This document shows positions 1-64,000 of a DNA stretch of 64,000 bases, piece by piece; the first letter of the stretch is position 1, and every line of letters starts with the position of its first letter. Below the pieces are notes generated by a model, which worked only from the letters and a program-made list of their open reading frames with translations, was not told where the DNA came from and did not search any database. A program made the translations under genes and the position numbers. This DNA comes from Endozoicomonas sp. 4G (GTDB taxonomy: Bacteria; Pseudomonadota; Gammaproteobacteria; Pseudomonadales; Endozoicomonadaceae), in assembly GCF_023822025.1 (NCBI RefSeq), contig NZ_CP082909.1, positions 2,408,001-2,472,000 on the forward strand, in the 5' to 3' direction.

Positions 1-2369
<2,369 letters not shown>

Positions 2370-2453
2370 TCAGGATACCAAAACCGTTACTAAACGTAAA
2401 ACAGATACTGAGAAAATGCTGAAAAAGTTCAATTTCAGTGCTGCTGTCCAGAC

Positions 2454-3863
2454 TCAAACATCAGGACGCCAGGACAGGCATTGACCCAAACCCGGCTCAC
2501 AGGCGTAACTGACTGTGACAAAAACTCCCGGTAACGCCACCAGCTCATCGCCATGGAAAATAAAAGGAATGCTTTCCCTGACCCAGGGCGGAACCTGATA
2601 GTCCTGCAACCAGCGTTTGATGGTTTTACGACCCCGGCGCCCTTTCACAGCGATTTTCAGCCCCGCAGGCAGCTGAGCACGAAACAGTATGCGCAATGGC
2701 ACCTCAGGCAAGCAAACATTACCGCCTTCCTGCAACGACAGCCTTCCCCCTGAAAAAGGCAGCTCAATGCTTCGATCCAGACACCATTGCCACTCAAGTG
2801 CTTCTTTTTCAATCAACTCATTCTTAATCAACTCTTTCTTAATAAATTCAGGCTGACCAAGCAGCACCAGTTTTCCGGCAAAGCGGCGCAACTGAAAAGC
2901 CCCCAGACGGACAATAGGTTCAGCATCCCCTGTGGCCTCAATCAAATCCGAAAACAGGACGCTCAGCCGGGCTCTATCCGGCATTTGGACCTGGTGAGTT
3001 GCCAGCCAGTAACGAACCACTCTTCGGGCTGCTGCGTCATTAATGAGCCTGAGCGCCTGCAAATCTAAAATGCTGCGCTCACCCCAAAAATGGGAAGGGG
3101 GAGGTTGAATAATCTGCCGGGCGTACTGCTCTGTTTGCTCAAGAATAATCTGATTCGCTTCAGAGGCATCCTCGGAAAACTGCGCCAGTCGAGCAGCAAC
3201 GCCCGGCCAGACAGCCTCAATCTGAGGCATCAGAGCGCGCCTCAGAAAGTTACGACGGAACCTCTGATCCTGATTGGATTCATCCTCTACAAAATCCAAA
3301 TCATAATTTTTTGCATAGTTTTCAATGTGTTTCCGGGGAGTATTAAGCAAAGGTCTGAACAAAATCCCGCTACCCAAAGCTCTTGAAACAGGCATACCGG
3401 CTGCGCCATCCAGCCCACTGCCTCGTAGCAGTCGAAAGAGCACGGTTTCCGCCTGATCATCCTGATGATGACCCATCAGCAAACACCCCCCCTCAGGTAG
3501 ACAGTCTTCAAAAACGGCATAGCGAGCCTCACGAGCCTGTCGTTCAATATCAGAGGATGAATTAATGGCGACTTTGACGACCTCCAGGGGAACCTGCCAT
3601 TGTCGGCAAACAGACAGGCAATGTTCCGCCCATGAATCAGCGTTGTCACTAAGCCCGTGGTGAATATGAACCGCCGAGAGTGACTCAACCGCCGCCTGTT
3701 CCCGCAGAGACACCAGTAAATGAAGGAGAACCGTGGAATCGACACCGCCGCTGAAGGCCACCACAAGGGGCCTCCCGGCAACGGTTTTGACTTGCTCAGA
3801 AAGGTGTTCAGCTAATGCGACGAGAGGGCGACAAAAGGCTGATCCGCCATCAGACAGCGCCAT
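2454..3863 (-). CDS. tilS: tRNA(Ile)-lysidine synthase
   Basis: TilS attaches lysine to C34 of the CAU-anticodon tRNA-Ile, which changes both its codon reading and its aminoacylation. The 469-residue product has the PP-loop ATP pyrophosphatase motif SGGVDST at about residues 40-46, followed by a HIHHGLS stretch, [10 protein letters not shown], and the [10 protein letters not shown] region. A C-terminal substrate-binding domain follows, including [15 protein letters not shown]. The ATG at 3863 has an AGGG ribosome site just upstream and overlaps the end of accA by 14 bases, so the two are translationally linked. Family length is 430-470 residues. Confidence 0.95.
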
Positions 3864-4800
3864 AATCCCTGATTCGCTGATAACGGCTTTCGATCAATTC
3901 ATCCGCATTCATTTTTTCCAGTTTCTGGAGTTCTTCTTCCAGGGCTGCACCCAGCGAAGCGGCCATCACTTCAGGATGACTGTGAGCACCACCCAGAGGC
4001 TCGGTAACCAGACGATCTACCAGCTCCAGTTCCTTCAGCCGGGACGCCGTGACGCCCATCGCTTCTGCCGCTGTAGGAGCGTATTCTGATTTCTTCCAGA
4101 GAATCGACGCACAACCTTCAGGAGAAATCACTGAATAGATGGAGTTCTGCAGCATTAATAGCCGGTCACAGACACCGATGGCCAAAGCGCCGCCGGAACC
4201 CCCTTCACCGATAACCGTAGAAATAATAGGCACTCGCAGGCGAGACATAACAGCCAGGTTGTAGGCGATGGCCTCACTCTGACCACGCTCTTCTGCACCA
4301 ATGCCCGGATAAGCGCCCGGAGTATCAATAAACGTCATGACAGGCATTTTGAAACGTTCAGCCATCTCCATCAGCCGACAGGCTTTCCGATAACCTTCGG
4401 GCTTGGGCATACCAAAGTTTCGAAGCACTTTTTCTTTGATTTCACGGCCTTTCTGATGACCGATCACCATGACCGGGCGATCATTGAATCGGGCGATACC
4501 GCCGACGATAGAAGCGTCATCGGCAAAGTGTCGATCACCATGCAACTCATCAAACTCAGTAAAAAGATATTGAATATAATCCAGAGTGTATGGGCGACGT
4601 GGGTGCCTGGAAAGCTGAGCCACCTGCCAGGCAGACAGATCAGAAAATATCTGTTCGGTCAGGGTTTTGCACTTGTTCTGCAAACGGCTGATTTCATCCG
4701 TAATGTTCAGTTCGGCATCGCTGCTGACCAGTCTCAGTTCTTCGATCTTTGCTTCCAACTCAGCAATCGGCTGTTCAAAATCCAGATAGTTCGGGTTCAT
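3850..4800 (-). CDS. accA: Acetyl-CoA carboxylase carboxyltransferase subunit alpha
   Basis: AccA forms with AccD the carboxyltransferase that moves CO2 from biotin on AccB to acetyl-CoA, giving malonyl-CoA for fatty acid synthesis. The protein begins [16 protein letters not shown], which aligns residue for residue with the family N terminus. It shows [15 protein letters not shown], the [20 protein letters not shown] substrate region and [10 protein letters not shown] chose ATG at 4800 (316 residues) over an in-frame GTG at 4809 because AGTGGA sits at the right distance before the ATG. The 3' end overlaps tilS by 14 bases. Confidence 0.96.
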
Positions 4801-4881
4801 AGATTCCACTTCAAGAGTTCAGCATCAGCGAAAAATACGTAAAAGCGATCAATATGTCGAGTTAAAAAGCGTAAGCGTCCG

Positions 4882-7800
4882 TTACTGATACTCTACTTTG
4901 GTGGATTCTTTCCCCAGCCATTGCCTCAAACCCAACACCAGATCATCACTGGGACTGACATTCCATTGCTCACCCAACTGGAGACTGGCCGAAGCATCTT
5001 CACGGGTATAGTTGACCTGCACCGGGAGGTGCCCCGGATGCTGTTCGAGCAGGCCGGACATTTTGGTATGAAAGACTCTGTCCACCTGCTCATGGTGTAA
5101 ATCCACCAGCAGCCTGCGGGCATAGTAACTTCGGGCATCAATCAGGTTAAGTGCTTTCCTGGCCCTGACCTTGAGGCTACCCGAATAGTCATCAAAGCTG
5201 ACCTCCCCTTCAAAGACGATCACCGTATCCATTTTGAGAAGCGCCTGACACTGCTCAAAAACATCAGCAAAAATAGACACCTCGATCCGGCCAGTACGGT
5301 CATCCAATGTCACAAAACACATTTTGTCGCCGCGTTTGTTTCTCATGGTTCTCATGGCCACCACCAGGCCCGCTATGTTCTGACTTTCGCCTCTGGCAGG
5401 CTGAAGATCGCGGATACGATTACGAATAAAATGCTTGATCTCCTGCTCATATTCATCGATAGGATGGCCGGTCAGATACAGACCCAGGGTGTCTTTTTCA
5501 CCGCTCAGCCGGACTTTATCGGTCCACTCTTCGACCTTGCCGTACTTGTCGTAGACGTTCTCTTCACCAGCGGGTACCAGGGCACCAAACAGATCGCCAT
5601 GGCCAGAATCAAAACTCTTGGCGGCCTGGTCTGCCGCTTTCATGGCTTCAGGTTGGCTGGACTCCAATACCGCGCGGTTAAAATTGTATCGGGACTTTTT
5701 ACCCGGCGCAGGCCCCAGCAAATCAAGGGCACCGGATCGAATCAACGCTTCCAGAACCCGTTTATTGATACTCTTGGCATCGACCCGCTCACAGAAATCA
5801 AAGAGATCCTTAAACGCTCCGCCTGACTTTCGCGCTTCAACAATCGACTCAATAGGGCCTTCACCCACGCCTTTGATGGCCCCCAGGCCATACACAATAT
5901 GTCCGTCTTCATTGACGCCAAACATATAGTCACCGCTGTTAACATCCGGCGGCAGGACGGTAAGTTCCATCTCACGACACTCTTCGATAAACGTCACGAC
6001 CTTGTCGGTATTCTGCATATCCGAGCTCATAACGGCCGCCATAAATTCAGCAGGGTAATGAGCTTTCAGCCAGAGCGTCTGATAAGAGACAAGGGCATAG
6101 GCAGCGGAGTGAGATTTGTTAAACCCGTAACCGGCAAATTTCTCCACCAGGTCGAAGATTTTCATCGCCAGCTCGCCATCAATCCCCTGCTTGATAGCAC
6201 CTTCTTCAAAGACCGCCCGCTGTTTGGCCATCTCTTCCGGTTTTTTCTTACCCATGGCCCGACGCAGCATATCGGCACCGCCCAGGGTATAACCCGCCAG
6301 CACCTGAGCGATCTGCATCACCTGCTCCTGATACAGGATGATGCCATAGGTAGGCTGGAGAATCGGTTGCAGCCACTCGTGCTGATATTGAGCATCCGGA
6401 TAGGACAACTCTTCCCGGCCATGCTTACGGTTAATGAAGTTATCCACCATGCCCGATTGCAGCGGCCCCGGACGGAACAGGGCCACAAGGGCAATAATAT
6501 CTTCAAAGCAGTCGGGCTGAAGACGCTTGATCAGATCCTTCATGCCCCGGGATTCAAGCTGGAAAACGGCGGTGGTCTCCGCTCGTTTAAGCATGTCGTA
6601 GGAGAACTTGTCCTCCAGATCGATCATCATGATGTCGAGTTCATCCTCGCCACGCTGCTGGCGGCGGGGATTGATCATTTTCAGCGCCCAGTCAATGATG
6701 GTCAGCGTTCTCAGCCCCAGAAAGTCAAACTTCACCAAACCGGCTGACTCCACATCATTCTTGTCAAACTGGGTAACGATACTGCCGCCGGATTCATCAC
6801 AATAAAGCGGGGCAAAATCGGTGAGCTTGGTGGGTGCTATCACCACACCACCGGCGTGCTTACCGACATTCCGGGTAACCCCTTCCAGCTTGAGCGCCAT
6901 ATCCCAGATTTCTCTGCCATCTTCATCGACATCAAGAAAATCCCTGATCGTGGCTTCCTGCTCATGAGCTTTGCTGAGGGTCATACCAATCTCGAAAGGA
7001 ATCATTTTCGAGAGCCGGTCGGCAAGACCATAAGACTTACCCTGAACCCTGGCGACATCCCTGACCACCGCTTTAGCCGCCATGGTACCGAAGGTAATGA
7101 TCTGGGAGACCGCATCGCGACCGTAGGTTCTGGCGACATAATCAATAACCCGGTCTCTGCCATCCATGCAGAAGTCGACATCAAAGTCGGGCATGGATAC
7201 CCGTTCCGGATTCAGGAATCGCTCGAATAGCAAATCGTATTGGATAGGATCAAGATCGGTAATTTTCTGGACGTAGGCCACCAGTGAACCGGCACCGGAA
7301 CCCCGACCCGGACCTACCGGAATGCCGTTATTTTTAGACCACTGGATAAAGTCCATTACGATCAGGAAGTAACCTGGAAAACCCATCTGGAGGATGATAT
7401 CCAGCTCAAAATCAAGGCGATCCCGATACACTTTTTCTTTGCTGGCGTATTCCGGGTCAGCAGGGTCCAGAATGGTTTGCAAACGCTCCGTCAAACCATC
7501 ATGGGAAAACTTCCTGAAAAACGCATCCATGGTCATCCCTTCAGGGATGGGAAACTCGGGCAGAAAGTATTCGCCCAGATGTACATAAACCGAGCAGCGT
7601 CGGGCAATCTCCACTGAATTTTCGAGGGCTTCAGGGATGTCGGAGAAGAGCTCACACATCTCTTCTTCCGTTTTCAGGTACTGTTCTTCGCTGTATCGCT
7701 TGACCCGGCGCGGGTCGTCCAGGGTTGAACTTTCACCAATACAGACCCTGGCTTCGTGGGCCTCGAAGTCTTCTTTATTGAGGAACATCACATCGTTGGT

Positions 7801-8391
7801 GGCTACCACCGGGCAATCGTATTGTTCAGCCAGGGCGACAGAACCGTGCAGACACTCCTCATCACCCGCCCGGGAGGTTCTATGAAGCTCAAGATAGTAA
7901 CGCCCCGGAAAGGCAGCCATCCATTCGGTCAACAGCTCACCCGCCAGCGCCTCGTTGCCATTAAGAATGGCCTGACCGACATCCCCTTCCCTGGCGCCTG
8001 ACAGTGCTATCAAGCCTTCAGATTTTTCCTGGATCCACTCTCTTTTGACAACGGCTTTGCCATGGCGCTGGTTTTCCAGGAATGACTGGGAAATCAGTTC
8101 TGTGAGATTTCTGTAGCCCTTCTCATTCATGGACAGCAGCACCAGCCTCACAGGCTCAAGAGCCGGGTCAGAATGGGTTACCCAGAGATCAGCGCCACTG
8201 ATGGGTTTAATTCCTGCCCCCTGGGCACTGTTATAAAACTTTACCAGTGAGCAAAGGTTTGACTGATCGGTGACGGCCACCGCTGGAAAGCCCCGCTCTC
8301 CAATCGCTTTGATCAGAGGCTTGATGCGAACCAGGCCATCGCTCAGGGAAAATTCTGTATGGAGTCTCAGATGTATGAAGCGTGCAGGCAT
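4882..8391 (-). CDS. dnaE: DNA polymerase III subunit alpha
   Basis: DnaE is the replicative polymerase subunit of DNA polymerase III. At 1169 residues it has the usual proteobacterial length. The N terminus ([15 protein letters not shown]) is the PHP domain. The palm carries the catalytic aspartates in [13 protein letters not shown] at about residues 400-412, preceded by the [14 protein letters not shown] motif. A helix-hairpin-helix region and a C-terminal OB fold (about 985-1060, with [16 protein letters not shown]) follow. It sits between rnhB and accA, as in Pseudomonas and relatives. No frameshift or domain loss is visible. Confidence 0.97.
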
Positions 8392-8458
8392 GAGAGAAGG
8401 TAAACCTACTGATTGTGATTTTTGATTCTAACAACAGAGCCGGGTTATCTGCCACACA

Positions 8459-9076
8459 TCAAAGCTCTGATGCTTCCAGAACTTCGCGAACAGGCTTGAA
8501 CGAACGACGATGAATGGGCGTGGCTCCCAGCTTTTTCAGGGCATCCATATGAACCTTGGTGGGATAGCCTTTGTGACCACTGATCCCATAACCGGGATAC
8601 CGCTTGTCCAGCTCAACCATTTCCCGATCCCGTGTCACTTTTGCCAGAATGGAGGCAGCCCCGATCTCTGGAACAGAACCGTCTCCCTTGACCACAGCCT
8701 CGGCAGGACAAGGCAGATCGGGACAACGATTACCATCAATCAGGGCCAGTTCAGGTTTCACTGACAGGCCAGCCACCGCTCTTTGCATGGCCAGCATCGT
8801 GGCATGAAGAATATTCAGTTCATCTATTTCATGAACTTCGGCCCTGCCGATGGACCAGGCTAATGCTTTCTCTTTAATTTCTTCAAAGAGCGCATCACGC
8901 TTTTTTTCAGAGAGTTTCTTGGAATCATTCAATCCGGCAATGGGATGATCAGGGTCCAGAATAACAGCCGCCGTCACCACCGGACCACAGAGCGGCCCCC
9001 GCCCCACTTCGTCGACACCGCAAACCCGTGTCACACTCTCAGGGACAGCAAAAAAGCCCATCTCACTTTGTTCCAT
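8459..9076 (-). CDS. rnhB: Ribonuclease HII
   Basis: RNase HII cleaves the RNA strand of RNA-DNA hybrids, mainly at single misincorporated ribonucleotides. The 205-residue protein shows the [14 protein letters not shown] motif with the first catalytic Asp-Glu pair, [12 protein letters not shown], and [11 protein letters not shown]. The start at 9076 overlaps the lpxB stop by 14 bases, which indicates translational coupling. An in-frame internal ATG at 9061 is possible but would leave only the core. It lies directly upstream of dnaE, so DNA repair and replication genes share this transcript with lipid A genes. Confidence 0.95.
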
Positions 9077-10220
9077 CGTATTTTCCTACCACCGACATCA
9101 CCGCCTCGTAAGCCAAAGCACTGGCATCCCGTTTGAGGGTTTTATGAATCGCTGTAAATTCCTGAATCAGGTGATTTCGCCACTCCTGATCATCCAATGC
9201 CCTGATCATGGCCTCGTAGAGCTTTTCAGGTGTCGCATCATTTTGCAGCAGCTCAGGGACACAAGGCTCGCTCGCCAACAAATTCGGCAACCCAACATGA
9301 TCAACTTTCACCAGCCGACTGAGAATCGCAAAACTCAAAGACGCCATCCGATAACTGATGACCATGGGTCTTTTGTGTAAAGCCGCCTCCAGAGTGGCCG
9401 TTCCCGAAGCAATCAAAATAGCATTGGCCGCTGCCATCATCCCGGACGCTTTACCGACGGCAACGGTAACATCCAGATCCGGGAAATTTGCCAGCATGGG
9501 CAGCAGCTGCAACTTTCTCTTTTCACTGGCACAGGGAATCAGGAACCGAATATCGGGATGATCTTTCTTTAACAGACGTGCCGTTTTTAAGAAAAGCGCC
9601 CCCAAACGGGAGACCTCGGCTTTTCGACTGCCCGGCAACAGGGCGACCACCAGCCCTTCTTCATCGATTCCGAGGCAGCGGCGAGCCGCAACCGCATCCG
9701 GCTTCCAGGGCACCTGATCGGCCAGGGGATGGCCAACAAACGTAACCGGAACCCCGTGCCCCTGGTAGTAATCGGCTTCAAACGGGAGCAGTGCAAGCAT
9801 GTGATCCACCGAGCACCTGATGTGTTTCAAGCGCCCTTCCCGCCATGCCCAAACCTGAGGGCTTACATAATGAACCGTGGGTATCCTATTGGATTTAAGG
9901 AACTTTTCCAAAGGCAAGTTAAAGTCAGGAGCATCAATTCCGATAAAAACATCCGGCCTTTCTGCCACAAAGGTTTCTTTCAGTTGCCTGCGAATACCCA
10001 ATAACTCTTTCAGTCGTCCCAGGACCTCAACCAGCCCCATCACCGACAGTCGCTCCATGGGGAAAAGACTCTCAAACCCTTCGGCGATCATCATCGGGCC
10101 ACCGATTCCGTAGCATCGGGCATCAGGGTGATGGCGTTTGATCTCCCTGATCAGGGCTGCTCCCAACAGATCACCCGAGGCCTCCCCGGCCACCAGAGCA
10201 AATGACAGTGTTCTGGACAT
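9063..10220 (-). CDS. lpxB: Lipid-A-disaccharide synthase
   Basis: LpxB is a peripheral inner-membrane GT19 glycosyltransferase that joins UDP-diacylglucosamine and lipid X to form the lipid A disaccharide. The 385-residue protein begins with the family signature [13 protein letters not shown] and contains [30 protein letters not shown] and a [10 protein letters not shown] loop. The length is normal. It lies 46 bases downstream of lpxA and overlaps rnhB by 14 bases, the order typical of the gammaproteobacterial lpx cluster. Confidence 0.96.
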
Positions 10221-10266
10221 TCCTAATTACCGTGAAAAAATAGGTGGCTGACAGAACGGACGGGGA

Positions 10267-11082
10267 TCAGCGTGTGATACCGCGAGTCGATGCTTTCAGA
10301 GAGTCAATCAGCAACTGGATTTCGGGTTGTTTTTCCATGGCTTCAAGCCTGACCAGAGCCTCGCTGGTCCGCAGCCCCTGCCGGTAGATCAGCTTGTAAC
10401 ATCGACGTAATTCACGAATCAATTCCGGACTGTAGCCACGACGTCTCATACCCTCAACGTTCATACCATGGGCCTTAGCCGGGTTCTTACTGACCATCAC
10501 AAAGGCAGGAACATCCTTGAAGATGGCGGTATGAGCAGCACTCATACTGTAATCACCGATGACGCAGAACTGGTGCACAGTGGTAAACCCGCCAAGGATA
10601 ACCCCATCACCGATTCTGACATGACCTGCCAGCGTGGCGTTGTTAGCCAGAATAATGTTATTGCCAACGATGCAGTCATGGGCGACATGGACATAGGCCA
10701 TCAACAGATTATTGCAGCCAATCCGGGTGACCGAACTATCCTGCGCAGTTCCCCGGTGAATAGTGCAACCTTCGCGAATCACATTATTGTCGCCCATTTC
10801 CAACCAGCTCGTTTCGCCTGCGTATTTCAGATCCTGACAATCTTCGCCAACACTGGAGAACTGAAAAATACGGTTATTTTTGCCTATTCGGGTGTGCCCC
10901 CTGATGACGACATGGGCATGGATTTCTGTTCCAGAGTCAATTTCAACGTTTGCGCCAACAACGGCATAGGGGCCGACCTTTACGTCCGGCGCCAGAACAG
11001 CACCCGGATCGATGATAGCTGTCGGATGAATCAACTCATCCCGAACAGTATTTGATTCTTGGCTGGAACGGGAATCAATCAA
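10267..11082 (-). CDS. lpxA: Acyl-ACP--UDP-N-acetylglucosamine O-acyltransferase
   Basis: LpxA makes the first committed intermediate of lipid A by acylating UDP-GlcNAc in the cytoplasm. The left-handed beta-helix repeats run from IHPTAIIDPGAVLAPD through AYVHVAHDCIVGNN, which holds the catalytic His, to GHVRIGDGVILGG. No ATG lies near the expected N terminus. I place the start at TTG 11082, with AGGA nine bases upstream, giving 271 residues; the family is about 255-265. A longer reading to 11148 would overlap lpxD and adds 22 residues unlike the family. fabZ, normally just upstream, is absent. Confidence 0.93.
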   Translation of the reverse strand: MIDSRSSQESNTVRDELIHPTAIIDPGAVLAPDVKVGPYAVVGANVEIDSGTEIHAHVVIRGHTRIGKNNRIFQFSSVGEDCQDLKYAGETSWLEMGDNNVIREGCTIHRGTAQDSSVTRIGCNNLLMAYVHVAHDCIVGNNIILANNATLAGHVRIGDGVILGGFTTVHQFCVIGDYSMSAAHTAIFKDVPAFVMVSKNPAKAHGMNVEGMRRRGYSPELIRELRRCYKLIYRQGLRTSEALVRLEAMEKQPEIQLLIDSLKASTRGITR

Positions 11083-11125
11083 GACTGTAGTTCCTTTCTT
11101 GCACAGGTTATTTAAAAAACACATT

Positions 11126-12154
11126 TCACTCTTCGAGTCGGCGCTCACACTGTTTCAGACGTTTGGCTAAATCATCAAGCTTTCTGAAGCGAACAGCATT
11201 CTTTCGCCACTCCCCCGCTTCCATAATGCCTGTTCCGGATGCGTAGGCCCCCGGGCGGGTTATGGATTTGGTGACCATCGCCATGCCAGACAAATGAACA
11301 TGGTCGGCAATGGTGATATGACCCGCAAGACCCGAAGCACCGGCAATGGTGCAATACTCACCGACCCTGGTACTGCCGGAAATACCGACATTGGCGGCGA
11401 TGGCGGTGTGTTTGCCTATCACCACGTTATGAGCAATCTGTACCAGATTGTCGATCCTGACCCCATCCTGTATCACTGTGTCACCCAATGCGCCACGATC
11501 AATACAGGTGCAGGAACCAATCTCGACATCATTACCAATAACCACACCGCCGATCTGGGCAATTTTATGCCACTGCCCGTCTAAACGGGCATTACCAAAT
11601 CCATCGGCACCAATCACAGCATTGGCGTGAATAATACTGCGCTCACCAATAAAGACACCGTGGCAAACAGAAACATTCCGACAAATGTGACTATTCTTAC
11701 CAATCACGGAGTCATGACCGATGACAGCGCCCGCATCAATCCGAACACCTTCAGAAATCTGTACTCCAGACTCAATCACTACTTGCGGACCTATTGCCGC
11801 CGTTGGATGAATCTCGACATCAGAAGCAACAACAGCAGAGGGATGAACACCTTCCGGCTGCCCCTTATCGGTATCAAAAAGATGAGAAAGAGAAGCATAC
11901 CCCAGGTAGGGATTATCCAGAATCAGCGCATTCCCACTCCAGGCTTTGGCCTGATCCGGAGCCAAAATAACAGCACTGGCCCCCGTACTCTCCAGATAGC
12001 GAGCGTAGGCCGGGTTTGCTAAAAAAGCCAGCTCCCCGGCAATCGCATCCTGAAGGGTGTTCAAGCCGGAGATGCGCTCCCCGGCATCCCCCCTGAGTTC
12101 AGCACCTACCTTGTCAGCCAGCTCACACAGGGTGAAGGAAAAAGACTGCTTCAT
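11126..12154 (-). CDS. lpxD: UDP-3-O-acylglucosamine N-acyltransferase
   Basis: LpxD adds the N-linked hydroxyacyl chain to UDP-3-O-acylglucosamine, the third step of lipid A synthesis. The 342-residue protein has the uridine-binding N-terminal domain (ISGLNTLQDA, GELAFLANPAYARYL), then hexapeptide repeats from about residue 105 to 315, including AIGPQVVIESGVQI and the catalytic-His segment IAHNVVIGKHT. It ends in a short helical C terminus. The start lies 3 bases after the ompH stop. The next gene on the strand is lpxA, with only about 43 bases between the lpxD stop and the lpxA start. Confidence 0.95.
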   Translation of the reverse strand: MKQSFSFTLCELADKVGAELRGDAGERISGLNTLQDAIAGELAFLANPAYARYLESTGASAVILAPDQAKAWSGNALILDNPYLGYASLSHLFDTDKGQPEGVHPSAVVASDVEIHPTAAIGPQVVIESGVQISEGVRIDAGAVIGHDSVIGKNSHICRNVSVCHGVFIGERSIIHANAVIGADGFGNARLDGQWHKIAQIGGVVIGNDVEIGSCTCIDRGALGDTVIQDGVRIDNLVQIAHNVVIGKHTAIAANVGISGSTRVGEYCTIAGASGLAGHITIADHVHLSGMAMVTKSITRPGAYASGTGIMEAGEWRKNAVRFRKLDDLAKRLKQCERRLEE

Positions 12155-12157
12155 GTA

Positions 12158-12655
12158 TTACTTCAACTTGTTCATACGCTCAATCACTTTGCGGGTGATA
12201 TCAAACTCAGGCTTGAGGTAAGGTACAGCACCACGCTCCAGAACCATGTCATAGTTCAGCTCTTTAGACACTTCATCAAGCGCTTTTTCCAGCTTCGGCC
12301 TCATCTTACCCAGTTCGGCCTGGTCAGAACGGGCTTTTTCGCTACGCAGCTGTCGATCCTGCAACTGAAGATCTTCAAACTTACGCTTAATTTCAAGCTG
12401 ACGACTCTCGCGCTGACTCTCAGTCAAAGTAGGACCGTCTTTTTGCAGCTTTTGTTCCAAACCCTTGATTTCATCCTGCAGTGTTTTGAGCTGTTTGATT
12501 TTAGGTGCAAACAGTTTTTCGGCTTCTTTGGCATACTTTTTGGCGGCATCCGATTCCTGGATGGCCATTAGTGGATCCACAACAGCGATCTTTTGCGCCT
12601 GAGCCAATGGTGACAACAGCAACAGGGCCACAAATGCCAATTTGATCGATTTCAA
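12158..12655 (-). CDS. skp: OmpH/Skp-family periplasmic chaperone
   Basis: Skp is a periplasmic trimeric chaperone that holds unfolded outer-membrane proteins on their way to BamA. I place the start at TTG 12655, with AGGAGA seven bases upstream, giving 165 residues; no ATG fits. The first 22 residues form a signal peptide (KSIKLAFVALLLL core, cleavage after AQA). The mature protein starts QKIAVVD and then has the long charged coiled-coil arms typical of the family. It sits between bamA and lpxD, the conserved position. Confidence 0.93.
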   Translation of the reverse strand: MKSIKLAFVALLLLSPLAQAQKIAVVDPLMAIQESDAAKKYAKEAEKLFAPKIKQLKTLQDEIKGLEQKLQKDGPTLTESQRESRQLEIKRKFEDLQLQDRQLRSEKARSDQAELGKMRPKLEKALDEVSKELNYDMVLERGAVPYLKPEFDITRKVIERMNKLK

Positions 12656-12790
12656 GTTTATTCTCCTGAATAAAAAACACAAAGCCTAAGCCAGAGCACA
12701 CGTCCACGAGCCAACTCACCCGGAGAGCCTGTCAGGTACATCCGGGGACAGCTTCGGGGCTCTCCTACAGCGGCTGGCGAGAATGGGCTC

Positions 12791-12796
12791 ATTATA
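12791..12796 (-). promoter_or_regulatory. Possible -10 box for ompH-lpx-rnhB-dnaE transcription
   Basis: A perfect TATAAT reads on the minus strand about 135 bases upstream of the ompH start. No convincing TTGACA-like box lies 16-18 bases before it, so this is a weak call. A promoter here would fit the unusually wide bamA-ompH gap. Confidence 0.3.
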
Positions 12797-12959
12797 ATGA
12801 AATAAGACTATATCGCATCTATTTCATGCTGCATTGACTGTATACAATCAGTAAAACTGCCCTGCCTGCTGCCAAAACATTCCATTAAAAACAATGGGCA
12901 TCACCCCGCACAAAACAATGGTTCTAATGGATGAGGAACATCAGGAAAGAGGACAGCTG

Positions 12960-13005
12960 CTGTTCACGATCTTACTGAGGACTTCCTAAGTAAGATCGTG
13001 AACAG
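12960..13005. terminator. 46-base near-perfect hairpin in the 354-base gap after bamA
   Basis: Bases 12960-13005 form an inverted repeat with arms of 22 bases, one mismatch and a two-base loop. It begins 5 bases after the bamA stop codon. No run of T follows on the minus strand, so it is not a textbook intrinsic terminator. It could block RNA decay, pause transcription, or be a repeat element. The rest of the gap (12656-12959) holds only the possible -10 box described separately; I see no gene in it. Confidence 0.5.
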
Positions 13006-13009
13006 TTGT

Positions 13010-15325
13010 TTAGAAAGGCGTACCCAGAGAGAACGCAAACACCTGTGTCTCGTCTTCACCCTGAGGGTTAAGCGCCTTGGCCAGACTGAACGTCAGTGGC
13101 CCAAGCGGCGTAATCCAGGTCAGGCCCACACCCGCACTGTAGCGGAGCGAGCCAAAATCTGGATTTGAACAGTCCTTGATATCCCCGCTGGGACACGTGG
13201 TATCAAAGACATTACCGAAATCAAAGAACAGGCTGGTTCTGAGCGAACGCTGGTCTTTCACGAAGGGCAGCGGGAACAGTATCTCAGCGGTACCCTCAAA
13301 GACAAAGTCACCACCAATAGCGTTGTAATCATTGTCATTCTGCTCTTTCGCCTTCGGACCCAGGGAATTATCTTTATAGCCACGAACAGAGCCAAAGCCA
13401 CCCGCATAGAAATGCTCAAAGAAAGGTATATCGGTGGTACTACCATAGGCACCGATGTAACCAATTCTGGTGGAGATGCGTCCGGTCAGTGAGTCAGTAA
13501 AAGGATAGAAGTACTGGCCACGATAAACGAGCTTGTAAAAGCTGACATCTGAGCCCGGAATGGTCACCTGCGCCGTGGCACTCTGGGAGTATCCCCGTGT
13601 CGGCAGTAAGCCCCGGTTCAATTCATTTTCAGACCAGCTCAGCGTCGTTTTGATGTTGGTATAGCTGTCACCGTTCGCCTTCAGGTAATCGAGAATGTAA
13701 TCCGGTGTTTCTGTACCTGTGGTAATACTGGTAGCATCAACACCCACCCCCATGCTGATAGACTGAGTTTCCGAAATCGGGTACCCGAAGTTAACATTGG
13801 CACCGGTTGTATCAGCGGCGTAATTTGAAATATCGGTGTTGCTGTAATCATAAGAACGATGATACAAGCTAAATCCGCGACTCACGCCATCCACGGTAAA
13901 GTATGGGTCCATAAAACTGAAGTTATAGAGCTGGCTGACATCACTCTTGTTCAGACCTACAGACACCCTGTTACCCGTTCCCAGGAAGTTATTCTGACTG
14001 ATGGAGCCACCCAGCAGCAGCCCATCCGACTGCGAGTAACCGACACTGGCAGAAATACTGCCTGACGGCTGCTCTTCAACGGTGTAGTTGACATCGATCA
14101 GGTCACTGGTGCCAGGCACCGGTGGTGTTTCAACATTGACTGATTTGAAGAAACCCAGTCGCTCCAGACGCACCTTGGACTGTTCAATCTTTTGGGTGTT
14201 GGCAGAGGCACCTTCCAGCTGACGCATCTCACGACGCAGAACTTCATCTTCAGTTTTGGTGTTTCCGGAGAAGTTAATCCTGCGAACATAAGCGCGCTTG
14301 CCCGGATCAACGAAGAATGTCAGGGAAACCGTTTTCTTTTCGTGATCGGGAGTGGGAATACCCGTTACATTGGCAAAGGTATAACCCTCGTTACCCAGAC
14401 GCCTGCTCAGAGTTTCTTCTGTTGCGGTGATCACACGACGAGAAAATACCTGCTCTGGCCTAGCCAGCAGCAGACGCTTGGCTTCCTCTTCAGGAATAAT
14501 CAAGTCACCCGCCAGCTTGACATCACTCACCGTGTATTTGTCGCCTTCATCAACATTCACTGTGATAAAGACACTTTGCTTATCAGGGCTGATCGAGACC
14601 TGAGTGGAGCGAATATTAAAGTTGATATAACCCCTGTCCAGGTAATAGGAACGGAGTCGTTCCAGGTCACCCGAGAGTTTTTCCCGGGAATATTTATCGC
14701 TGGAACCGAAAAATGAAAGCCAGTTAGACTTCTTGAGCTCAAACAGATCAATCACATCTTCCTGCGGGAAAACGGTATTACCGACCACATTGATATGTTG
14801 AATGGTGGCTACTTTACCTTCTTTGACATTAATCGTCAGCTTGATCCGGTTGCGGGGCTGGGCTTCAACATCAGCGGTAATACTGGCACCGTATCGACCC
14901 TGGGCAACATACTGGCGCTCCAGTTCCAGCCGAATAGCCTCTAGGGTAGCCTGCTGAAAAATCTCACCCTCTGCCAGACCTGACTTGCTCAGACCCTGCT
15001 TGAGATCTTCCGTCTTGATCGCCTTGTTACCCTTGATAACTATCTCACTGATGGAAGGCCGCTCGATAACCGAGATAACCAGAATATCGCCATCTCGGGC
15101 CATTTGAATATCTTTGAAATACCCTGTCTGAAACAGAGATTTAGCTGCACTGGAAATTTGCACAGACTCAATATCATCCCCAACTTCTATGGGCAACGCA
15201 TTAAATACTGTACCGGCTGAAACCCTCTGCAGGCCATCAATCCGGATATCAGACACTACAAAAGCATGAGCGCCTGACGCATAGGCCATTGAGCCAATCA
15301 GCAGGGACAACAGTGATCGCTTCAT
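13010..15325 (-). CDS. bamA: Outer membrane protein assembly factor BamA
   Basis: BamA is the central outer-membrane channel of the BAM complex, which folds and inserts beta-barrel proteins. I chose ATG at 15325 (771 residues) because it begins a good signal peptide (MKRSLLSLLIGSMAYASGAHA) followed by the first POTRA repeat, FVVSDIRIDGLQRV. Five POTRA domains occupy roughly residues 22-420. The 16-strand barrel follows, with the diagnostic VRGY motif of strand-loop 6 (GSVRGYKDNSLG) near residue 645, and the protein ends in an aromatic residue (GTPF). It lies between rseP and ompH, as in most proteobacteria. Confidence 0.97.
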   Translation of the reverse strand: MKRSLLSLLIGSMAYASGAHAFVVSDIRIDGLQRVSAGTVFNALPIEVGDDIESVQISSAAKSLFQTGYFKDIQMARDGDILVISVIERPSISEIVIKGNKAIKTEDLKQGLSKSGLAEGEIFQQATLEAIRLELERQYVAQGRYGASITADVEAQPRNRIKLTINVKEGKVATIQHINVVGNTVFPQEDVIDLFELKKSNWLSFFGSSDKYSREKLSGDLERLRSYYLDRGYINFNIRSTQVSISPDKQSVFITVNVDEGDKYTVSDVKLAGDLIIPEEEAKRLLLARPEQVFSRRVITATEETLSRRLGNEGYTFANVTGIPTPDHEKKTVSLTFFVDPGKRAYVRRINFSGNTKTEDEVLRREMRQLEGASANTQKIEQSKVRLERLGFFKSVNVETPPVPGTSDLIDVNYTVEEQPSGSISASVGYSQSDGLLLGGSISQNNFLGTGNRVSVGLNKSDVSQLYNFSFMDPYFTVDGVSRGFSLYHRSYDYSNTDISNYAADTTGANVNFGYPISETQSISMGVGVDATSITTGTETPDYILDYLKANGDSYTNIKTTLSWSENELNRGLLPTRGYSQSATAQVTIPGSDVSFYKLVYRGQYFYPFTDSLTGRISTRIGYIGAYGSTTDIPFFEHFYAGGFGSVRGYKDNSLGPKAKEQNDNDYNAIGGDFVFEGTAEILFPLPFVKDQRSLRTSLFFDFGNVFDTTCPSGDIKDCSNPDFGSLRYSAGVGLTWITPLGPLTFSLAKALNPQGEDETQVFAFSLGTPF

Positions 15326-15372
15326 GGAATCCGTTCTTAGTCCGTGTTCATCTTTTACTCTGGGTAGTCGCA

Positions 15373-16749
15373 TCAGAATAACCGGCTTATATCATTGTAC
15401 AGAGCCAACATCATGACACTGACCACCAGAGTCACCCCAATTTTCAACCCAACCGTCTGGGTCTTTTCAGACAGAGGTTTTCCTCTAACCCATTCCACCA
15501 GATAAAACAACAGATGTCCTCCATCCAGTACAGGAATAGGCAGTAAATTCAAAACCCCGAGACTGACGCTCAACATGGACAGGAAATAGAGAAAATTCTC
15601 CAGTCCTGATTGCAGAGATGCGCCAGCCACTTTAGCAATGGTGATGGGACCGCTCAAGTTTTTTACCGAAACCAGCCCAACCACCATCTTCCACAGCGAC
15701 TCAAGCGTCATTCCCGTTAGGGCGGATGTTGCCTGAACGGCTTTGGGTACAGCTAACAAGGGGTTATATTGCAGGGTTCTGACCATATCGTCAGGCCAGG
15801 AGACTGACTGCACACCGGCACCGATATAACCCACACGCCGACCTTCCACTTCTTTCTCACCCGGCGTAATGGCAAGCCACTGGAGACTGTTATTTCGTTC
15901 AATCTCTATGTGCAGTGTTTTACCAGGGTGACTACGAATCAGGTTAACCCATGCCAGCCAATCCTGTACAGGCTCACCGTCGGTTTTAAGAATCTTGTCT
16001 CCAGGTTTCAAACCCGCCTGCTCAGCAGCACCACCTGCGACAACCTGACCGATAACGGCTGGTATCTGAGGTGAATAGGGCACAATCCCCAATGCCTTGA
16101 CAGGGTTCAGGTCTTCCTGACCTACCAGCCAGTTATTCAAGGGCACCTGCCTGATCACTTCGCTGCCTTCCGGCTTCTGGCCCGGCACCCCCGACCTGAC
16201 ACTTACATCAATGGAACGACTGTCACCAATAAACGACAAAAGCTTCATATTAACCTGCTGCCACCCCGGCGTCACCGCTGAGCCAATCCTTAAAATCTCA
16301 TCACCGGGTTGAATACCAGCCATTGCCGCAGGTGAGTCGGGCAGTACTTTTTCAACCTGTGGCAATACAGTCTTTACGCCCAGCACATACATTAACCAAA
16401 GCGCCACTATAGCCAGCAAGAAATTAGCGATCGGACCCGCAGCCACAATGGCTATTCGGGACAGAACAGGTTTGTTATTAAAAGCGAGCGCCTTTTCCGA
16501 TTCAGAGACTGGCCCTTCCCGCTCATCCAGCATCTTGACATAGCCACCAAGAGGGATAGCAGCAATAACGTATTCAGTTCCCTGGCGATCGGTTCGTCTC
16601 CAGAGCGGCTTGCCAAAACCCACTGAAAAACGCAGAACCTTGACACCACAACGCCGAGCCACCCAAAAGTGGCCGAACTCATGAATACTGACAAGAATTC
16701 CCAACGTTATGACAAAAGCCAGAAACGTCTGCAAAGTTCCAAATATCAT
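15373..16749 (-). CDS. rseP: RIP metalloprotease RseP (site-2 protease)
   Basis: RseP is an inner-membrane zinc protease that cleaves RseA within the membrane during the sigma-E envelope stress response and clears remnant signal peptides. The 458-residue protein has the HEFGH zinc motif at residues 23-27 in the first membrane helix and two periplasmic PDZ domains in the middle (VEKVLPDSPAAMAGIQPGD and VVAGGAAEQAGLKPGDKI). The third zinc ligand motif, NLLPIPVLDGGHL, lies near residue 400. Length and order dxr-rseP-bamA are typical, linking it functionally to BamA downstream. Confidence 0.97.
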   Translation of the reverse strand: MIFGTLQTFLAFVITLGILVSIHEFGHFWVARRCGVKVLRFSVGFGKPLWRRTDRQGTEYVIAAIPLGGYVKMLDEREGPVSESEKALAFNNKPVLSRIAIVAAGPIANFLLAIVALWLMYVLGVKTVLPQVEKVLPDSPAAMAGIQPGDEILRIGSAVTPGWQQVNMKLLSFIGDSRSIDVSVRSGVPGQKPEGSEVIRQVPLNNWLVGQEDLNPVKALGIVPYSPQIPAVIGQVVAGGAAEQAGLKPGDKILKTDGEPVQDWLAWVNLIRSHPGKTLHIEIERNNSLQWLAITPGEKEVEGRRVGYIGAGVQSVSWPDDMVRTLQYNPLLAVPKAVQATSALTGMTLESLWKMVVGLVSVKNLSGPITIAKVAGASLQSGLENFLYFLSMLSVSLGVLNLLPIPVLDGGHLLFYLVEWVRGKPLSEKTQTVGLKIGVTLVVSVMMLALYNDISRLF

Positions 16750-16898
16750 TTTGCGCTACCCAACCTCCAGTACGCTTGCCTGTCTAATTTGGTACTGAAA
16801 TACCAGGCAGCAGTGAGTGACAGAGTTTAGTGATTAACATACGACTCTAAACAGAATATCACCAGAATAACAGTGAAATAGATGCCTTGTTGAAAACA

Positions 16899-18086
16899 TC
16901 AAGCTGTCTTGTACCAGCGCTCAATCTGAGTACTGGCTTGCAACCTGGCCCGACGATCAGCATCCAGCACCTGTTCAATATCACCTGCACTGTTTACTTG
17001 AAGTGCCTGTAGCGTAGCATCAATAACTTCAGGGATACGATCAAAGCGAAGACGATCACCCAGAAAGGCCTCCACCGCCGCTTCATTGGCTGCATTGAGC
17101 ATAGCGGCGGCGGTCCCACCCGTAGAAGCAGCATCCTGAGCCAGCTGCAAGCACCTGAAACGCTGCATACAGGGCTTCTGAAAGTCCAGTCTGCCAATGT
17201 CGGTCAGAGAAAGGGGCTCGACACCGGACTGAATGCGTTCCGGCCAGGCCAGTGCATGAGCAATTGGTGTGCGCATATCCGGGTTCCCCATCTGCGCCAG
17301 CACAGAGCCATCCTCATAATCCACCAGAGAATGAATAATACTCTGCGGATGAATCATCACCTCAACCTGGGAGGGGCGGGCTCCAAACAGCCAGCAAGCC
17401 TCAATAAACTCCAACCCCTTGTTCATCATGGTGGCCGAATCCACTGAAATCTTTTGCCCCATACTCCAGTTTGGATGAGCACAAGCCTGGGCAGGCGTTA
17501 CCGTGGCAAGAATGTCGACCGGAGCCTCTCTGAAAGGACCGCCTGAAGCAGTTAATAGAATCCTGCGAACCCCAACCTTTTGAAGACCTTGACGATAGCC
17601 ATGGGGGAGACACTGAAAGATCGCATTGTGCTCACTATCAATCGGCAACAGTTGGGCGCCAGACTCTTTCACTGAATCCATAAAAAGTGCACCCGTCATA
17701 ACCAGTGCCTCTTTATTTGCCAACAAAACCTTCTTACCTGCCTTGACAGCAGCCAGAGTGGGCAGCAGACCTGCCGCCCCGACAATCGCTGCCATGACGA
17801 TATCAACATCTGAATCCGCTGCCACCTGGGCAACTGAACGGGTTCCTCCCAAAACTTCTGTTTTGATCCCTTCAGCTTGTACCGACGCCCTCAACTGATT
17901 GGCAACATCAGGATCTGACATGACAGCAAAGTCAGGCTTAAACGCCCTGACCTGCTCCAGCATGACGTCATGACTACGACACGCCACCAGCGACCTGACT
18001 TTGTAGCGATCAGTGTTTCGGGCAATAACATCCAGAGTACTTTTTCCGATAGATCCGGTTGAACCCAGTACACAAACTTGTTGCAT
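16899..18086 (-). CDS. dxr: 1-deoxy-D-xylulose 5-phosphate reductoisomerase
   Basis: Dxr converts DXP to 2-C-methyl-D-erythritol 4-phosphate with NADPH, the committed step of the MEP isoprenoid pathway. The 395-residue protein starts [20 protein letters not shown], the NADPH-binding motif. It has [10 protein letters not shown], the [13 protein letters not shown] metal and substrate motif, and LTASGGPF. The start is 2 bases from the cdsA stop. About 150 bases separate it from rseP. Together with uppS two genes upstream it feeds undecaprenyl phosphate synthesis. Confidence 0.97.
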
Positions 18087-18088
18087 GC

Positions 18089-18889
18089 TTAACTCCCACC
18101 GACAATCAGAGCCAGAGTGAAGACCGGCACGGCCGCTGTCAGACTGTCTATCCTGTCCAGCACCCCACCATGACCTGGCAATAAATTACTACTGTCTTTT
18201 ATCCCACGCTCACGCTTGAGCATACTTTCAAACAAATCACCCAGTACAGAAACCAGCACGACCGTGATTGAAAGCATCAGGAGACCCAGCCCCCGGACAA
18301 AAGAAAGATCATAATAAAGACCGACACAAGCCGCTGTAAATAACGACATCAGTAGCCCACCCACCAAACCTTCAACGGTTTTTTTAGGGCTCACCAGCGC
18401 CGCCAGCTTGTGACGTCCAAAATTCTTCCCGGCAAAATAAGCCCCTATATCCGCCGCCCATACTAACAGGAAGACCAGCATAATAGTCCAGCCCTGCTGG
18501 TCATAAAACTTGAGTTTTGAAAGCGCAAACCAGGCAGGAACCAGGGTCAACACGCCCATCACCAGTCTCAATAAACGACTGCGGCAGAAACGGGCAGAAG
18601 CCGGGTAACCCCTGACCAGGGCAAATGCCACCAGCCACCAGACAGCCGATACAGCCAGCAGCACATAGGCTGAGACACCTTTGACAAACCAGCAGACCGC
18701 ACCGACCAGCAACAAATAACCTACTCTGGCGACAGTGTCCTCAACACCGGAAAGATTGGCCCACTCCCAGGCTCCCAGCATAATAATCAGGGCAATCAGG
18801 ACTGAAAATGCGGCGGGGGGAAGAAAAATAACACTGCCCAGAGCCAGGACTGCCAGAACCACAGCAGTGAGAATTCTCTGTTTTAACAC
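18089..18889 (-). CDS. cdsA: Phosphatidate cytidylyltransferase
   Basis: CdsA makes CDP-diacylglycerol from phosphatidate and CTP, the branch point of phospholipid synthesis, in the inner membrane. The 266-residue protein has several hydrophobic helices from residue 10 onward and the C-terminal family signature spread over [30 protein letters not shown]. Its start overlaps the uppS stop by 7 bases and its stop lies 2 bases from dxr, so the three genes are one translational unit. Confidence 0.95.
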
Positions 18890-19662
18890 GTAGCCTCAGC
18901 CTCCACCTGCTCGCTGGTTTTGCCAAACCGTCGCTGGCGATTGACATAAGCCAGAAGCGCACGCTCAAACTCCCTGCGATTAAAATCCGGCCAAAAGGTT
19001 CTGGTAAAATAAAATTCGCTGTAGGCACACTGCCACAAAAGGAAGTTACTGATACGCTGTTCACCACTGGTTCTGATTAGAAGATCAGGGTCGGGTATAC
19101 CAGCTGTACTCAAATGTTGACCAATCAACGACTCATCAACTTCGTCAGCGGATATCTCCCCTCGCTCTACCATGTTAGCCACTTTGCGGGCCGACTGTGC
19201 AATATCCCACATCCCACCGTAATTGGCAGCAATCACCAAAGTCACCTTGGCGCCGTCGGCCGTCGAAGCTTCTGCTTCGGCAATATGCGCCTGGATATCA
19301 GGACTAAAACGACTTACGTCGCCTATAATCTTCAGCCTGATATTATTTTTTTTAAGTTTGCCGGTTTCCCTGCGCAGTGTTCTCAGAAACAACTCCATCA
19401 GGCCATCCACTTCATTTTTTGGCCGGTTCCAGTTCTCACTACTGAAAGCAAACAGAGTCAGAACCTCAACACCCACTTCACCACAGGCCTCAACCACTTC
19501 CCTGACCGCTTTTACACCTGCTCGATGGCCAGCAAGACTCGGAAGCAATCGCTGTTTCGCCCAGCGGTTATTTCCATCCAGAATAATGGCCACATGGCGA
19601 GGCAACCTGTTAACCGGTATTTCCGCTAAGCTGCCGATTTCCTCTTGCGATTTCATGGCCAT
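18883..19662 (-). CDS. uppS: Isoprenyl transferase (undecaprenyl diphosphate synthase)
   Basis: UppS adds eight isoprene units to farnesyl diphosphate to make the C55 carrier lipid for peptidoglycan and O-antigen. The 259-residue protein has the motif ILDGNNRWAK with the catalytic Asp, GHRAGVKAVR, LTLFAFSSENWNRP, and DLLIRTSGEQRISNFLLWQ. The DGNN form, in place of DGNG, also occurs in other gammaproteobacteria. Between its start and frr lies a 244-base gap with no clear gene; it may carry a promoter for uppS-cdsA-dxr. Confidence 0.96.
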   Translation of the reverse strand: MAMKSQEEIGSLAEIPVNRLPRHVAIILDGNNRWAKQRLLPSLAGHRAGVKAVREVVEACGEVGVEVLTLFAFSSENWNRPKNEVDGLMELFLRTLRRETGKLKKNNIRLKIIGDVSRFSPDIQAHIAEAEASTADGAKVTLVIAANYGGMWDIAQSARKVANMVERGEISADEVDESLIGQHLSTAGIPDPDLLIRTSGEQRISNFLLWQCAYSEFYFTRTFWPDFNRREFERALLAYVNRQRRFGKTSEQVEAEATC

Positions 19663-19906
19663 TCACTATTTTGTTGATCTAAAAAATAATTTATCTGCGG
19701 CACCATGCAGGGGTTCACAGAACATCACAAACACCCGCACAAGCGCCACACCTGACAACCCAGACCGGATACACAGACCCGCCTGAGAAACACCATCCCT
19801 GATCGACATTTAGAGGAGCATCAGACAATCATGGGTATAAAATACAGCTATATCCAGACTGACACAGACAGGCCTGTCAGCAATCAATAAGAAGAAGACG
19901 GGGCAC

Positions 19907-20464
19907 TCAGACTTCCATCAGATCTTTTTCTTTGCTGGCCAGGGCAGCATCAACAGCAGCAATGTATTTGTCCGTTACTTTCTGGATATCGTCCTGTGCA
20001 CGACGCTCATCGTCTTCACTGATTTCCTTTTCTTTTTCCAGTTCCTTGATGTCGGCCAGAGCATCACGACGTATATTGCGAATGGCAATTTTGGCGTTCT
20101 CGGCTTCCTGACGGGCCTGACGGGTGTAACCTTTACGGGTTTCTTCAGTCAGAGGAGGCAAAGGAATACGAATCACTTCACCGGCAGTGGAAGGGTTCAA
20201 ACCCAGGTCGGATTTCAGGATCGCTTTTTCTACATCAGGAACCATCTGCCTTTCCCAGACGCGCACGGCCAGGGTCCGGGCATCTTCAGTAGAAATATTC
20301 GACACCTGACTCAAAGGTGTTTCAGAGCCGTAATAAGAAACCCGGACACTGTCCAACAGACTAGGGTGCGCACGGCCAGTACGAATTTTGGCAAATGCAC
20401 CATCCAGAGAATCTATGCTTTTACTCATGCGCTCTTGCGCATCTTGCTTAATTTCTTCAATCAT
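19907..20464 (-). CDS. frr: Ribosome recycling factor
   Basis: Frr splits post-termination ribosomes together with EF-G. The 185-residue protein has the expected length and the family segments [50 protein letters not shown] and [13 protein letters not shown]. Its start overlaps the pyrH stop by 8 bases, so pyrH-frr are translationally coupled, a nearly universal bacterial arrangement. Confidence 0.97.
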
Positions 20465-21197
20465 TCACCACCCCACTCACCAGTGTTCCTTCTTCGCCAC
20501 CTACCACTGCATTGAGCAGAGCACCGGATTTATTCATATTGAAAACCCGAACAGGCATCTGCTGATCACGAACCAGACAGATAGCAGTCAAATCCATCAC
20601 GCCGAGTTTGCGCTCAAGCACATCATCATAGGTCAGGTATTCGAATTTTTCTGCATCAGGGTATTTGACCGGATCCTTGTCGTAGATTCCGTCAACTTTG
20701 GTTGCTTTCAGCACAACATCGGATTCAACCTCAATTCCACGCAGGCAGGCTGCTGAATCTGTGGTAAAGAAAGGGTTGCCGGTACCTGCTGAAAAGATCA
20801 CTACATCACCACCATTGAGGTAGCGCATTGCACGACGATGGTCATAGTGTTCAACGACACCATCCATCGGGATAGAAGACATAACACGGGTGTTGATGTT
20901 TGAACGCTCAAGGGCATCGCGCATCGCCAGAGCATTCATGACTGTGGCCAGCATCCCCATATGGTCGCCAGTCACACGGTCAAGGCCAGCAGCACTTAAT
21001 GCTGCGCCACGAAAGAGGTTTCCGCCACCGATGACGATACCAACCTGAACGCCGATACCCACCAGCTGGCCGATTTCCAGGGCCATTCTGTCAAGAACAC
21101 TGGGATCAATGCCAAAGTCCCCTGCTCCCTGAAGGGCCTCGCCACTGAGTTTAAGCAGAATGCGCTTGTATTTAGGTTGTCGATCATTTGCCGGCAT
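20457..21197 (-). CDS. pyrH: Uridylate kinase
   Basis: PyrH phosphorylates UMP to UDP and is a cytoplasmic hexamer of the amino-acid kinase fold. The 246-residue protein shows [12 protein letters not shown] at the N terminus, [25 protein letters not shown], and [14 protein letters not shown]. Its UDP product feeds CTP synthase, encoded about 18 kb away in the same cluster. It follows tsf by about 160 bases and overlaps frr by 8 bases. Confidence 0.97.
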
Positions 21198-21356
21198 TTT
21201 CAGCTTTCCAATTCAGAGTTAGGCGAAGAAGCGCCTGTCCCTAACAGCCCGCAGATTAGACGGGAAAACCTGCTGGGCTGCTGAACAGACCCAATCGAGT
21301 CTGCCCAGCTGACAGGTCAGGCACCATCCATTAACCAGTAATAACCAGTATCAGGA

Positions 21357-22217
21357 TTAGAGTCCAGCCTGAGCGCGAACTTCAGCAGCGAAGTCCACTT
21401 CTTCTTTCTCAATCCCCTCACCCACTTCGTAACGCACGAAGCCAGTGATGGTAGCGCCAGCTTTCTTGGCCAGGGCACCCACCTTAACATCAGGGTCTTT
21501 AACAAAAGGCTGCTCAGTCAGACTGTTTTCAGCCAGGTACTTGTTAATACGACCAACAATCATCTTTTCGATGATTTCAGCAGGCTTACCGGACTGCTCT
21601 GCCTGAGCCTTGAAGATTTCCTTCTCTTTCTCGACCAGTTCAGCCGGCATATCGTCCTTGTTAACGACCTGAGGGTTAACAGCTGCAACGTGCATGGCCA
21701 CATCACGAGCCAGCTCGGAGTTGCCTCCATTCAGGCTAACCAGAACAGCAATGCGCTTGTTACCGTGAACGTAAGCGTCGACCACGCCACCTTCTACGAT
21801 TTCAATACGGCGAACACCGATGTTTTCACCGATCTTCTGCACCAGGGCCAGACGAGCTTCTTCCAGCTCACCTTCCATCAGCCTGGCTACGTTAGCTTCC
21901 TTACGGTCAAAAGCGGCATCCACCACTCTCTGAACGTAACCCAGGAAGTTGTCGTCACGGGCAACAAAGTCGGTCTCGGAGTTCACTTCGACCATTACAC
22001 CGAAGCTGCCATCTTCGGCAACTTTGGTAGCGACAATACCTTCAGCGGCAGTACGACCTGCTTTCTTGGCGGCTTTCGCCTGACCAGATTTACGCAGCTC
22101 TTCAATCGCTTTTTCGATATCACCTTCTGAAGCAACCAGAGCCTTCTTGCACTCCATCATGCCCAGGCCAGTGCGTTCACGCAGTTCCTTAACCAGTGCT
22201 GCAGTAATTGCTGCCAT
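21357..22217 (-). CDS. tsf: Elongation factor Ts
   Basis: EF-Ts exchanges GDP for GTP on EF-Tu. I chose ATG at 22217 (286 residues), preceded by GAGAGGAATCC, over the longer open reading from 22292, whose extra 25 residues overlap the rpsB-tsf leader and look non-coding. The N-terminal UBA-like domain carries [13 protein letters not shown]. The core has the [10 protein letters not shown] motif that contacts EF-Tu, and the C terminus has KPFVKD-like and [12 protein letters not shown] segments. It lies downstream of rpsB, separated by a hairpin terminator. Confidence 0.96.
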
Positions 22218-22308
22218 GGTGGATTCCTCTCGCAAATATTCTATTAAGGGTTCAGGGCAGCCCCAGGAGCCTGACCGCCCCAAAATAACCAACGCTCTTT
22301 ATAATCTG

Positions 22309-22333
22309 AAAAAGGGGGCCACGCCCCCCTTTT
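22309..22333 (-). terminator. Intrinsic terminator or attenuator between rpsB and tsf
   Basis: On the minus strand, 17 bases past the rpsB stop, a G-run and a C-run form a stem of five to six G-C pairs around a short loop, followed by five T residues. A partial terminator here would lower tsf output relative to rpsB, as known in other bacteria. Confidence 0.8.
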
Positions 22334-22349
22334 CTCAACGATCCGAAGA

Positions 22350-23135
22350 TTAAGCTTCCTTAGCGTCTTCCTGAGCGTCATCAGCCTTGGCTTCGACTGC
22401 TTTTTCCGCTTCTACTTCTACTTCCACGAATTCGCTTTCAGCGCCAGTATTGGCAGCCGTACGACCTTCGAGGACAACATCAGCAGCAGCCTTGATGTAG
22501 AGCTGAATAGCACGAATCGCGTCATCATTACCCGGAATAACGTAGTCAACACCTTCAGGACTGGAGTTGGTGTCCACGATACCAATAACAGGGATACCCA
22601 GCTTATTAGCTTCCTGGATAGCGATGCGCTCGTGCTCAACATCGATCACAAACAATGCGTCTGGCAAACCACCCATTTCCTTGATACCACCCAGGGAGCG
22701 ATCCAGTTTTTCCAGATCACGACGGCGCATCAGGGCTTCTTTCTTGGTCAGTTTTTCGAAAGTACCGTCTTCAGCCTGAGCTTCCAGATCACGCAGACGA
22801 CGTACAGACTGACGGATGGTCTTGTAGTTGGTCAGCATACCGCCCAACCAGCGATGAGCCACGAAAGGCATACCGCAGCGAGCTGCCTCTTCACGGATGA
22901 TTTTACCGGCTGCACGCTTGGTACCAACAAACAGAATCTTGTTCTTACCTTCAGCCAGCTTGCGAATGAAGCTCATCGCTCCATTAAAGGCAGGCATGGT
23001 GTGCTCAAGGTTGATGATATGAATCTTGTTGCGGGCACCAAAGATGAATTTGTTCATCTTTGGGTTCCAGAAACGAGTCTGGTGACCGAAATGCACGCCC
23101 GCCTTGAGCATGTCACGCATGGTGACTTGAGCCAT
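22350..23135 (-). CDS. rpsB: 30S ribosomal protein S2
   Basis: S2 is a primary component of the small ribosomal subunit and is needed to bind S1. The 261-residue protein begins [21 protein letters not shown] and has [24 protein letters not shown] and [11 protein letters not shown]. The last 40 or so residues form an acidic, Ala/Glu/Val-rich tail, slightly longer than in E. coli. AGGAGAATTCTC precedes the ATG. Transcription probably starts at the promoter listed at 23312-23339. Confidence 0.97.
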
Positions 23136-23311
23136 GAGAATTCTCCTGTTACAGGGTTAGGCCTCCACACACCCCATGAGTTCGACCCGATGACCAGCTT
23201 TCACTGATAACGCCCGGGCACCCTGAATCATGTGTCGGTGTATGTGAGTTCTGTTTACAAAATCAAATAGAAAATCCCGCAATCAGGTGACCCTGAATAC
23301 GAAGACGCGGT

Positions 23312-23339
23312 TTTATACCATAACCAGATGATGATTCAA
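23312..23339 (-). promoter_or_regulatory. Probable sigma-70 promoter of rpsB-tsf
   Basis: On the minus strand TTGAAT and TATAAA are separated by 16 bases, about 175 bases upstream of the rpsB start. Both boxes match sigma-70 consensus at most positions. The long leader would leave room for S2 autoregulation, which is known in other bacteria but not visible here. Confidence 0.6.
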
Positions 23340-23354
23340 AGCCGAAAGACTTTT

Positions 23355-23390
23355 TTGACAGACAATTTGACAAACAATTTGACCGACAAT
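23355..23390 (+). repeat. Three tandem 12-base repeats in the 404-base rpsB-map divergent gap
   Basis: The 12-base unit TTGACAGACAAT occurs three times in a row with two substitutions in total. Each unit starts with a -35-like hexamer, TTGACA or TTGACC. They lie about 150 bases upstream of map and just behind the rpsB promoter. I see no gene in the gap 23136-23539. Confidence 0.7.
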
Positions 23391-23539
23391 TCATCAGGCC
23401 ATTTATAGCCCGTGCCACTGTGATCAAGCGCCATTTCTGTTAGAATTCCAGGCAATGAATCCGTAAAGACCCGGGAAAGCTGAGTCACTCGTTTTAGAGT
23501 ACTCTCAGTATTTCCCGCGCCCGACAAAGAACATCTGAA

Positions 23540-24340
23540 ATGAACATCACGATCAAAACCCCTGAAGACATTGAAAAAATGCGTATTGCCGGCAAGCTGG
23601 CTGCTGAAGTACTGGAGATGATCACTCCTCATGTCAAGCCCGGCATTACCACGGGTGAGCTTGATCGCCTCTGTCACGACCATATCGTTAATGAACAACA
23701 AGCCATTCCAGCGCCTCTGAATTACGGTGCTGCACCCGGCCGCCCCGGCTTTCCCAAATCTATTTGCACCTCTTTGAATCATGTTGTTTGTCATGGCATC
23801 CCCAACGACAAGAAAACCCTGAAAAATGGTGACATACTCAACATCGATATCACGGTGATCAAAGACGGTTACCACGGAGACACCAGCAAAATGTTCCTGG
23901 TCGGCAGCACCCAGCCTTTTGCAGAAAAACTGGTAAAAGTCACCCAGGAATGTCTGTACAAGGGTATTGAGATCGTTAAACCGGGTGTCAGGTTAAGCGA
24001 TATTGGCCGGGTGATTGCCCAACATGCACACACCCATCATTATTCCGTAGTTGAGGAGTATTGCGGCCACGGTATTGGTAAAGTCTTCCATGAAGACCCG
24101 CAGGTGCTTCATTACGATGGCTATGGGGATAAAAACGACTGTGTGCTGCAAGAAGGCATGACATTCACCATTGAACCCATGATCAATGCCGGCAAGAAGT
24201 TCACCAAACTGCTGGGAGACGGCTGGACTGCGGTCACTAAAGATCGCCGCCCTTCTGCCCAGTGGGAGCACACCATTCTTGTTACCGCCGACGGCGTTGA
24301 GATACTGACCCTGAGAAGTGAAGAGACCCTTCCTTTTTGA
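23540..24340 (+). CDS. map: Methionine aminopeptidase, type I
   Basis: Map removes the initiator methionine from nascent proteins. The 266-residue protein has the type I fold and the metal ligands in GDILNIDITVIKDGYHGDTSKMF (two Asp), the His of CGHGIGKVFHEDP, and Glu residues in FTIEPMI and QWEHTILV. HVVCHGIPND near residue 80 holds the substrate His. It diverges from rpsB, the usual gammaproteobacterial layout, and is followed by glnD. No strong ribosome site is seen before the ATG. Confidence 0.97.
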   Translation: MNITIKTPEDIEKMRIAGKLAAEVLEMITPHVKPGITTGELDRLCHDHIVNEQQAIPAPLNYGAAPGRPGFPKSICTSLNHVVCHGIPNDKKTLKNGDILNIDITVIKDGYHGDTSKMFLVGSTQPFAEKLVKVTQECLYKGIEIVKPGVRLSDIGRVIAQHAHTHHYSVVEEYCGHGIGKVFHEDPQVLHYDGYGDKNDCVLQEGMTFTIEPMINAGKKFTKLLGDGWTAVTKDRRPSAQWEHTILVTADGVEILTLRSEETLPF

Positions 24341-24349
24341 TTATTAAAT

Positions 24350-24434
24350 GGCTCGCAGCTCTTGTCGTACGAGTTTGTTATGAGAGCTTGTCATGAGAGC
24401 TTGTCACGAGAGCTTGTTACAAGAGTGCGAGCCA
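24350..24434. repeat. Five 13-base tandem repeats inside an inverted repeat, between map and glnD
   Basis: Bases 24361-24425 are five consecutive units of the form CTTGTCATGAGAG with one to four changes each. The block is flanked by near-complementary arms at 24350-24369 (GGCTCGCAGCTCTTG) and 24416-24434. The whole could fold as one long stem. It lies 10 bases after the map stop and before the chosen glnD start, so it may act as a map terminator or as a leader structure for glnD. Confidence 0.7.
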
Positions 24435-24466
24435 GTATTTTTAGCGACGGAGTGCCAGTATCTATT

Positions 24467-27184
24467 ATGAATCACACAAGCCCACAGATTCCCAATCAGC
24501 TTAAAACCGAACTCTTTGATAAAGATTCATTTGTTGCATCCCTCCGCCATCAACCCGCTATCCCTCTTTACAAAAATACCCTTCAGGCCTGCAAGGAAAC
24601 GCTCAACCAATGGTTCAGACAAGAAGTCAATATTGATCAGCTGGTGTACAGCTATACCTGGCTGATCGACCAGATGCTTATCACGGCGTGGGAGCAATCG
24701 GCCTGGGACGATGCTAAACACATCAGCCTGCTTGCCGTTGGCGGTTATGGTCGGGGCGAGCTTCATCCCGGCTCGGATATTGACATTTTGATTCTTCTGG
24801 AGAGCGACAAGTACCAGGCCCACCAGTCAGAGATAGAAGCTTTTATAACAATATTGTGGGACATCGGCCTGAAAGTAGGCTCCAGTGTACGATCCATAAA
24901 AGAATGCGCAGAACAGGCCAGAGATGACCTGACCATCATCACCAACCTGATGGAAGCACGCCCTCTGTCCGACCCAAAAAGCCTGAATAAACGACTTCAG
25001 GAAATGATCGATGTTCGCCACATGTGGCCCAGCGATCAGTATCTTCAGGCCAAATTTGACGAACAGAAAGCCCGCCATAAAAAATACGCCGATACTGCCT
25101 ACAGCCTGGAGCCCAACATCAAAGGCTCACCCGGTGGTATCCGTGATCTGCACATGCTGGGCTGGGCGGCAAAGCGACATTTCGGCACCCAGGACCCCAT
25201 TAAATTAATGGACCTGAACTTTCTGACAGATACTGAATACCAACAACTCATCCGCTGCCGGGCATTCCTGTGGAAGATACGCTGGGCGCTGCACACCCTG
25301 ACAGGTCGAGGCGAAGACAGGCTGCTGTTTGACCACCAACGATCACTGGCTAAACAATTTGGTTACCAGGACCACCCTGGCTCACTGGCAGTGGAGCAGT
25401 TCATGCAAAGCTACTTCCGCACCGTCCTGATCGTTGACCAATTCAAAGACCTGATCCTGCAGCATTTTGATGACACCATTCTTAAGGCGGACAAACCCCA
25501 GACCATAACCCCGATCAACGAGCGATTCCAGATATACAATGGCTACATCGAAGTGACCCATGACCGGGTATTCACTGAGCACCCGCCCGCTATTCTGGAG
25601 CTGTTTGTGCTGATGACCCGCGACCCGAATATTCTCGGCCCCAGGGCTGAAACCATCCGATTACTGCGCGACGTTCGTCATATCGTTGATAACCGGTTCA
25701 GAAAAGACCCCAGGTGTTCAAAATTATTTCTTCAGCTTTTGCAGGCACCTTACGGACTCACCATCAGTCTGAGGAGAATGGCCCGTTATGGCATCCTTGG
25801 CCGCTACCTGCCGGAGTTCGGTCGCATCATTGGCCAGATGCAGTTCGACCTGTTCCACGCCTATACCGTTGATGCTCATACGCTATTGCTGATCAAGCAC
25901 CTGCGCAGTTTCCGCTATGAAGAAAACAAGCAGCGTTACCCCATCGCCTGCAAACTCATCCATGATATCAAAAAACCCGAACTGCTCTATGTTGCCGGTC
26001 TTTATCACGACATTGGCAAAGGCCGTGGGGGTGACCACTCTCAGCTGGGGGCAGCGGACGCTGAAGTGTTCTGTCGAAGACACGGCCTGCGTCGTGTAGA
26101 TACCAGACTGATTGTCTGGCTGGTGCGCGAACACCTCTCCCTGTCGACCACTGCTCAGAAAAAAGACCTTTCAGACCCTGAAGTCATTCATGATTTCGCT
26201 CGCAAAGTAGGCAACCTGAACAACCTGAATCATCTCTACCTGCTCACCATTGCCGACATCAATGCCACCAACCCTGCATTATGGAATGGCTGGCGCTCTT
26301 CGTTGCTGCAACAACTGTACAGCCAGACTCGCCAGGTTCTGGAGTACGGCATAGAGAACATGCCCGACAGTCACGAGAGAGTGCAGGACATTCAGCAGGA
26401 AACGCTTGAACTACTGGCGGGTGATAACCTCAACACTCAATCGATACAGTCACTCTGGAACACGCTGGATGACGACTACTTTTGCCGTCATGATCCCCAT
26501 GAAATTGCCTGGCATACCCGGGGAATTCTTAACCACAAGCCATTGGAGCCCCTGGTTCTGACACGGGAAACCGACACCGACAGGGAGCACAGTGGTTCAC
26601 AAATTTTTGTCTATACACCGGACCGGCCCAACCTGTTTGCTGCAACAGTGGCCGGACTCGACTCCCTGCACCTGAGCATTCAGGACGCAAGAATCATCAC
26701 CTCCAGTCATCAGTTCAGCCTGGATACCTATACCGTATTAGAAGAAGATGGCTCAGCCATAGGCAATAATGAATCACGTATTGTGCAGATCCAAAGTCAC
26801 CTGCAAGATATTCTCAACAATCCCAAACAAATGCCCGTTGCAGCCCAGAGACGCACTCCCAGGCAACTGCGACACTTTGCTAAAGAACCCCAGATCACCA
26901 TCAGTAACCTGCCTGGCATTAAAAAGACGCTTCTGGAGATCAAGGCAACCGACAGGCCCGGACTGCTGGCCAGGGTGGTAAGAACCTTCGTGGAACTGGA
27001 GCTGCAAGTACACAATGCCAAGGTAGCCACCTTCGGTGAAAAACTTGAAGACAGCTTCTTTATCACCGATAAACACCATCAGCCCATCAGTGATCCTGAT
27101 TTTGCTCAGCATATCTGCCAGACACTAAAACAAGTTCTGCAACAAGCCTCTGAGCAAGATGTCATCCGCTTTCAGAAGCCTTAA
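24467..27184 (+). CDS. glnD: Bifunctional uridylyltransferase/uridylyl-removing enzyme
   Basis: GlnD senses glutamine and adds or removes UMP on PII proteins, setting nitrogen assimilation. I chose ATG at 24467 (905 residues) because the product then begins MNHTSPQIPNQL and matches family length. The in-frame reading from 24362 would translate the 13-base repeat block. The nucleotidyltransferase motif GGYGRGELHPGSDIDILIL lies near residue 90. The HD domain (LYHDIGKGRGGDHSQLG) lies near residue 515. Two C-terminal ACT domains include FVYTPDRPNLFAATVAGLD and LEIKATDRPGLLARV. Confidence 0.95.
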   Translation: MNHTSPQIPNQLKTELFDKDSFVASLRHQPAIPLYKNTLQACKETLNQWFRQEVNIDQLVYSYTWLIDQMLITAWEQSAWDDAKHISLLAVGGYGRGELHPGSDIDILILLESDKYQAHQSEIEAFITILWDIGLKVGSSVRSIKECAEQARDDLTIITNLMEARPLSDPKSLNKRLQEMIDVRHMWPSDQYLQAKFDEQKARHKKYADTAYSLEPNIKGSPGGIRDLHMLGWAAKRHFGTQDPIKLMDLNFLTDTEYQQLIRCRAFLWKIRWALHTLTGRGEDRLLFDHQRSLAKQFGYQDHPGSLAVEQFMQSYFRTVLIVDQFKDLILQHFDDTILKADKPQTITPINERFQIYNGYIEVTHDRVFTEHPPAILELFVLMTRDPNILGPRAETIRLLRDVRHIVDNRFRKDPRCSKLFLQLLQAPYGLTISLRRMARYGILGRYLPEFGRIIGQMQFDLFHAYTVDAHTLLLIKHLRSFRYEENKQRYPIACKLIHDIKKPELLYVAGLYHDIGKGRGGDHSQLGAADAEVFCRRHGLRRVDTRLIVWLVREHLSLSTTAQKKDLSDPEVIHDFARKVGNLNNLNHLYLLTIADINATNPALWNGWRSSLLQQLYSQTRQVLEYGIENMPDSHERVQDIQQETLELLAGDNLNTQSIQSLWNTLDDDYFCRHDPHEIAWHTRGILNHKPLEPLVLTRETDTDREHSGSQIFVYTPDRPNLFAATVAGLDSLHLSIQDARIITSSHQFSLDTYTVLEEDGSAIGNNESRIVQIQSHLQDILNNPKQMPVAAQRRTPRQLRHFAKEPQITISNLPGIKKTLLEIKATDRPGLLARVVRTFVELELQVHNAKVATFGEKLEDSFFITDKHHQPISDPDFAQHICQTLKQVLQQASEQDVIRFQKP

Positions 27185-27221
27185 GTGTTAAGTCAGAACT
27201 TATGAGTGCTGCAAGCTGTTT

Positions 27222-27305
27222 CATAGTCATAAATATTCTAAATAAAAAGCATTTTTTTCCAGCAGATTAGCTATTTTAAAAGTTCGTCGTTAATAGGTGC
27301 TATGT
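27222..27305 (+). promoter_or_regulatory. Shared 85-base upstream block, copy 1
   Basis: The stretch from CATAGTC at 27222 to the start codon is repeated before the next two paralogues (28998-29082 and 30128-30212). All share CATAGTC, an AT-rich run, TCTAAATAAAAAGCA-like sequence and CAG, at the same distance of 84-85 bases from ATG. It is probably the promoter and leader that was duplicated with the gene. It also supports the start at 27306. Confidence 0.6.
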
Positions 27306-28817
27306 ATGAAAATGCTTCGTAACCTAAAGATTTTGTGTAGTTATATCACTGCGGTGATATTCCTGCTAACTCCCACAGCCTCAGTAGCAAATAACTACGT
27401 CCTTCATTTCAAATCCTCGCGAGCAGAAGTCAAAGTACGTCTATCTGTCACCCCTGATACTGAAGTTGATGGGCCACCTGCTGACGGTCAGGAACTCGAA
27501 ACGATCGGAGGTTTGCCCATTTCTGGATCAACATCTCCTGCCCAGCCTCCACCTGAAGTGACATCAGGTGATGGTGCTGAAATTCAGGAATCTGAAACCG
27601 CTGATGGCTTGCCAACCGCCCGAAAATCTGGAAGTGTTGAAATCACGCCAGCCCCGCAGGAGGAAACTGAAGCCTTTGAAGAGCTGCCACTTGACCAGGA
27701 ATCTGGTACGCCACCCTCTCAAGAGGAATGTGGAGCCGTTGGCGGCGTACCAGATTCCCAGTCTGTAACAGCTTCTTCGCCAGTTATAGTGACATTAATT
27801 GATCATATTAATATCCATGACGGGACTGAATCCGTTTCCAGCATTCAGCCCATAGCCAATCAACCTGATACAGATGATGCTTCAACACTCAATATCCGTT
27901 CCCTGGAAACCGGAAGTGCTACTGTTTCAGCTTACCTGCAAAGAGGAAATACAGGCAAAGCAAATCTACCTGTTTATGTAGTACCTGAAAACGAGCTGCA
28001 AAATTTTGTTAGGACGTTTGCCAGTTTGGTTGCCAGGAAAGGGAGCGAAATGCACACTACCCAGCCTTTCGTGCGCTATGGCAACCTTATATGTAACTCG
28101 GACGCAAATTCACGCTGGTCTTATGGAAGGTTTGCGACTCCTTTCATCTTTCTCGCAGCAGCGGCAGGCACTGCCAGCGGCTTTGGTATAGGGATGCCTG
28201 GCCTGGCATACGGATCTATAGTAACAGGAGGGGTCTTTACTCCTCTCTCCGCCTGTTTATTTAGCCATACCCGGTTTCCAAATCAGTTTAGGGTGAGCTT
28301 CACATTCAGCACGAATGGCTTGACCATGACTCAGGAAATCCACACTTTGCAGCAAATAGCGAAGTTGTTGCGGGTTTCAGGGGGCTTTAATTTAGCATCC
28401 TTTACAAGACAGGAGGAAAGCCAGACACTGACGTTTAATGTCCGGGTATCAAGTTCAGTGAACGCCGAGCGGCTAACATCATTGCTCGAAACCGATAATC
28501 AAAAACTAACTAATCCGTTTAGTATAAACGTCTCTGCCAACGGCAAACCTACCGGCGAACCCACCGGTGGAGCTAACGGCGAACCCTCCGGCGAGCCTAC
28601 TGGCGAACCTAACGGTGAACCCTCCGGCGGATCTAACAGCGAACCCTCCGGCGGATCTAACAGCGAACCCTCCGGCGGATCTAACGGTGAACCTACCGGC
28701 GGATCTAACGGCGAACCTACCGGCGGATCCAACGGCGAACTTAACGGCAAACCCACTGGCGAACCCGCCAGCGATCCAGCCCATGTACTCGAACCACCCT
28801 CAGCCCCCAACCCCTAG
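27306..28817 (+). CDS. Secreted protein of unknown family, paralogue 1, with GEPS-type repeat tail
   Basis: I do not recognise this family. The 503-residue protein starts MKMLRNLKILCSYITAVIFLL, a signal peptide likely cut after ASVA. A short region (YVLHFKSSRAEVKVRLSVTPDTEVDGP) precedes an acidic Pro/Ser-rich linker with four loose repeats ending in GGLP, DGLP or GGVP-like motifs. A conserved core follows: VYVVPENELQNFV, TTQPFVRYGN, a 40-residue Gly/Ala-rich hydrophobic stretch (FLAAAAGTASGFGIG), and FPNQFRVSFTF. The C terminus is about 80 residues of low-complexity G-E-P-S/T/N repeats. It heads a tandem array of three paralogues. Secretion and the hydrophobic hairpin suggest an envelope or host-contact role, which is inference. 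Confidence 0.8.
   Translation: MKMLRNLKILCSYITAVIFLLTPTASVANNYVLHFKSSRAEVKVRLSVTPDTEVDGPPADGQELETIGGLPISGSTSPAQPPPEVTSGDGAEIQESETADGLPTARKSGSVEITPAPQEETEAFEELPLDQESGTPPSQEECGAVGGVPDSQSVTASSPVIVTLIDHINIHDGTESVSSIQPIANQPDTDDASTLNIRSLETGSATVSAYLQRGNTGKANLPVYVVPENELQNFVRTFASLVARKGSEMHTTQPFVRYGNLICNSDANSRWSYGRFATPFIFLAAAAGTASGFGIGMPGLAYGSIVTGGVFTPLSACLFSHTRFPNQFRVSFTFSTNGLTMTQEIHTLQQIAKLLRVSGGFNLASFTRQEESQTLTFNVRVSSSVNAERLTSLLETDNQKLTNPFSINVSANGKPTGEPTGGANGEPSGEPTGEPNGEPSGGSNSEPSGGSNSEPSGGSNGEPTGGSNGEPTGGSNGELNGKPTGEPASDPAHVLEPPSAPNP
28540..28775 (+). repeat. 12/24-base tandem repeat tract coding for the GEP-rich tail
   Basis: Units such as GGCGAACCTACC and a 24-base doublet coding GGSNSEPS or GGSNGEPT repeat about twenty times with few changes. 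The tract stays open in the other frames too, a by-product of repeat periodicity. It could change length by slippage. Confidence 0.85.
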
Positions 28818-28997
28818 GAGCCTGTTAAACCTAAAGCTTTCCTAATAAAGACGACGCCCCGGGCACAATGACTGTCAGGCCGTCTGATTACACAATGTCA
28901 AAGGCCGGTACTGCCTGCAAGCGACTCAGACCATGGATGGTCTGCCGGTATTAAACCCCACCTTTTATTCATCAACATGAATCATTAACCCATGCTG

Positions 28998-29082
28998 CAT
29001 AGTCGAAAATAATCTAAATAAAAAGCACCTGTTTTCCAGTGGCTTAACTACCTTTAGTGGCTTGTTATGAACAGGTTCGGTT
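28998..29082 (+). promoter_or_regulatory. Shared 85-base upstream block, copy 2
   Basis: Copy of the block described at 27222-27305, closest to copy 3. The two share GTGGCTTAACTA and ACAGGTTCGGTT/GCAGGTCTGGTT just before ATG, including a plausible AGG ribosome site. Confidence 0.6.
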
Positions 29083-30054
29083 ATGAAAAAGCAGGTTATA
29101 AAAAAATATTGCAACCTTAAAGTCTTATGGAGTTGTATCACTGTGGTGGCAATCCTGCTGGTGCCTGCGACTTCATTCGCAGGTTATTACGTGCTTCATA
29201 TTCATAGCCCGAAAGCACACGTCAGAGTATTGCTATCAGTCAAAACTGATACAGAAACCGATGGCCCATCGGAAGAACGTGGAGCCGTTGGTGGTTTAAC
29301 GGCTTCCCAGACACGTAGAGCAGCTTATTCGCCATTTAGGGCGACATCAATGGATCCTTTTTATGGCAGGACTCGTTCTCCGCAAACCGGAAGTGCTGAT
29401 GTTTCGTTTTACTTGAAAAAACTAAATAATACAGACACAGAAAATTTACCGGTTTATGAAATACCTGAAGATGAGCTGCTAGACTCTGTTTTGACGTTTG
29501 TCAGTCTGGTTGCTACGGAAACGAACACGATGCATAGCACCCGGCTTTTCATGCGTCGTGGCAGCCATAGATTTGACTTGCTCGCAAACGCAAACCCACG
29601 CTGGTCTCGTGGAAAATTTGCAGCTCCTTTGACATTTCTCGCAACAGCGGCAAGTGCTGCTACCAGCTTTGGTTCAGGGATACCCGGCTTGGGATTGGGA
29701 TCTTTATTAGCAAGAGGTTTCAATACTCTTGGCACTGCCCGTTTTTTTAGCAATACCCGGTTTCCAAACCAGTTTCAGGTGAGCTTCACATTCAGTTTGA
29801 ACGGTTTGACCAGCACTCAGGAAATCGACACCTTGCAACAAATAGTGCAGTTACTGAAGCGCTCGGGTGACTTTAATTTAACAAACTCTGAAAGGCAGGA
29901 GGAAAGCCAGACAATGACGTTTAATGTCCAGATATCGAATTCAGTGGATGCCGATCAGCTAAAAACATGGCTCGAAACCAGTAATCAACAATTAGGTAAT
30001 CCGTTTAGTATAAAAGTCTCCCCAGCCCCTGATGACACCCTGTACACACCATAA
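29083..30054 (+). CDS. Secreted protein of unknown family, paralogue 2 (short form)
   Basis: The 323-residue paralogue has a signal peptide (MKKQVIKKYCNLKVLW then a hydrophobic core, cleavage near SFA). It continues with YYVLHIHSPKAHVRVLLSV, a short linker containing only one GAVGGL motif, and then the family core. The core has VYEIPEDELLDSVLTFVSLVA, a Gly/Ala-rich hydrophobic stretch (FLATAASAATSFGSGIPG), FPNQFQVSFTF, EIDTLQQIVQLL and TMTFNVQISNSV. It ends soon after NPFSIKVS, without the repeat tail of paralogue 1. It shares start-proximal sequence with paralogue 3. The function is unknown. Confidence 0.8.
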   Translation: MKKQVIKKYCNLKVLWSCITVVAILLVPATSFAGYYVLHIHSPKAHVRVLLSVKTDTETDGPSEERGAVGGLTASQTRRAAYSPFRATSMDPFYGRTRSPQTGSADVSFYLKKLNNTDTENLPVYEIPEDELLDSVLTFVSLVATETNTMHSTRLFMRRGSHRFDLLANANPRWSRGKFAAPLTFLATAASAATSFGSGIPGLGLGSLLARGFNTLGTARFFSNTRFPNQFQVSFTFSLNGLTSTQEIDTLQQIVQLLKRSGDFNLTNSERQEESQTMTFNVQISNSVDADQLKTWLETSNQQLGNPFSIKVSPAPDDTLYTP

Positions 30055-30127
30055 TTGGCCGACACTGTCTACAAGCGACTCAGACCGTGGATGGCCTGCC
30101 GGTATTTGAATCGATCGCCCGTATTGC

Positions 30128-30212
30128 CATAGTCAAAAATATTCTAAACAAAAAGCACCTTTTTTGCAGTGGCTTAACTATTTTTAGTGGTTTGTCATGG
30201 GCAGGTCTGGTT
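30128..30212 (+). promoter_or_regulatory. Shared 85-base upstream block, copy 3
   Basis: Third copy of the block described at 27222-27305. The reading frame of the gene is open through it back to 30087, but the conserved spacing puts the real start at ATG 30213. Confidence 0.6.
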
Positions 30213-31415
30213 ATGAAAAGGCAGGTTATAAAAAAACATTACAACCTCAAGTTCTTGTGGAATTTTATTACTGTGGTTGCAATCCTGCTGATGCCCACGA
30301 CGTCATTAGCAGGTTATTACGTGCTTAATCTTAAAAGCCCGAAAGCAAACGTCAAAGTATTCCTATCTGTTGAGCCTGATACAGATACCGATGGACCATC
30401 AGAAGCGCAGGGGCTACAAGAACAATCCTCCAAGCTGTTATCCAGCGAAAACAGGGAACCTGAAACCATTGGCGGATTGCCAGTGTCTGAGTCGATGCAT
30501 TCGGCCCAACGCCCGCCTACTGAGTCGGCATCAGACGATACTACTGAAAACCAGGAATATGGAGCCGTCGGGGGCTTGCCTGTCGCTCAGGGAGATGCCG
30601 CTATTTCTTCGCCCATTTCAGTATCTTTGATGGCTTCTATTAACGAGACTAAGTCTAATGCTTCTCCCCTACCCTTGGTCACTCAGCCTGATACCACTTC
30701 TACACCCACCATCCGCTATCTGGAAACCGGAAGTGCTACGGTGCAAACCTGGGTGGAAAGAGCAGTGGCGAGTGACGCTGCCCGGTTTTATCAAATTCCT
30801 TCGAGCAGACTGAAAGAGTTTGTCCTTACGCTCGCCCGACTGGTTGCCACGGAAACTAGCGAAATACATAGCTTCCAACCTATCGTCCGTTACGGACGCT
30901 ATGTATGTAATTCCGATCTCAACCCATCCTGGTATATCGGAAGAATTGCGATTCTTACTCTATTTCTCGCGACCTCAGCAAGTACCGCCAGTGGATTTGC
31001 AATGGGGATACCCGTACTGGGACCCGTATCACTGACTACAGAAGTTTGTTGCACACCTTACGCTACCTACAGGCTTAGCCGTACCCAATTCCCAAACCAG
31101 CTTCAAGTGAGCTTCACGTTTAATTCCAACAGCTTAGTCGTCAGTGAGGAAACTCATCATTTGCAGCAAATAGTGAACATTCTGCAATCCTCAGGGGGCT
31201 TCAATTTGGTAGACTTTAGTTTCGACCCGCTCGATGGACAATCCGCCAGACAAACACTGACGTTTAATGTTCGGGCGCCAGCTTCAATGTCTGCCCCGCA
31301 CTTACAAGGCTTACTCGAACAAAGTAATGAGAGGTTTGGTCGTCCGTTTAAGATACAGGTCTCTGCCATCGGCGAGCCAATCTGTAAAAAGCCATACCTG
31401 GAAACCTCATTTTAG
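30213..31415 (+). CDS. Secreted protein of unknown family, paralogue 3
   Basis: This 400-residue paralogue starts MKRQVIKKHYNLKFLW at ATG 30213, with a signal peptide cut near SLA and then YYVLNLKSPKANVKVFLSV. Its linker carries two motif repeats (ETIGGLPVSES and GAVGGLPVAQG). The family core follows: ETGSATV, YQIPSSRLKEFVLTLARLVATET, IVRYGRYVCN, a hydrophobic stretch (FLATSASTASGFAMG), and FPNQLQVSFTF. It ends shortly after FKIQVS with two extra Cys/Lys-containing residues. The gene is convergent with the DUF3857 gene, 21 bases away. Confidence 0.8.
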   Translation: MKRQVIKKHYNLKFLWNFITVVAILLMPTTSLAGYYVLNLKSPKANVKVFLSVEPDTDTDGPSEAQGLQEQSSKLLSSENREPETIGGLPVSESMHSAQRPPTESASDDTTENQEYGAVGGLPVAQGDAAISSPISVSLMASINETKSNASPLPLVTQPDTTSTPTIRYLETGSATVQTWVERAVASDAARFYQIPSSRLKEFVLTLARLVATETSEIHSFQPIVRYGRYVCNSDLNPSWYIGRIAILTLFLATSASTASGFAMGIPVLGPVSLTTEVCCTPYATYRLSRTQFPNQLQVSFTFNSNSLVVSEETHHLQQIVNILQSSGGFNLVDFSFDPLDGQSARQTLTFNVRAPASMSAPHLQGLLEQSNERFGRPFKIQVSAIGEPICKKPYLETSF

Positions 31416-31436
31416 TGCCTGGGAGCAGTTGAAGTT

Positions 31437-33296
31437 TCAGCGTCGTTTCAAGGCAATGATGGCTCGGCGATCATTAATAGCCCGGTAGGCTAACCTTTCG
31501 AATTCGGGGTATTCACCGGGCTGGTACAGATTTTTCTTAACCACGAACTTGCGTGTCACAACCAATGTATTATTGTCCACTGCGTAGTGACTGCTGTATG
31601 AGCCCGCCTCATTATCGAGTTGAAAGCTATCAGGAAGCTGGGTTACTGCGTAACTTTCTGGCAGCTCCATGCGATATTCCCATTGATAATGACGAGGCCC
31701 CACTGTAAACGGATACTTGCGTTTTCCATCCACCAGATAGTCCCTCAGGGACAGAACATCCTTGAAATCCAACCCCGGAGCCGTAGTAATAAAGCCTTCC
31801 TTACCGAGCTCAAAAGCGTAGGGGCTGTGCCACTTACCCTGATAAGCTGGCTGTTTTGCCAGATCATAAGCGGGCGTTCCCGATAAAATATCGCCAAAGC
31901 CTCCGGTCTGAGTTTTAGCCAGAAGGTTATTTACCTTCCACTCACCACTGCCACTGGATGCCAGGAATCCCCGAATCTGCACCCCAATGGTTCCCGTACC
32001 GGTGATTTCACTCTCTCCTTTCAAAAACCCATTCTCAGACAGCACTGACTGGCTTTTTACCCAGTAACGGTTCTGATCCGGTTTTATGACAGGAAGATAT
32101 TGAGTTTCGCCTTTAGGGCTGGCCAGTACCACCCGCTTGCCCGACAGACTGTAATCCAACAGCCCGAACGGAGATAATGGAGAAACAGGATTGAGCCAGG
32201 TCATCAGTTCGGGGATATATAACAGAGCATGATTGAATTGCATGGAAGTCGCCACTGGCCAATCCCTATAGCTGTCATCCCAGCTGACCAGTGCCGGAGT
32301 TGACTCAATTCCACGGGCTTTTAACAATGTCTGCAATAACAAAACCTGATCTTTGCAGTCGCCATAACCATGACGAAGAATCTCTTCCACCGGGTGAGGA
32401 ACCAGCTCGTCTTCCAGATTAAAGCTATGGGACAGGTAATTAATATTCTGAGCCACCCAGTTATAGATCAGGACGGCCTCTTCCCGGGAGTCTTTGACCC
32501 CTTGAGTGACCTCGCTGGCCAGCTTGCGGATTTCATCATTGTCGGTCTGTCTGTCCAGGCTGCTTTTGTAGTAAATTTCACCGATCTCTTCCCAACTTTT
32601 CAGAGAAGTCAATGCAAACATGGGCAACACATCATCCGTATCGACCATGTGCGGCTCCCTCTCCCGATAAGGAAAATTTTCAAGGCTGACCAGCAGCTGC
32701 TTACGCTTGCCTTTCTGATGTTCCTTCACAGAGAACTCTCCCCTGCTTCCCCACTTCATGGGCGTGTTTTCAGGCAGCAGAATAGAGGCCACTATTTTTT
32801 TCTGTTCCAGTTCCATCTCGGGCTGCAATGCCATATTGAAACCCATTGGGCTTTCCTTATTCACCACATGCTCAAACTTCAGCCTCATGATACTGCCCGG
32901 TGTCAGTCGGGAGAAAATCACTACTGTCTCCCTGTTACGCCGGTCTTTATCACGTCCCCCCAGATCCTGTTCAAAAATATTTTCTTTTTCAACCGGGATC
33001 ACCTTTCCGTCCGGATGGGTAATGGACGCTTCCAAAACCTTCAGAGTTTCATTCTCGGAAAAAAAACTTTGGTGGTATTGCTGCAACGACTCAGCGCCTG
33101 CGGGAGTCAGTACCTCATACTCCAGCGTTACGATACGGGTATAACTCAGGTCATCCCTGATCTCGATCTGGAAATCAGACAACAGATTACGATAATTCTG
33201 GACAGTTTCATCTGCCTTCAGCAGGCCAGACATAACCAGAATCAAAAAGGACAGAATAACGGAACGAGCACTCATCGCATGATTCTTATCTGACAT
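31437..33296 (-). CDS. DUF3857 / transglutaminase-like secreted protein
   Basis: The 619-residue protein starts at ATG 33296 behind a strong GGGGGAG ribosome site, and has a signal peptide (ARSVILSFLILVMSGLL, cut before ADE). Residues 30-200 match the DUF3857 pattern of an extracytoplasmic beta-domain (ISYTRIVTLEYEVLTPAG-like, SITHPDGKVIPV). A transglutaminase-type core follows, with GYGDCKDQVLLLQTLLKARGI containing the putative active Cys and FNHALLYIPELMTW containing the His. A beta-rich C terminus completes it. The substrate is unknown. It is convergent with the paralogue array and shows no operon partner. Confidence 0.8.
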   Translation of the reverse strand: MSDKNHAMSARSVILSFLILVMSGLLKADETVQNYRNLLSDFQIEIRDDLSYTRIVTLEYEVLTPAGAESLQQYHQSFFSENETLKVLEASITHPDGKVIPVEKENIFEQDLGGRDKDRRNRETVVIFSRLTPGSIMRLKFEHVVNKESPMGFNMALQPEMELEQKKIVASILLPENTPMKWGSRGEFSVKEHQKGKRKQLLVSLENFPYREREPHMVDTDDVLPMFALTSLKSWEEIGEIYYKSSLDRQTDNDEIRKLASEVTQGVKDSREEAVLIYNWVAQNINYLSHSFNLEDELVPHPVEEILRHGYGDCKDQVLLLQTLLKARGIESTPALVSWDDSYRDWPVATSMQFNHALLYIPELMTWLNPVSPLSPFGLLDYSLSGKRVVLASPKGETQYLPVIKPDQNRYWVKSQSVLSENGFLKGESEITGTGTIGVQIRGFLASSGSGEWKVNNLLAKTQTGGFGDILSGTPAYDLAKQPAYQGKWHSPYAFELGKEGFITTAPGLDFKDVLSLRDYLVDGKRKYPFTVGPRHYQWEYRMELPESYAVTQLPDSFQLDNEAGSYSSHYAVDNNTLVVTRKFVVKKNLYQPGEYPEFERLAYRAINDRRAIIALKRR

Positions 33297-33514
33297 AACT
33301 CCCCCTTTGGCTAATGAAATTGAATCTACCAAAACATGAGCTTAGACCGTTACTACCAAAAAAGTTCAGTGATCCTGAAGATGAACACGGTCAGGCCGCA
33401 GTCAAGGCTGCCGGAGAAAAAGCTATTCCTGTAAATCATACCGAGTGACTATCAAGTCCGGGCTTGTTCAACAGACGGATAAGATTGCGGCTGCGGACAA
33501 TCTGTCCTTATTCG

Positions 33515-34001
33515 TTATGTGCTTGTTGACTTTAATAGTTGCAGAATTTGATAGCCATCACTGGGATAGTTTGCATATCCTCGTATAAACGAAGGATAAT
33601 GCATGGGTATTGCCGTCATGAGAAATGAAAAAAACGATATTGACGAGACACCGATCAACACAGACTGCATTTCACTTAAATATGATAATTTAAACACAAA
33701 CAAGGTGCTGATAAGAAAAATAGATAAGGAAGTTAGCGGCCCCAGTATTAACGTCCATAATTTTTCTTTTGTTGAAAGGTCTGCCTGCCAATAGCAATAG
33801 CCTACATAGGTTGATTGCAGTGATATTTTTAGTGTAAGGTTTTTCAACCTCGCTTCAAATTTATTTTCACCAACACCTAAAACAACTTCGACTCTCTTTC
33901 CCAATAACAGTGAAGGAATTGCATGTCCTAACTCGTGGAACAAAGTAATTAAAGGTGTAACAAATAGCCACGAAAATACAGCTATAAAAAAAATATGTCA
34001 T
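33515..34001 (-). pseudogene. M50-like membrane metallopeptidase, frameshifted at a T8 tract
   Basis: The main open stretch codes FHELGHAIPSLLLGKRVEV, with the HExxH zinc motif, then two hydrophobic segments (LILGPLTSLSIFLIS and LIGVSSISFFSFLM). The frame has no ATG; only TTG at 33943 would start it, directly at the motif. One base less in the T8 run (33986-33993) joins ATG 34001 (MTYFF) to IAVFSWLFVTPLITLFHELGH, an ideal first membrane helix for an M50 protease. That ATG lies 2 bases after the stop of the lipoprotein gene. The locus is therefore a frameshifted gene, a phase-variable gene or a sequencing error. About 162 residues when restored. Confidence 0.65.
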
Positions 34002-34003
34002 AG

Positions 34004-34213
34004 TTAATTTTTCTGATCTAATATTTCTTCTCTTTCGCGCGAATATTCTTCAAAGCTCTCATCATGAGCATCAAAACACTCTTGCTGCTGTGAGGGTGGC
34101 AACTTTACGCATTCCAATTTCTGATCGTGCTGAACAGTTTCGTAAACCATTTGATTGCTGCATGCAGAAGTCATTAATGTTATGACAAAGACAAGAAAGA
34201 TTTTTGTATTCAT
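34004..34213 (-). CDS. Small putative lipoprotein
   Basis: The 69-residue product begins MNTKIFLVFVITLMTSAC, a short signal peptide with a cysteine at a lipobox-like site (TSAC). This is followed by a hydrophilic, charged mature part with two Cys (LECVKLPPSQQQECFDAHDES). The frame is open upstream to 34309, but that part lacks features, and the ATG at 34213 best explains the signal peptide. It is immediately upstream of the M50-like gene and probably co-transcribed. The function is unknown. Confidence 0.55.
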   Translation of the reverse strand: MNTKIFLVFVITLMTSACSNQMVYETVQHDQKLECVKLPPSQQQECFDAHDESFEEYSREREEILDQKN

Positions 34214-34399
34214 TGGACTTTTAATCCAAAATCCTAAAGAGGTATAATACCAGCAATTCCCGCTGACCACCAATATATGTTCGATCCAATAGATTATTTC
34301 TGCCACCATTTATCCGGGGCGAACGACACCGGACTGGGTAATCAGCCAAACGATCAGCAAGTTCTAAACACAGGTCAAACAGGGCTACCAGCACCCTCG

Positions 34400-34752
34400 C
34401 TACGTGGTATTAACTACCAAATGCTCCAAGCTGGCGCTCCTGCCTTCAATAATCACTGTGAACAGATCTTCCCAGTTGTCGATGAGGAACCAGTCAAATA
34501 AGCCCCGTATAGCATGCCATAATGCTTTTTGGACTTCTTTGCATCAAGAGCCTGCTGGAAGAACTTGCAAGCCAACTGCTCTATCTGGTCGATGAGGAAA
34601 GCGGTAAAAGTCAGGCAGGCCAGGTTGGTCGCCAGATGCTGCTTTCCGTGCCCGTAGTTGTGTTCAAGGTGGTAGCCCTGTGTTTTCAGCGTGTTAAAGG
34701 TTTCGTTTTCAATTTTCCACTTTGCGCGGGCTCCTCTCATGACTTTTGCCAC
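34400..34752 (-). pseudogene. Transposase C-terminal remnant
   Basis: The minus strand codes MRGARAKWKIENETFNTLKT and YHLEHNYGHGKQHLAT, the conserved C-terminal part of a DDE-type transposase. A frameshift near 34490 interrupts it; in the next frame it continues FLIDNWEDLFTVIIEGR to a stop at 34400. Upstream a TAA lies 6 codons before 34735, so the catalytic half is missing. It is dead IS material. Confidence 0.7.
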
Positions 34753-34784
34753 GTTCTCTTAGGTGAGTTGTATATCGGTTACCC

Positions 34785-34945
34785 ATGCATTACCACTGGA
34801 TCAGTCAACGGGGTAATGAACGACACATTAATAATGATGCAGCTCTCTTCATTGAACGTGAGGAATATTGTTTTGCAATGCTTGTCGATGGTGCTCAGAA
34901 GGGGCAACCGGGTAATGCATTTAACCAGTTCATCCTGAATTATAG
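34785..34945 (+). pseudogene. PP2C-like phosphatase N-terminal fragment
   Basis: The sequence codes MHYHWISQRGNERHINNDAA and YCFAMLVDGAQKGQPGNAF, which resembles the start of PP2C-type serine/threonine phosphatases (RGN, N-D and DG motifs). The similarity stops at about 34945, where another fragment begins in a different frame. No catalytic remainder is present. The family call is from pattern memory only. Confidence 0.4.
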
Positions 34946-35149
34946 TTTGATCAGCTGTTGCTTGGCATGCTCCTGGGCTGGATGGCGATTCGTGTTTATC
35001 GCCGGTTTCGGGATCGTCACCCTGACGGACATCTGAGCCACCAGCTTTACTGGCTGGGCTTTTATTTTGTGGTTGCAAATGTTGCCGGAAAGGCAGGATT
35101 CTCAGGAGCTAACCCTTTAAAACAGCCACAAAAAAAGGCCATTGAATAA
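34946..35149 (+). pseudogene. TraL-like conjugation protein C-terminal fragment
   Basis: The frame reads LLLGMLLGWMAIRVYRRFRD then HPDGHLSHQLYWLGFY. This pattern of a membrane helix, basic patch, PDG and LYW resembles the C terminus of TraL of F/SXT-type conjugation systems. It has no start of its own and joins directly to the phosphatase-like fragment. It suggests that a conjugative element once lay here. Confidence 0.35.
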
Positions 35150-35165
35150 ACAATGACCTTTTTGA
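35130..35165 (-). terminator. Intrinsic terminator behind the tRNA remnant
   Basis: On the minus strand a nine-pair stem (AGGTCATTG with CAATGGCCT, one G-U pair, loop TTTATT) is followed by seven T. It lies directly after the tRNA 3' end at 35167-35187, as expected for the terminator of a minus-strand tRNA gene. Confidence 0.75.
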
Positions 35166-35166
35166 G

Positions 35167-35187
35167 TGGTGCCCGGAGCCGGAATCG
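35167..35187 (-). other. 3' end of a tRNA gene: probable attachment-site scar
   Basis: Read on the minus strand, these 21 bases end in GGCTCCGGGCACCA and form the T-arm 3' side, the acceptor strand and CCA of a tRNA of the type whose 3' end is CCGGGCACCA. No anticodon or 5' half follows at 35188 onward. Integrative elements leave such tRNA 3' ends as att copies. The following 35188-35386 contains nothing else I can identify. Confidence 0.6.
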
Positions 35188-35386
35188 GGCTGGCTTGGGG
35201 TCTGGGGGCTGGGTTTGATTAGTGCCATTTCATGTGACATATATCGAAAAATTCTATCTGATTTTCGTCCTGAAAAGGCCTTTCAGCTGATGGAGTTCTT
35301 GCACTCGGAGTTTCACCGGAATAAACAGCCCCTAACGTCAAATACATGATATGCTGTACAAGTGATTGTTTGAGCAGAATTCTCAG

Positions 35387-35599
35387 CTACCAACTCCCAG
35401 ACCCTATACCCAGAAAAAATGAGGTCAGCCCAAAAACAAAAAATAACCCCGTCAAAAGGCAGTATTTGATGACATACCCAAGAGTCAGCCCCTGATCAGC
35501 AAGCTTGATGATACCACCAATGATAAGTTTAAAGGCAAAGTAACCCGCAGAGAGAAAGAATCCCAAAGCGAGTAAATTAAACATCAGTTCCAGATCCAT
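35387..35599 (-). CDS. Small membrane protein of unknown function
   Basis: The 70-residue product has ATG at 35599 with AAGGAA about nine bases upstream. It contains two clear hydrophobic segments (LALGFFLSAGYFAFKLIIGG and YCLLTGLFFVFGLTSFFLG) joined by a short polar loop. I do not recognise a family. It stands alone between the tRNA scar and the metallophosphoesterase gene, about 130 bases from the latter, and could be co-transcribed with it. Confidence 0.5.
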   Translation of the reverse strand: MDLELMFNLLALGFFLSAGYFAFKLIIGGIIKLADQGLTLGYVIKYCLLTGLFFVFGLTSFFLGIGSGSW

Positions 35600-35726
35600 A
35601 ATAAAAGTTCCTTACAGCTGCCAACGGTTATTTTTCTTCAATAACGCCGCATATGATTTTTGAGAACAGATTCCCGTCATCAACCACAAAACCTATGCTG
35701 CACTCCTTGCACACAGCTGGTTATTA

Positions 35727-36638
35727 TTAAGGTCTGTCTATCCAAGTAAAGTTATCCTGAATAAGCTTCTTCTCACCCAACCAACGATAAGCCACCAGTC
35801 TTCCCCCAGGGCGTGCAACGCTGTAGTCAACACAGGCAACCTGGTCACTCATTGGCCTGGGCTGTCCACTCATCCAGTAATGCCCTACAAATAACGGTAC
35901 TGTGTCCGTGTAGCGATAACGTTGTTCGGGCAGTGGAGTGTCGGGCAATTCTGCCTGACCAGTCCCGATGGTTGCATTTGACCAATGAGTCGCTTGTTCA
36001 TCCCACCAGCGAATGCGGGCAGCGGTTCGCAGGTTTCCTTTTTTATCTCTGAAACTAACGCCTGGTGGTAGTTCCAGCTCTATCCCTTTTAATAGGTACT
36101 CTATTGCATGGTAGAGCGGGTGCGCTTTATCAGAAGCTGGAACATAAGCATCCGCTGTCAGGCAGTTATTTTCATCGAGAAAGTGGGCGACAATAGGAAA
36201 GCTGGTGTGATGCCATACTGCATGGATGATTCTCAATTCTCCCAGATCCAGAAACAGTGGCAGTGTCTTAAACCAGTTTATAGCTTCTTGATGTATGCTG
36301 GATAGAAATGGAAACTCAGCAATAAACTCCGCATGATCCCTGATGTTCTTCTCATTATGTGGACGAAGGAAATCGCCAGCACCATCCGATATCGAATAAC
36401 AGATGGCATTAAACTCGTGGTTACCCATCACCGCAAGAGCAGTTTCCTGCTCGACCATTGAACGACAAATGTCAAAGGTTTTACGGTGTTGTCCCTGGCC
36501 ATCTATAAAGTCCCCAACAAAAATGGCTTTCTGTTCGGGGTGGCGATATGCCGATTTACGTCGTTCATAACCAAGCTTGAGCAGTAAGGCTTCCAGCTCG
36601 TCAGCTCGACCGTGAATATCTCCAATAATGTCATACAT
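35727..36638 (-). CDS. Metallophosphoesterase
   Basis: This is a calcineurin-like phosphoesterase of about 303 residues starting at MYDIIGDIHGRADEL (ATG 36638). Metal-binding motifs are visible in order: GDIHG (residues 6-10), GDFIDG, GNHEF, and C-terminal VGHYW. The second motif has Gly where GDxxDR proteins have Arg. It resembles PrpA/PrpE-type protein or dinucleotide phosphatases, but I cannot name the substrate. The frame stays open to 36848 through a transposase fragment, making a chimeric reading of 373 residues. I take the internal ATG as the true start. Confidence 0.75.
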   Translation of the reverse strand: MYDIIGDIHGRADELEALLLKLGYERRKSAYRHPEQKAIFVGDFIDGQGQHRKTFDICRSMVEQETALAVMGNHEFNAICYSISDGAGDFLRPHNEKNIRDHAEFIAEFPFLSSIHQEAINWFKTLPLFLDLGELRIIHAVWHHTSFPIVAHFLDENNCLTADAYVPASDKAHPLYHAIEYLLKGIELELPPGVSFRDKKGNLRTAARIRWWDEQATHWSNATIGTGQAELPDTPLPEQRYRYTDTVPLFVGHYWMSGQPRPMSDQVACVDYSVARPGGRLVAYRWLGEKKLIQDNFTWIDRP

Positions 36639-36707
36639 TCTTATTCTCATTGCATAGCGAAGTAATGAAAAGGTTATCAGATTCAGTTTGATGAGAGAAA
36701 AGAAATT

Positions 36708-36848
36708 GCCTTTTTTCGGCAACACGGCCCGGTCGAGAAATTCTTCCAGTTTTTCAAGGTTTTCTTTTGACCAGAAACCTCGGTCATAACTGACTTGTGA
36801 TACTTGAGGAAATCGCTGTCTGGCACCTTCCGCAATAGTTACAGTCAC
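36708..36848 (-). pseudogene. ISNCY-type transposase internal fragment
   Basis: About 47 codons read GARQRFPQVSQVSYDRGFWS and FLDRAVLPKKG, a block typical of the catalytic region of ISNCY-family transposases. It is fused in frame upstream of the metallophosphoesterase and downstream of the IS3-type remnant, with no other part of the same IS nearby. Confidence 0.55.
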
Positions 36849-37167
36849 TTGGTCGTCCGTCTATTTTTCCATGACCAGATGACTTTGGCAAAGAAGGCGG
36901 CCGCCTTTTTTAATATCGCTCGCTCTTCCTTCAGTTTGGCGTTCTCTTTACGTAAACGTTTCAGTTCGTCGTATATATGTTCATCATTCTTCTGTGGCTT
37001 ACTGGAAGCCTCAGGTTGGTGATACTTGGTTATCCAAGTATGCAGGGTGTAATGTTAACCCCAAGCTCTCTGGCGGTTTCTGCCACTGGTTTAGCTGACT
37101 CAACTGCCAACTTTACCGCGGATTCCTTGAACTCAGCAGTGTATGATTTCATTTTCTTTTCAGACAT
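36845..37167 (-). pseudogene. IS3-family orfA with a frameshift
   Basis: From ATG 37167 the minus strand codes MSEKKMKSYTAEFKESAVKL and ETARELGVN, the helix-turn-helix of an IS3-type OrfA. A one-base loss near 37055 shifts the frame. The next frame continues LHTWITKYHQPEAS, then the leucine-zipper part ELKRLRKENAKLKEE and KKAAAFFAK, to a stop at 36845. orfB is absent. The element is inactive. Confidence 0.75.
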
Positions 37168-37299
37168 TTGGACACACCTTAATGGGCTCTTATATTACCC
37201 GTATTTATGTGTCCGGAGAACTATAACCACTTCATCTTGATAGTTGCCATTGTAGAATTGCCACTCTGATTCCGGGGAATCCCCGCAGGGGTGAACTGT

Positions 37300-37452
37300 A
37301 TGGCAAAGAGAACTGAACACGCTCACCATTTTATTCCAAGACAAGCCCGTTTCCGCTTCTCCGCGGAACTGGACGACTACTTGCCCATAGATAGCCGCCA
37401 TCAGCAGAAGACGTATCACTCCGAGGGAGTTTCAACCACTGCTAGAACTTAA
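37300..37452 (+). pseudogene. Possible Mut7-C ubiquitin-like N-terminal fragment
   Basis: A 50-codon frame from ATG 37300 codes PRQARFRFSAELDDYLPIDS, which resembles the start of Mut7-C RNase proteins (FRFYAELNDFLP type). It stops after TTART where the family would continue for about 200 residues. I treat it as a truncated remnant. The flanks 37168-37299 and 37453-37597 hold no gene that I can see. Confidence 0.3.
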
Positions 37453-37597
37453 CTTAAGTTTATTGATTCAGTGTCTTGACAGTGGGGTCCACCTTAGTGA
37501 TCAATAGTCATTGATATCTACATTGACTTTGTTGAGCGATAGCAGGTTGCAACAAGAAAAACCACAATAACAAGAAAAATTACAGGAATTCCATACC

Positions 37598-39082
37598 ATG
37601 ATCGTGTTTTTTATCTGCATAGCACTATTGATATTGGGTTATAAATATTACAGCCCATTCGTCGAAAAACAGGCAGGCATTGACCTTCAAGCACAAACAC
37701 CGCAAAAACGCTTCGACGAAGGGGTCGACTATGTTGCTATACATCCGGTGAAGGCTTATTTGATTCAGTTCCTCAACGTTGCTGGTGTCGGCCCTATCTT
37801 TGGACCCATCCTGGGTGCTCTTTACGGTCCTATAGCCCTACTCTGGATTGTACTGGGTAATATTATCGGCGGTGCTGTGCATGACTACTTCTCCGGGGTA
37901 ATGAGTATTAAAGAAGACGGTAAGTCCTTACCAGAAATCGCCGGGCATTATTACAATGTTTACTTTAAGGGTGTAATGCTGGTGTTTACTGCCATGCTAC
38001 TGTTCTTTGTGGGCGTAGTATTTATTATGAGTCCAGCAGGCTTGCTCAGTAATTTGAGCTACTTTGAAGGCACCATCTTCGCCAACAATACTTTCTGGGT
38101 TCTGTTGATTTTGGGTTATTATTTCATGGCAACCCTGCTGCCCATCGACAAGATCATTACCCGACTGTACCCAGTCTTCGGTCTGCTGATGATTGTCATG
38201 ACCACCCTGATCGCTATTGCGCTGCTGATTGATGCCCCTCACCTGCCAGTAGCCAGTGATTTCTTCATTTACATAACACACAGTCACCTGGAACATCAGA
38301 GCGCAATTCTTACACCTAACCTTCCCGGATTGCCTGTATGGCCTCTGCTGTTCATCACCATTACCTGTGGTGCCATCAGTGGTTTCCATTCCACTCAGGC
38401 TCCCATCATGGCTCGCTGCCTGACTAACGAGAAATACGTTCGCCCGGTTTACTACGGTGCCATGATGTCTGAAGGTCTGGTGGCCTGTGTCTGGGCACTG
38501 GCAGGTATTGCTGCTTTTCCCGGTGGTTACGCTGAACTGAAAGCCATTCTGGATATGGGTGGCCCAGGTATGGTCGTTAACGAAATCGCTTCCAGCTACC
38601 TGGGTGTATTGGGTGGTATCATGGCTATTATTGCGGTGGCTATCTTCCCGATTACTTCCGGTGACACCGCGTTCCGCTCACTGCGTCTAACGATTGTTGA
38701 TGCGTTTAACATTCCACAAAGCGTGCGTAATCGCATCCTGCTGGCTACTCCGATTTTGGCAATCGCTTACCTGATTACCTTTGTGGATTTTTCATTGATC
38801 TGGAGATACTTCGCCTTCTCCAACATGCTACTGTCTACCAGTGTGCTCTGGCTGGCCACCAAGTATCTGTTTGACCGTGGTGCTCTTCACTGGGTTGTGA
38901 GCCTGCCTGCGGTAGTCGGTACCAGTATCACTCTGTCTTATATCCTGACTGCCAGCATTGGTTTCGGGTTATCTCCGGAGTGGACCAAACCGGTCGGTGT
39001 AGTCATTGGAGTTTCAGCCCTAACGATCCTGATTCTGATGGATAAAAGACGAAAGGGTGAACTCTTTGATTCAGTTAGCTGA
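37598..39082 (+). CDS. Carbon starvation protein CstA family transporter
   Basis: CstA-type proteins are inner-membrane transporters linked to peptide and pyruvate uptake. The 494-residue protein has more than ten hydrophobic segments and the family block FDEGVDYVAIHP, FLNVAGVGPIFGPILGALYG and GGAVHDYFSG in its first 110 residues. GFHSTQAPIMARC follows near residue 270. AGGAATTCC precedes the ATG. This is the shorter family form, without the long C-terminal extension of E. coli CstA. It stands alone; a hairpin at 39153-39178 may end its transcript. Confidence 0.9.
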   Translation: MIVFFICIALLILGYKYYSPFVEKQAGIDLQAQTPQKRFDEGVDYVAIHPVKAYLIQFLNVAGVGPIFGPILGALYGPIALLWIVLGNIIGGAVHDYFSGVMSIKEDGKSLPEIAGHYYNVYFKGVMLVFTAMLLFFVGVVFIMSPAGLLSNLSYFEGTIFANNTFWVLLILGYYFMATLLPIDKIITRLYPVFGLLMIVMTTLIAIALLIDAPHLPVASDFFIYITHSHLEHQSAILTPNLPGLPVWPLLFITITCGAISGFHSTQAPIMARCLTNEKYVRPVYYGAMMSEGLVACVWALAGIAAFPGGYAELKAILDMGGPGMVVNEIASSYLGVLGGIMAIIAVAIFPITSGDTAFRSLRLTIVDAFNIPQSVRNRILLATPILAIAYLITFVDFSLIWRYFAFSNMLLSTSVLWLATKYLFDRGALHWVVSLPAVVGTSITLSYILTASIGFGLSPEWTKPVGVVIGVSALTILILMDKRRKGELFDSVS

Positions 39083-39152
39083 TTCTACAGACTGCGTTAC
39101 GCCAGCAGCTTGTATAACTGCTGACTAGGCAACAAGCTCAAACCTTAGCCTC

Positions 39153-39178
39153 GTACTGCGCCAAATCTGGCGCAGTAC
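39153..39178 (+). terminator. Perfect 11-pair hairpin downstream of cstA
   Basis: Arms GTACTGCGCCA and TGGCGCAGTAC surround a four-base loop, 70 bases after the CstA stop. No T-run follows, so termination is likely but not certain. Confidence 0.45.
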
Positions 39179-39325
39179 CCTTCACCTTCTCCTCACTGAA
39201 TAAAAACCTTCTGCCCTACCCCCTTGCTGCGCCTGACTTTGTACGATAGCCTTTAATTTCAGCACAAACTGGCTGGAAGCCTTTATTTGCTGACTACAAA
39301 ACAATAACAACACTTGGGAACCACA

Positions 39326-40579
39326 ATGAAACTCAGGTCTATTTGTACAGCTGCCATGTCCGTTGCAGCTTTAGGTCTCGCTGGATGCGTGTCAAAGCCA
39401 ACACCTCTTACCCCCGAACAACAGGCACAGCAGACAGCACTGATGGAAGCCTACATCGCACAGATGAAGGCAAAGACAGCACAGTTACAGCAAGGCTCTC
39501 AGCCCGTACCTGTTCAAAGACACAGTTCTCCAATACAGCCAGAATTACAAGACAACATAAAAATAATTTCTGAAGAAGAGCTTAACAGCCAGCTATCAGA
39601 ACTGGGAGATAAGTCAGGCGCAGCGTTTAAGCGGAAGAGAGATGGACTGCTCATCAATAACATGCCATTTTTTGATCCCGAAGGTGAGATTCTGGACTTT
39701 ACTGCCAATAATCATACAGGTGACTTTACCTACCTCGTAAAAACGGGTGATCGTACTGGTGTCGTAAAATATGCCAATGCCGGTAACCTACAGAAATCAG
39801 TGACACTGGCCAACCTAAAATATAGTCGCGGCAACTACAGCATCACAACGGTTACAGGCAAAAACCTGAGAGGACAGATAGTCACCCCTACCAGTAAAGG
39901 CTTTTCTGTATCCAGAAACGGAAGCATTTTCATCTATGAAGCAGGCAATGAACAGCTTGCCAGCTTTACCCCTCCTGATGGCTATCATGTAGCCCGATTC
40001 CAGAATGGCGATATTGCCAGCACGGGTTATATCCTGGTTGAGCGTAATGAGCCTGAAAAAGGTTCAATGGATGAGCTGATGAATTTTGGCACACTGGGCA
40101 ACCTTATGGGCATTTCAGAAGTATCCGATTACATGCTGGTTGGGCTGAGCAGTGGCAAGTCGATTCCACTTGTTATGACCACGGGGGGCAAGACTACCGG
40201 GTTCTATTCCAGTTGCGTCAAGAAAAGTGATTTCATCAATGAATGTGCACAGGCTGAGTTCAGAAATTCACTTTATGAAAAGGACGGCACCCCAAACATG
40301 GGGCACTACTACTGGCGTGTAAGCTGGTACGACACCCCTGAAGGCAGTTTTTCCGTTTCAATGGAGCAAGGGAGCAAGAAGATAAACATCAGAAGTCTTG
40401 ATACCAAAGAAAAGGCAACGCTCTTTGAAAGGTCTCTTGGTATCAATGACTATGCGGTTTCCCAAGACAGCTCCGGCAAATTAACCGTTAAAGCCAAGCT
40501 CGCATTTTCCCTGAAAGAGGTTCCAGATGCCGTAGATTTCTGGAAAAAAAATAAAGACCTGATGGCAGCCGAGAAATAG
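39326..40579 (+). CDS. Putative outer-membrane or periplasmic lipoprotein
   Basis: The 417-residue protein starts MKLRSICTAAMSVAALGLAGC at ATG 39326, a lipoprotein signal peptide with lipobox LAGC (Cys 21). A Gln/Ala-rich helical stretch follows (EQQAQQTALMEAYIAQMKAK), then a beta-rich body without recognised motifs (FTYLVKTGDRTGVVKYANAG, DGYHVARFQNGDIAS). Three Cys in the second half (SSCVKKSDFINEC) may form a disulfide. I cannot assign a family. It is convergent with the next gene across a hairpin terminator. Confidence 0.7.
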   Translation: MKLRSICTAAMSVAALGLAGCVSKPTPLTPEQQAQQTALMEAYIAQMKAKTAQLQQGSQPVPVQRHSSPIQPELQDNIKIISEEELNSQLSELGDKSGAAFKRKRDGLLINNMPFFDPEGEILDFTANNHTGDFTYLVKTGDRTGVVKYANAGNLQKSVTLANLKYSRGNYSITTVTGKNLRGQIVTPTSKGFSVSRNGSIFIYEAGNEQLASFTPPDGYHVARFQNGDIASTGYILVERNEPEKGSMDELMNFGTLGNLMGISEVSDYMLVGLSSGKSIPLVMTTGGKTTGFYSSCVKKSDFINECAQAEFRNSLYEKDGTPNMGHYYWRVSWYDTPEGSFSVSMEQGSKKINIRSLDTKEKATLFERSLGINDYAVSQDSSGKLTVKAKLAFSLKEVPDAVDFWKKNKDLMAAEK

Positions 40580-40603
40580 TCATACTGACTTCACGCATCC
40601 TGT

Positions 40604-40628
40604 GAGCTGGGTACCATACACCCAGCTC
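40604..40628. terminator. Bidirectional hairpin between convergent genes
   Basis: Nine-pair arms GAGCTGGGT and ACCCAGCTC around a seven-base loop lie between the lipoprotein stop (40579) and the stop of the minus-strand gene at 40630. Its place between convergent genes suits a shared terminator, though T-runs are weak on both sides. Confidence 0.55.
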
Positions 40629-40629
40629 T

Positions 40630-41961
40630 TCATGCTCCCAGCTTTTCAAGATCCTCAGATACCAACTCCAGTACTTGGTTATACTCAGTCATTTTCTGCT
40701 CGCTGTCCTGCAGATCCTGGCTCAGCTGCTCGACCTGAGCATTCAGATCCTGAGTCAATTCCGGAATAAACTGATCTTTCTCGACAGATAAACGACCCAG
40801 GATTTCAGCCACACTGGTATCGACTTCCGCAGCCATCTCATTGACCAGCACACCAACAATACGCCCCTGCTCCTGTCGGAGTCGGTCGATATCATCATTC
40901 TCAACTTCAGTTGAGGTAAACTGCTGACGTACCGTATCAATGTGACGATCCAGATCAAGATCAATCGTCGGCATGGTTAATCTTCCAAGGGCGGATTCCA
41001 GTGGCATCATCACTGCCTGAGGATCAAAACCCTCTTCGGAAAAGTCGAACATATCCCGGATAATGCCCTTAATAGCTTCCTTCAACTGTTTCAAGTTGAC
41101 GGCATTGATAACTGATGTGTTCAGCTGCTTTTCGGTCTCGAACACGAAAAGTTCCAGCTTATCGACAGCATCCTGAACATTGGCATAAGAATAACTGACA
41201 GTCCGGTACTCAGTACTGTACACGGTTCGGGTACTTCCCCAACTCCATGGCTTATACCAGGTGGAAGCACTGACGGTTCTTGAGACTTCATAAGCCTCTT
41301 GCCTGCTGCCACTCTGAGTTTCAACCCGCTTTGCATCCAGAGAAAAACGTTTGAGGTCGTTCAGTGTTTCAGCCATTTTATTTCGGGCTACCTGCATTTG
41401 TTGCTCAAACGCATGAACAATGCGTTGCTCACCCCGTTTCAACCGGTCAATAATACTCTGCTGTTGTGCCGACATAGCCTCCAGATCACCTTCGACAAGC
41501 ATTTTCCGGCGATGGCTGATATCGTTCTGAATATCCCTGAGAATACGAACCTGCTCCCGTCTGGCACCGCGTATAATTTCATCAAGACGACCTGAGAGAA
41601 TGGACTCTTTATTCTGTCGAACCTCATCCAGCTTTTCCCTGACTGGTTTGAAATTGGCCACAGCGTTGAGAACTGGCTCAGAAAACTCAAAACCGGGGAA
41701 CATGCCATTTAGATTGTTCAGGGTATGGCGCTCTTCTTCTGACAGCTGCTCACCCTTGGTTGCCAAATCAAAACAGCGACTGGAAATAAAGATGGGTGGC
41801 AACGCCTTGTTCAATGCTACAAAGATATAGCTTTCGTGTTCATGATCCTGTCCCTGCTGACAAACCGCTTTGACATTCTGGGTAGCGACATTGTTCAGCT
41901 TTTGTGTGATGGCTGGCAGCGCCTGTTGAATAGATGAGTAATTGTGATACTCATCCAGCAA
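40630..41961 (-). CDS. Coiled-coil protein resembling a dynamin-like C-terminal half, N terminus missing
   Basis: The 443-residue frame is almost entirely helical and charged (REKLDEVRQNKESILSGRLD, a long Gln/Glu coil near 130-210). It has an aromatic WYKPWSWGS stretch in the middle and a heptad-like C terminus. This resembles the stalk half of bacterial dynamin-like proteins; no GTPase motif (GxxxxGKS, DxPG) is present. The first usable start is TTG 41961, only five codons after an upstream in-frame TGA. The gene is therefore either a stand-alone partner or the remnant of a gene whose GTPase half was lost. The family call is inference. Confidence 0.5.
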   Translation of the reverse strand: MLDEYHNYSSIQQALPAITQKLNNVATQNVKAVCQQGQDHEHESYIFVALNKALPPIFISSRCFDLATKGEQLSEEERHTLNNLNGMFPGFEFSEPVLNAVANFKPVREKLDEVRQNKESILSGRLDEIIRGARREQVRILRDIQNDISHRRKMLVEGDLEAMSAQQQSIIDRLKRGEQRIVHAFEQQMQVARNKMAETLNDLKRFSLDAKRVETQSGSRQEAYEVSRTVSASTWYKPWSWGSTRTVYSTEYRTVSYSYANVQDAVDKLELFVFETEKQLNTSVINAVNLKQLKEAIKGIIRDMFDFSEEGFDPQAVMMPLESALGRLTMPTIDLDLDRHIDTVRQQFTSTEVENDDIDRLRQEQGRIVGVLVNEMAAEVDTSVAEILGRLSVEKDQFIPELTQDLNAQVEQLSQDLQDSEQKMTEYNQVLELVSEDLEKLGA

Positions 41962-41979
41962 GGCTGAATCAAATAAAAT

Positions 41980-42762
41980 TCATGCACCATCCTCCCTTCC
42001 GCGAATGCCATGAGACAGTAGGCGTATAAACGCTGTATACGGTCGTTTTTCCGCACAAAGGGGTGTTGTAGTCCAACCATCAGTTATGATGCTAAATCCC
42101 ATGCCCATGACTGCACGCGGAGCTTTTAGGCTGCCATTAAACTCATCTAGCGTTGCGCATGAAGTCTCATCTCTGTGAGATGGAGGAAAAACCCAAAGAT
42201 AACATTTTTCTTTGGATGCGAGTTTAACAAGTTCGCTTTCCTCTAGCGGCGGCCAAGATGCCGCTAAAGCAAGTCGGTATTCCCAGGACGTTTTTGGCTG
42301 TGCGATTAAATTTTTGACTATAGCAAGAGTGGCTGTGGTCGGCACTAATTCCACACTTGCTCCGTCAAGCTCCAAGTTCTTGGAGAGCGCTCTGAACACA
42401 TCCTTCTTAGTTTTGCTCGGCACGCCCTGATCCAGTAAAAGCTAAACCATATTAACGCCAATGCGACTGTCTCGAAGGTGTTGGATGATTTCTTCAGCCA
42501 CGGCCATTGCTTCAAATATATTGATGCCAAGCATCTTTTCAGCACGCTGAGCGGCAGCAAACAGATTGTATTGTAATCGGTCAGGCAGGCAACGAAGTTT
42601 CTGAATGGGTATTTCATTTCGAGCTGCGATTTCTGGTGAGACAGAGCCGATAGCTGCATGCATTATTTGATGGCATGTGAGTGAATCAATGACTGTTCCA
42701 GATTCAGTCAATTTCTTTACAAGTCGCTCCGCCGGAGCTTTAAGTGGTTTTATTTTAGGCAT
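41980..42762 (-). pseudogene. Unknown gene split by an in-frame amber codon
   Basis: From ATG 42762 (MPKIKPLKAPAERLVKKL) the frame codes 106 residues to TAG at 42444-42442, then stays open in the same frame for 153 more codons to TGA at 41980. The sequence across the stop (IGVNMV, stop, LLLDQGVPSKTKKD) reads as one continuous helical protein, as if CAG had become TAG. The second part alone would need GTG 42423. No family is recognised; motifs include PDRLQYNLFAAAQRAEKMLG and TSWEYRLALAASWPP. It is either a pseudogene or read through by amber suppression. Confidence 0.5.
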
Positions 42763-43108
42763 GACTATTCCTGATTTGACCCACACAGTCCATCCTTTAT
42801 TGTGCCGTTAAGCGGAGGCTGTACGAGAATCCAAGTTAGTCACGAAATGAGTTTTCTGTTATGGATCGCATCCACGGCAACGATGCTCCCTCAGTCGATT
42901 GTAGACTATAAACGCAGCCATGTTATAAGTTTTTGATCAAAAGATTGCCGCCTTCGCTCAGACCACCTCCCTCGTAGCCCAGAGCTGGCAGGACAATTTT
43001 CTGGGTGTGTTCTGACTGCATCCGTGCTGTTTCTGATAAAGCTGGGGCGAAAAATGGATGCAGATCAGGCCACCATTTGAGGTGTGTGTATATTATGGCT
43101 TTCCAGCA
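42763..43108. other. 346-base gap between the split gene and the BREX operon
   Basis: I find no gene with start, ribosome site and family likeness here, and no clear terminator after brxHI. It may hold the downstream edge of the BREX insertion. Confidence 0.4.
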
Positions 43109-45217
43109 TTAGTCAAAAGAACTCTTCAATACTCCTACCACCTTCCTCGCAAGCTCATCAAAAACATCCTCAACCCGGTACCTTTCCGCCAGCTCCCAGT
43201 CAATATTCGCCTGAGATAAACACTCAGAAAACTTCAATTCCTGAATAAAATCTTCTTCCAGCGAGAGCATTACCTGATCTTTAGAGCCTTCCAGCACTTT
43301 CCGAATCTTTGTCAACAGAGCCTTCACGTCATACACACGAGTAAAACTGATACCCAAATTATCCGTAGCTACCTTATCGGCCTCACCTGCAAGACTTTCC
43401 GCCATGGAGGCATTGAAAAGCTTACCAGCAAAGGTCCACCACACAGCATTACCATCATCGTCGTACAGCAAGGCTGTTTTACCCGTTTCAACCCAGCCAA
43501 ATTCCTCCCGCAGGTCTTCCAAAAGAGATTCAGCCCTTGTTGAAAGGCCTTCAGGTGTCGAGGTTCCATCCAAAACTTCAGCAATAGCCTGACACATCTG
43601 AAAATGCATGGGCTGCCCAGCACTCAACCACTGAGAACGACCACGATTTTCTGTCGGCTCTACATAAGCTTTTTTCCTTGGCCAGTCTACGTATTTGGTT
43701 TGCCAGCTACGCCCGCCTAGCGTGATTACAGCAGGTCCTTCATCCTTGATGGTGAAGGTAATTTGATGAACCTCTCCCAACTCCTGTTTACCATGAAACA
43801 CTTTCACCATCGGAGGGCTGGTGAAGACGGAGAAAAGCTCCATGAAATTCTTTTGGCCAAATGCTTTTTCTCCTGAACGCCCTATTCCCAGCAAACCAGA
43901 GTCAGAGTGAAGAATTTCATTGCTAACCATATAGCGAACGGCATCATCCAGTTGCTTCTCTTTTAATGTTGCAAAACCAGTCATATTTCCTACCCACGAC
44001 TTCCAATCGGAAGCTGCAACACCTCCTTCCTGAAGTGCCAGAGCCATAAACTGTTGGGAAAAAATATGTAGCGGAGCAGCAGGTGGTGTTACAGGTTCAA
44101 CAAAATCAGATTGCCACAGCTGCAACAGAGCTAACGCCCTGAGAAATGCATCTTCCTTAGTAACCAGAAACAGGCAGTTTCTTGATGTTCCAGCTCTTCG
44201 CCCAGTACGACCGATGCGCTGAAGAAAGGATGAAACAGTGAAAGGAGAATCAATCTGAATCACACGATCAAGATCGCCTACATCAATCCCTAGTTCGAGG
44301 GTACTGGTGGCAACAATCACGCAGTCACTGCCCTGGGAGAATGCTTCTTCTGCTGCCCGTCGTTCAGTCAGGCTTAAGCAACTGTGAGAAACATATGTGC
44401 TTATACCCAAACCTCTCAACTCCATAGCAAGTTCTTCAACCCTGGAGCGACTATCACAAAAGACCAGTCTTTTTTCGCCTCTGTGCAGCCTTGAAATGAC
44501 AATAGCAGCATTTCGCAGGGAGCCAACCCAGTCCACCTGAACATCAGGAACAACATTGCTCTCTGCAGGAGGGTTAATAACGCTCCGCCTAGCCTGACAA
44601 GAACCAGCCAGCCAGTCACACAGCTCTTGAGGGTTACCAACGGTAGCTGACAGACCTAATCGTTGCAGTTCTCTTCCAGCTATATGGCCAATACGTTCCA
44701 GCACTGACAACAAGTGCCAGCCCCGGTCATCACCAGCAAAAGCATGAACTTCATCAATAATTACCGTTCTGACATCCGCAAACAGATAACGATGATCAAT
44801 TCGTGAAGAAACAAGCATCACCTCCAGGGATTCTGGTGTCGTCAGAAGAATATCCGGTGGTTCCGCAACAATCTTTGCCTTCCCGGACGGGCCAATATCA
44901 CCATGCCAGGTCGCAACAGTCCGGCCAAGCAGGTGCCCATAATAGCTGAGCCGCTCTTCAAGGTTATTGAGCAGCGCTTTTATTGGGCAAATGTAAAGGA
45001 CACTTAATCCCGTCCAGTTTTCACAAAGCATTCGGGAAAGAACAGGAAAACTGGCGGCTTCGGTTTTACCGCCAGCGGTAGGTGCGAGCAGGATCGCATT
45101 TTCACCATTAAGCACGGGTTCAATGGTGGCCTCCTGAAGAGGCCTTAAACCATTCCAACCCAGGCTGTTTACAATATGGTGCTGAAGTGATGGATGAAGC
45201 TTTTCAAACTCACTCAT
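43109..45217 (-). CDS. brxHI: BREX type 2 DEAD-box helicase BrxHI
   Basis: BrxHI is the Lhr-like superfamily 2 helicase of type 2 BREX phage defence. The 702-residue protein has Walker A APTAGGKT at residues 45-52, ICPIKALLNN (motif Ia), TTPESLEVML (Ib), DEVH near residue 153, LSATVGN (III), CDSRSRVEELA (IV), ATSTLELGIDVGD (V) and QRIGRTGRRAG (VI). The C-terminal 300 residues are a helicase-associated region of unknown role. The start overlaps the brxD stop by 4 bases (ATGA), so the two are translationally coupled. It is the last gene of the operon. Confidence 0.9.
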   Translation of the reverse strand: MSEFEKLHPSLQHHIVNSLGWNGLRPLQEATIEPVLNGENAILLAPTAGGKTEAASFPVLSRMLCENWTGLSVLYICPIKALLNNLEERLSYYGHLLGRTVATWHGDIGPSGKAKIVAEPPDILLTTPESLEVMLVSSRIDHRYLFADVRTVIIDEVHAFAGDDRGWHLLSVLERIGHIAGRELQRLGLSATVGNPQELCDWLAGSCQARRSVINPPAESNVVPDVQVDWVGSLRNAAIVISRLHRGEKRLVFCDSRSRVEELAMELRGLGISTYVSHSCLSLTERRAAEEAFSQGSDCVIVATSTLELGIDVGDLDRVIQIDSPFTVSSFLQRIGRTGRRAGTSRNCLFLVTKEDAFLRALALLQLWQSDFVEPVTPPAAPLHIFSQQFMALALQEGGVAASDWKSWVGNMTGFATLKEKQLDDAVRYMVSNEILHSDSGLLGIGRSGEKAFGQKNFMELFSVFTSPPMVKVFHGKQELGEVHQITFTIKDEGPAVITLGGRSWQTKYVDWPRKKAYVEPTENRGRSQWLSAGQPMHFQMCQAIAEVLDGTSTPEGLSTRAESLLEDLREEFGWVETGKTALLYDDDGNAVWWTFAGKLFNASMAESLAGEADKVATDNLGISFTRVYDVKALLTKIRKVLEGSKDQVMLSLEEDFIQELKFSECLSQANIDWELAERYRVEDVFDELARKVVGVLKSSFD

Positions 45218-46533
45218 AGATCCAGCTCAATATCATTGACACTCCCCGCACTTTTGGCATCACGCTCAATAGCATTCAGTTCACTGTCAGCAATGGTCAG
45301 GGAGTAATGCTGAAGAGGATCAAAATCTCCGTGGAGATCAATACGATCAAGAACATCACCAACAAGTTTTTTCAGAAATATCCGAGGTGCAATCCCCACC
45401 TTGCCACCAAGGTTGCCTGTCACATTTCTGGCCAAAAGCTCAATGTAACTGTCATCAGCCCTGCTTAAAACTCTTGCTTCGCTGTTACTGATCCCGGCAA
45501 ATAGGTCTCTAACCTTTCGCCCCACTTCTTCCAGTGATTCAAGGCTAAATCCTTTAAGACGAATCTGAACTGCCCGTGGGTTATCAAAACGAGCATCTGT
45601 TGCAAAATCAACAGCCAGACGTTGAGCCAGCGGAGCCAGCCTCTGAACCCCCATAGGACCATCGAAAAAAGCAGGAGTACCAGTAATCACCAGATACAGA
45701 CCAGGAAAACGACCACTATCCACCTCATCCATTAACTGCCTCAACGCGTTCAGGCTTTTATCTCGAACATCCCCACGCATACGCTGCAAGGTTTCCACTT
45801 CATCAAAAACAACCAGCAATCCCGGATGACCAGAGTCTTTCAGAATTGTCAGAATTCCCTGAAGAAAACTCAAAGCGCCAAAGTGATCAATATCACCTTT
45901 GATCTTGGCATAGCGTTTTACCTGAGCCGAAATATTGGGTTGACCTGCCATCCATGCCAGCAAGCCATCTGCAATTTCTTCCTGACCTTCAACCAAAGCC
46001 CTTCGGTAGGCTCTCAGTGTCAAAGCAAAAGCAGGGGCAGAGCGCATAACTTCACCCAACCGTTTTTCCATTAGCTCATCAGTAGCTGCTACCAGCGTTT
46101 CAATATCATCAGGATCGATATCCTGCTGAGCAAGGACATCTTCTTCAAGGGTATAAAACCAGGATTCAATGATATTTCTAAATGCTCCTGAAGGAGCATC
46201 TGAAGTACAGAGTCTTTCCAGCAGTCGGCGATATACAGTTTCCAACCTGTGCAAAGGTGTTTCAGTCTCAGAAATTTGCACTTCTGCACAGGCAAAACCC
46301 AGCCCAAGTGCTTTTTCCCGCAACCACCGGCTGGTAAATGTCTTACCACTACCGTATTCACCACGAATAGCCTTGAATACAGCACTGCCCCGAGTTACTT
46401 TTTGCAGCTCTTCGTCCAGTGCGGCTTCAAAACTACCCAGCCCTACCGCCAGAGCATCAAGACCGTATTGAGGTACGGTTCCCCGGCGAAGAGCGTCAAT
46501 AATATCCTGACTGCGTTGTTGGCTAATGCTCAT
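45214..46533 (-). CDS. brxD: BREX system ATP-binding protein BrxD
   Basis: BrxD is a small ATPase found in type 2 and type 6 BREX systems. The 439-residue protein has Walker A GEYGSGKT at residues 58-65 and Walker B LLVVFDEVETLQ near residue 245, followed by a sensor-like YLVITGTPAFFDGP. It begins RSQDIIDALRRGTVPQYGLD, a family signature. It starts 12 bases after pglZ with an AGGGA ribosome site and overlaps brxHI by 4 bases. Its exact role in BREX is not settled. Confidence 0.9.
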   Translation of the reverse strand: MSISQQRSQDIIDALRRGTVPQYGLDALAVGLGSFEAALDEELQKVTRGSAVFKAIRGEYGSGKTFTSRWLREKALGLGFACAEVQISETETPLHRLETVYRRLLERLCTSDAPSGAFRNIIESWFYTLEEDVLAQQDIDPDDIETLVAATDELMEKRLGEVMRSAPAFALTLRAYRRALVEGQEEIADGLLAWMAGQPNISAQVKRYAKIKGDIDHFGALSFLQGILTILKDSGHPGLLVVFDEVETLQRMRGDVRDKSLNALRQLMDEVDSGRFPGLYLVITGTPAFFDGPMGVQRLAPLAQRLAVDFATDARFDNPRAVQIRLKGFSLESLEEVGRKVRDLFAGISNSEARVLSRADDSYIELLARNVTGNLGGKVGIAPRIFLKKLVGDVLDRIDLHGDFDPLQHYSLTIADSELNAIERDAKSAGSVNDIELDL

Positions 46534-46545
46534 ATTTCCCTTCTC

Positions 46546-49320
46546 TTACACCAGCTCGAACTGAGTCTTCAATAACTCAACATTAAGCTTGACGGTTTCA
46601 GAGGCACGATCAATCGATAAAATTGGGTAACCATCCACGTTAAGCAACTTCTGAACGCCTGCCAAAAAACCCCGCATACGTAGCTTGGGGATGCCCAGTG
46701 ATTGAATTAGAACCGTCATCATTAACTGGTTGCCATTGACTTCCAGTAATTGCAGCATTTGAACAAGCTGTTCATCTTTGATGGCAGTGCGCCCGGCCCG
46801 GCTCTTAACCTGCTTGTAAACAGCAGAGTCCAGCAATACTTTCCAATCGTCAGATATATCGGTTGCCGCTGAAGATTCAGCAGTGACAGCAAACATATCA
46901 TCCATAACCTCTGCTTTAGCTTGAGCCTTCTTGCTCTTGGTTTTGCTTGTCACACTGGTTACAGGAGGCGCGACCGGCGTTTCAACGGAAGTTACACCAC
47001 CTTTACCCAGTTTTGTCTGCCACCAGTCAGGTACATATCTGGGAACTTCGCGCCAGCCACCCGGAACTCCCAATGCTCCACCGCTGACATAAATTCCGAG
47101 AGGAATAACCACTTCCTGAAGGCTGCCGCCACCGTGATAGCCCATCTTACGGGAGGTATAACGAACCTTTTCTGACCAGGGCAGAACTACAGACTGATTT
47201 TCTGCGAGAACTCTGGCGCCGGAAACCTTTACCTCCCCAGTCTCAACTTTTGCGGAACCTGGCTTGTAACGTTCACCGCCATTATCTTTACCCTGCCCCT
47301 TCATATCATGATCAAGCACGTGCCCATGATCACTGGTCATAATCACAATACGACCAGATTCTCTGGCGGCTTCCAACACTTGCCTGAGCAAAGCAATGGT
47401 ACCAACTGTCCAGTTCATGGTGAGTTGGGCGTTACTGGAGAGCTGGTCATCAATGGCATTAATGACAACGCCTGTAATCCGATGTTCAGTACCAGCCAGC
47501 ACTGAACGCACTTCATTGGCCAGGGCGCCAGTGCCAGCCTGCTCAAGATCGGCTTTGTGGTAAAGCCTGGGGGGAAACTTGGTTGAAGCCAGATTTTTTA
47601 ACTGACTGTGACCGGCAAATGCTTTTTTCTCATCCACAGCAGTCCCTTCACACAAAGCGCCACTAAACAGAGAGCATCGGCTGGCTTTAGTGATACTAGG
47701 TAGAGTTGAGAGTAATCCCTTAATTGGATTTGACTCTCGTTGCAATTCCAACCAGTTATGTTGAACCACGTCAGAAGCCAGTTCTCGATATACCGCCTGA
47801 CTCATACCATCCAGAACCAGCAATAACACCAGATTTCCTTTTGCCAGTGGGGCAACCAGCTGATCAAGCACCTGTTCTACTGGCAACAGGTCTTTCTGTT
47901 GGTCTCCTCGGGCAATAGCGGGTAGTAGAGCAGTAATGGCCTGATTATGTTGTTCACGACGCTGACATACAGCTTCAGAAAGCTTCTGATAAACCTTGCT
48001 CAAACCTTCATGCACATCGCCCTGCCAGATTTTACTTCGTCCCCAGTCAGCAAAACTGCCATGATCAATGTAATTAGAGAGCAGAAAAGCTGCATCAGGC
48101 ACCTTCCCGTCTTCACCCTGCAACCACTTGCAAAGGCGAATGGCCATGTCTACCCTCATAACTTGTTCTGCGGCAGCTGCGCTACGAGCATTGTTGTGTT
48201 TCTTAAGCTGGCCGAGCAACACCTCTGCTGAATTAATGGACTGTCCTTTGATGCATTTCTCAAGCACTGAGGCCATAGTATCCAAGCGCAACCGAAAACC
48301 ACCCGGCAGAATGTTGGAATAAATCAGTGCTGGTGTCAGATTGAGTGACGCCAGCATTTGCTCAGCCTGACTGAAACTCTGATGAAGCATTGGGTTTTGC
48401 TGTCCCTTCACCGACTGTTCGTTGAGCATCTGCTCAACAAATGTCAAAGCCTGACGTCCGAACATTTCCAGTGTTTCAGAATTAGCGAAGCTTCCACCCA
48501 GATAGCGTTCATTAAACACAGCCCTGAAAGCAATCAGGTTCTGCTCATTAATCAGCTTTTCTCTGGCCTTTAATGCTGATTTACTTTGTTCCAGCAACTC
48601 CCTGTGATACATCACTGAGCAGGCCAGACCAATAGCCAGAAGGTTATCGACCTGCCCCTGTTGACAGATACGCAACACCAACGTTTCAAAATCAGGCAAT
48701 CCCGCCCTCAGCCAATCGCCAAGATGGGTCTTCATCTCTTCAGGCAAAGCAGCATAGGCCGTATCGCACTTCCCTGATAAAGACCACTGGAACAGCGATG
48801 GGAGATCAACATTTTCAGCATGAAAACCCAGCAAAGCACAGACCAGTGCCTGCCAAGCTTTATCCTGGTCAAGCACTTCGCCAAACTGAATTTCATTTTT
48901 GTAGGCGTCGTGGGCACTTAACAATGTTTTGGCAATCCAGCGATACTTAGATCCAGTCAGGCGCGGGTCAATCTGCCGCACCTTTAAAATCTGCTGCAAA
49001 GCACGCCATGGACTGATTCTTTTAGGCTCGTTACGCCAGAGACGAGCCAGCACATCATTCGCCAGACGACTGTGATCGAAAGCCGAAAGCAACACTAGGC
49101 GACAGCTGTTATCACTGCCGCTGTTGCCATGGTCAACCAGCTGCTTACGAATAGCCAGCTCAGACGAACAGTAAACAACCCGTAACCGGTAACCATTCAT
49201 ATCATGAATAATGTCCTGCTCAGCCAAGGCTTCTGGCCAGACCAGCGCTACGCAGTCAGCCTGGCTATCTTGCTCGAAAATCGCCTGCAACTGGTTCAGT
49301 ACCTGGCTGGGAATACTCAT
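46546..49320 (-). CDS. pglZ: BREX type 2 phosphatase-domain protein PglZ
   Basis: PglZ is the hallmark gene of all BREX systems; its core is an alkaline-phosphatase-type domain that binds metal. The 924-residue protein has LVLLLVLDGMSQAVYREL near residue 500, with the first metal Asp, a TSRC-like serine patch (SRCSLFSGALCEG) and VIMTSDHGHVLDHD near residue 660 with the Asp-His pair. The N-terminal 480 residues are helical. Its ATG overlaps the pglY stop by one base (TAATG), with GGAGG ten bases upstream. The C terminus (750-924) is a divergent winged-helix-like region. Confidence 0.92.
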   Translation of the reverse strand: MSIPSQVLNQLQAIFEQDSQADCVALVWPEALAEQDIIHDMNGYRLRVVYCSSELAIRKQLVDHGNSGSDNSCRLVLLSAFDHSRLANDVLARLWRNEPKRISPWRALQQILKVRQIDPRLTGSKYRWIAKTLLSAHDAYKNEIQFGEVLDQDKAWQALVCALLGFHAENVDLPSLFQWSLSGKCDTAYAALPEEMKTHLGDWLRAGLPDFETLVLRICQQGQVDNLLAIGLACSVMYHRELLEQSKSALKAREKLINEQNLIAFRAVFNERYLGGSFANSETLEMFGRQALTFVEQMLNEQSVKGQQNPMLHQSFSQAEQMLASLNLTPALIYSNILPGGFRLRLDTMASVLEKCIKGQSINSAEVLLGQLKKHNNARSAAAAEQVMRVDMAIRLCKWLQGEDGKVPDAAFLLSNYIDHGSFADWGRSKIWQGDVHEGLSKVYQKLSEAVCQRREQHNQAITALLPAIARGDQQKDLLPVEQVLDQLVAPLAKGNLVLLLVLDGMSQAVYRELASDVVQHNWLELQRESNPIKGLLSTLPSITKASRCSLFSGALCEGTAVDEKKAFAGHSQLKNLASTKFPPRLYHKADLEQAGTGALANEVRSVLAGTEHRITGVVINAIDDQLSSNAQLTMNWTVGTIALLRQVLEAARESGRIVIMTSDHGHVLDHDMKGQGKDNGGERYKPGSAKVETGEVKVSGARVLAENQSVVLPWSEKVRYTSRKMGYHGGGSLQEVVIPLGIYVSGGALGVPGGWREVPRYVPDWWQTKLGKGGVTSVETPVAPPVTSVTSKTKSKKAQAKAEVMDDMFAVTAESSAATDISDDWKVLLDSAVYKQVKSRAGRTAIKDEQLVQMLQLLEVNGNQLMMTVLIQSLGIPKLRMRGFLAGVQKLLNVDGYPILSIDRASETVKLNVELLKTQFELV

Positions 49321-52300
49321 TAAGGCTGCACCTCCCGCACTACGGTAAAGGATACGCTCAGTGTGTCACCTTCCTGAAGTTGAGCTTCTAGCTCTTTCAG
49401 TAACTGTTTGGCTTCGACCGCTTTCATATCATTTTTGGTTTCTTCACGAACCACCTTCCTGCCTCGGGTGACCGCAGGCTTAACTGGGTCAGGATTTACC
49501 GGAAGCGGCGGAGGCGTTGGCTTCTGGCGAGTGAGAATAGCGGTAGCTTCAGACTGAGCCTGGCGCAGGACTGAAGACAAAGGGGTTACCAATTCATCAG
49601 CTGCCAGCGCATCGCACACCTTCTTATGAATAGCCAGCGATTCTGCATCACCTGACTCCCAAACCCCTTCCAGCAATTGCCAGTTGTTTTCATCAATAGT
49701 CTGGCTGACAGATTGCGCTGATTTAATACTTCTGGCTAATGCTTCCAGACTGGTTTCAGGAGAAACCTCTGACAGAGCGTTAACCAGATCAGCACTGTCG
49801 GTCTTACCCTGCAGGGTTTCCAAAACAGAAACTGCCAGACGGGCATTATTCATACGATTACACTTCAGATTCTGCTTCAGGCTGTTCAGTTTGGTTTCCA
49901 GATCAACGACCAGCGTATTACAGGCATCCAGATGAATATCCACTTCATCATGCACCTGTTTCTGAAGATCGTTCTGGTTGGCAGCAGTACGAAGCGCATT
50001 CACGGTAACACCAAACAACTTTCCGGCATTTTCCAGTGCCGCCTTCCACACAGCAGGTTCTGCCATATTCTGTTTGATCAGAACCAGTTCATCAGGAATA
50101 TCCTTCAGTACCACATCGGTGTATGGGCCACCATGCAGGCTATAGTCGTACTGGCCTTCTTCAGCAAACACCCTGATCAGCAGGTTCTGAACGGCTTCCG
50201 GCAATCCTCTCGGGCTTGGCAAATCCATAGCTGCCCGAAGTCGTTTAACCGTGATACTGCCGCTTTCACCGTCTTTAGCCAGCTCACGGGTCAAATGCTG
50301 GCACCAGTCCTTCTTAAAGATAAAGTGGTTTTCATGCATATCACCCAACCCCAGGGGCTGAGCAATGGCACGCATTAATGACCGTTTAGCAGTTTCAACA
50401 TTAATGCGACCATGGCTGGCATGTATGGCTTTACGAAGCTCTTCCATCACCTTGCCAAGGTCATGGACCTTCACCTCACAATCAAAGTCCGGGTGTGCAG
50501 GGAACTGGAAGCTCAAAGCCTGACCCAGTAACTGCTCAAACGCTCTGCCAAGATTACTGCCAACAGGCAACAGAGGAGTAAAAGCCGGTTGCAGTGAATA
50601 CACCTGTTGTTCCAGAGGAGTACTGTCATCCAATGAACCCGGCTGAGGTTCGCTGGCACCATACGCCCCCATCAAATAGTCTTTGATACGTTCTTTTAAC
50701 TGGCTTCTTTGGTTTTCCAGTAAGGTTTTAGCCTGAGCACGATCTCGCTGACTTAAGTGACTGCTATAACTTCTTAACGTATCGTCGTTCTTTAAAATCT
50801 CTTTCAGCTTGGCCAGTGTTCCCAAGTCTTTCTGGGCGCTCTGGCTGAAGAAGTAAGGCAACCAGCAAAGGGTATTAGCCACATTGTTGCTGGCTTCAAA
50901 CTCTTCAATACGGGCCTTATCATCCGCTGGAGAATGGTTGTCTTTATCGAACGGGAAATCGACAATGACTCTCCACTCATCGTCCCGGGCTTCAAAAATA
51001 CTAGGGTCCTTGATTTCGCGAATATTCTGGATCATCACCTCGATATTGCGGCGAGTGCCCTTCCAGAGCAGGCTGTGCTCATTAAACAAGCTCTGGTCGT
51101 CTTTTACGCCAAAGGCATCAAATACCAGTTCTTTTACCAGCTGACGCCGAGTGGCCTCATTATCGTGAATCTTGGCCTGTTCGAGAATGCTCTCGGTATC
51201 CACACCAGACAGCTGAATAGCAATCGTCGGATTCGGGTCATCACTGATCTTGATTTCACCAACCTGCCCCGCCCATTTACGACACTTGTTCAACACTTGC
51301 TTTACTTCACCACCAGGAATCGGTGATTTAATGGTGCCGTGGTTCAGGGCTGAAAGTTTATTGGCTGTCAGGTTTTTAAAGCACTCCACCTCTGGCACCA
51401 GTGCCGACAGCAACAGCGTTTTAATCAAACGCATATCGTTAAGGAAGGCACGTTTTCTCGGATCAGAGTGATCCAGACCAGCCAACGCATTGCGCTCAAT
51501 CTGATGCTCGCTTTCCAGCAACGGAATCAGTTTGCGCTCAAACAGGCTCTTGGCATTATCAAAGTGCATACGCATCGCTTCAGAGAAAGGCTCAGCCTCT
51601 GAAGCAATAACATCGTAAAGGTCACCCACCGGGATGACATTACCCAGAGTCAGAGTCTCTCGCTGACTAACCAGCAGCATCAGCATCACTTTCAGGGCAG
51701 TACGTTCACGCTGCAAGGCAGAAGACAGCGCCACCAGTGCCTGCACCAGTGCCGGGCTGAATGGATAGAGCGAACGGAACATTTCTTTATCGCCCTGTTG
51801 GGTCAGCAGGATATCCTGAACTTCCCTGCGATAACGGTCTGTAGCCGCAAAGGAGGCAGCGATCTCGTTTTTTGCCTGTTCACTCACTGGCTTAAGCAAG
51901 CGTTTCTCGGCAATCACCGGCAAGTTACGGTCTTCCAGAGTAATGGTGTGGAAACGACCCTCCCAGTATTTCAGGGAATCACTCAGCACTTCCTGTTCAG
52001 CACCCGTGTACTGATCACCCACAAATTCACGCAGGTCACGCTGACGGGCTATAAAGCTGACCAGAGGCAACGCTCTTGGCTCACTGGCTTCAACCAGTTT
52101 TACCACTTTCTGAATCTCCGTACTGATAAACTGCTGATCCGACAGGCGACTGGCCAGCCAGAGAATCAACTCATCGAGGAACAGAATAACCGCATCGTAT
52201 CCCAAGTCTTTGGCATGCTGGGTCATGACCCGCAAACCCTCATCAAAGGTGACATAGCCGCCACTTTGGGTATTAGCCAGATCAGCAAAAGCACCAAACA

Positions 52301-52994
52301 AAGTGCCAACCAGATCACCTACCAGACGGTTTTTATCTTCCGGGGAAGACTGGCCATTAATCACTGCATCAAAGCTGATGGCATTCCAGCCAGTGGCTAT
52401 CTCGCCCCAACCATCATCATCGCCGGCACTGCTATTTCCATCGTTAACAGCCTTAAAGAAAGCATCGTCACCCAGCAGCTCTCGCTGTTTAACCGCATCA
52501 GCAAACAGACGGTCACTCATATAAAAGCCAGGCACCGGAGCCTCAGGATGCTGTTTCTTAATATAATTAGCGTAACCACCCAACACACCTGATTCGATAC
52601 TGGCTGCCCCGATCATATGGTAAGGAACCAGCAGAATATTTTTGCCCTGAAGCCATTTATCGTTTTTGGCAATAGCTGGAGCCAGCTCAGGAATAGCGCG
52701 AGCCTGTGCATTACCATTCAACAGTAAATTCAGCACCGCCATAAAGTGGGACTTACCACTACCAAAGCTACCGTGCAGGTATGCACCTTTCTGGCGGTTC
52801 TGACTGTTGTCAACCGCGCTCTTTACAAACCCGAGAGCATCGTCAAAGGACTTAGCCAGCTGTGGTGTCACCACATAATCCTGCAGGGTTTGTTTAATGG
52901 CTTCATCACTCGCCAGCCCCTGAGACAGGTTCAGTACAAAATCGCCCCGTTGAACCTTTTCCGGGATGGCGATCAGGTCTTTCATTAATGTCAT
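49320..52994 (-). CDS. pglY: BREX type 2 ATPase PglY (BrxC homologue)
   Basis: PglY/BrxC is a large P-loop ATPase, the other core component of BREX, thought to work with PglX and PglZ. The 1224-residue protein has Walker A GSFGSGKS at residues 75-82 and Walker B VILFLDELILWL near residue 270. The long C-terminal part is helical, ending in a basic PVKPAVTRGRKVVREE segment. ATG 52994 has AGGAAG seven bases upstream. It lies 24 bases from pglX and overlaps pglZ by one base. Confidence 0.93.
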   Translation of the reverse strand: MTLMKDLIAIPEKVQRGDFVLNLSQGLASDEAIKQTLQDYVVTPQLAKSFDDALGFVKSAVDNSQNRQKGAYLHGSFGSGKSHFMAVLNLLLNGNAQARAIPELAPAIAKNDKWLQGKNILLVPYHMIGAASIESGVLGGYANYIKKQHPEAPVPGFYMSDRLFADAVKQRELLGDDAFFKAVNDGNSSAGDDDGWGEIATGWNAISFDAVINGQSSPEDKNRLVGDLVGTLFGAFADLANTQSGGYVTFDEGLRVMTQHAKDLGYDAVILFLDELILWLASRLSDQQFISTEIQKVVKLVEASEPRALPLVSFIARQRDLREFVGDQYTGAEQEVLSDSLKYWEGRFHTITLEDRNLPVIAEKRLLKPVSEQAKNEIAASFAATDRYRREVQDILLTQQGDKEMFRSLYPFSPALVQALVALSSALQRERTALKVMLMLLVSQRETLTLGNVIPVGDLYDVIASEAEPFSEAMRMHFDNAKSLFERKLIPLLESEHQIERNALAGLDHSDPRKRAFLNDMRLIKTLLLSALVPEVECFKNLTANKLSALNHGTIKSPIPGGEVKQVLNKCRKWAGQVGEIKISDDPNPTIAIQLSGVDTESILEQAKIHDNEATRRQLVKELVFDAFGVKDDQSLFNEHSLLWKGTRRNIEVMIQNIREIKDPSIFEARDDEWRVIVDFPFDKDNHSPADDKARIEEFEASNNVANTLCWLPYFFSQSAQKDLGTLAKLKEILKNDDTLRSYSSHLSQRDRAQAKTLLENQRSQLKERIKDYLMGAYGASEPQPGSLDDSTPLEQQVYSLQPAFTPLLPVGSNLGRAFEQLLGQALSFQFPAHPDFDCEVKVHDLGKVMEELRKAIHASHGRINVETAKRSLMRAIAQPLGLGDMHENHFIFKKDWCQHLTRELAKDGESGSITVKRLRAAMDLPSPRGLPEAVQNLLIRVFAEEGQYDYSLHGGPYTDVVLKDIPDELVLIKQNMAEPAVWKAALENAGKLFGVTVNALRTAANQNDLQKQVHDEVDIHLDACNTLVVDLETKLNSLKQNLKCNRMNNARLAVSVLETLQGKTDSADLVNALSEVSPETSLEALARSIKSAQSVSQTIDENNWQLLEGVWESGDAESLAIHKKVCDALAADELVTPLSSVLRQAQSEATAILTRQKPTPPPLPVNPDPVKPAVTRGRKVVREETKNDMKAVEAKQLLKELEAQLQEGDTLSVSFTVVREVQP

Positions 52995-53018
52995 TGCTTA
53001 TCTTCCTTTCTTCCCGGC

Positions 53019-56000
53019 TCAGGCTTTTGCCTTGGTTTTGCGCTTGCGAGTTTTCTTTACGACAGGCGGCGTCCAGCTCAAAAGATCATCCCGCGTGATA
53101 TCCAGTTCCTGCAACTCTTCATTCAGCCAGCCTTCAAAGTAATCGCCCATTTTCAGCTCGAACTCCGGGTCCAGCTCATTGTGCCACTGTTTCAGCCAGG
53201 GGATCAGTTCTTCAATGGCCACTAACATTGGCATCAGCTGCTGGCCGGTAAAACCATCTTCTTCTTTACGAGCCTGATACCAGCCTACAATTGCCAGTGC
53301 CCGTTGCAGATGGTTCATGCCTGCCCAGCCAATGACAGGGGTTGTATCACCGGACTTTTCACACCCAGGCAGACTGAAGAAACGTTCTTTTGGTACATCC
53401 AGCTTGCCACGCAGAGGCCAGTAGGCAGCCTTGGCAAAATCCTTGGTAGCGTATTTAGGCGGCACAGGAATTTCACCAACTTGCTTCAGCTTCAGGTGTT
53501 CAGCGGCTTCTTTGCTGAGATAATCCTTGTGCTCTTCCGGCAGTTCGGTGCGGGCATCAATAACATCTTCTGCCCTTTGTTTATCCCAGGTTTCCTGCCA
53601 AGCACGGAACTTGGTGATACCTGAAGGTTTGTAGCGAGCCGGAGCCATTTGGGGAATGGATTCGCCTGTCACCAGCTCAACAATTAGTTTCTGGATATCG
53701 AACAATTCGTTGCCGGTGTAGTGCATAGCGACCTTGCTAAAGTCTGAATCGTTACGTACACGGTCAGCCAGACCTGCACTGGTGATCAGCTGGTCATCGT
53801 GCTTCAAGTACTGGTTTTCCAGACGATCCAGCATCCATTCCTTACAGGCTGTTTTCAGTTCATCAGCCCGTGCAGCTTTGTTGAACAAACCTTGTCGTCC
53901 GATCCAACGGCGTTTGTAATGAGGGTCTTCGATAACCCGAATATCCTTGATTAACTTAATGGCTTCCATACGTTGACGCCATTTGTTCTGCATGGCTTCT
54001 GGCCAGTGAGCAGGTATATCAGCAGGTACTTCAAAGCCATCCTGGTTCAGTTGAGCTAGGATTTCAAAAGGTCGTTGACCGGCTTCCAGATCAACATCCA
54101 TCCATGGTTCGATATCAGCCAGGAGTTTTTTATCACAGAGACCAAAAGCCCAGTAGCAAGTCCAGTCGATTTCTTCTTGAAGAAGAACCATCTGGCAACG
54201 TAGCTCATTTCTTTCCTTTTGATACTTGTCCCACACATTTTCTATTCTTGCATTTGTCGAAAGTGCTGTTTTTAGAGCCTCTGCAACAGAAAGATGCCTT
54301 TGTGCTGTTGCTAGCTCCTCGATGTTTCCAGCAAATTGTTGTAGTTTTGTTCCTATTTCAGTGTTAAAACCCTCAGGAATAGGAAGGTGGATTAATTGAC
54401 TACCTACAAACTCATATGGAACCTTTGAAACAAACTCTACTCGAACTCCATCCCCCCCAGTCAGCTGCTTCTGGTGACTTACTTGCTTCATCCAGAAACC
54501 AACAAGTGAGCTATTGAAGTATCCAAGCAGTTCAACATATTGTTCCCTGCTAGCATCACCATCTTTGAATCTAATGATGGGAGCAGAACGATTGAATGCC
54601 ACTAATGAATCACAAAGGTAAAAATGATTATGACTCGCAACAAAAGCAAAACTTATGAGTGGTTTTCCATTCAGTCTGTTGCTATAGACCTCTCTGGGTT
54701 TCCACCAAGGAATACCCTTACTCTCAACGAGCGCTCCAAACATTTTTCTATTTCTTAATGGAGCCTTGTAAGGCCACAACCTGGCTATATATCCTGTGAG
54801 TTCTACATCTGGCAGTTGAGTACCGAAATTATCCATCGGCCATACACAAACTTCAGAACTTTCAAAACTCCAATCTCTTAAGTATTCCCCGATTCCATAA
54901 CTTACAAATAAGTTACACCCTTGACGCAAAGCAGACTGACGATCAGAGACAAAAGACTCATCATCGCCAGTGATTACCAAATATCCTGTATCGATATCCA
55001 AGTCTTTGAGCGTTTTGACTGCCCTGCTCTCTATAGTGGCTTTAACCTCAACAGCACCACCACCGGAGAGACTCCAAGGATGTTTTTCAAAAATAGATCT
55101 ATCTTTATCATCAACAGAAATATATTCGTTTTCTTGTCCTACAAACTCAAGCTGGTCAACTATCGAGCGCCAGACCTTGCCATTTGATGCATCTTCCGGG
55201 GTCTCAGGCTCAGCACGAATCCCCAAGGCAACCCTAACGGGTACATTTCGATCTGCTCGCCTATTGCGAGCAAATAAAATCACTGTTGGTGTACCATGGC
55301 CAGGAATATAAGCACCGGAAGTATCAATGATGTGTGTTAGGTCTCTGTTCTTCAAATAGTCCTGGATTAGTTTCGTGCCAAACTCTCTTTTCATAAAGCT
55401 ATTGGCAGTAATCATGCCCATAAAGCCAGCAGGCTGACCATCTTTAGCTGAAACTGTCAGATCAAAAAAACGCTCAGTAAAAGGTACGCCAAGAGAGTAC
55501 TGTCGATGACATGTGGGGTATTTCACTCTATAAGCTTGATTGAGTGCTTTATCTCGCACGACAATGTAAGGCGGATTCCCAACCACCGCATGATACTGCT
55601 GCCCCAAAATCTTGCTCAGCTTCTCCTTATCTTCCACTTCCAGCACATGCTTAATGGGATCATCTTCTTCCATCAGATGCACCTGAATACCACTGGTACC
55701 TTCAAACCGTCGCCCATGAAGCAGAGAGTCACCCACCGCCAGATTAAAGTGAAAATCCGGCGCCTGTCGCATGGATTGGGTATGAGTCACCTTCATCGCC
55801 GCAATCAGCAACCGGAAGCGGCAAATTGCGATAGCGTAGGGGTTAAGGTCAACACCATACACAGAATTCAGCGCGCGCTGAGCCAGTACACGAGTTTGCT
55901 CACCCGGCTCCCGGCGGCACCATTCATTAAAGATGCGCTCAAACCCTGTCAGCAGAAAGTGACCAGAACCACAGGTGGGGTCGATCATTCGAAGATCTTT

Positions 56001-56678
56001 CAGGCCAAAGGTATCCTGCGCTTTTTCCAGGGTGTAATCGAGGATGAAGGACTCGACAAATTCAGGCGTTTGCAGCAATGCGTACTTTTTCTGAACGGCA
56101 ATAGAGAGGTCTTGATAGAGATCACCCAAAAAACGAGTGTCCCATTCTGGATCCGTAAAGTCGTAAATCAGCTCACCGCTTTCAGGATCTATCTTCTGGA
56201 AAAAATCCACCAGCAGTTTGGCGCCATCCGACGATACTGGAATATGCCATAGCGGGTTATGCTGATGATCCAGCAGTTCTTTAATGGCTGGCAGTTTTTC
56301 CAGCTCTTCAAACAGGCTCAGCAGGTAGTCCCGCTCACCATGGGTTGGGTTCTCGTTAAAGTGAACCTCGATCCGGTCTTTGGCCAGCTTCAGGCGATCA
56401 CCAGGGCCTGCCAGCATGGGCGCATCCAGCAGCTGATTATCTTCCAGAAAACGGACAAAGACACAGGTCAGAATCCATGCCACAGCCGCTTGGGTAATCT
56501 GGCCTTCAAGCCAGGCGACAAAGTGTTCAGCGGTTCTTTTGGCGTCAACGGCCTTTTGATACTCTTCCTTCAGATGCTTGGTCAGATCGTCTCTGGACTC
56601 ACTGTAGTCAAAAATATCTTTTTCGATTTTGGGAAGTTGACGCTGTAAATCTTTCAGCAGTTCCTGACGGTTAATCAT
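53019..56678 (-). CDS. pglX: BREX type 2 adenine-specific DNA methyltransferase PglX
   Basis: PglX is the N6-adenine methyltransferase that marks host DNA at the BREX site and is also required for defence. The 1219-residue protein has the SAM-binding motif DPTCGSGHFLL near residue 235 and the catalytic NPPY (VVGNPPYIVV) near residue 368. The region from about residue 373 to 830, after NPPY, probably holds the target recognition domain and looks AT-richer by eye than both ends. The basic tail VKKTRKRKTKAKA closes it. It is followed by pglY and preceded by pglW, the type 2 order. Confidence 0.93.
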   Translation of the reverse strand: MINRQELLKDLQRQLPKIEKDIFDYSESRDDLTKHLKEEYQKAVDAKRTAEHFVAWLEGQITQAAVAWILTCVFVRFLEDNQLLDAPMLAGPGDRLKLAKDRIEVHFNENPTHGERDYLLSLFEELEKLPAIKELLDHQHNPLWHIPVSSDGAKLLVDFFQKIDPESGELIYDFTDPEWDTRFLGDLYQDLSIAVQKKYALLQTPEFVESFILDYTLEKAQDTFGLKDLRMIDPTCGSGHFLLTGFERIFNEWCRREPGEQTRVLAQRALNSVYGVDLNPYAIAICRFRLLIAAMKVTHTQSMRQAPDFHFNLAVGDSLLHGRRFEGTSGIQVHLMEEDDPIKHVLEVEDKEKLSKILGQQYHAVVGNPPYIVVRDKALNQAYRVKYPTCHRQYSLGVPFTERFFDLTVSAKDGQPAGFMGMITANSFMKREFGTKLIQDYLKNRDLTHIIDTSGAYIPGHGTPTVILFARNRRADRNVPVRVALGIRAEPETPEDASNGKVWRSIVDQLEFVGQENEYISVDDKDRSIFEKHPWSLSGGGAVEVKATIESRAVKTLKDLDIDTGYLVITGDDESFVSDRQSALRQGCNLFVSYGIGEYLRDWSFESSEVCVWPMDNFGTQLPDVELTGYIARLWPYKAPLRNRKMFGALVESKGIPWWKPREVYSNRLNGKPLISFAFVASHNHFYLCDSLVAFNRSAPIIRFKDGDASREQYVELLGYFNSSLVGFWMKQVSHQKQLTGGDGVRVEFVSKVPYEFVGSQLIHLPIPEGFNTEIGTKLQQFAGNIEELATAQRHLSVAEALKTALSTNARIENVWDKYQKERNELRCQMVLLQEEIDWTCYWAFGLCDKKLLADIEPWMDVDLEAGQRPFEILAQLNQDGFEVPADIPAHWPEAMQNKWRQRMEAIKLIKDIRVIEDPHYKRRWIGRQGLFNKAARADELKTACKEWMLDRLENQYLKHDDQLITSAGLADRVRNDSDFSKVAMHYTGNELFDIQKLIVELVTGESIPQMAPARYKPSGITKFRAWQETWDKQRAEDVIDARTELPEEHKDYLSKEAAEHLKLKQVGEIPVPPKYATKDFAKAAYWPLRGKLDVPKERFFSLPGCEKSGDTTPVIGWAGMNHLQRALAIVGWYQARKEEDGFTGQQLMPMLVAIEELIPWLKQWHNELDPEFELKMGDYFEGWLNEELQELDITRDDLLSWTPPVVKKTRKRKTKAKA

Positions 56679-56732
56679 AAGGTTGCTCTATATAAAAACG
56701 GGGCAAAACACAAAATTAAAACGACAGCAGAC

Positions 56733-59700
56733 TTATGCCTGCTGCTGTATAGAATCGTTAGAAGCTTCCAGCCAGACGGATGCAATACGGGCAAATTCAG
56801 CAGCGCCAGTGCCACGGGGAATGATAGTGCCATCAATAACCGCAGCGGTTCTCTGGGCATCAGCGGCGACCAGAAGAATCATGCCATGAACTTCACGACT
56901 TACAGAGTCAGCATTCAACAGATGCTGACGCAGTTCATTCAACCAGCTGTTCACCAGATCATAACGGGCAATCAGTCCGGGTTCGGTCAGAAGCACTGGC
57001 TGACCCGCTGACTTGATTTCGTTGGCCATAGCGGGCAGCACTTTGCTGACCAGCATTTGCAAACGCCCCCAGTCTACAGAGTTCTTCTGGGCAGCATCGG
57101 CTTTTAGCACCACATCCCAGCGAGGCGCTTTTGGCATACCGTTGAACAGCTCTTGCAGATGGTGGAACAGCAATTCATCAAAGCTGATATGTTTAAGCGG
57201 ATAATCCTTACACAACTTGTCACGGGCAGTGACCATCAGCTGAGGTTTAACGGTGAGTGCCAGAAAACGGGAGGTTTCGATAGCCGTTGCTATCTCCTGT
57301 TCCAGACGTTTTACTTCCTCAAGAGTGGTGGTATCCACATCACCCAGCTGTGAGTGCTCCGTTGCGGTACGGCTTTTCGATGACAGGCTGGTCAGCCCTG
57401 CCTGCGGCAGACAGTAAGCGCCTTTTTTGCCATCAGGACGGATGAACTGGCTATCCCATTGGAAACCAATTTCCAGCCCCTGAACCAGAGTGTCCAGCTG
57501 CGGTCGTCCTGGCAGAGGTTCAGCTTCTGGGTAGCGACCATGAATTCGGGTCTGAACTTCTTCCACGCTCAGGGCTTTGCTGCCCAGCAGTGCGCCCTGA
57601 GCCAGTTCAAGAGTCCGGTCAGCCTTCATCTCTTTTGGGTAGAACTCAGCACGGCTGGACAGTGCGGATTTTTGAGAAGAAGCGGCCGCCAGACTCAGCA
57701 GGCGCTGGTTGCTCATACCAGTAAATGAAGATGGCGCAACCACCATGCTGACTTTACGCAGAGCCTGAACCGGAGAAAGCAGCGGTACTCGTTCAGCGCA
57801 TTCATCAGCAATTTCACCAAGAGCAGCCGCATAATCTGCCAGCTCTTCACCCAGTTCTTCACGGTTGTCGGCAATGATAATCCGGTTACCGTGACGACGC
57901 AGAATCCAGCGAGGATTCTGTTTGGAAAGCTCGGTTTCTACCGCAGCACGACAGACTGCCTGAGACCAGCGTTCACGCAAGGGAGAGTCTTGAACAGAAC
58001 CACGACGGAGAAGAATTACTTCTGATAATTCAATGGCTGTCATAACGCCGCCATGCTCATCCAGAAACTTTTCGATATCGTTTCTTAATTCAGTGATGGC
58101 CTGGGTTTTACCCCATTTGGTCATCAGCTTTTCATGGATGATGCGAGCATCACTGGTGTCCAGGTTGGCCTCACCACTTAAATGCACGAGGTTTGGCCAG
58201 TGGATAGTGCGAACACCTCTGGGGGCTTCAGAATCCAGACGTCCCAGAAATTCATTCAGAAAACGTTGACGGGCTGGATCAGTAGCTTTGGTTACTTTTG
58301 GCATGACGAAGCGAAACAAGCGGTCAACACTTGCCAGTGCGGAACCTTCGCCTTTCACCAGGGCTTCGATTTTCACCTCTGCGCCCAGACGTTCCTGCAG
58401 GTTGCCGATGGCATCGGAGAGTTCTTTACGGGTGTTGGTGCCAACACCTGCCATGCGAACCAGCTCATTGCGGGGCAGACGAATCAGTTCAGATACTTTG
58501 TTGATATTCAAACGACTGAGGGTGTCCAGTGCCTGAACCGACAAATCCAGCAAACCCACCTGGGTGGTAAGCTGAGCTTCTGCAATTGGACAGGTTTTCT
58601 GCTTTTTACCGGTTGGGTGCGAGGTTTGCTTGCTGACCAGATGGAAGATCATCTTCCAATCTCTTAGCATTTCACCAGCGCTGGCGAAACGCTGACCGAT
58701 ATCCCTTGCCAGAGCTTTCTGGAAGAATTCGGCCATGGCGTCACGCACCACAGGATCAAAAACACGACGTTCGACTTCCAACTCACCTTCAATCAGATTT
58801 GGCAGCCCTTTGGAGGATGTCCAGCCCGGCAATGCGCCTGCGGCCATTTCGTAAAGTGTCAATGCACAGGCAAAACGCTCCGCATGGTCATCCCAGCGAC
58901 GGCGACCCGGATCACGAATGAACGGATCCATATAAGCGGCTGTACCCGCACTGTAATTATCTACTGAGGTGTTGGAGAGAGAGAAATCAAACAGCACCAA
59001 GTGTAACTGTTTACCCTGCATAATCAGACCAATATTTTCTGGCTTGATATCCCGGTGATTAATTCCCTGATCTTCTAAATGACAGAGTGCGCCCAACAGA
59101 TCATCACCAAAACGCTCCAACAACTCCAGTTGAACTGCACCGTACTCTCTCAAGCGTTTTGCCAGAGTACCGTCCGCAGCATAATGAATAATCAGACCCG
59201 TATGGCCTGCCAGTTCAACCGTATCATAGTGAGCAATAACCGCTGAATGCCGTAGCTTGGCAAGGGTTGCGCCTTCACAGCGAAGACGTTTGTTCTGAGC
59301 AGGTTCTAAGGCCAGCTTAAGAACTCGCTCAACGCCATGATGTTTAATCAGGAATGCTTTAGAACTGGCTCCTTTACCCAATTCTTGAATAATTTCGATA
59401 CCACCTTCCAGCACATCGCCTTTGCGAGCCTCAATGGGGTTGCTGCTGCGGAATGTTTCTGGTCTGGCCAGTTCTTCTTCAACCTTTAAAAGGTGGTCAA
59501 AGAATTCATCCATAGAACCAATGCGGTTATCTGGATTAGGGTGAGTGGCGTACTGGATCAGATACTGCAATTCTGTTCCTGCACCATTAAGCTCGTTGGT
59601 TATCAGCAGACCGTTTGTGCGAGCGAGCTTATCCTGAAGTTCAATATCATTATCAGCCGGTTTTTTCCCAGTAAACAGGTGGTAGGCAATAGCGCCCAGC

Positions 59701-60902
59701 GAGAAAATATCCAGCAGAACTCCATCAGTATCACTCTGAGAGTGACACTCAAGAGCCACATAAGGACCGGCCTCTTCCTGTACCAGCTGACTCATATGAC
59801 TGATGATGCTTAACTGCTGCGTCTCGGTTTCGTAGGTTCGCTCTGCCATAAACCAGTTGGCAATTTTTATGGCATAACCTTCCAGTTCATCTATCCGGAT
59901 ATAAATGCTTTGCGGACTGAGAACCCGGTGACACAGTTTATGACGATGAGCATACCGCACAGTCTCAGCAATCAGTTTAAGAACCTTGAAAGCATCCTGG
60001 AGATGAAGATGGCTATTGCCCAGCTCCAGAAGCAAATGATCAAGCCGCAAGAAAGATTGATCGTAATCGTAAACCAGTGCCGGATCATGTTCATGCTGCT
60101 GGTAATCCTTTGCCCTCAGGATGCCCGGATGTTCAATACCTTCCAACATCTTGAATTCATGACGGGCAGCTCTTTGCAAACGTTCAGCATCTGCCGGAGG
60201 CTTGCCGTACGTCAGATAAATACGTACCCGTCGTTTAACATTCAGCTCTTCATGATATGCAAGCCATTCCTGATAGTGGTCGGCTTCATCAAGAAGCTCA
60301 CCCAGGACGTAGAGACCTACACGACGTGAGCGAACAGATTCCTTGATTCCTGCCTCTTCCATGGCTCTTGCAACTGTTTTGGCTCTGGATTTGTCCAGTC
60401 TCGGCCAGCGCCAGTCAACATCTATTTCAGTGATCTCTTTGATAAAGTCTTTACGGGTGTAAACCTTGGCTCTTGCATGGCCTTCCAGACTGTTGATGAC
60501 ATTTTCAGCAGAAAGGAAAACCAGTGAACTCAAAAATGGAATGCCTTCAGCTCTGGCCGATGGTTGCAGCTTCAGCAGAGATGCCAGTTTCTTGGCTTTA
60601 CGGTCGGTAAGAATACGAGGATTGTCAAATAGCTTTCGACTACCGTCGGGTTTATGCCAGATCCAGGTTCCGGAATCGCCTGAAATTTCGCCAGGGTGTG
60701 ACTTAATCTCCACAAGGTAAAGCCCCTTTGGGGTCAATAGCATCAGGTCGATTTCGTTAATGGAGCCGTCCTGGGCGATAAACTCGAAGTTAGCCCATGC
60801 CCGGTAGGGTTCGTGATCTGGCAGCTGTTCCTTAACATAAGCCAGAGCTTCCCGCTCCCAGACAAACTCGGACCGAGTCAGCTGACGCCAGTTTTTATCC
60901 AT
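56733..60902 (-). CDS. pglW: BREX type 2 serine/threonine kinase PglW, with NERD domain and tandem kinase domains
   Basis: PglW is the protein kinase specific to type 2 BREX (Streptomyces Pgl). The 1389-residue protein starts with a NERD nuclease-related domain (about 15-190: NEIDLMLLTPKGLYLVEIKS). A first kinase-like domain (about 230-475) has HRVLSPQSI in place of HRDLKPEN and lacks a DFG motif, so it looks like a pseudokinase. The second (about 500-765) is complete: GKGASSKAF, VLKLA, HRDIKPEN near 614 and FDFSLS near 640. A helix-hairpin-helix-like segment (LIRLPRNELVRMAGVG) lies near 800, and a helical C terminus follows. ATG 60902 has AGGAAG upstream and overlaps the regulator stop by 8 bases. 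Confidence 0.93.
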   Translation of the reverse strand: MDKNWRQLTRSEFVWEREALAYVKEQLPDHEPYRAWANFEFIAQDGSINEIDLMLLTPKGLYLVEIKSHPGEISGDSGTWIWHKPDGSRKLFDNPRILTDRKAKKLASLLKLQPSARAEGIPFLSSLVFLSAENVINSLEGHARAKVYTRKDFIKEITEIDVDWRWPRLDKSRAKTVARAMEEAGIKESVRSRRVGLYVLGELLDEADHYQEWLAYHEELNVKRRVRIYLTYGKPPADAERLQRAARHEFKMLEGIEHPGILRAKDYQQHEHDPALVYDYDQSFLRLDHLLLELGNSHLHLQDAFKVLKLIAETVRYAHRHKLCHRVLSPQSIYIRIDELEGYAIKIANWFMAERTYETETQQLSIISHMSQLVQEEAGPYVALECHSQSDTDGVLLDIFSLGAIAYHLFTGKKPADNDIELQDKLARTNGLLITNELNGAGTELQYLIQYATHPNPDNRIGSMDEFFDHLLKVEEELARPETFRSSNPIEARKGDVLEGGIEIIQELGKGASSKAFLIKHHGVERVLKLALEPAQNKRLRCEGATLAKLRHSAVIAHYDTVELAGHTGLIIHYAADGTLAKRLREYGAVQLELLERFGDDLLGALCHLEDQGINHRDIKPENIGLIMQGKQLHLVLFDFSLSNTSVDNYSAGTAAYMDPFIRDPGRRRWDDHAERFACALTLYEMAAGALPGWTSSKGLPNLIEGELEVERRVFDPVVRDAMAEFFQKALARDIGQRFASAGEMLRDWKMIFHLVSKQTSHPTGKKQKTCPIAEAQLTTQVGLLDLSVQALDTLSRLNINKVSELIRLPRNELVRMAGVGTNTRKELSDAIGNLQERLGAEVKIEALVKGEGSALASVDRLFRFVMPKVTKATDPARQRFLNEFLGRLDSEAPRGVRTIHWPNLVHLSGEANLDTSDARIIHEKLMTKWGKTQAITELRNDIEKFLDEHGGVMTAIELSEVILLRRGSVQDSPLRERWSQAVCRAAVETELSKQNPRWILRRHGNRIIIADNREELGEELADYAAALGEIADECAERVPLLSPVQALRKVSMVVAPSSFTGMSNQRLLSLAAASSQKSALSSRAEFYPKEMKADRTLELAQGALLGSKALSVEEVQTRIHGRYPEAEPLPGRPQLDTLVQGLEIGFQWDSQFIRPDGKKGAYCLPQAGLTSLSSKSRTATEHSQLGDVDTTTLEEVKRLEQEIATAIETSRFLALTVKPQLMVTARDKLCKDYPLKHISFDELLFHHLQELFNGMPKAPRWDVVLKADAAQKNSVDWGRLQMLVSKVLPAMANEIKSAGQPVLLTEPGLIARYDLVNSWLNELRQHLLNADSVSREVHGMILLVAADAQRTAAVIDGTIIPRGTGAAEFARIASVWLEASNDSIQQQA

Positions 60903-61128
60903 GGTTCACTTCCTCAGGCTGAGTCTTCAGGTCTTGCAGATTCAACAACTCACCAATTTCACAATCAAAATAACGACAAAGTTTTTCCAGCACCTCAAAC
61001 TCTACCCGGACAGCATTTTCATGATAAAGACGCGTTACCGTGCCTCGATTGATGCCTGTCTCTCTGGAAACGTCAGCAATTTTCAATCGTTTTTCGCCCA
61101 TCATGCGCGACAGATGACACTTGATCAT
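60895..61128 (-). CDS. XRE/Cro-type helix-turn-helix regulator leading the BREX operon
   Basis: This 77-residue protein is a single helix-turn-helix domain: RLKIADVSRETGINRGTVTRL is the recognition unit, and LEKLCRYFDCEIGELL is the closing helix pair seen in small Cro/C1-like regulators. It overlaps pglW by 8 bases and is the first gene of the operon, so it is probably an autoregulator of BREX expression. It is dimer-sized, with no extra sensing domain. The start at 61128 is the first of several Met codons; a start at one of the two Met codons near residue 9 is also possible. Confidence 0.8.
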   Translation of the reverse strand: MIKCHLSRMMGEKRLKIADVSRETGINRGTVTRLYHENAVRVEFEVLEKLCRYFDCEIGELLNLQDLKTQPEEVNHG

Positions 61129-61591
61129 GAAGAGAGAGGCCTTTCTGGGTGGTTGGTGGTGAGCTTGAGGGTGTATTGTGCTATAAAATTTTGATCTTTA
61201 GTAGAGTATTTTGATGACATTAAAGGGTAAATTTGTTTTTAAATAGCATGTTAGATATACAACTTGTCACGTATGATTTCTGCCGATCGACACTCAAATT
61301 TTTTGATAAACGAGTGTGCAAACTTCAGATTGGTCTGGTCAAAGCCGATGAACATTAACCCGATGTCCTGTGTGATGCTGAACGATGGTGCCTTTTAGAC
61401 ATATTTGCCTCCTTGTAGACCGGAGGCTTATGATTTCATAGCAGGGATTAGGGTGATAGATCATGGGTTTTGAATGCACTTACTTATGACTTAGTCTGAA
61501 CTAAACTATTAACCGGACAGTTATTACCTAAGGGTTATAACGTGGAACTATGGAGTTGCTCTTTAGCTTGAAATTAAGGCTACAGGACCTT
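61129..61591. promoter_or_regulatory. 463-base divergent control region between BREX and the PIN-ankyrin operon
   Basis: Both flanking operons must start here. The stretch next to the regulator is AT-rich (61190-61260), but I see no consensus promoter strong enough to place. A short palindrome TTAGT-CTGA-ACTAA lies near 61492-61505 upstream of the PIN gene. A 34-codon minus-strand frame (61251-61355, MFIGFDQTNLKFAHSFIKKF) is open and protein-like, extending without a start to about 61390. It may be a decayed gene piece; I do not call it a gene. Confidence 0.4.
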
Positions 61592-62584
61592 ATGAATTAT
61601 AAGAAAATAATCTTTGATACCAATGTGTTACTTATAAATCCGGAACTACTCAATCGCTTTTCACAACGGATATTTCTACCAAAAACCATCCTTGATGAGC
61701 TGGATTATCGTAAAACCAAAAGAGAGCATCAGGAACAGGCTCAACTGGCACTTCATCATATTGAGAGAAATAACATACGTGCCAGACAAGCAGCATCTCA
61801 GGGCAGCCAGCGAAATGATGAGCGTATTCTGACCGAGGCGCTGGCATGCTGTAGCAATAATCAGTTACTGCTGGTTTCTAACGATGTTGGGATGCGTAAC
61901 CGCGCAAAAGGCATGGGTATTGAGAGCGAATCGTTAGAAGCCTTCCTCCAATCGGTGACAGAAAGCAGTCATCGTTTAACCCCTGAGCGGGAGCGAATGT
62001 TCCGCCTGCTGACGGAAGAAGATTTTGAACCGGTGCGTCTCTGGATACGGCAGAGTAGCGATAACCATTTCAATTTCTACCTTAAGGATGGGTATACGCC
62101 ACTGATCGACTGTATCCGGAAAAAGCGGTTCAAGGCCTTGGGGTTTCTGCTGCAACAATCTTCTATTGATCTGGATATGCGTGATCAGGCGAAGCTGAAA
62201 ATGACTGCTTTCTGTCATGCCGCCCAGCGCAGACAGATTAAAACCATGGATCAGCTGATTGAGTGCGGCGCCAACCCTCATCTGACAGCTCAAGGCAGAA
62301 ACCGGGGGAATTCGCCGTTACTGATTGCCGCCTGGGATGGAGCGCTGAATGTGATTCGTCATATCTGCTCCCACGATAAGATCGCTTTCAGCATTAATCA
62401 GGCGGATAACAATGGTTTCACACCGCTGATAAAAGCAGCCATTAAAGGTCATGAACCTATAGTGCGCTACCTGTTGGAACTGGAAGCCGATGTAATGATT
62501 CGGGATCGGGATGACCGGCTCGCGATTGACTATGCCATCGAAAATAACCATCAGAGTATTGTGCAACTTTTAAAGGAAGTTTAA
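61592..62584 (+). CDS. PIN-domain protein with C-terminal ankyrin repeats
   Basis: The 330-residue protein begins MNYKKIIFDTNVLLINPELL at ATG 61592, with AGGA close upstream. Residues 1-125 match the PIN nuclease domain of PhoH-type proteins: IIFDTNVLL with the first Asp, LPKTILDELDY, a NDERILTEAL block, and LLVSNDVGMRNRAKGMGI with the last acidic residue. PIN domains cut RNA. From about residue 145 to the end are four or so ankyrin-like repeats (DGYTPLIDCIRKKR, NSPLLIAAWDGA, NGFTPLIKAAIKGH), usually protein-binding. I know no family with exactly this pair. It is followed after 2 bases by the radical SAM gene. Confidence 0.85.
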   Translation: MNYKKIIFDTNVLLINPELLNRFSQRIFLPKTILDELDYRKTKREHQEQAQLALHHIERNNIRARQAASQGSQRNDERILTEALACCSNNQLLLVSNDVGMRNRAKGMGIESESLEAFLQSVTESSHRLTPERERMFRLLTEEDFEPVRLWIRQSSDNHFNFYLKDGYTPLIDCIRKKRFKALGFLLQQSSIDLDMRDQAKLKMTAFCHAAQRRQIKTMDQLIECGANPHLTAQGRNRGNSPLLIAAWDGALNVIRHICSHDKIAFSINQADNNGFTPLIKAAIKGHEPIVRYLLELEADVMIRDRDDRLAIDYAIENNHQSIVQLLKEV

Positions 62585-62586
62585 AC

Positions 62587-63687
62587 GTGATTGAGGTAGT
62601 TGACCCGACTATGATACCGCTGATTCCGGTGGATTCTGTTGTGGAGCAAGTAGAGAGAATCTGTATTTCCGTCAATACCGTTTGTAATCTGGGTTGCGAT
62701 TATTGCTACTTTTTCCATCCGGAAAATCGGGTCGAAAAAAGCAAGCCCTTAAGTGGCGACGAGATTTTCACCATTCTCGAAAAGAGCCTGCTGTATCACC
62801 TGGACTTTGGCTTTGAGAAAAAAATCAAAATCAACTTTGTAGGCAGTGGCGAACCGCTGATTCACTGGACGAATATCCGGGATGGTGTTGCCGCCTTCCA
62901 TAAGGCTTATCCGGAACAGCAATCCATCAAGTTTTACACCGTGACCAATGCAACACTGGTGACTCCTACTATTGCGAAAGAAATGAAACAGCTTGGCATT
63001 GTGCCGAGTGTCTCCGTGGATGGACCTAAAGTTATCCATGACCGTCATCGGCTGGATCATCAGGGGAAAGGTTCATTTGAACGGGTGATGGCGGGCATTG
63101 AAATCCTGAGAAGTACAGGTTTCGATGTGGTCATTAATACGACCTTAACCCGTGACCTGCTTGATGGTCTGGATGCTTATGTTGCTTTCATTAAGGCCTC
63201 CAGCTTTACCAAGGTGATTTTTGACCGGCTTGTGGATACGCCTGATTCCGTTATGGAGATTAGCTACGAGGAGTACTACCGGTTTCTTCAGGATATTCAT
63301 CAGAAATTTATTGATGCCGGACTTCATGATGTGGAAATTGGCAACCTTGAAGCTTACCGCCGGAACTTTGAAGGCAGGCCAGACAAGGTTTGCACAATGT
63401 TTGGCGGCAGTTGCGGCGCTGGCAGTAATTTTGTGATTTACATGGGCCGTGAGGTTTACCCATGTGGTCGTATGTTTGGTAAACCGCAATGGCTGCTAGG
63501 GAATATAGACGACTCCATTCATGTGTTTCCGGAGCGAATGAAACGGCACTGGCCGGCCCGCGAAGATTGCAAGACCTGCAGCGTCGCCAATGATTGTGTG
63601 CGGGACTGTCTGCTGGAATACCATACTCCGGATTATTCGTGCGACTCTCGTAAGTCCTTCTTGTCTACAATGAAGGGCGTTCTGTAA
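62587..63687 (+). CDS. Radical SAM/SPASM enzyme
   Basis: The 366-residue protein starts at GTG 62587, with AGGAAG eight bases upstream inside the previous gene. C33, C37 and C40 (CNLGCDYC) bind the radical SAM 4Fe-4S cluster, followed by FVGSGEPL and VSVDGP. The C terminus is a SPASM-type auxiliary cluster domain with at least seven Cys (CTMFGGSCG, YPCGRMF, CKTCSVANDC). It resembles anaerobic sulfatase-maturase or peptide-modifying enzymes, but no precursor peptide is visible. It overlaps the next start by one base. Confidence 0.85.
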   Translation: MIEVVDPTMIPLIPVDSVVEQVERICISVNTVCNLGCDYCYFFHPENRVEKSKPLSGDEIFTILEKSLLYHLDFGFEKKIKINFVGSGEPLIHWTNIRDGVAAFHKAYPEQQSIKFYTVTNATLVTPTIAKEMKQLGIVPSVSVDGPKVIHDRHRLDHQGKGSFERVMAGIEILRSTGFDVVINTTLTRDLLDGLDAYVAFIKASSFTKVIFDRLVDTPDSVMEISYEEYYRFLQDIHQKFIDAGLHDVEIGNLEAYRRNFEGRPDKVCTMFGGSCGAGSNFVIYMGREVYPCGRMFGKPQWLLGNIDDSIHVFPERMKRHWPAREDCKTCSVANDCVRDCLLEYHTPDYSCDSRKSFLSTMKGVL

Positions 63688-64000
63688 TGGTGACCAAACC
63701 GCTCCGTATTGGTATTTATGGGGTTTCTGGTGTTGGTAAAACGACCCTGACTCAACGGCTGGAAAAGTATTCACATTCAGTACAGGTGATAGATGGCTCC
63801 CGGGTAATTGATGCTGTATCTGAGGGTGGGCTGGCAGTGTTTAAACGCAAGAGCCTTCAGGAAAAAGCCAAAGACCGTTTCAGGGCGATCGACTATTTTC
63901 AGAGTGTCTTTGTGAAAGCAGAGAAGCATTTGGTGATTGCTGGCCATTACAGCTTTCTGAAAGTGGATGGGTTTGAAGATGCCTGGACTGATGCGGATGC
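63687..64000 (+). CDS. P-loop NTPase or kinase-like protein, 3' end outside window
   Basis: The frame starts at ATG 63687, overlapping the radical SAM stop by one base (TAATG), and runs to the window edge for 104 codons. Walker A GVSGVGKTT lies at residues 12-20, after a short strand (RIGIYG). VIDGSRVIDAV and HLVIAGHYSFL follow, which suggests a small-molecule or nucleotide kinase rather than an AAA protein. Start-stop coupling says it acts with the radical SAM enzyme. The substrate cannot be told from this fragment. Confidence 0.75.
   Translation, partial: MVTKPLRIGIYGVSGVGKTTLTQRLEKYSHSVQVIDGSRVIDAVSEGGLAVFKRKSLQEKAKDRFRAIDYFQSVFVKAEKHLVIAGHYSFLKVDGFEDAWTDAD

Follow-up and report, generated by a model that had tools for sequence, protein, structure and literature searches.

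A rare four-gene operon joining a PIN nuclease-ankyrin protein to radical SAM, kinase-HAD and PRTase enzymes: a candidate anti-phage system

A rare operon of four genes, which begins near the end of a 64,000-nucleotide stretch of the Endozoicomonas sp. 4G genome (hereafter the window), codes for a PIN nuclease fused to ankyrin repeats, a radical SAM enzyme (rSAM), a fusion of an adenylate-kinase-fold domain with a HAD phosphatase (kinase-HAD), and a UPRTase-like PRTase. With the kinase-HAD or the rSAM as query, it turned up at 22 distinct loci, spread over Pseudomonadota, Spirochaetota, Bacillota and viral contigs, and in 19 of them all four genes are open and in the same order. In our judgement it is an even call whether the operon is a mobile anti-phage system, probably of the abortive-infection kind, whose PIN ribonuclease is under the control of enzymes that process nucleotides.

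The operon and its setting in Endozoicomonas

The gene for the PIN-ankyrin protein (330 aa) occupies 61592..62584 on the forward strand, from an ATG at 61592 to a stop at 62584; an alternative start lies at 61550, and the choice of 61592 agrees with the relative in locus L024, whose start sits at nearly the same place. After a 2-base gap comes the rSAM gene (62587..63687, forward strand; 366 aa, with a SPASM-type C-terminus), whose stop is overlapped by one base by the ATG of the kinase-HAD gene at 63687, exactly the junctions given in a prior reading of the window from its letters alone (hereafter the sequence-only reading). The kinase-HAD gene (forward strand, 393 aa) has only its 5' part in the window (63687..64000). 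That reading had taken the system to comprise three genes and had pointed to the sequence past 64000 as the place to look. In locus L003, whose positions plus 60000 give window-equivalent coordinates, the kinase-HAD gene runs to 64868 and is followed, with a spacing of 0 bases, by the gene for a 195-aa UPRTase-family PRTase (64869-65456). The three genes do recur together, but the system has a fourth, lying beyond the window edge. A further 170 bases on are two GmrSD-family genes on the same strand (L003:5627-8916, equivalent to 65627-68916), one carrying DUF7834, the other the GmrSD C-terminal domain; they are possibly a separate type IV-like restriction pair. On the other side, divergent on the reverse strand, lies a BREX operon (43109..60902) that is complete, as had been claimed, with all six genes named by PADLOC models (BrxHI, BrxD, PglZ, BrxC/PglY, PglX, PglW), a set that we take to be the one called type 2. 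The genome (G000) is a single contig of 6.0 Mb. About 88 bases upstream of the operon (61396-61484) recur with 82% identity at G000:C1:5413536-5413622 (L002, L004), amid a tandem array of similar genes that by eye are membrane-enzyme-like; this sequence appears to be a small dispersed repeat.

Protein families and conserved residues

The proposed effector matches PIN_4 (6e-17) and Ank_2 (5e-23), which bears out the fusion as first read. Its PIN_4 score of 62.6 bits, against a gathering score of 21.9, together with four acidic residues assigns it to the PIN-domain nucleases; the PIN part had no relative among PDB sequences (best E 0.13). All four acids are retained in every primary copy (21 of 21) and are missing from two extra copies. 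These second PIN-ankyrin copies, with degenerate PIN acids, stand beside an intact copy (L023:5128-6546 and L046:6477-7769), and in L046 it is the degenerate copy that bears the HTH, the active one having none. This arrangement suggests that regulator and nuclease roles may be split between copies, with the ankyrin part perhaps sensing for both.

The second protein matches Radical_SAM (PF04055, 6e-17), and its profile is nearest to 5wgg and the anaerobic sulfatase maturase 4k37 among solved structures, in agreement with the initial assignment to the radical SAM/SPASM enzymes. The CX3CX2C cysteines are kept in 22 of 22 loci, as are three more in the SPASM region, with a fourth kept in 16. The rSAM scores well under the curated cut-offs for anaerobic sulfatase maturase (131.9 against 349.45 bits) and PapB (128.7 against 340 bits) and is, judged by these profiles, a relative rather than a member of those SPASM maturases. 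Since SPASM enzymes usually modify residues, and the neighbours in NCBIfam and PDB are sulfatase maturase, PapB and CteB-type enzymes, the rSAM might instead modify a residue of the PIN-ankyrin or kinase-PRTase proteins to yield an armed or restrained form, with the other enzymes sensing nucleotides. No conserved small precursor-peptide frame occurs within 500 bases of the operon across clades; hence the substrate would be a protein of the operon itself. However, such protein maturation leaves the kinase, HAD and PRTase without a role in the modification, and the fourth SPASM-region cysteine is missing from 6 of the 22 rSAMs. We consider this explanation unlikely.

The third protein had been called a kinase-like NTPase, and an N-terminal P-loop kinase is indeed present (AAA_17, 6e-11 for the whole protein), but the protein is actually an adenylate-kinase-fold domain fused to a C-terminal HAD-type phosphatase domain. 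All 20 copies compared retain the P-loop lysine as well as the Asp-x-Asp-x-Thr and Lys of the HAD domain. Pnkp likewise has a P-loop kinase followed by a HAD phosphatase, and on this model of RNA cutting and repair the kinase-HAD would serve as a polynucleotide kinase-phosphatase for the ends that the PIN nuclease leaves. Pnkp1 (4xrp) does appear in the Foldseek results, but at rank 40 with a TM of 0.25 and an rmsd of 18, and both domains match adenylate kinase and SerB far better; a VIA-align comparison, in which Pnkp was not within the 50 entries listed, is uninformative by itself. RNA repair also leaves the rSAM and PRTase unexplained; it was set aside as first choice on account of the domain matches, and we rate it as extremely improbable.

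The PRTase belongs to the Pfam UPRTase family (PF14681, 1.1e-26; 94 bits against a cut-off of 27), and the window strain's copy scores far under the housekeeping upp equivalog (45.8 against 208.35 bits). All 21 copies compared retain Arg80, Gly82, Asp123, Asp186, Arg190 and Phe192. PRTases are proposed as effectors in the DprA-PRTase and some retron systems (PMC9122126), and by that precedent the PRTase could be the toxin here, with the PIN part regulating it. The strict keeping of the PIN acids speaks against this, as do two loci (L021 and L023) in which kinase-HAD and PRTase form a single polypeptide, as expected of a pathway enzyme; a toxic PRTase is in our estimate very improbable.

Distribution and co-inheritance

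The operon is rare. At E<=1e-30, the window rSAM matched one of 57 genomes (the strain and its relatives), namely its own; the kinase-HAD matched one of 369 class genomes at E<=1e-15, again its own, and two of 398 phylum genomes at E<=1e-8, the second being G760, with the same four genes in the same order. A third genome with the operon, G882, came from 140 genomes of the family of G760, and a viral contig, L012, from IMG/VR. When a four-row kinase-HAD alignment was run against species genomes, 177 pattern matches yielded 10 confirmed loci, nine of which have all four genes in order (the kinase-HAD of L022 being split); the tenth, L025 (Thiothrix), has a lone P-loop frame only and is excluded from the 22. 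A later viral scan added L045-L047, with all four genes in each. Three loci of the 22 are exceptions to the intact order: L041, whose contig ends after the rSAM, L044, with a split PIN, and L022. L011 and L019 are identical in length and gene coordinates and count as one locus. The kinase-HAD had no tblastn match in plasmid and phage record collections, nor had the window rSAM in plasmids at E<=1e-25, and single-protein scans of viral sequences gave no relative. A distant-mode DNA search with the L017 operon, blind below about 65-70% identity, found none in E. coli genomes. The viral matches L013-L015 are rSAMs at 24% identity, and L013 on inspection has no such four-gene operon; that viral contig does carry, by eye, four radical-SAM-like genes close together (L013:6870-11179), unrelated to the operon.

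Because the kinase-HAD had been the starting query, the search was repeated with an rSAM profile alone at E<=1e-30. It matched one of the same 369 class genomes (the window strain). Matches numbered 5 among 247 genomes of the family to which the Vibrio genome G936 belongs (two already known), 3 among 216 of the class of G939 (Clostridia; one already known) and 3 among 179 of the phylum of G938 (Treponema; one already known). A PIN-ankyrin frame lies directly upstream in all seven new loci, although in L044 a frame change splits its PIN part, and the idea of a system put forward in the sequence-only reading survives this test of rSAM neighbourhoods. A PIN-ankyrin gene stands beside every rSAM-family match examined, and on this ground we rejected the idea of a metabolic operon that happens to have such a neighbour. 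In 12 of 13 genomes or records with a match, the operon rSAM is recovered at 1e-112 to 1e-153 and the next-best rSAM at 1e-18 or worse.

Junctions in the 20 loci measured, with some start codons set by homology, range from a 14-base overlap to a 13-base gap, apart from longer overlaps of 38 (L008), 35 (L011), 38 (L016), 62 (L034, longest frame) and 23 bases (L044), and longer gaps of 861 (L023) and 96 bases (L044). The gap in L023 is the site of a PHP-domain (phosphatase-like) gene (L023:9114-9989), which separates the rSAM from the kinase-HAD-PRTase fusion. For 16 loci, the distance matrices of the four proteins correlate at r 0.937-0.965, with 0 of 2000 label permutations as high; shared host ancestry contributes part of this correlation. 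In a concatenated tree of the 22 loci, the window copy groups with the Shewanella locus L024 (no HTH, longer SPASM end); a large HTH-bearing group unites gammaproteobacteria, the phage contig L012 and the Spirochaetota loci L020 and L043; and another group, of Bacillota and viral loci, comprises L021, L023, L041, L042 and L045-L047, with L044 standing apart. L022, with an open PIN and a split kinase-HAD, and L044, with the reverse, indicate either that the parts of the operon are not strictly inseparable or that the assemblies are in error.

Upstream element, genomic context and mobility

In 8 of 21 loci, the start codon is preceded at a distance of 113-121 bases by an element of the form TTACA-N3-TGTAA-N8-TACA (first base T or G); four of the eight are close Vibrio relatives and two belong to one family, making about four lineages. 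The full element has 0 matches in 692,970 background bases of the same loci, and its core, TACA-N3-TGTA, occurs in 9 of 21 loci against 6 times in the background, counts that describe rather than test the pattern, as it was chosen by eye from these same stretches. The element would fit binding by the XRE-type HTH. The window copy and L024 have neither HTH nor element.

By raw count, known defence genes adjoin 4 of the 22 loci. The neighbours are BREX and GmrSD at the window locus, DrmB (2e-88) and DrmC (8e-76) at L023, HsdM, HsdS, a UG5-nitrilase-type RT and Drt1b at L024, and a retron-type RT (4e-75) at L008. Phage, ICE-like or satellite-like elements carry 6 of the 22, this context being partly by construction for L012 and L045-L047, which were drawn from a viral collection: the L012 operon sits between terminase and portal genes; the satellite-like L017 has VapE, an HTH_17 protein and an integrase; the ICE-like L021 has a relaxase and an integrase; L045 has a capsid gene; in L046 the operon follows holin and lysin genes; and L047 has serine recombinases. 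Weaker cases are L016 (an SNF2/PLD helicase and a weak AriA/PtuA-like ATPase) and L032 (an IS200-like transposase). Ten of the 22 have no defence or mobile neighbour, most flanks having been read by eye and L011, L041 and L042 being short contigs. A NERD-domain gene (Pfam) follows the operon in L042 (160-1278) and L046 (11504-12676), and a similar gene by eye in L045 (4998-5978) and L047 (12101-13165); in this clostridial and viral group it is perhaps an accessory gene. The operon of G760 is flanked by a short (180 aa, L008:4238-4780) and a full (333 aa, L008:9325-10326) copy of one regulator-like gene, as if an insertion had duplicated host DNA.

The combination of a PIN domain, an XRE HTH and an operator-like repeat, and the frequency of mobile elements, raise the alternative that this is an addiction module, in which the PIN toxin with HTH autorepression and the enzymes as antitoxin would secure retention of the element, defence being a by-product or absent. 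Yet an antitoxin would require far less than three conserved enzymes, unrelated defence systems are among the neighbours in 4 loci, and the open PIN beside a split kinase-HAD in L022, a single draft genome, makes it somewhat less likely that the enzymes are an obligatory antitoxin. We regard addiction as quite unlikely.

Comparison with known systems

Pfam, NCBIfam, PADLOC and PHROGs contain no family that spans the whole kinase-HAD and none that names the four-gene set; nor was a description of the set found in the open-access full-text literature, where passages of PMC10853773 and PMC8195603 deal with other systems. This agrees with the sequence-only reading, which knew no named system of this composition. 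In PADLOC-DB 2.0.0, the kinase-HAD and PRTase of the window strain, L012 and L046 match 0 families, and the PIN-ankyrin and rSAM get partial generic matches only. From these comparisons the set appears categorically new as a gene system, whatever its function may prove to be. A VapBC-like type II toxin-antitoxin pair would call for a small antitoxin gene, and there is none in the four-gene order of the 19 complete loci. A RiPP cluster was rejected, there being no conserved small frame near the operon across clades.

In pVip loci, a radical SAM enzyme stands beside a nucleotide kinase in a defence setting, and PADLOC includes kinase-associated pVip models; the operon shares this pairing and setting, but its rSAM has a SPASM-type end and it adds the HAD, PRTase and PIN-ankyrin parts. 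By this likeness, the enzymes might make an antiviral nucleotide that stops phage polymerases, as viperin-like enzymes would, with the PIN-ankyrin protein merely regulating or backing them up. The rSAM has weak pVip matches in PADLOC (8e-14), but in NCBIfam that of L012 scores 54.2 bits, far under the viperin cut-off of 180 (NF038283), and viperin is absent among the best 25 of 63 families matched by the window rSAM. The PIN acids, moreover, would be needless in a mere regulator, and they are kept in all 21 primary copies; we think a viperin-like mode of action improbable. The Ter-associated module, in which PRTase and HAD enzymes are proposed to make a nucleoside-like metabolite, resembles the operon in those two enzymes; we noticed no Ter proteins or ATP-grasp here, and the operon has instead an rSAM, an adenylate-kinase fold and a PIN-ankyrin protein.

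In logic alone, the operon resembles Clover (CloA-CloB), in which, according to PMC12265719, a nucleotide made by the partner enzyme restrains an effector that senses phage-altered nucleotide pools; the dNTPase and nucleotidyltransferase described there have no counterpart among the four proteins. A PIN ribonuclease as effector is shared with VapC-type toxins and with PIN-nuclease defence such as DS-3; one PIN nuclease has been validated in defence, where HAD phosphatases of unknown role also occur (PMC13092281). DS-3 is a single protein, whereas here the PIN domain is joined to ankyrins and has three enzymes as partners. DprA-PRTase of P2-like phages places a PRTase in phage-borne defence (PMC9122126); in contrast, our operon has no DprA, and its PRTase, a member of the UPRTase family, is linked with the kinase-HAD, rSAM and PIN-ankyrin proteins.

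Functional proposal and implications

On our preferred reading, an anti-phage system built around a PIN ribonuclease, the PIN-ankyrin protein would be the effector, held inactive until triggered, and in most lineages its N-terminal XRE-type HTH would also repress the operon through the upstream operator. The rSAM, kinase-HAD and PRTase would form one pathway: the PRTase may couple a pyrimidine-type base to PRPP, or remove it, the adenylate-kinase-fold and HAD domains would put phosphate on the resulting nucleotide and take it off, and the rSAM would carry out a radical modification of that nucleotide. Phage takeover of nucleotide metabolism would then disturb the level of the product and switch the ankyrin-PIN protein, leading to RNA cleavage. 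What the data show is the operon itself, its co-inheritance, the fusions, the retained catalytic residues, the conserved upstream repeat and a mobile or defence context in about half of the loci; the defence role, RNA as the target, the nucleotide nature of the product and HTH binding to the repeat are what we infer. As to the sign of control, activation may be slightly favoured over restraint. Counting against this reading are the nearest named relatives of the rSAM, which are peptide- or protein-modifying SPASM enzymes rather than nucleotide enzymes, as well as the ten loci without context, the bias from the viral collection, the split genes of L022 and L044, and the absence of HTH and element from the window copy and L024. 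The interpretation given in the sequence-only reading is partly supported: its central claim, that of one undescribed defence-like system, survived the rSAM test, and its scheme of sensing by the ankyrins, modification by the rSAM and kinase and killing by the PIN domain is still conjectural.

A more specific and tentative proposal, which we think possible but on the whole rather unlikely, is that the product is a new signal: an rSAM-modified pyrimidine nucleotide, built by the PRTase, charged or discharged by the adenylate-kinase and HAD domains, and bound by the ankyrins, switching the PIN nuclease and, via the HTH, transcription of the operon.

If the preferred reading is true, the operon would represent a widespread but rare immune system, one that E. 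coli-based screens would tend to miss, and would link abortive infection by a ribonuclease with a pathway dedicated to nucleotide modification. The four genes are compact and co-inherited, which makes the proposal directly testable. More generally, SPASM-type radical SAM chemistry would thereby enter immunity, perhaps with a new signalling or antiviral nucleotide.
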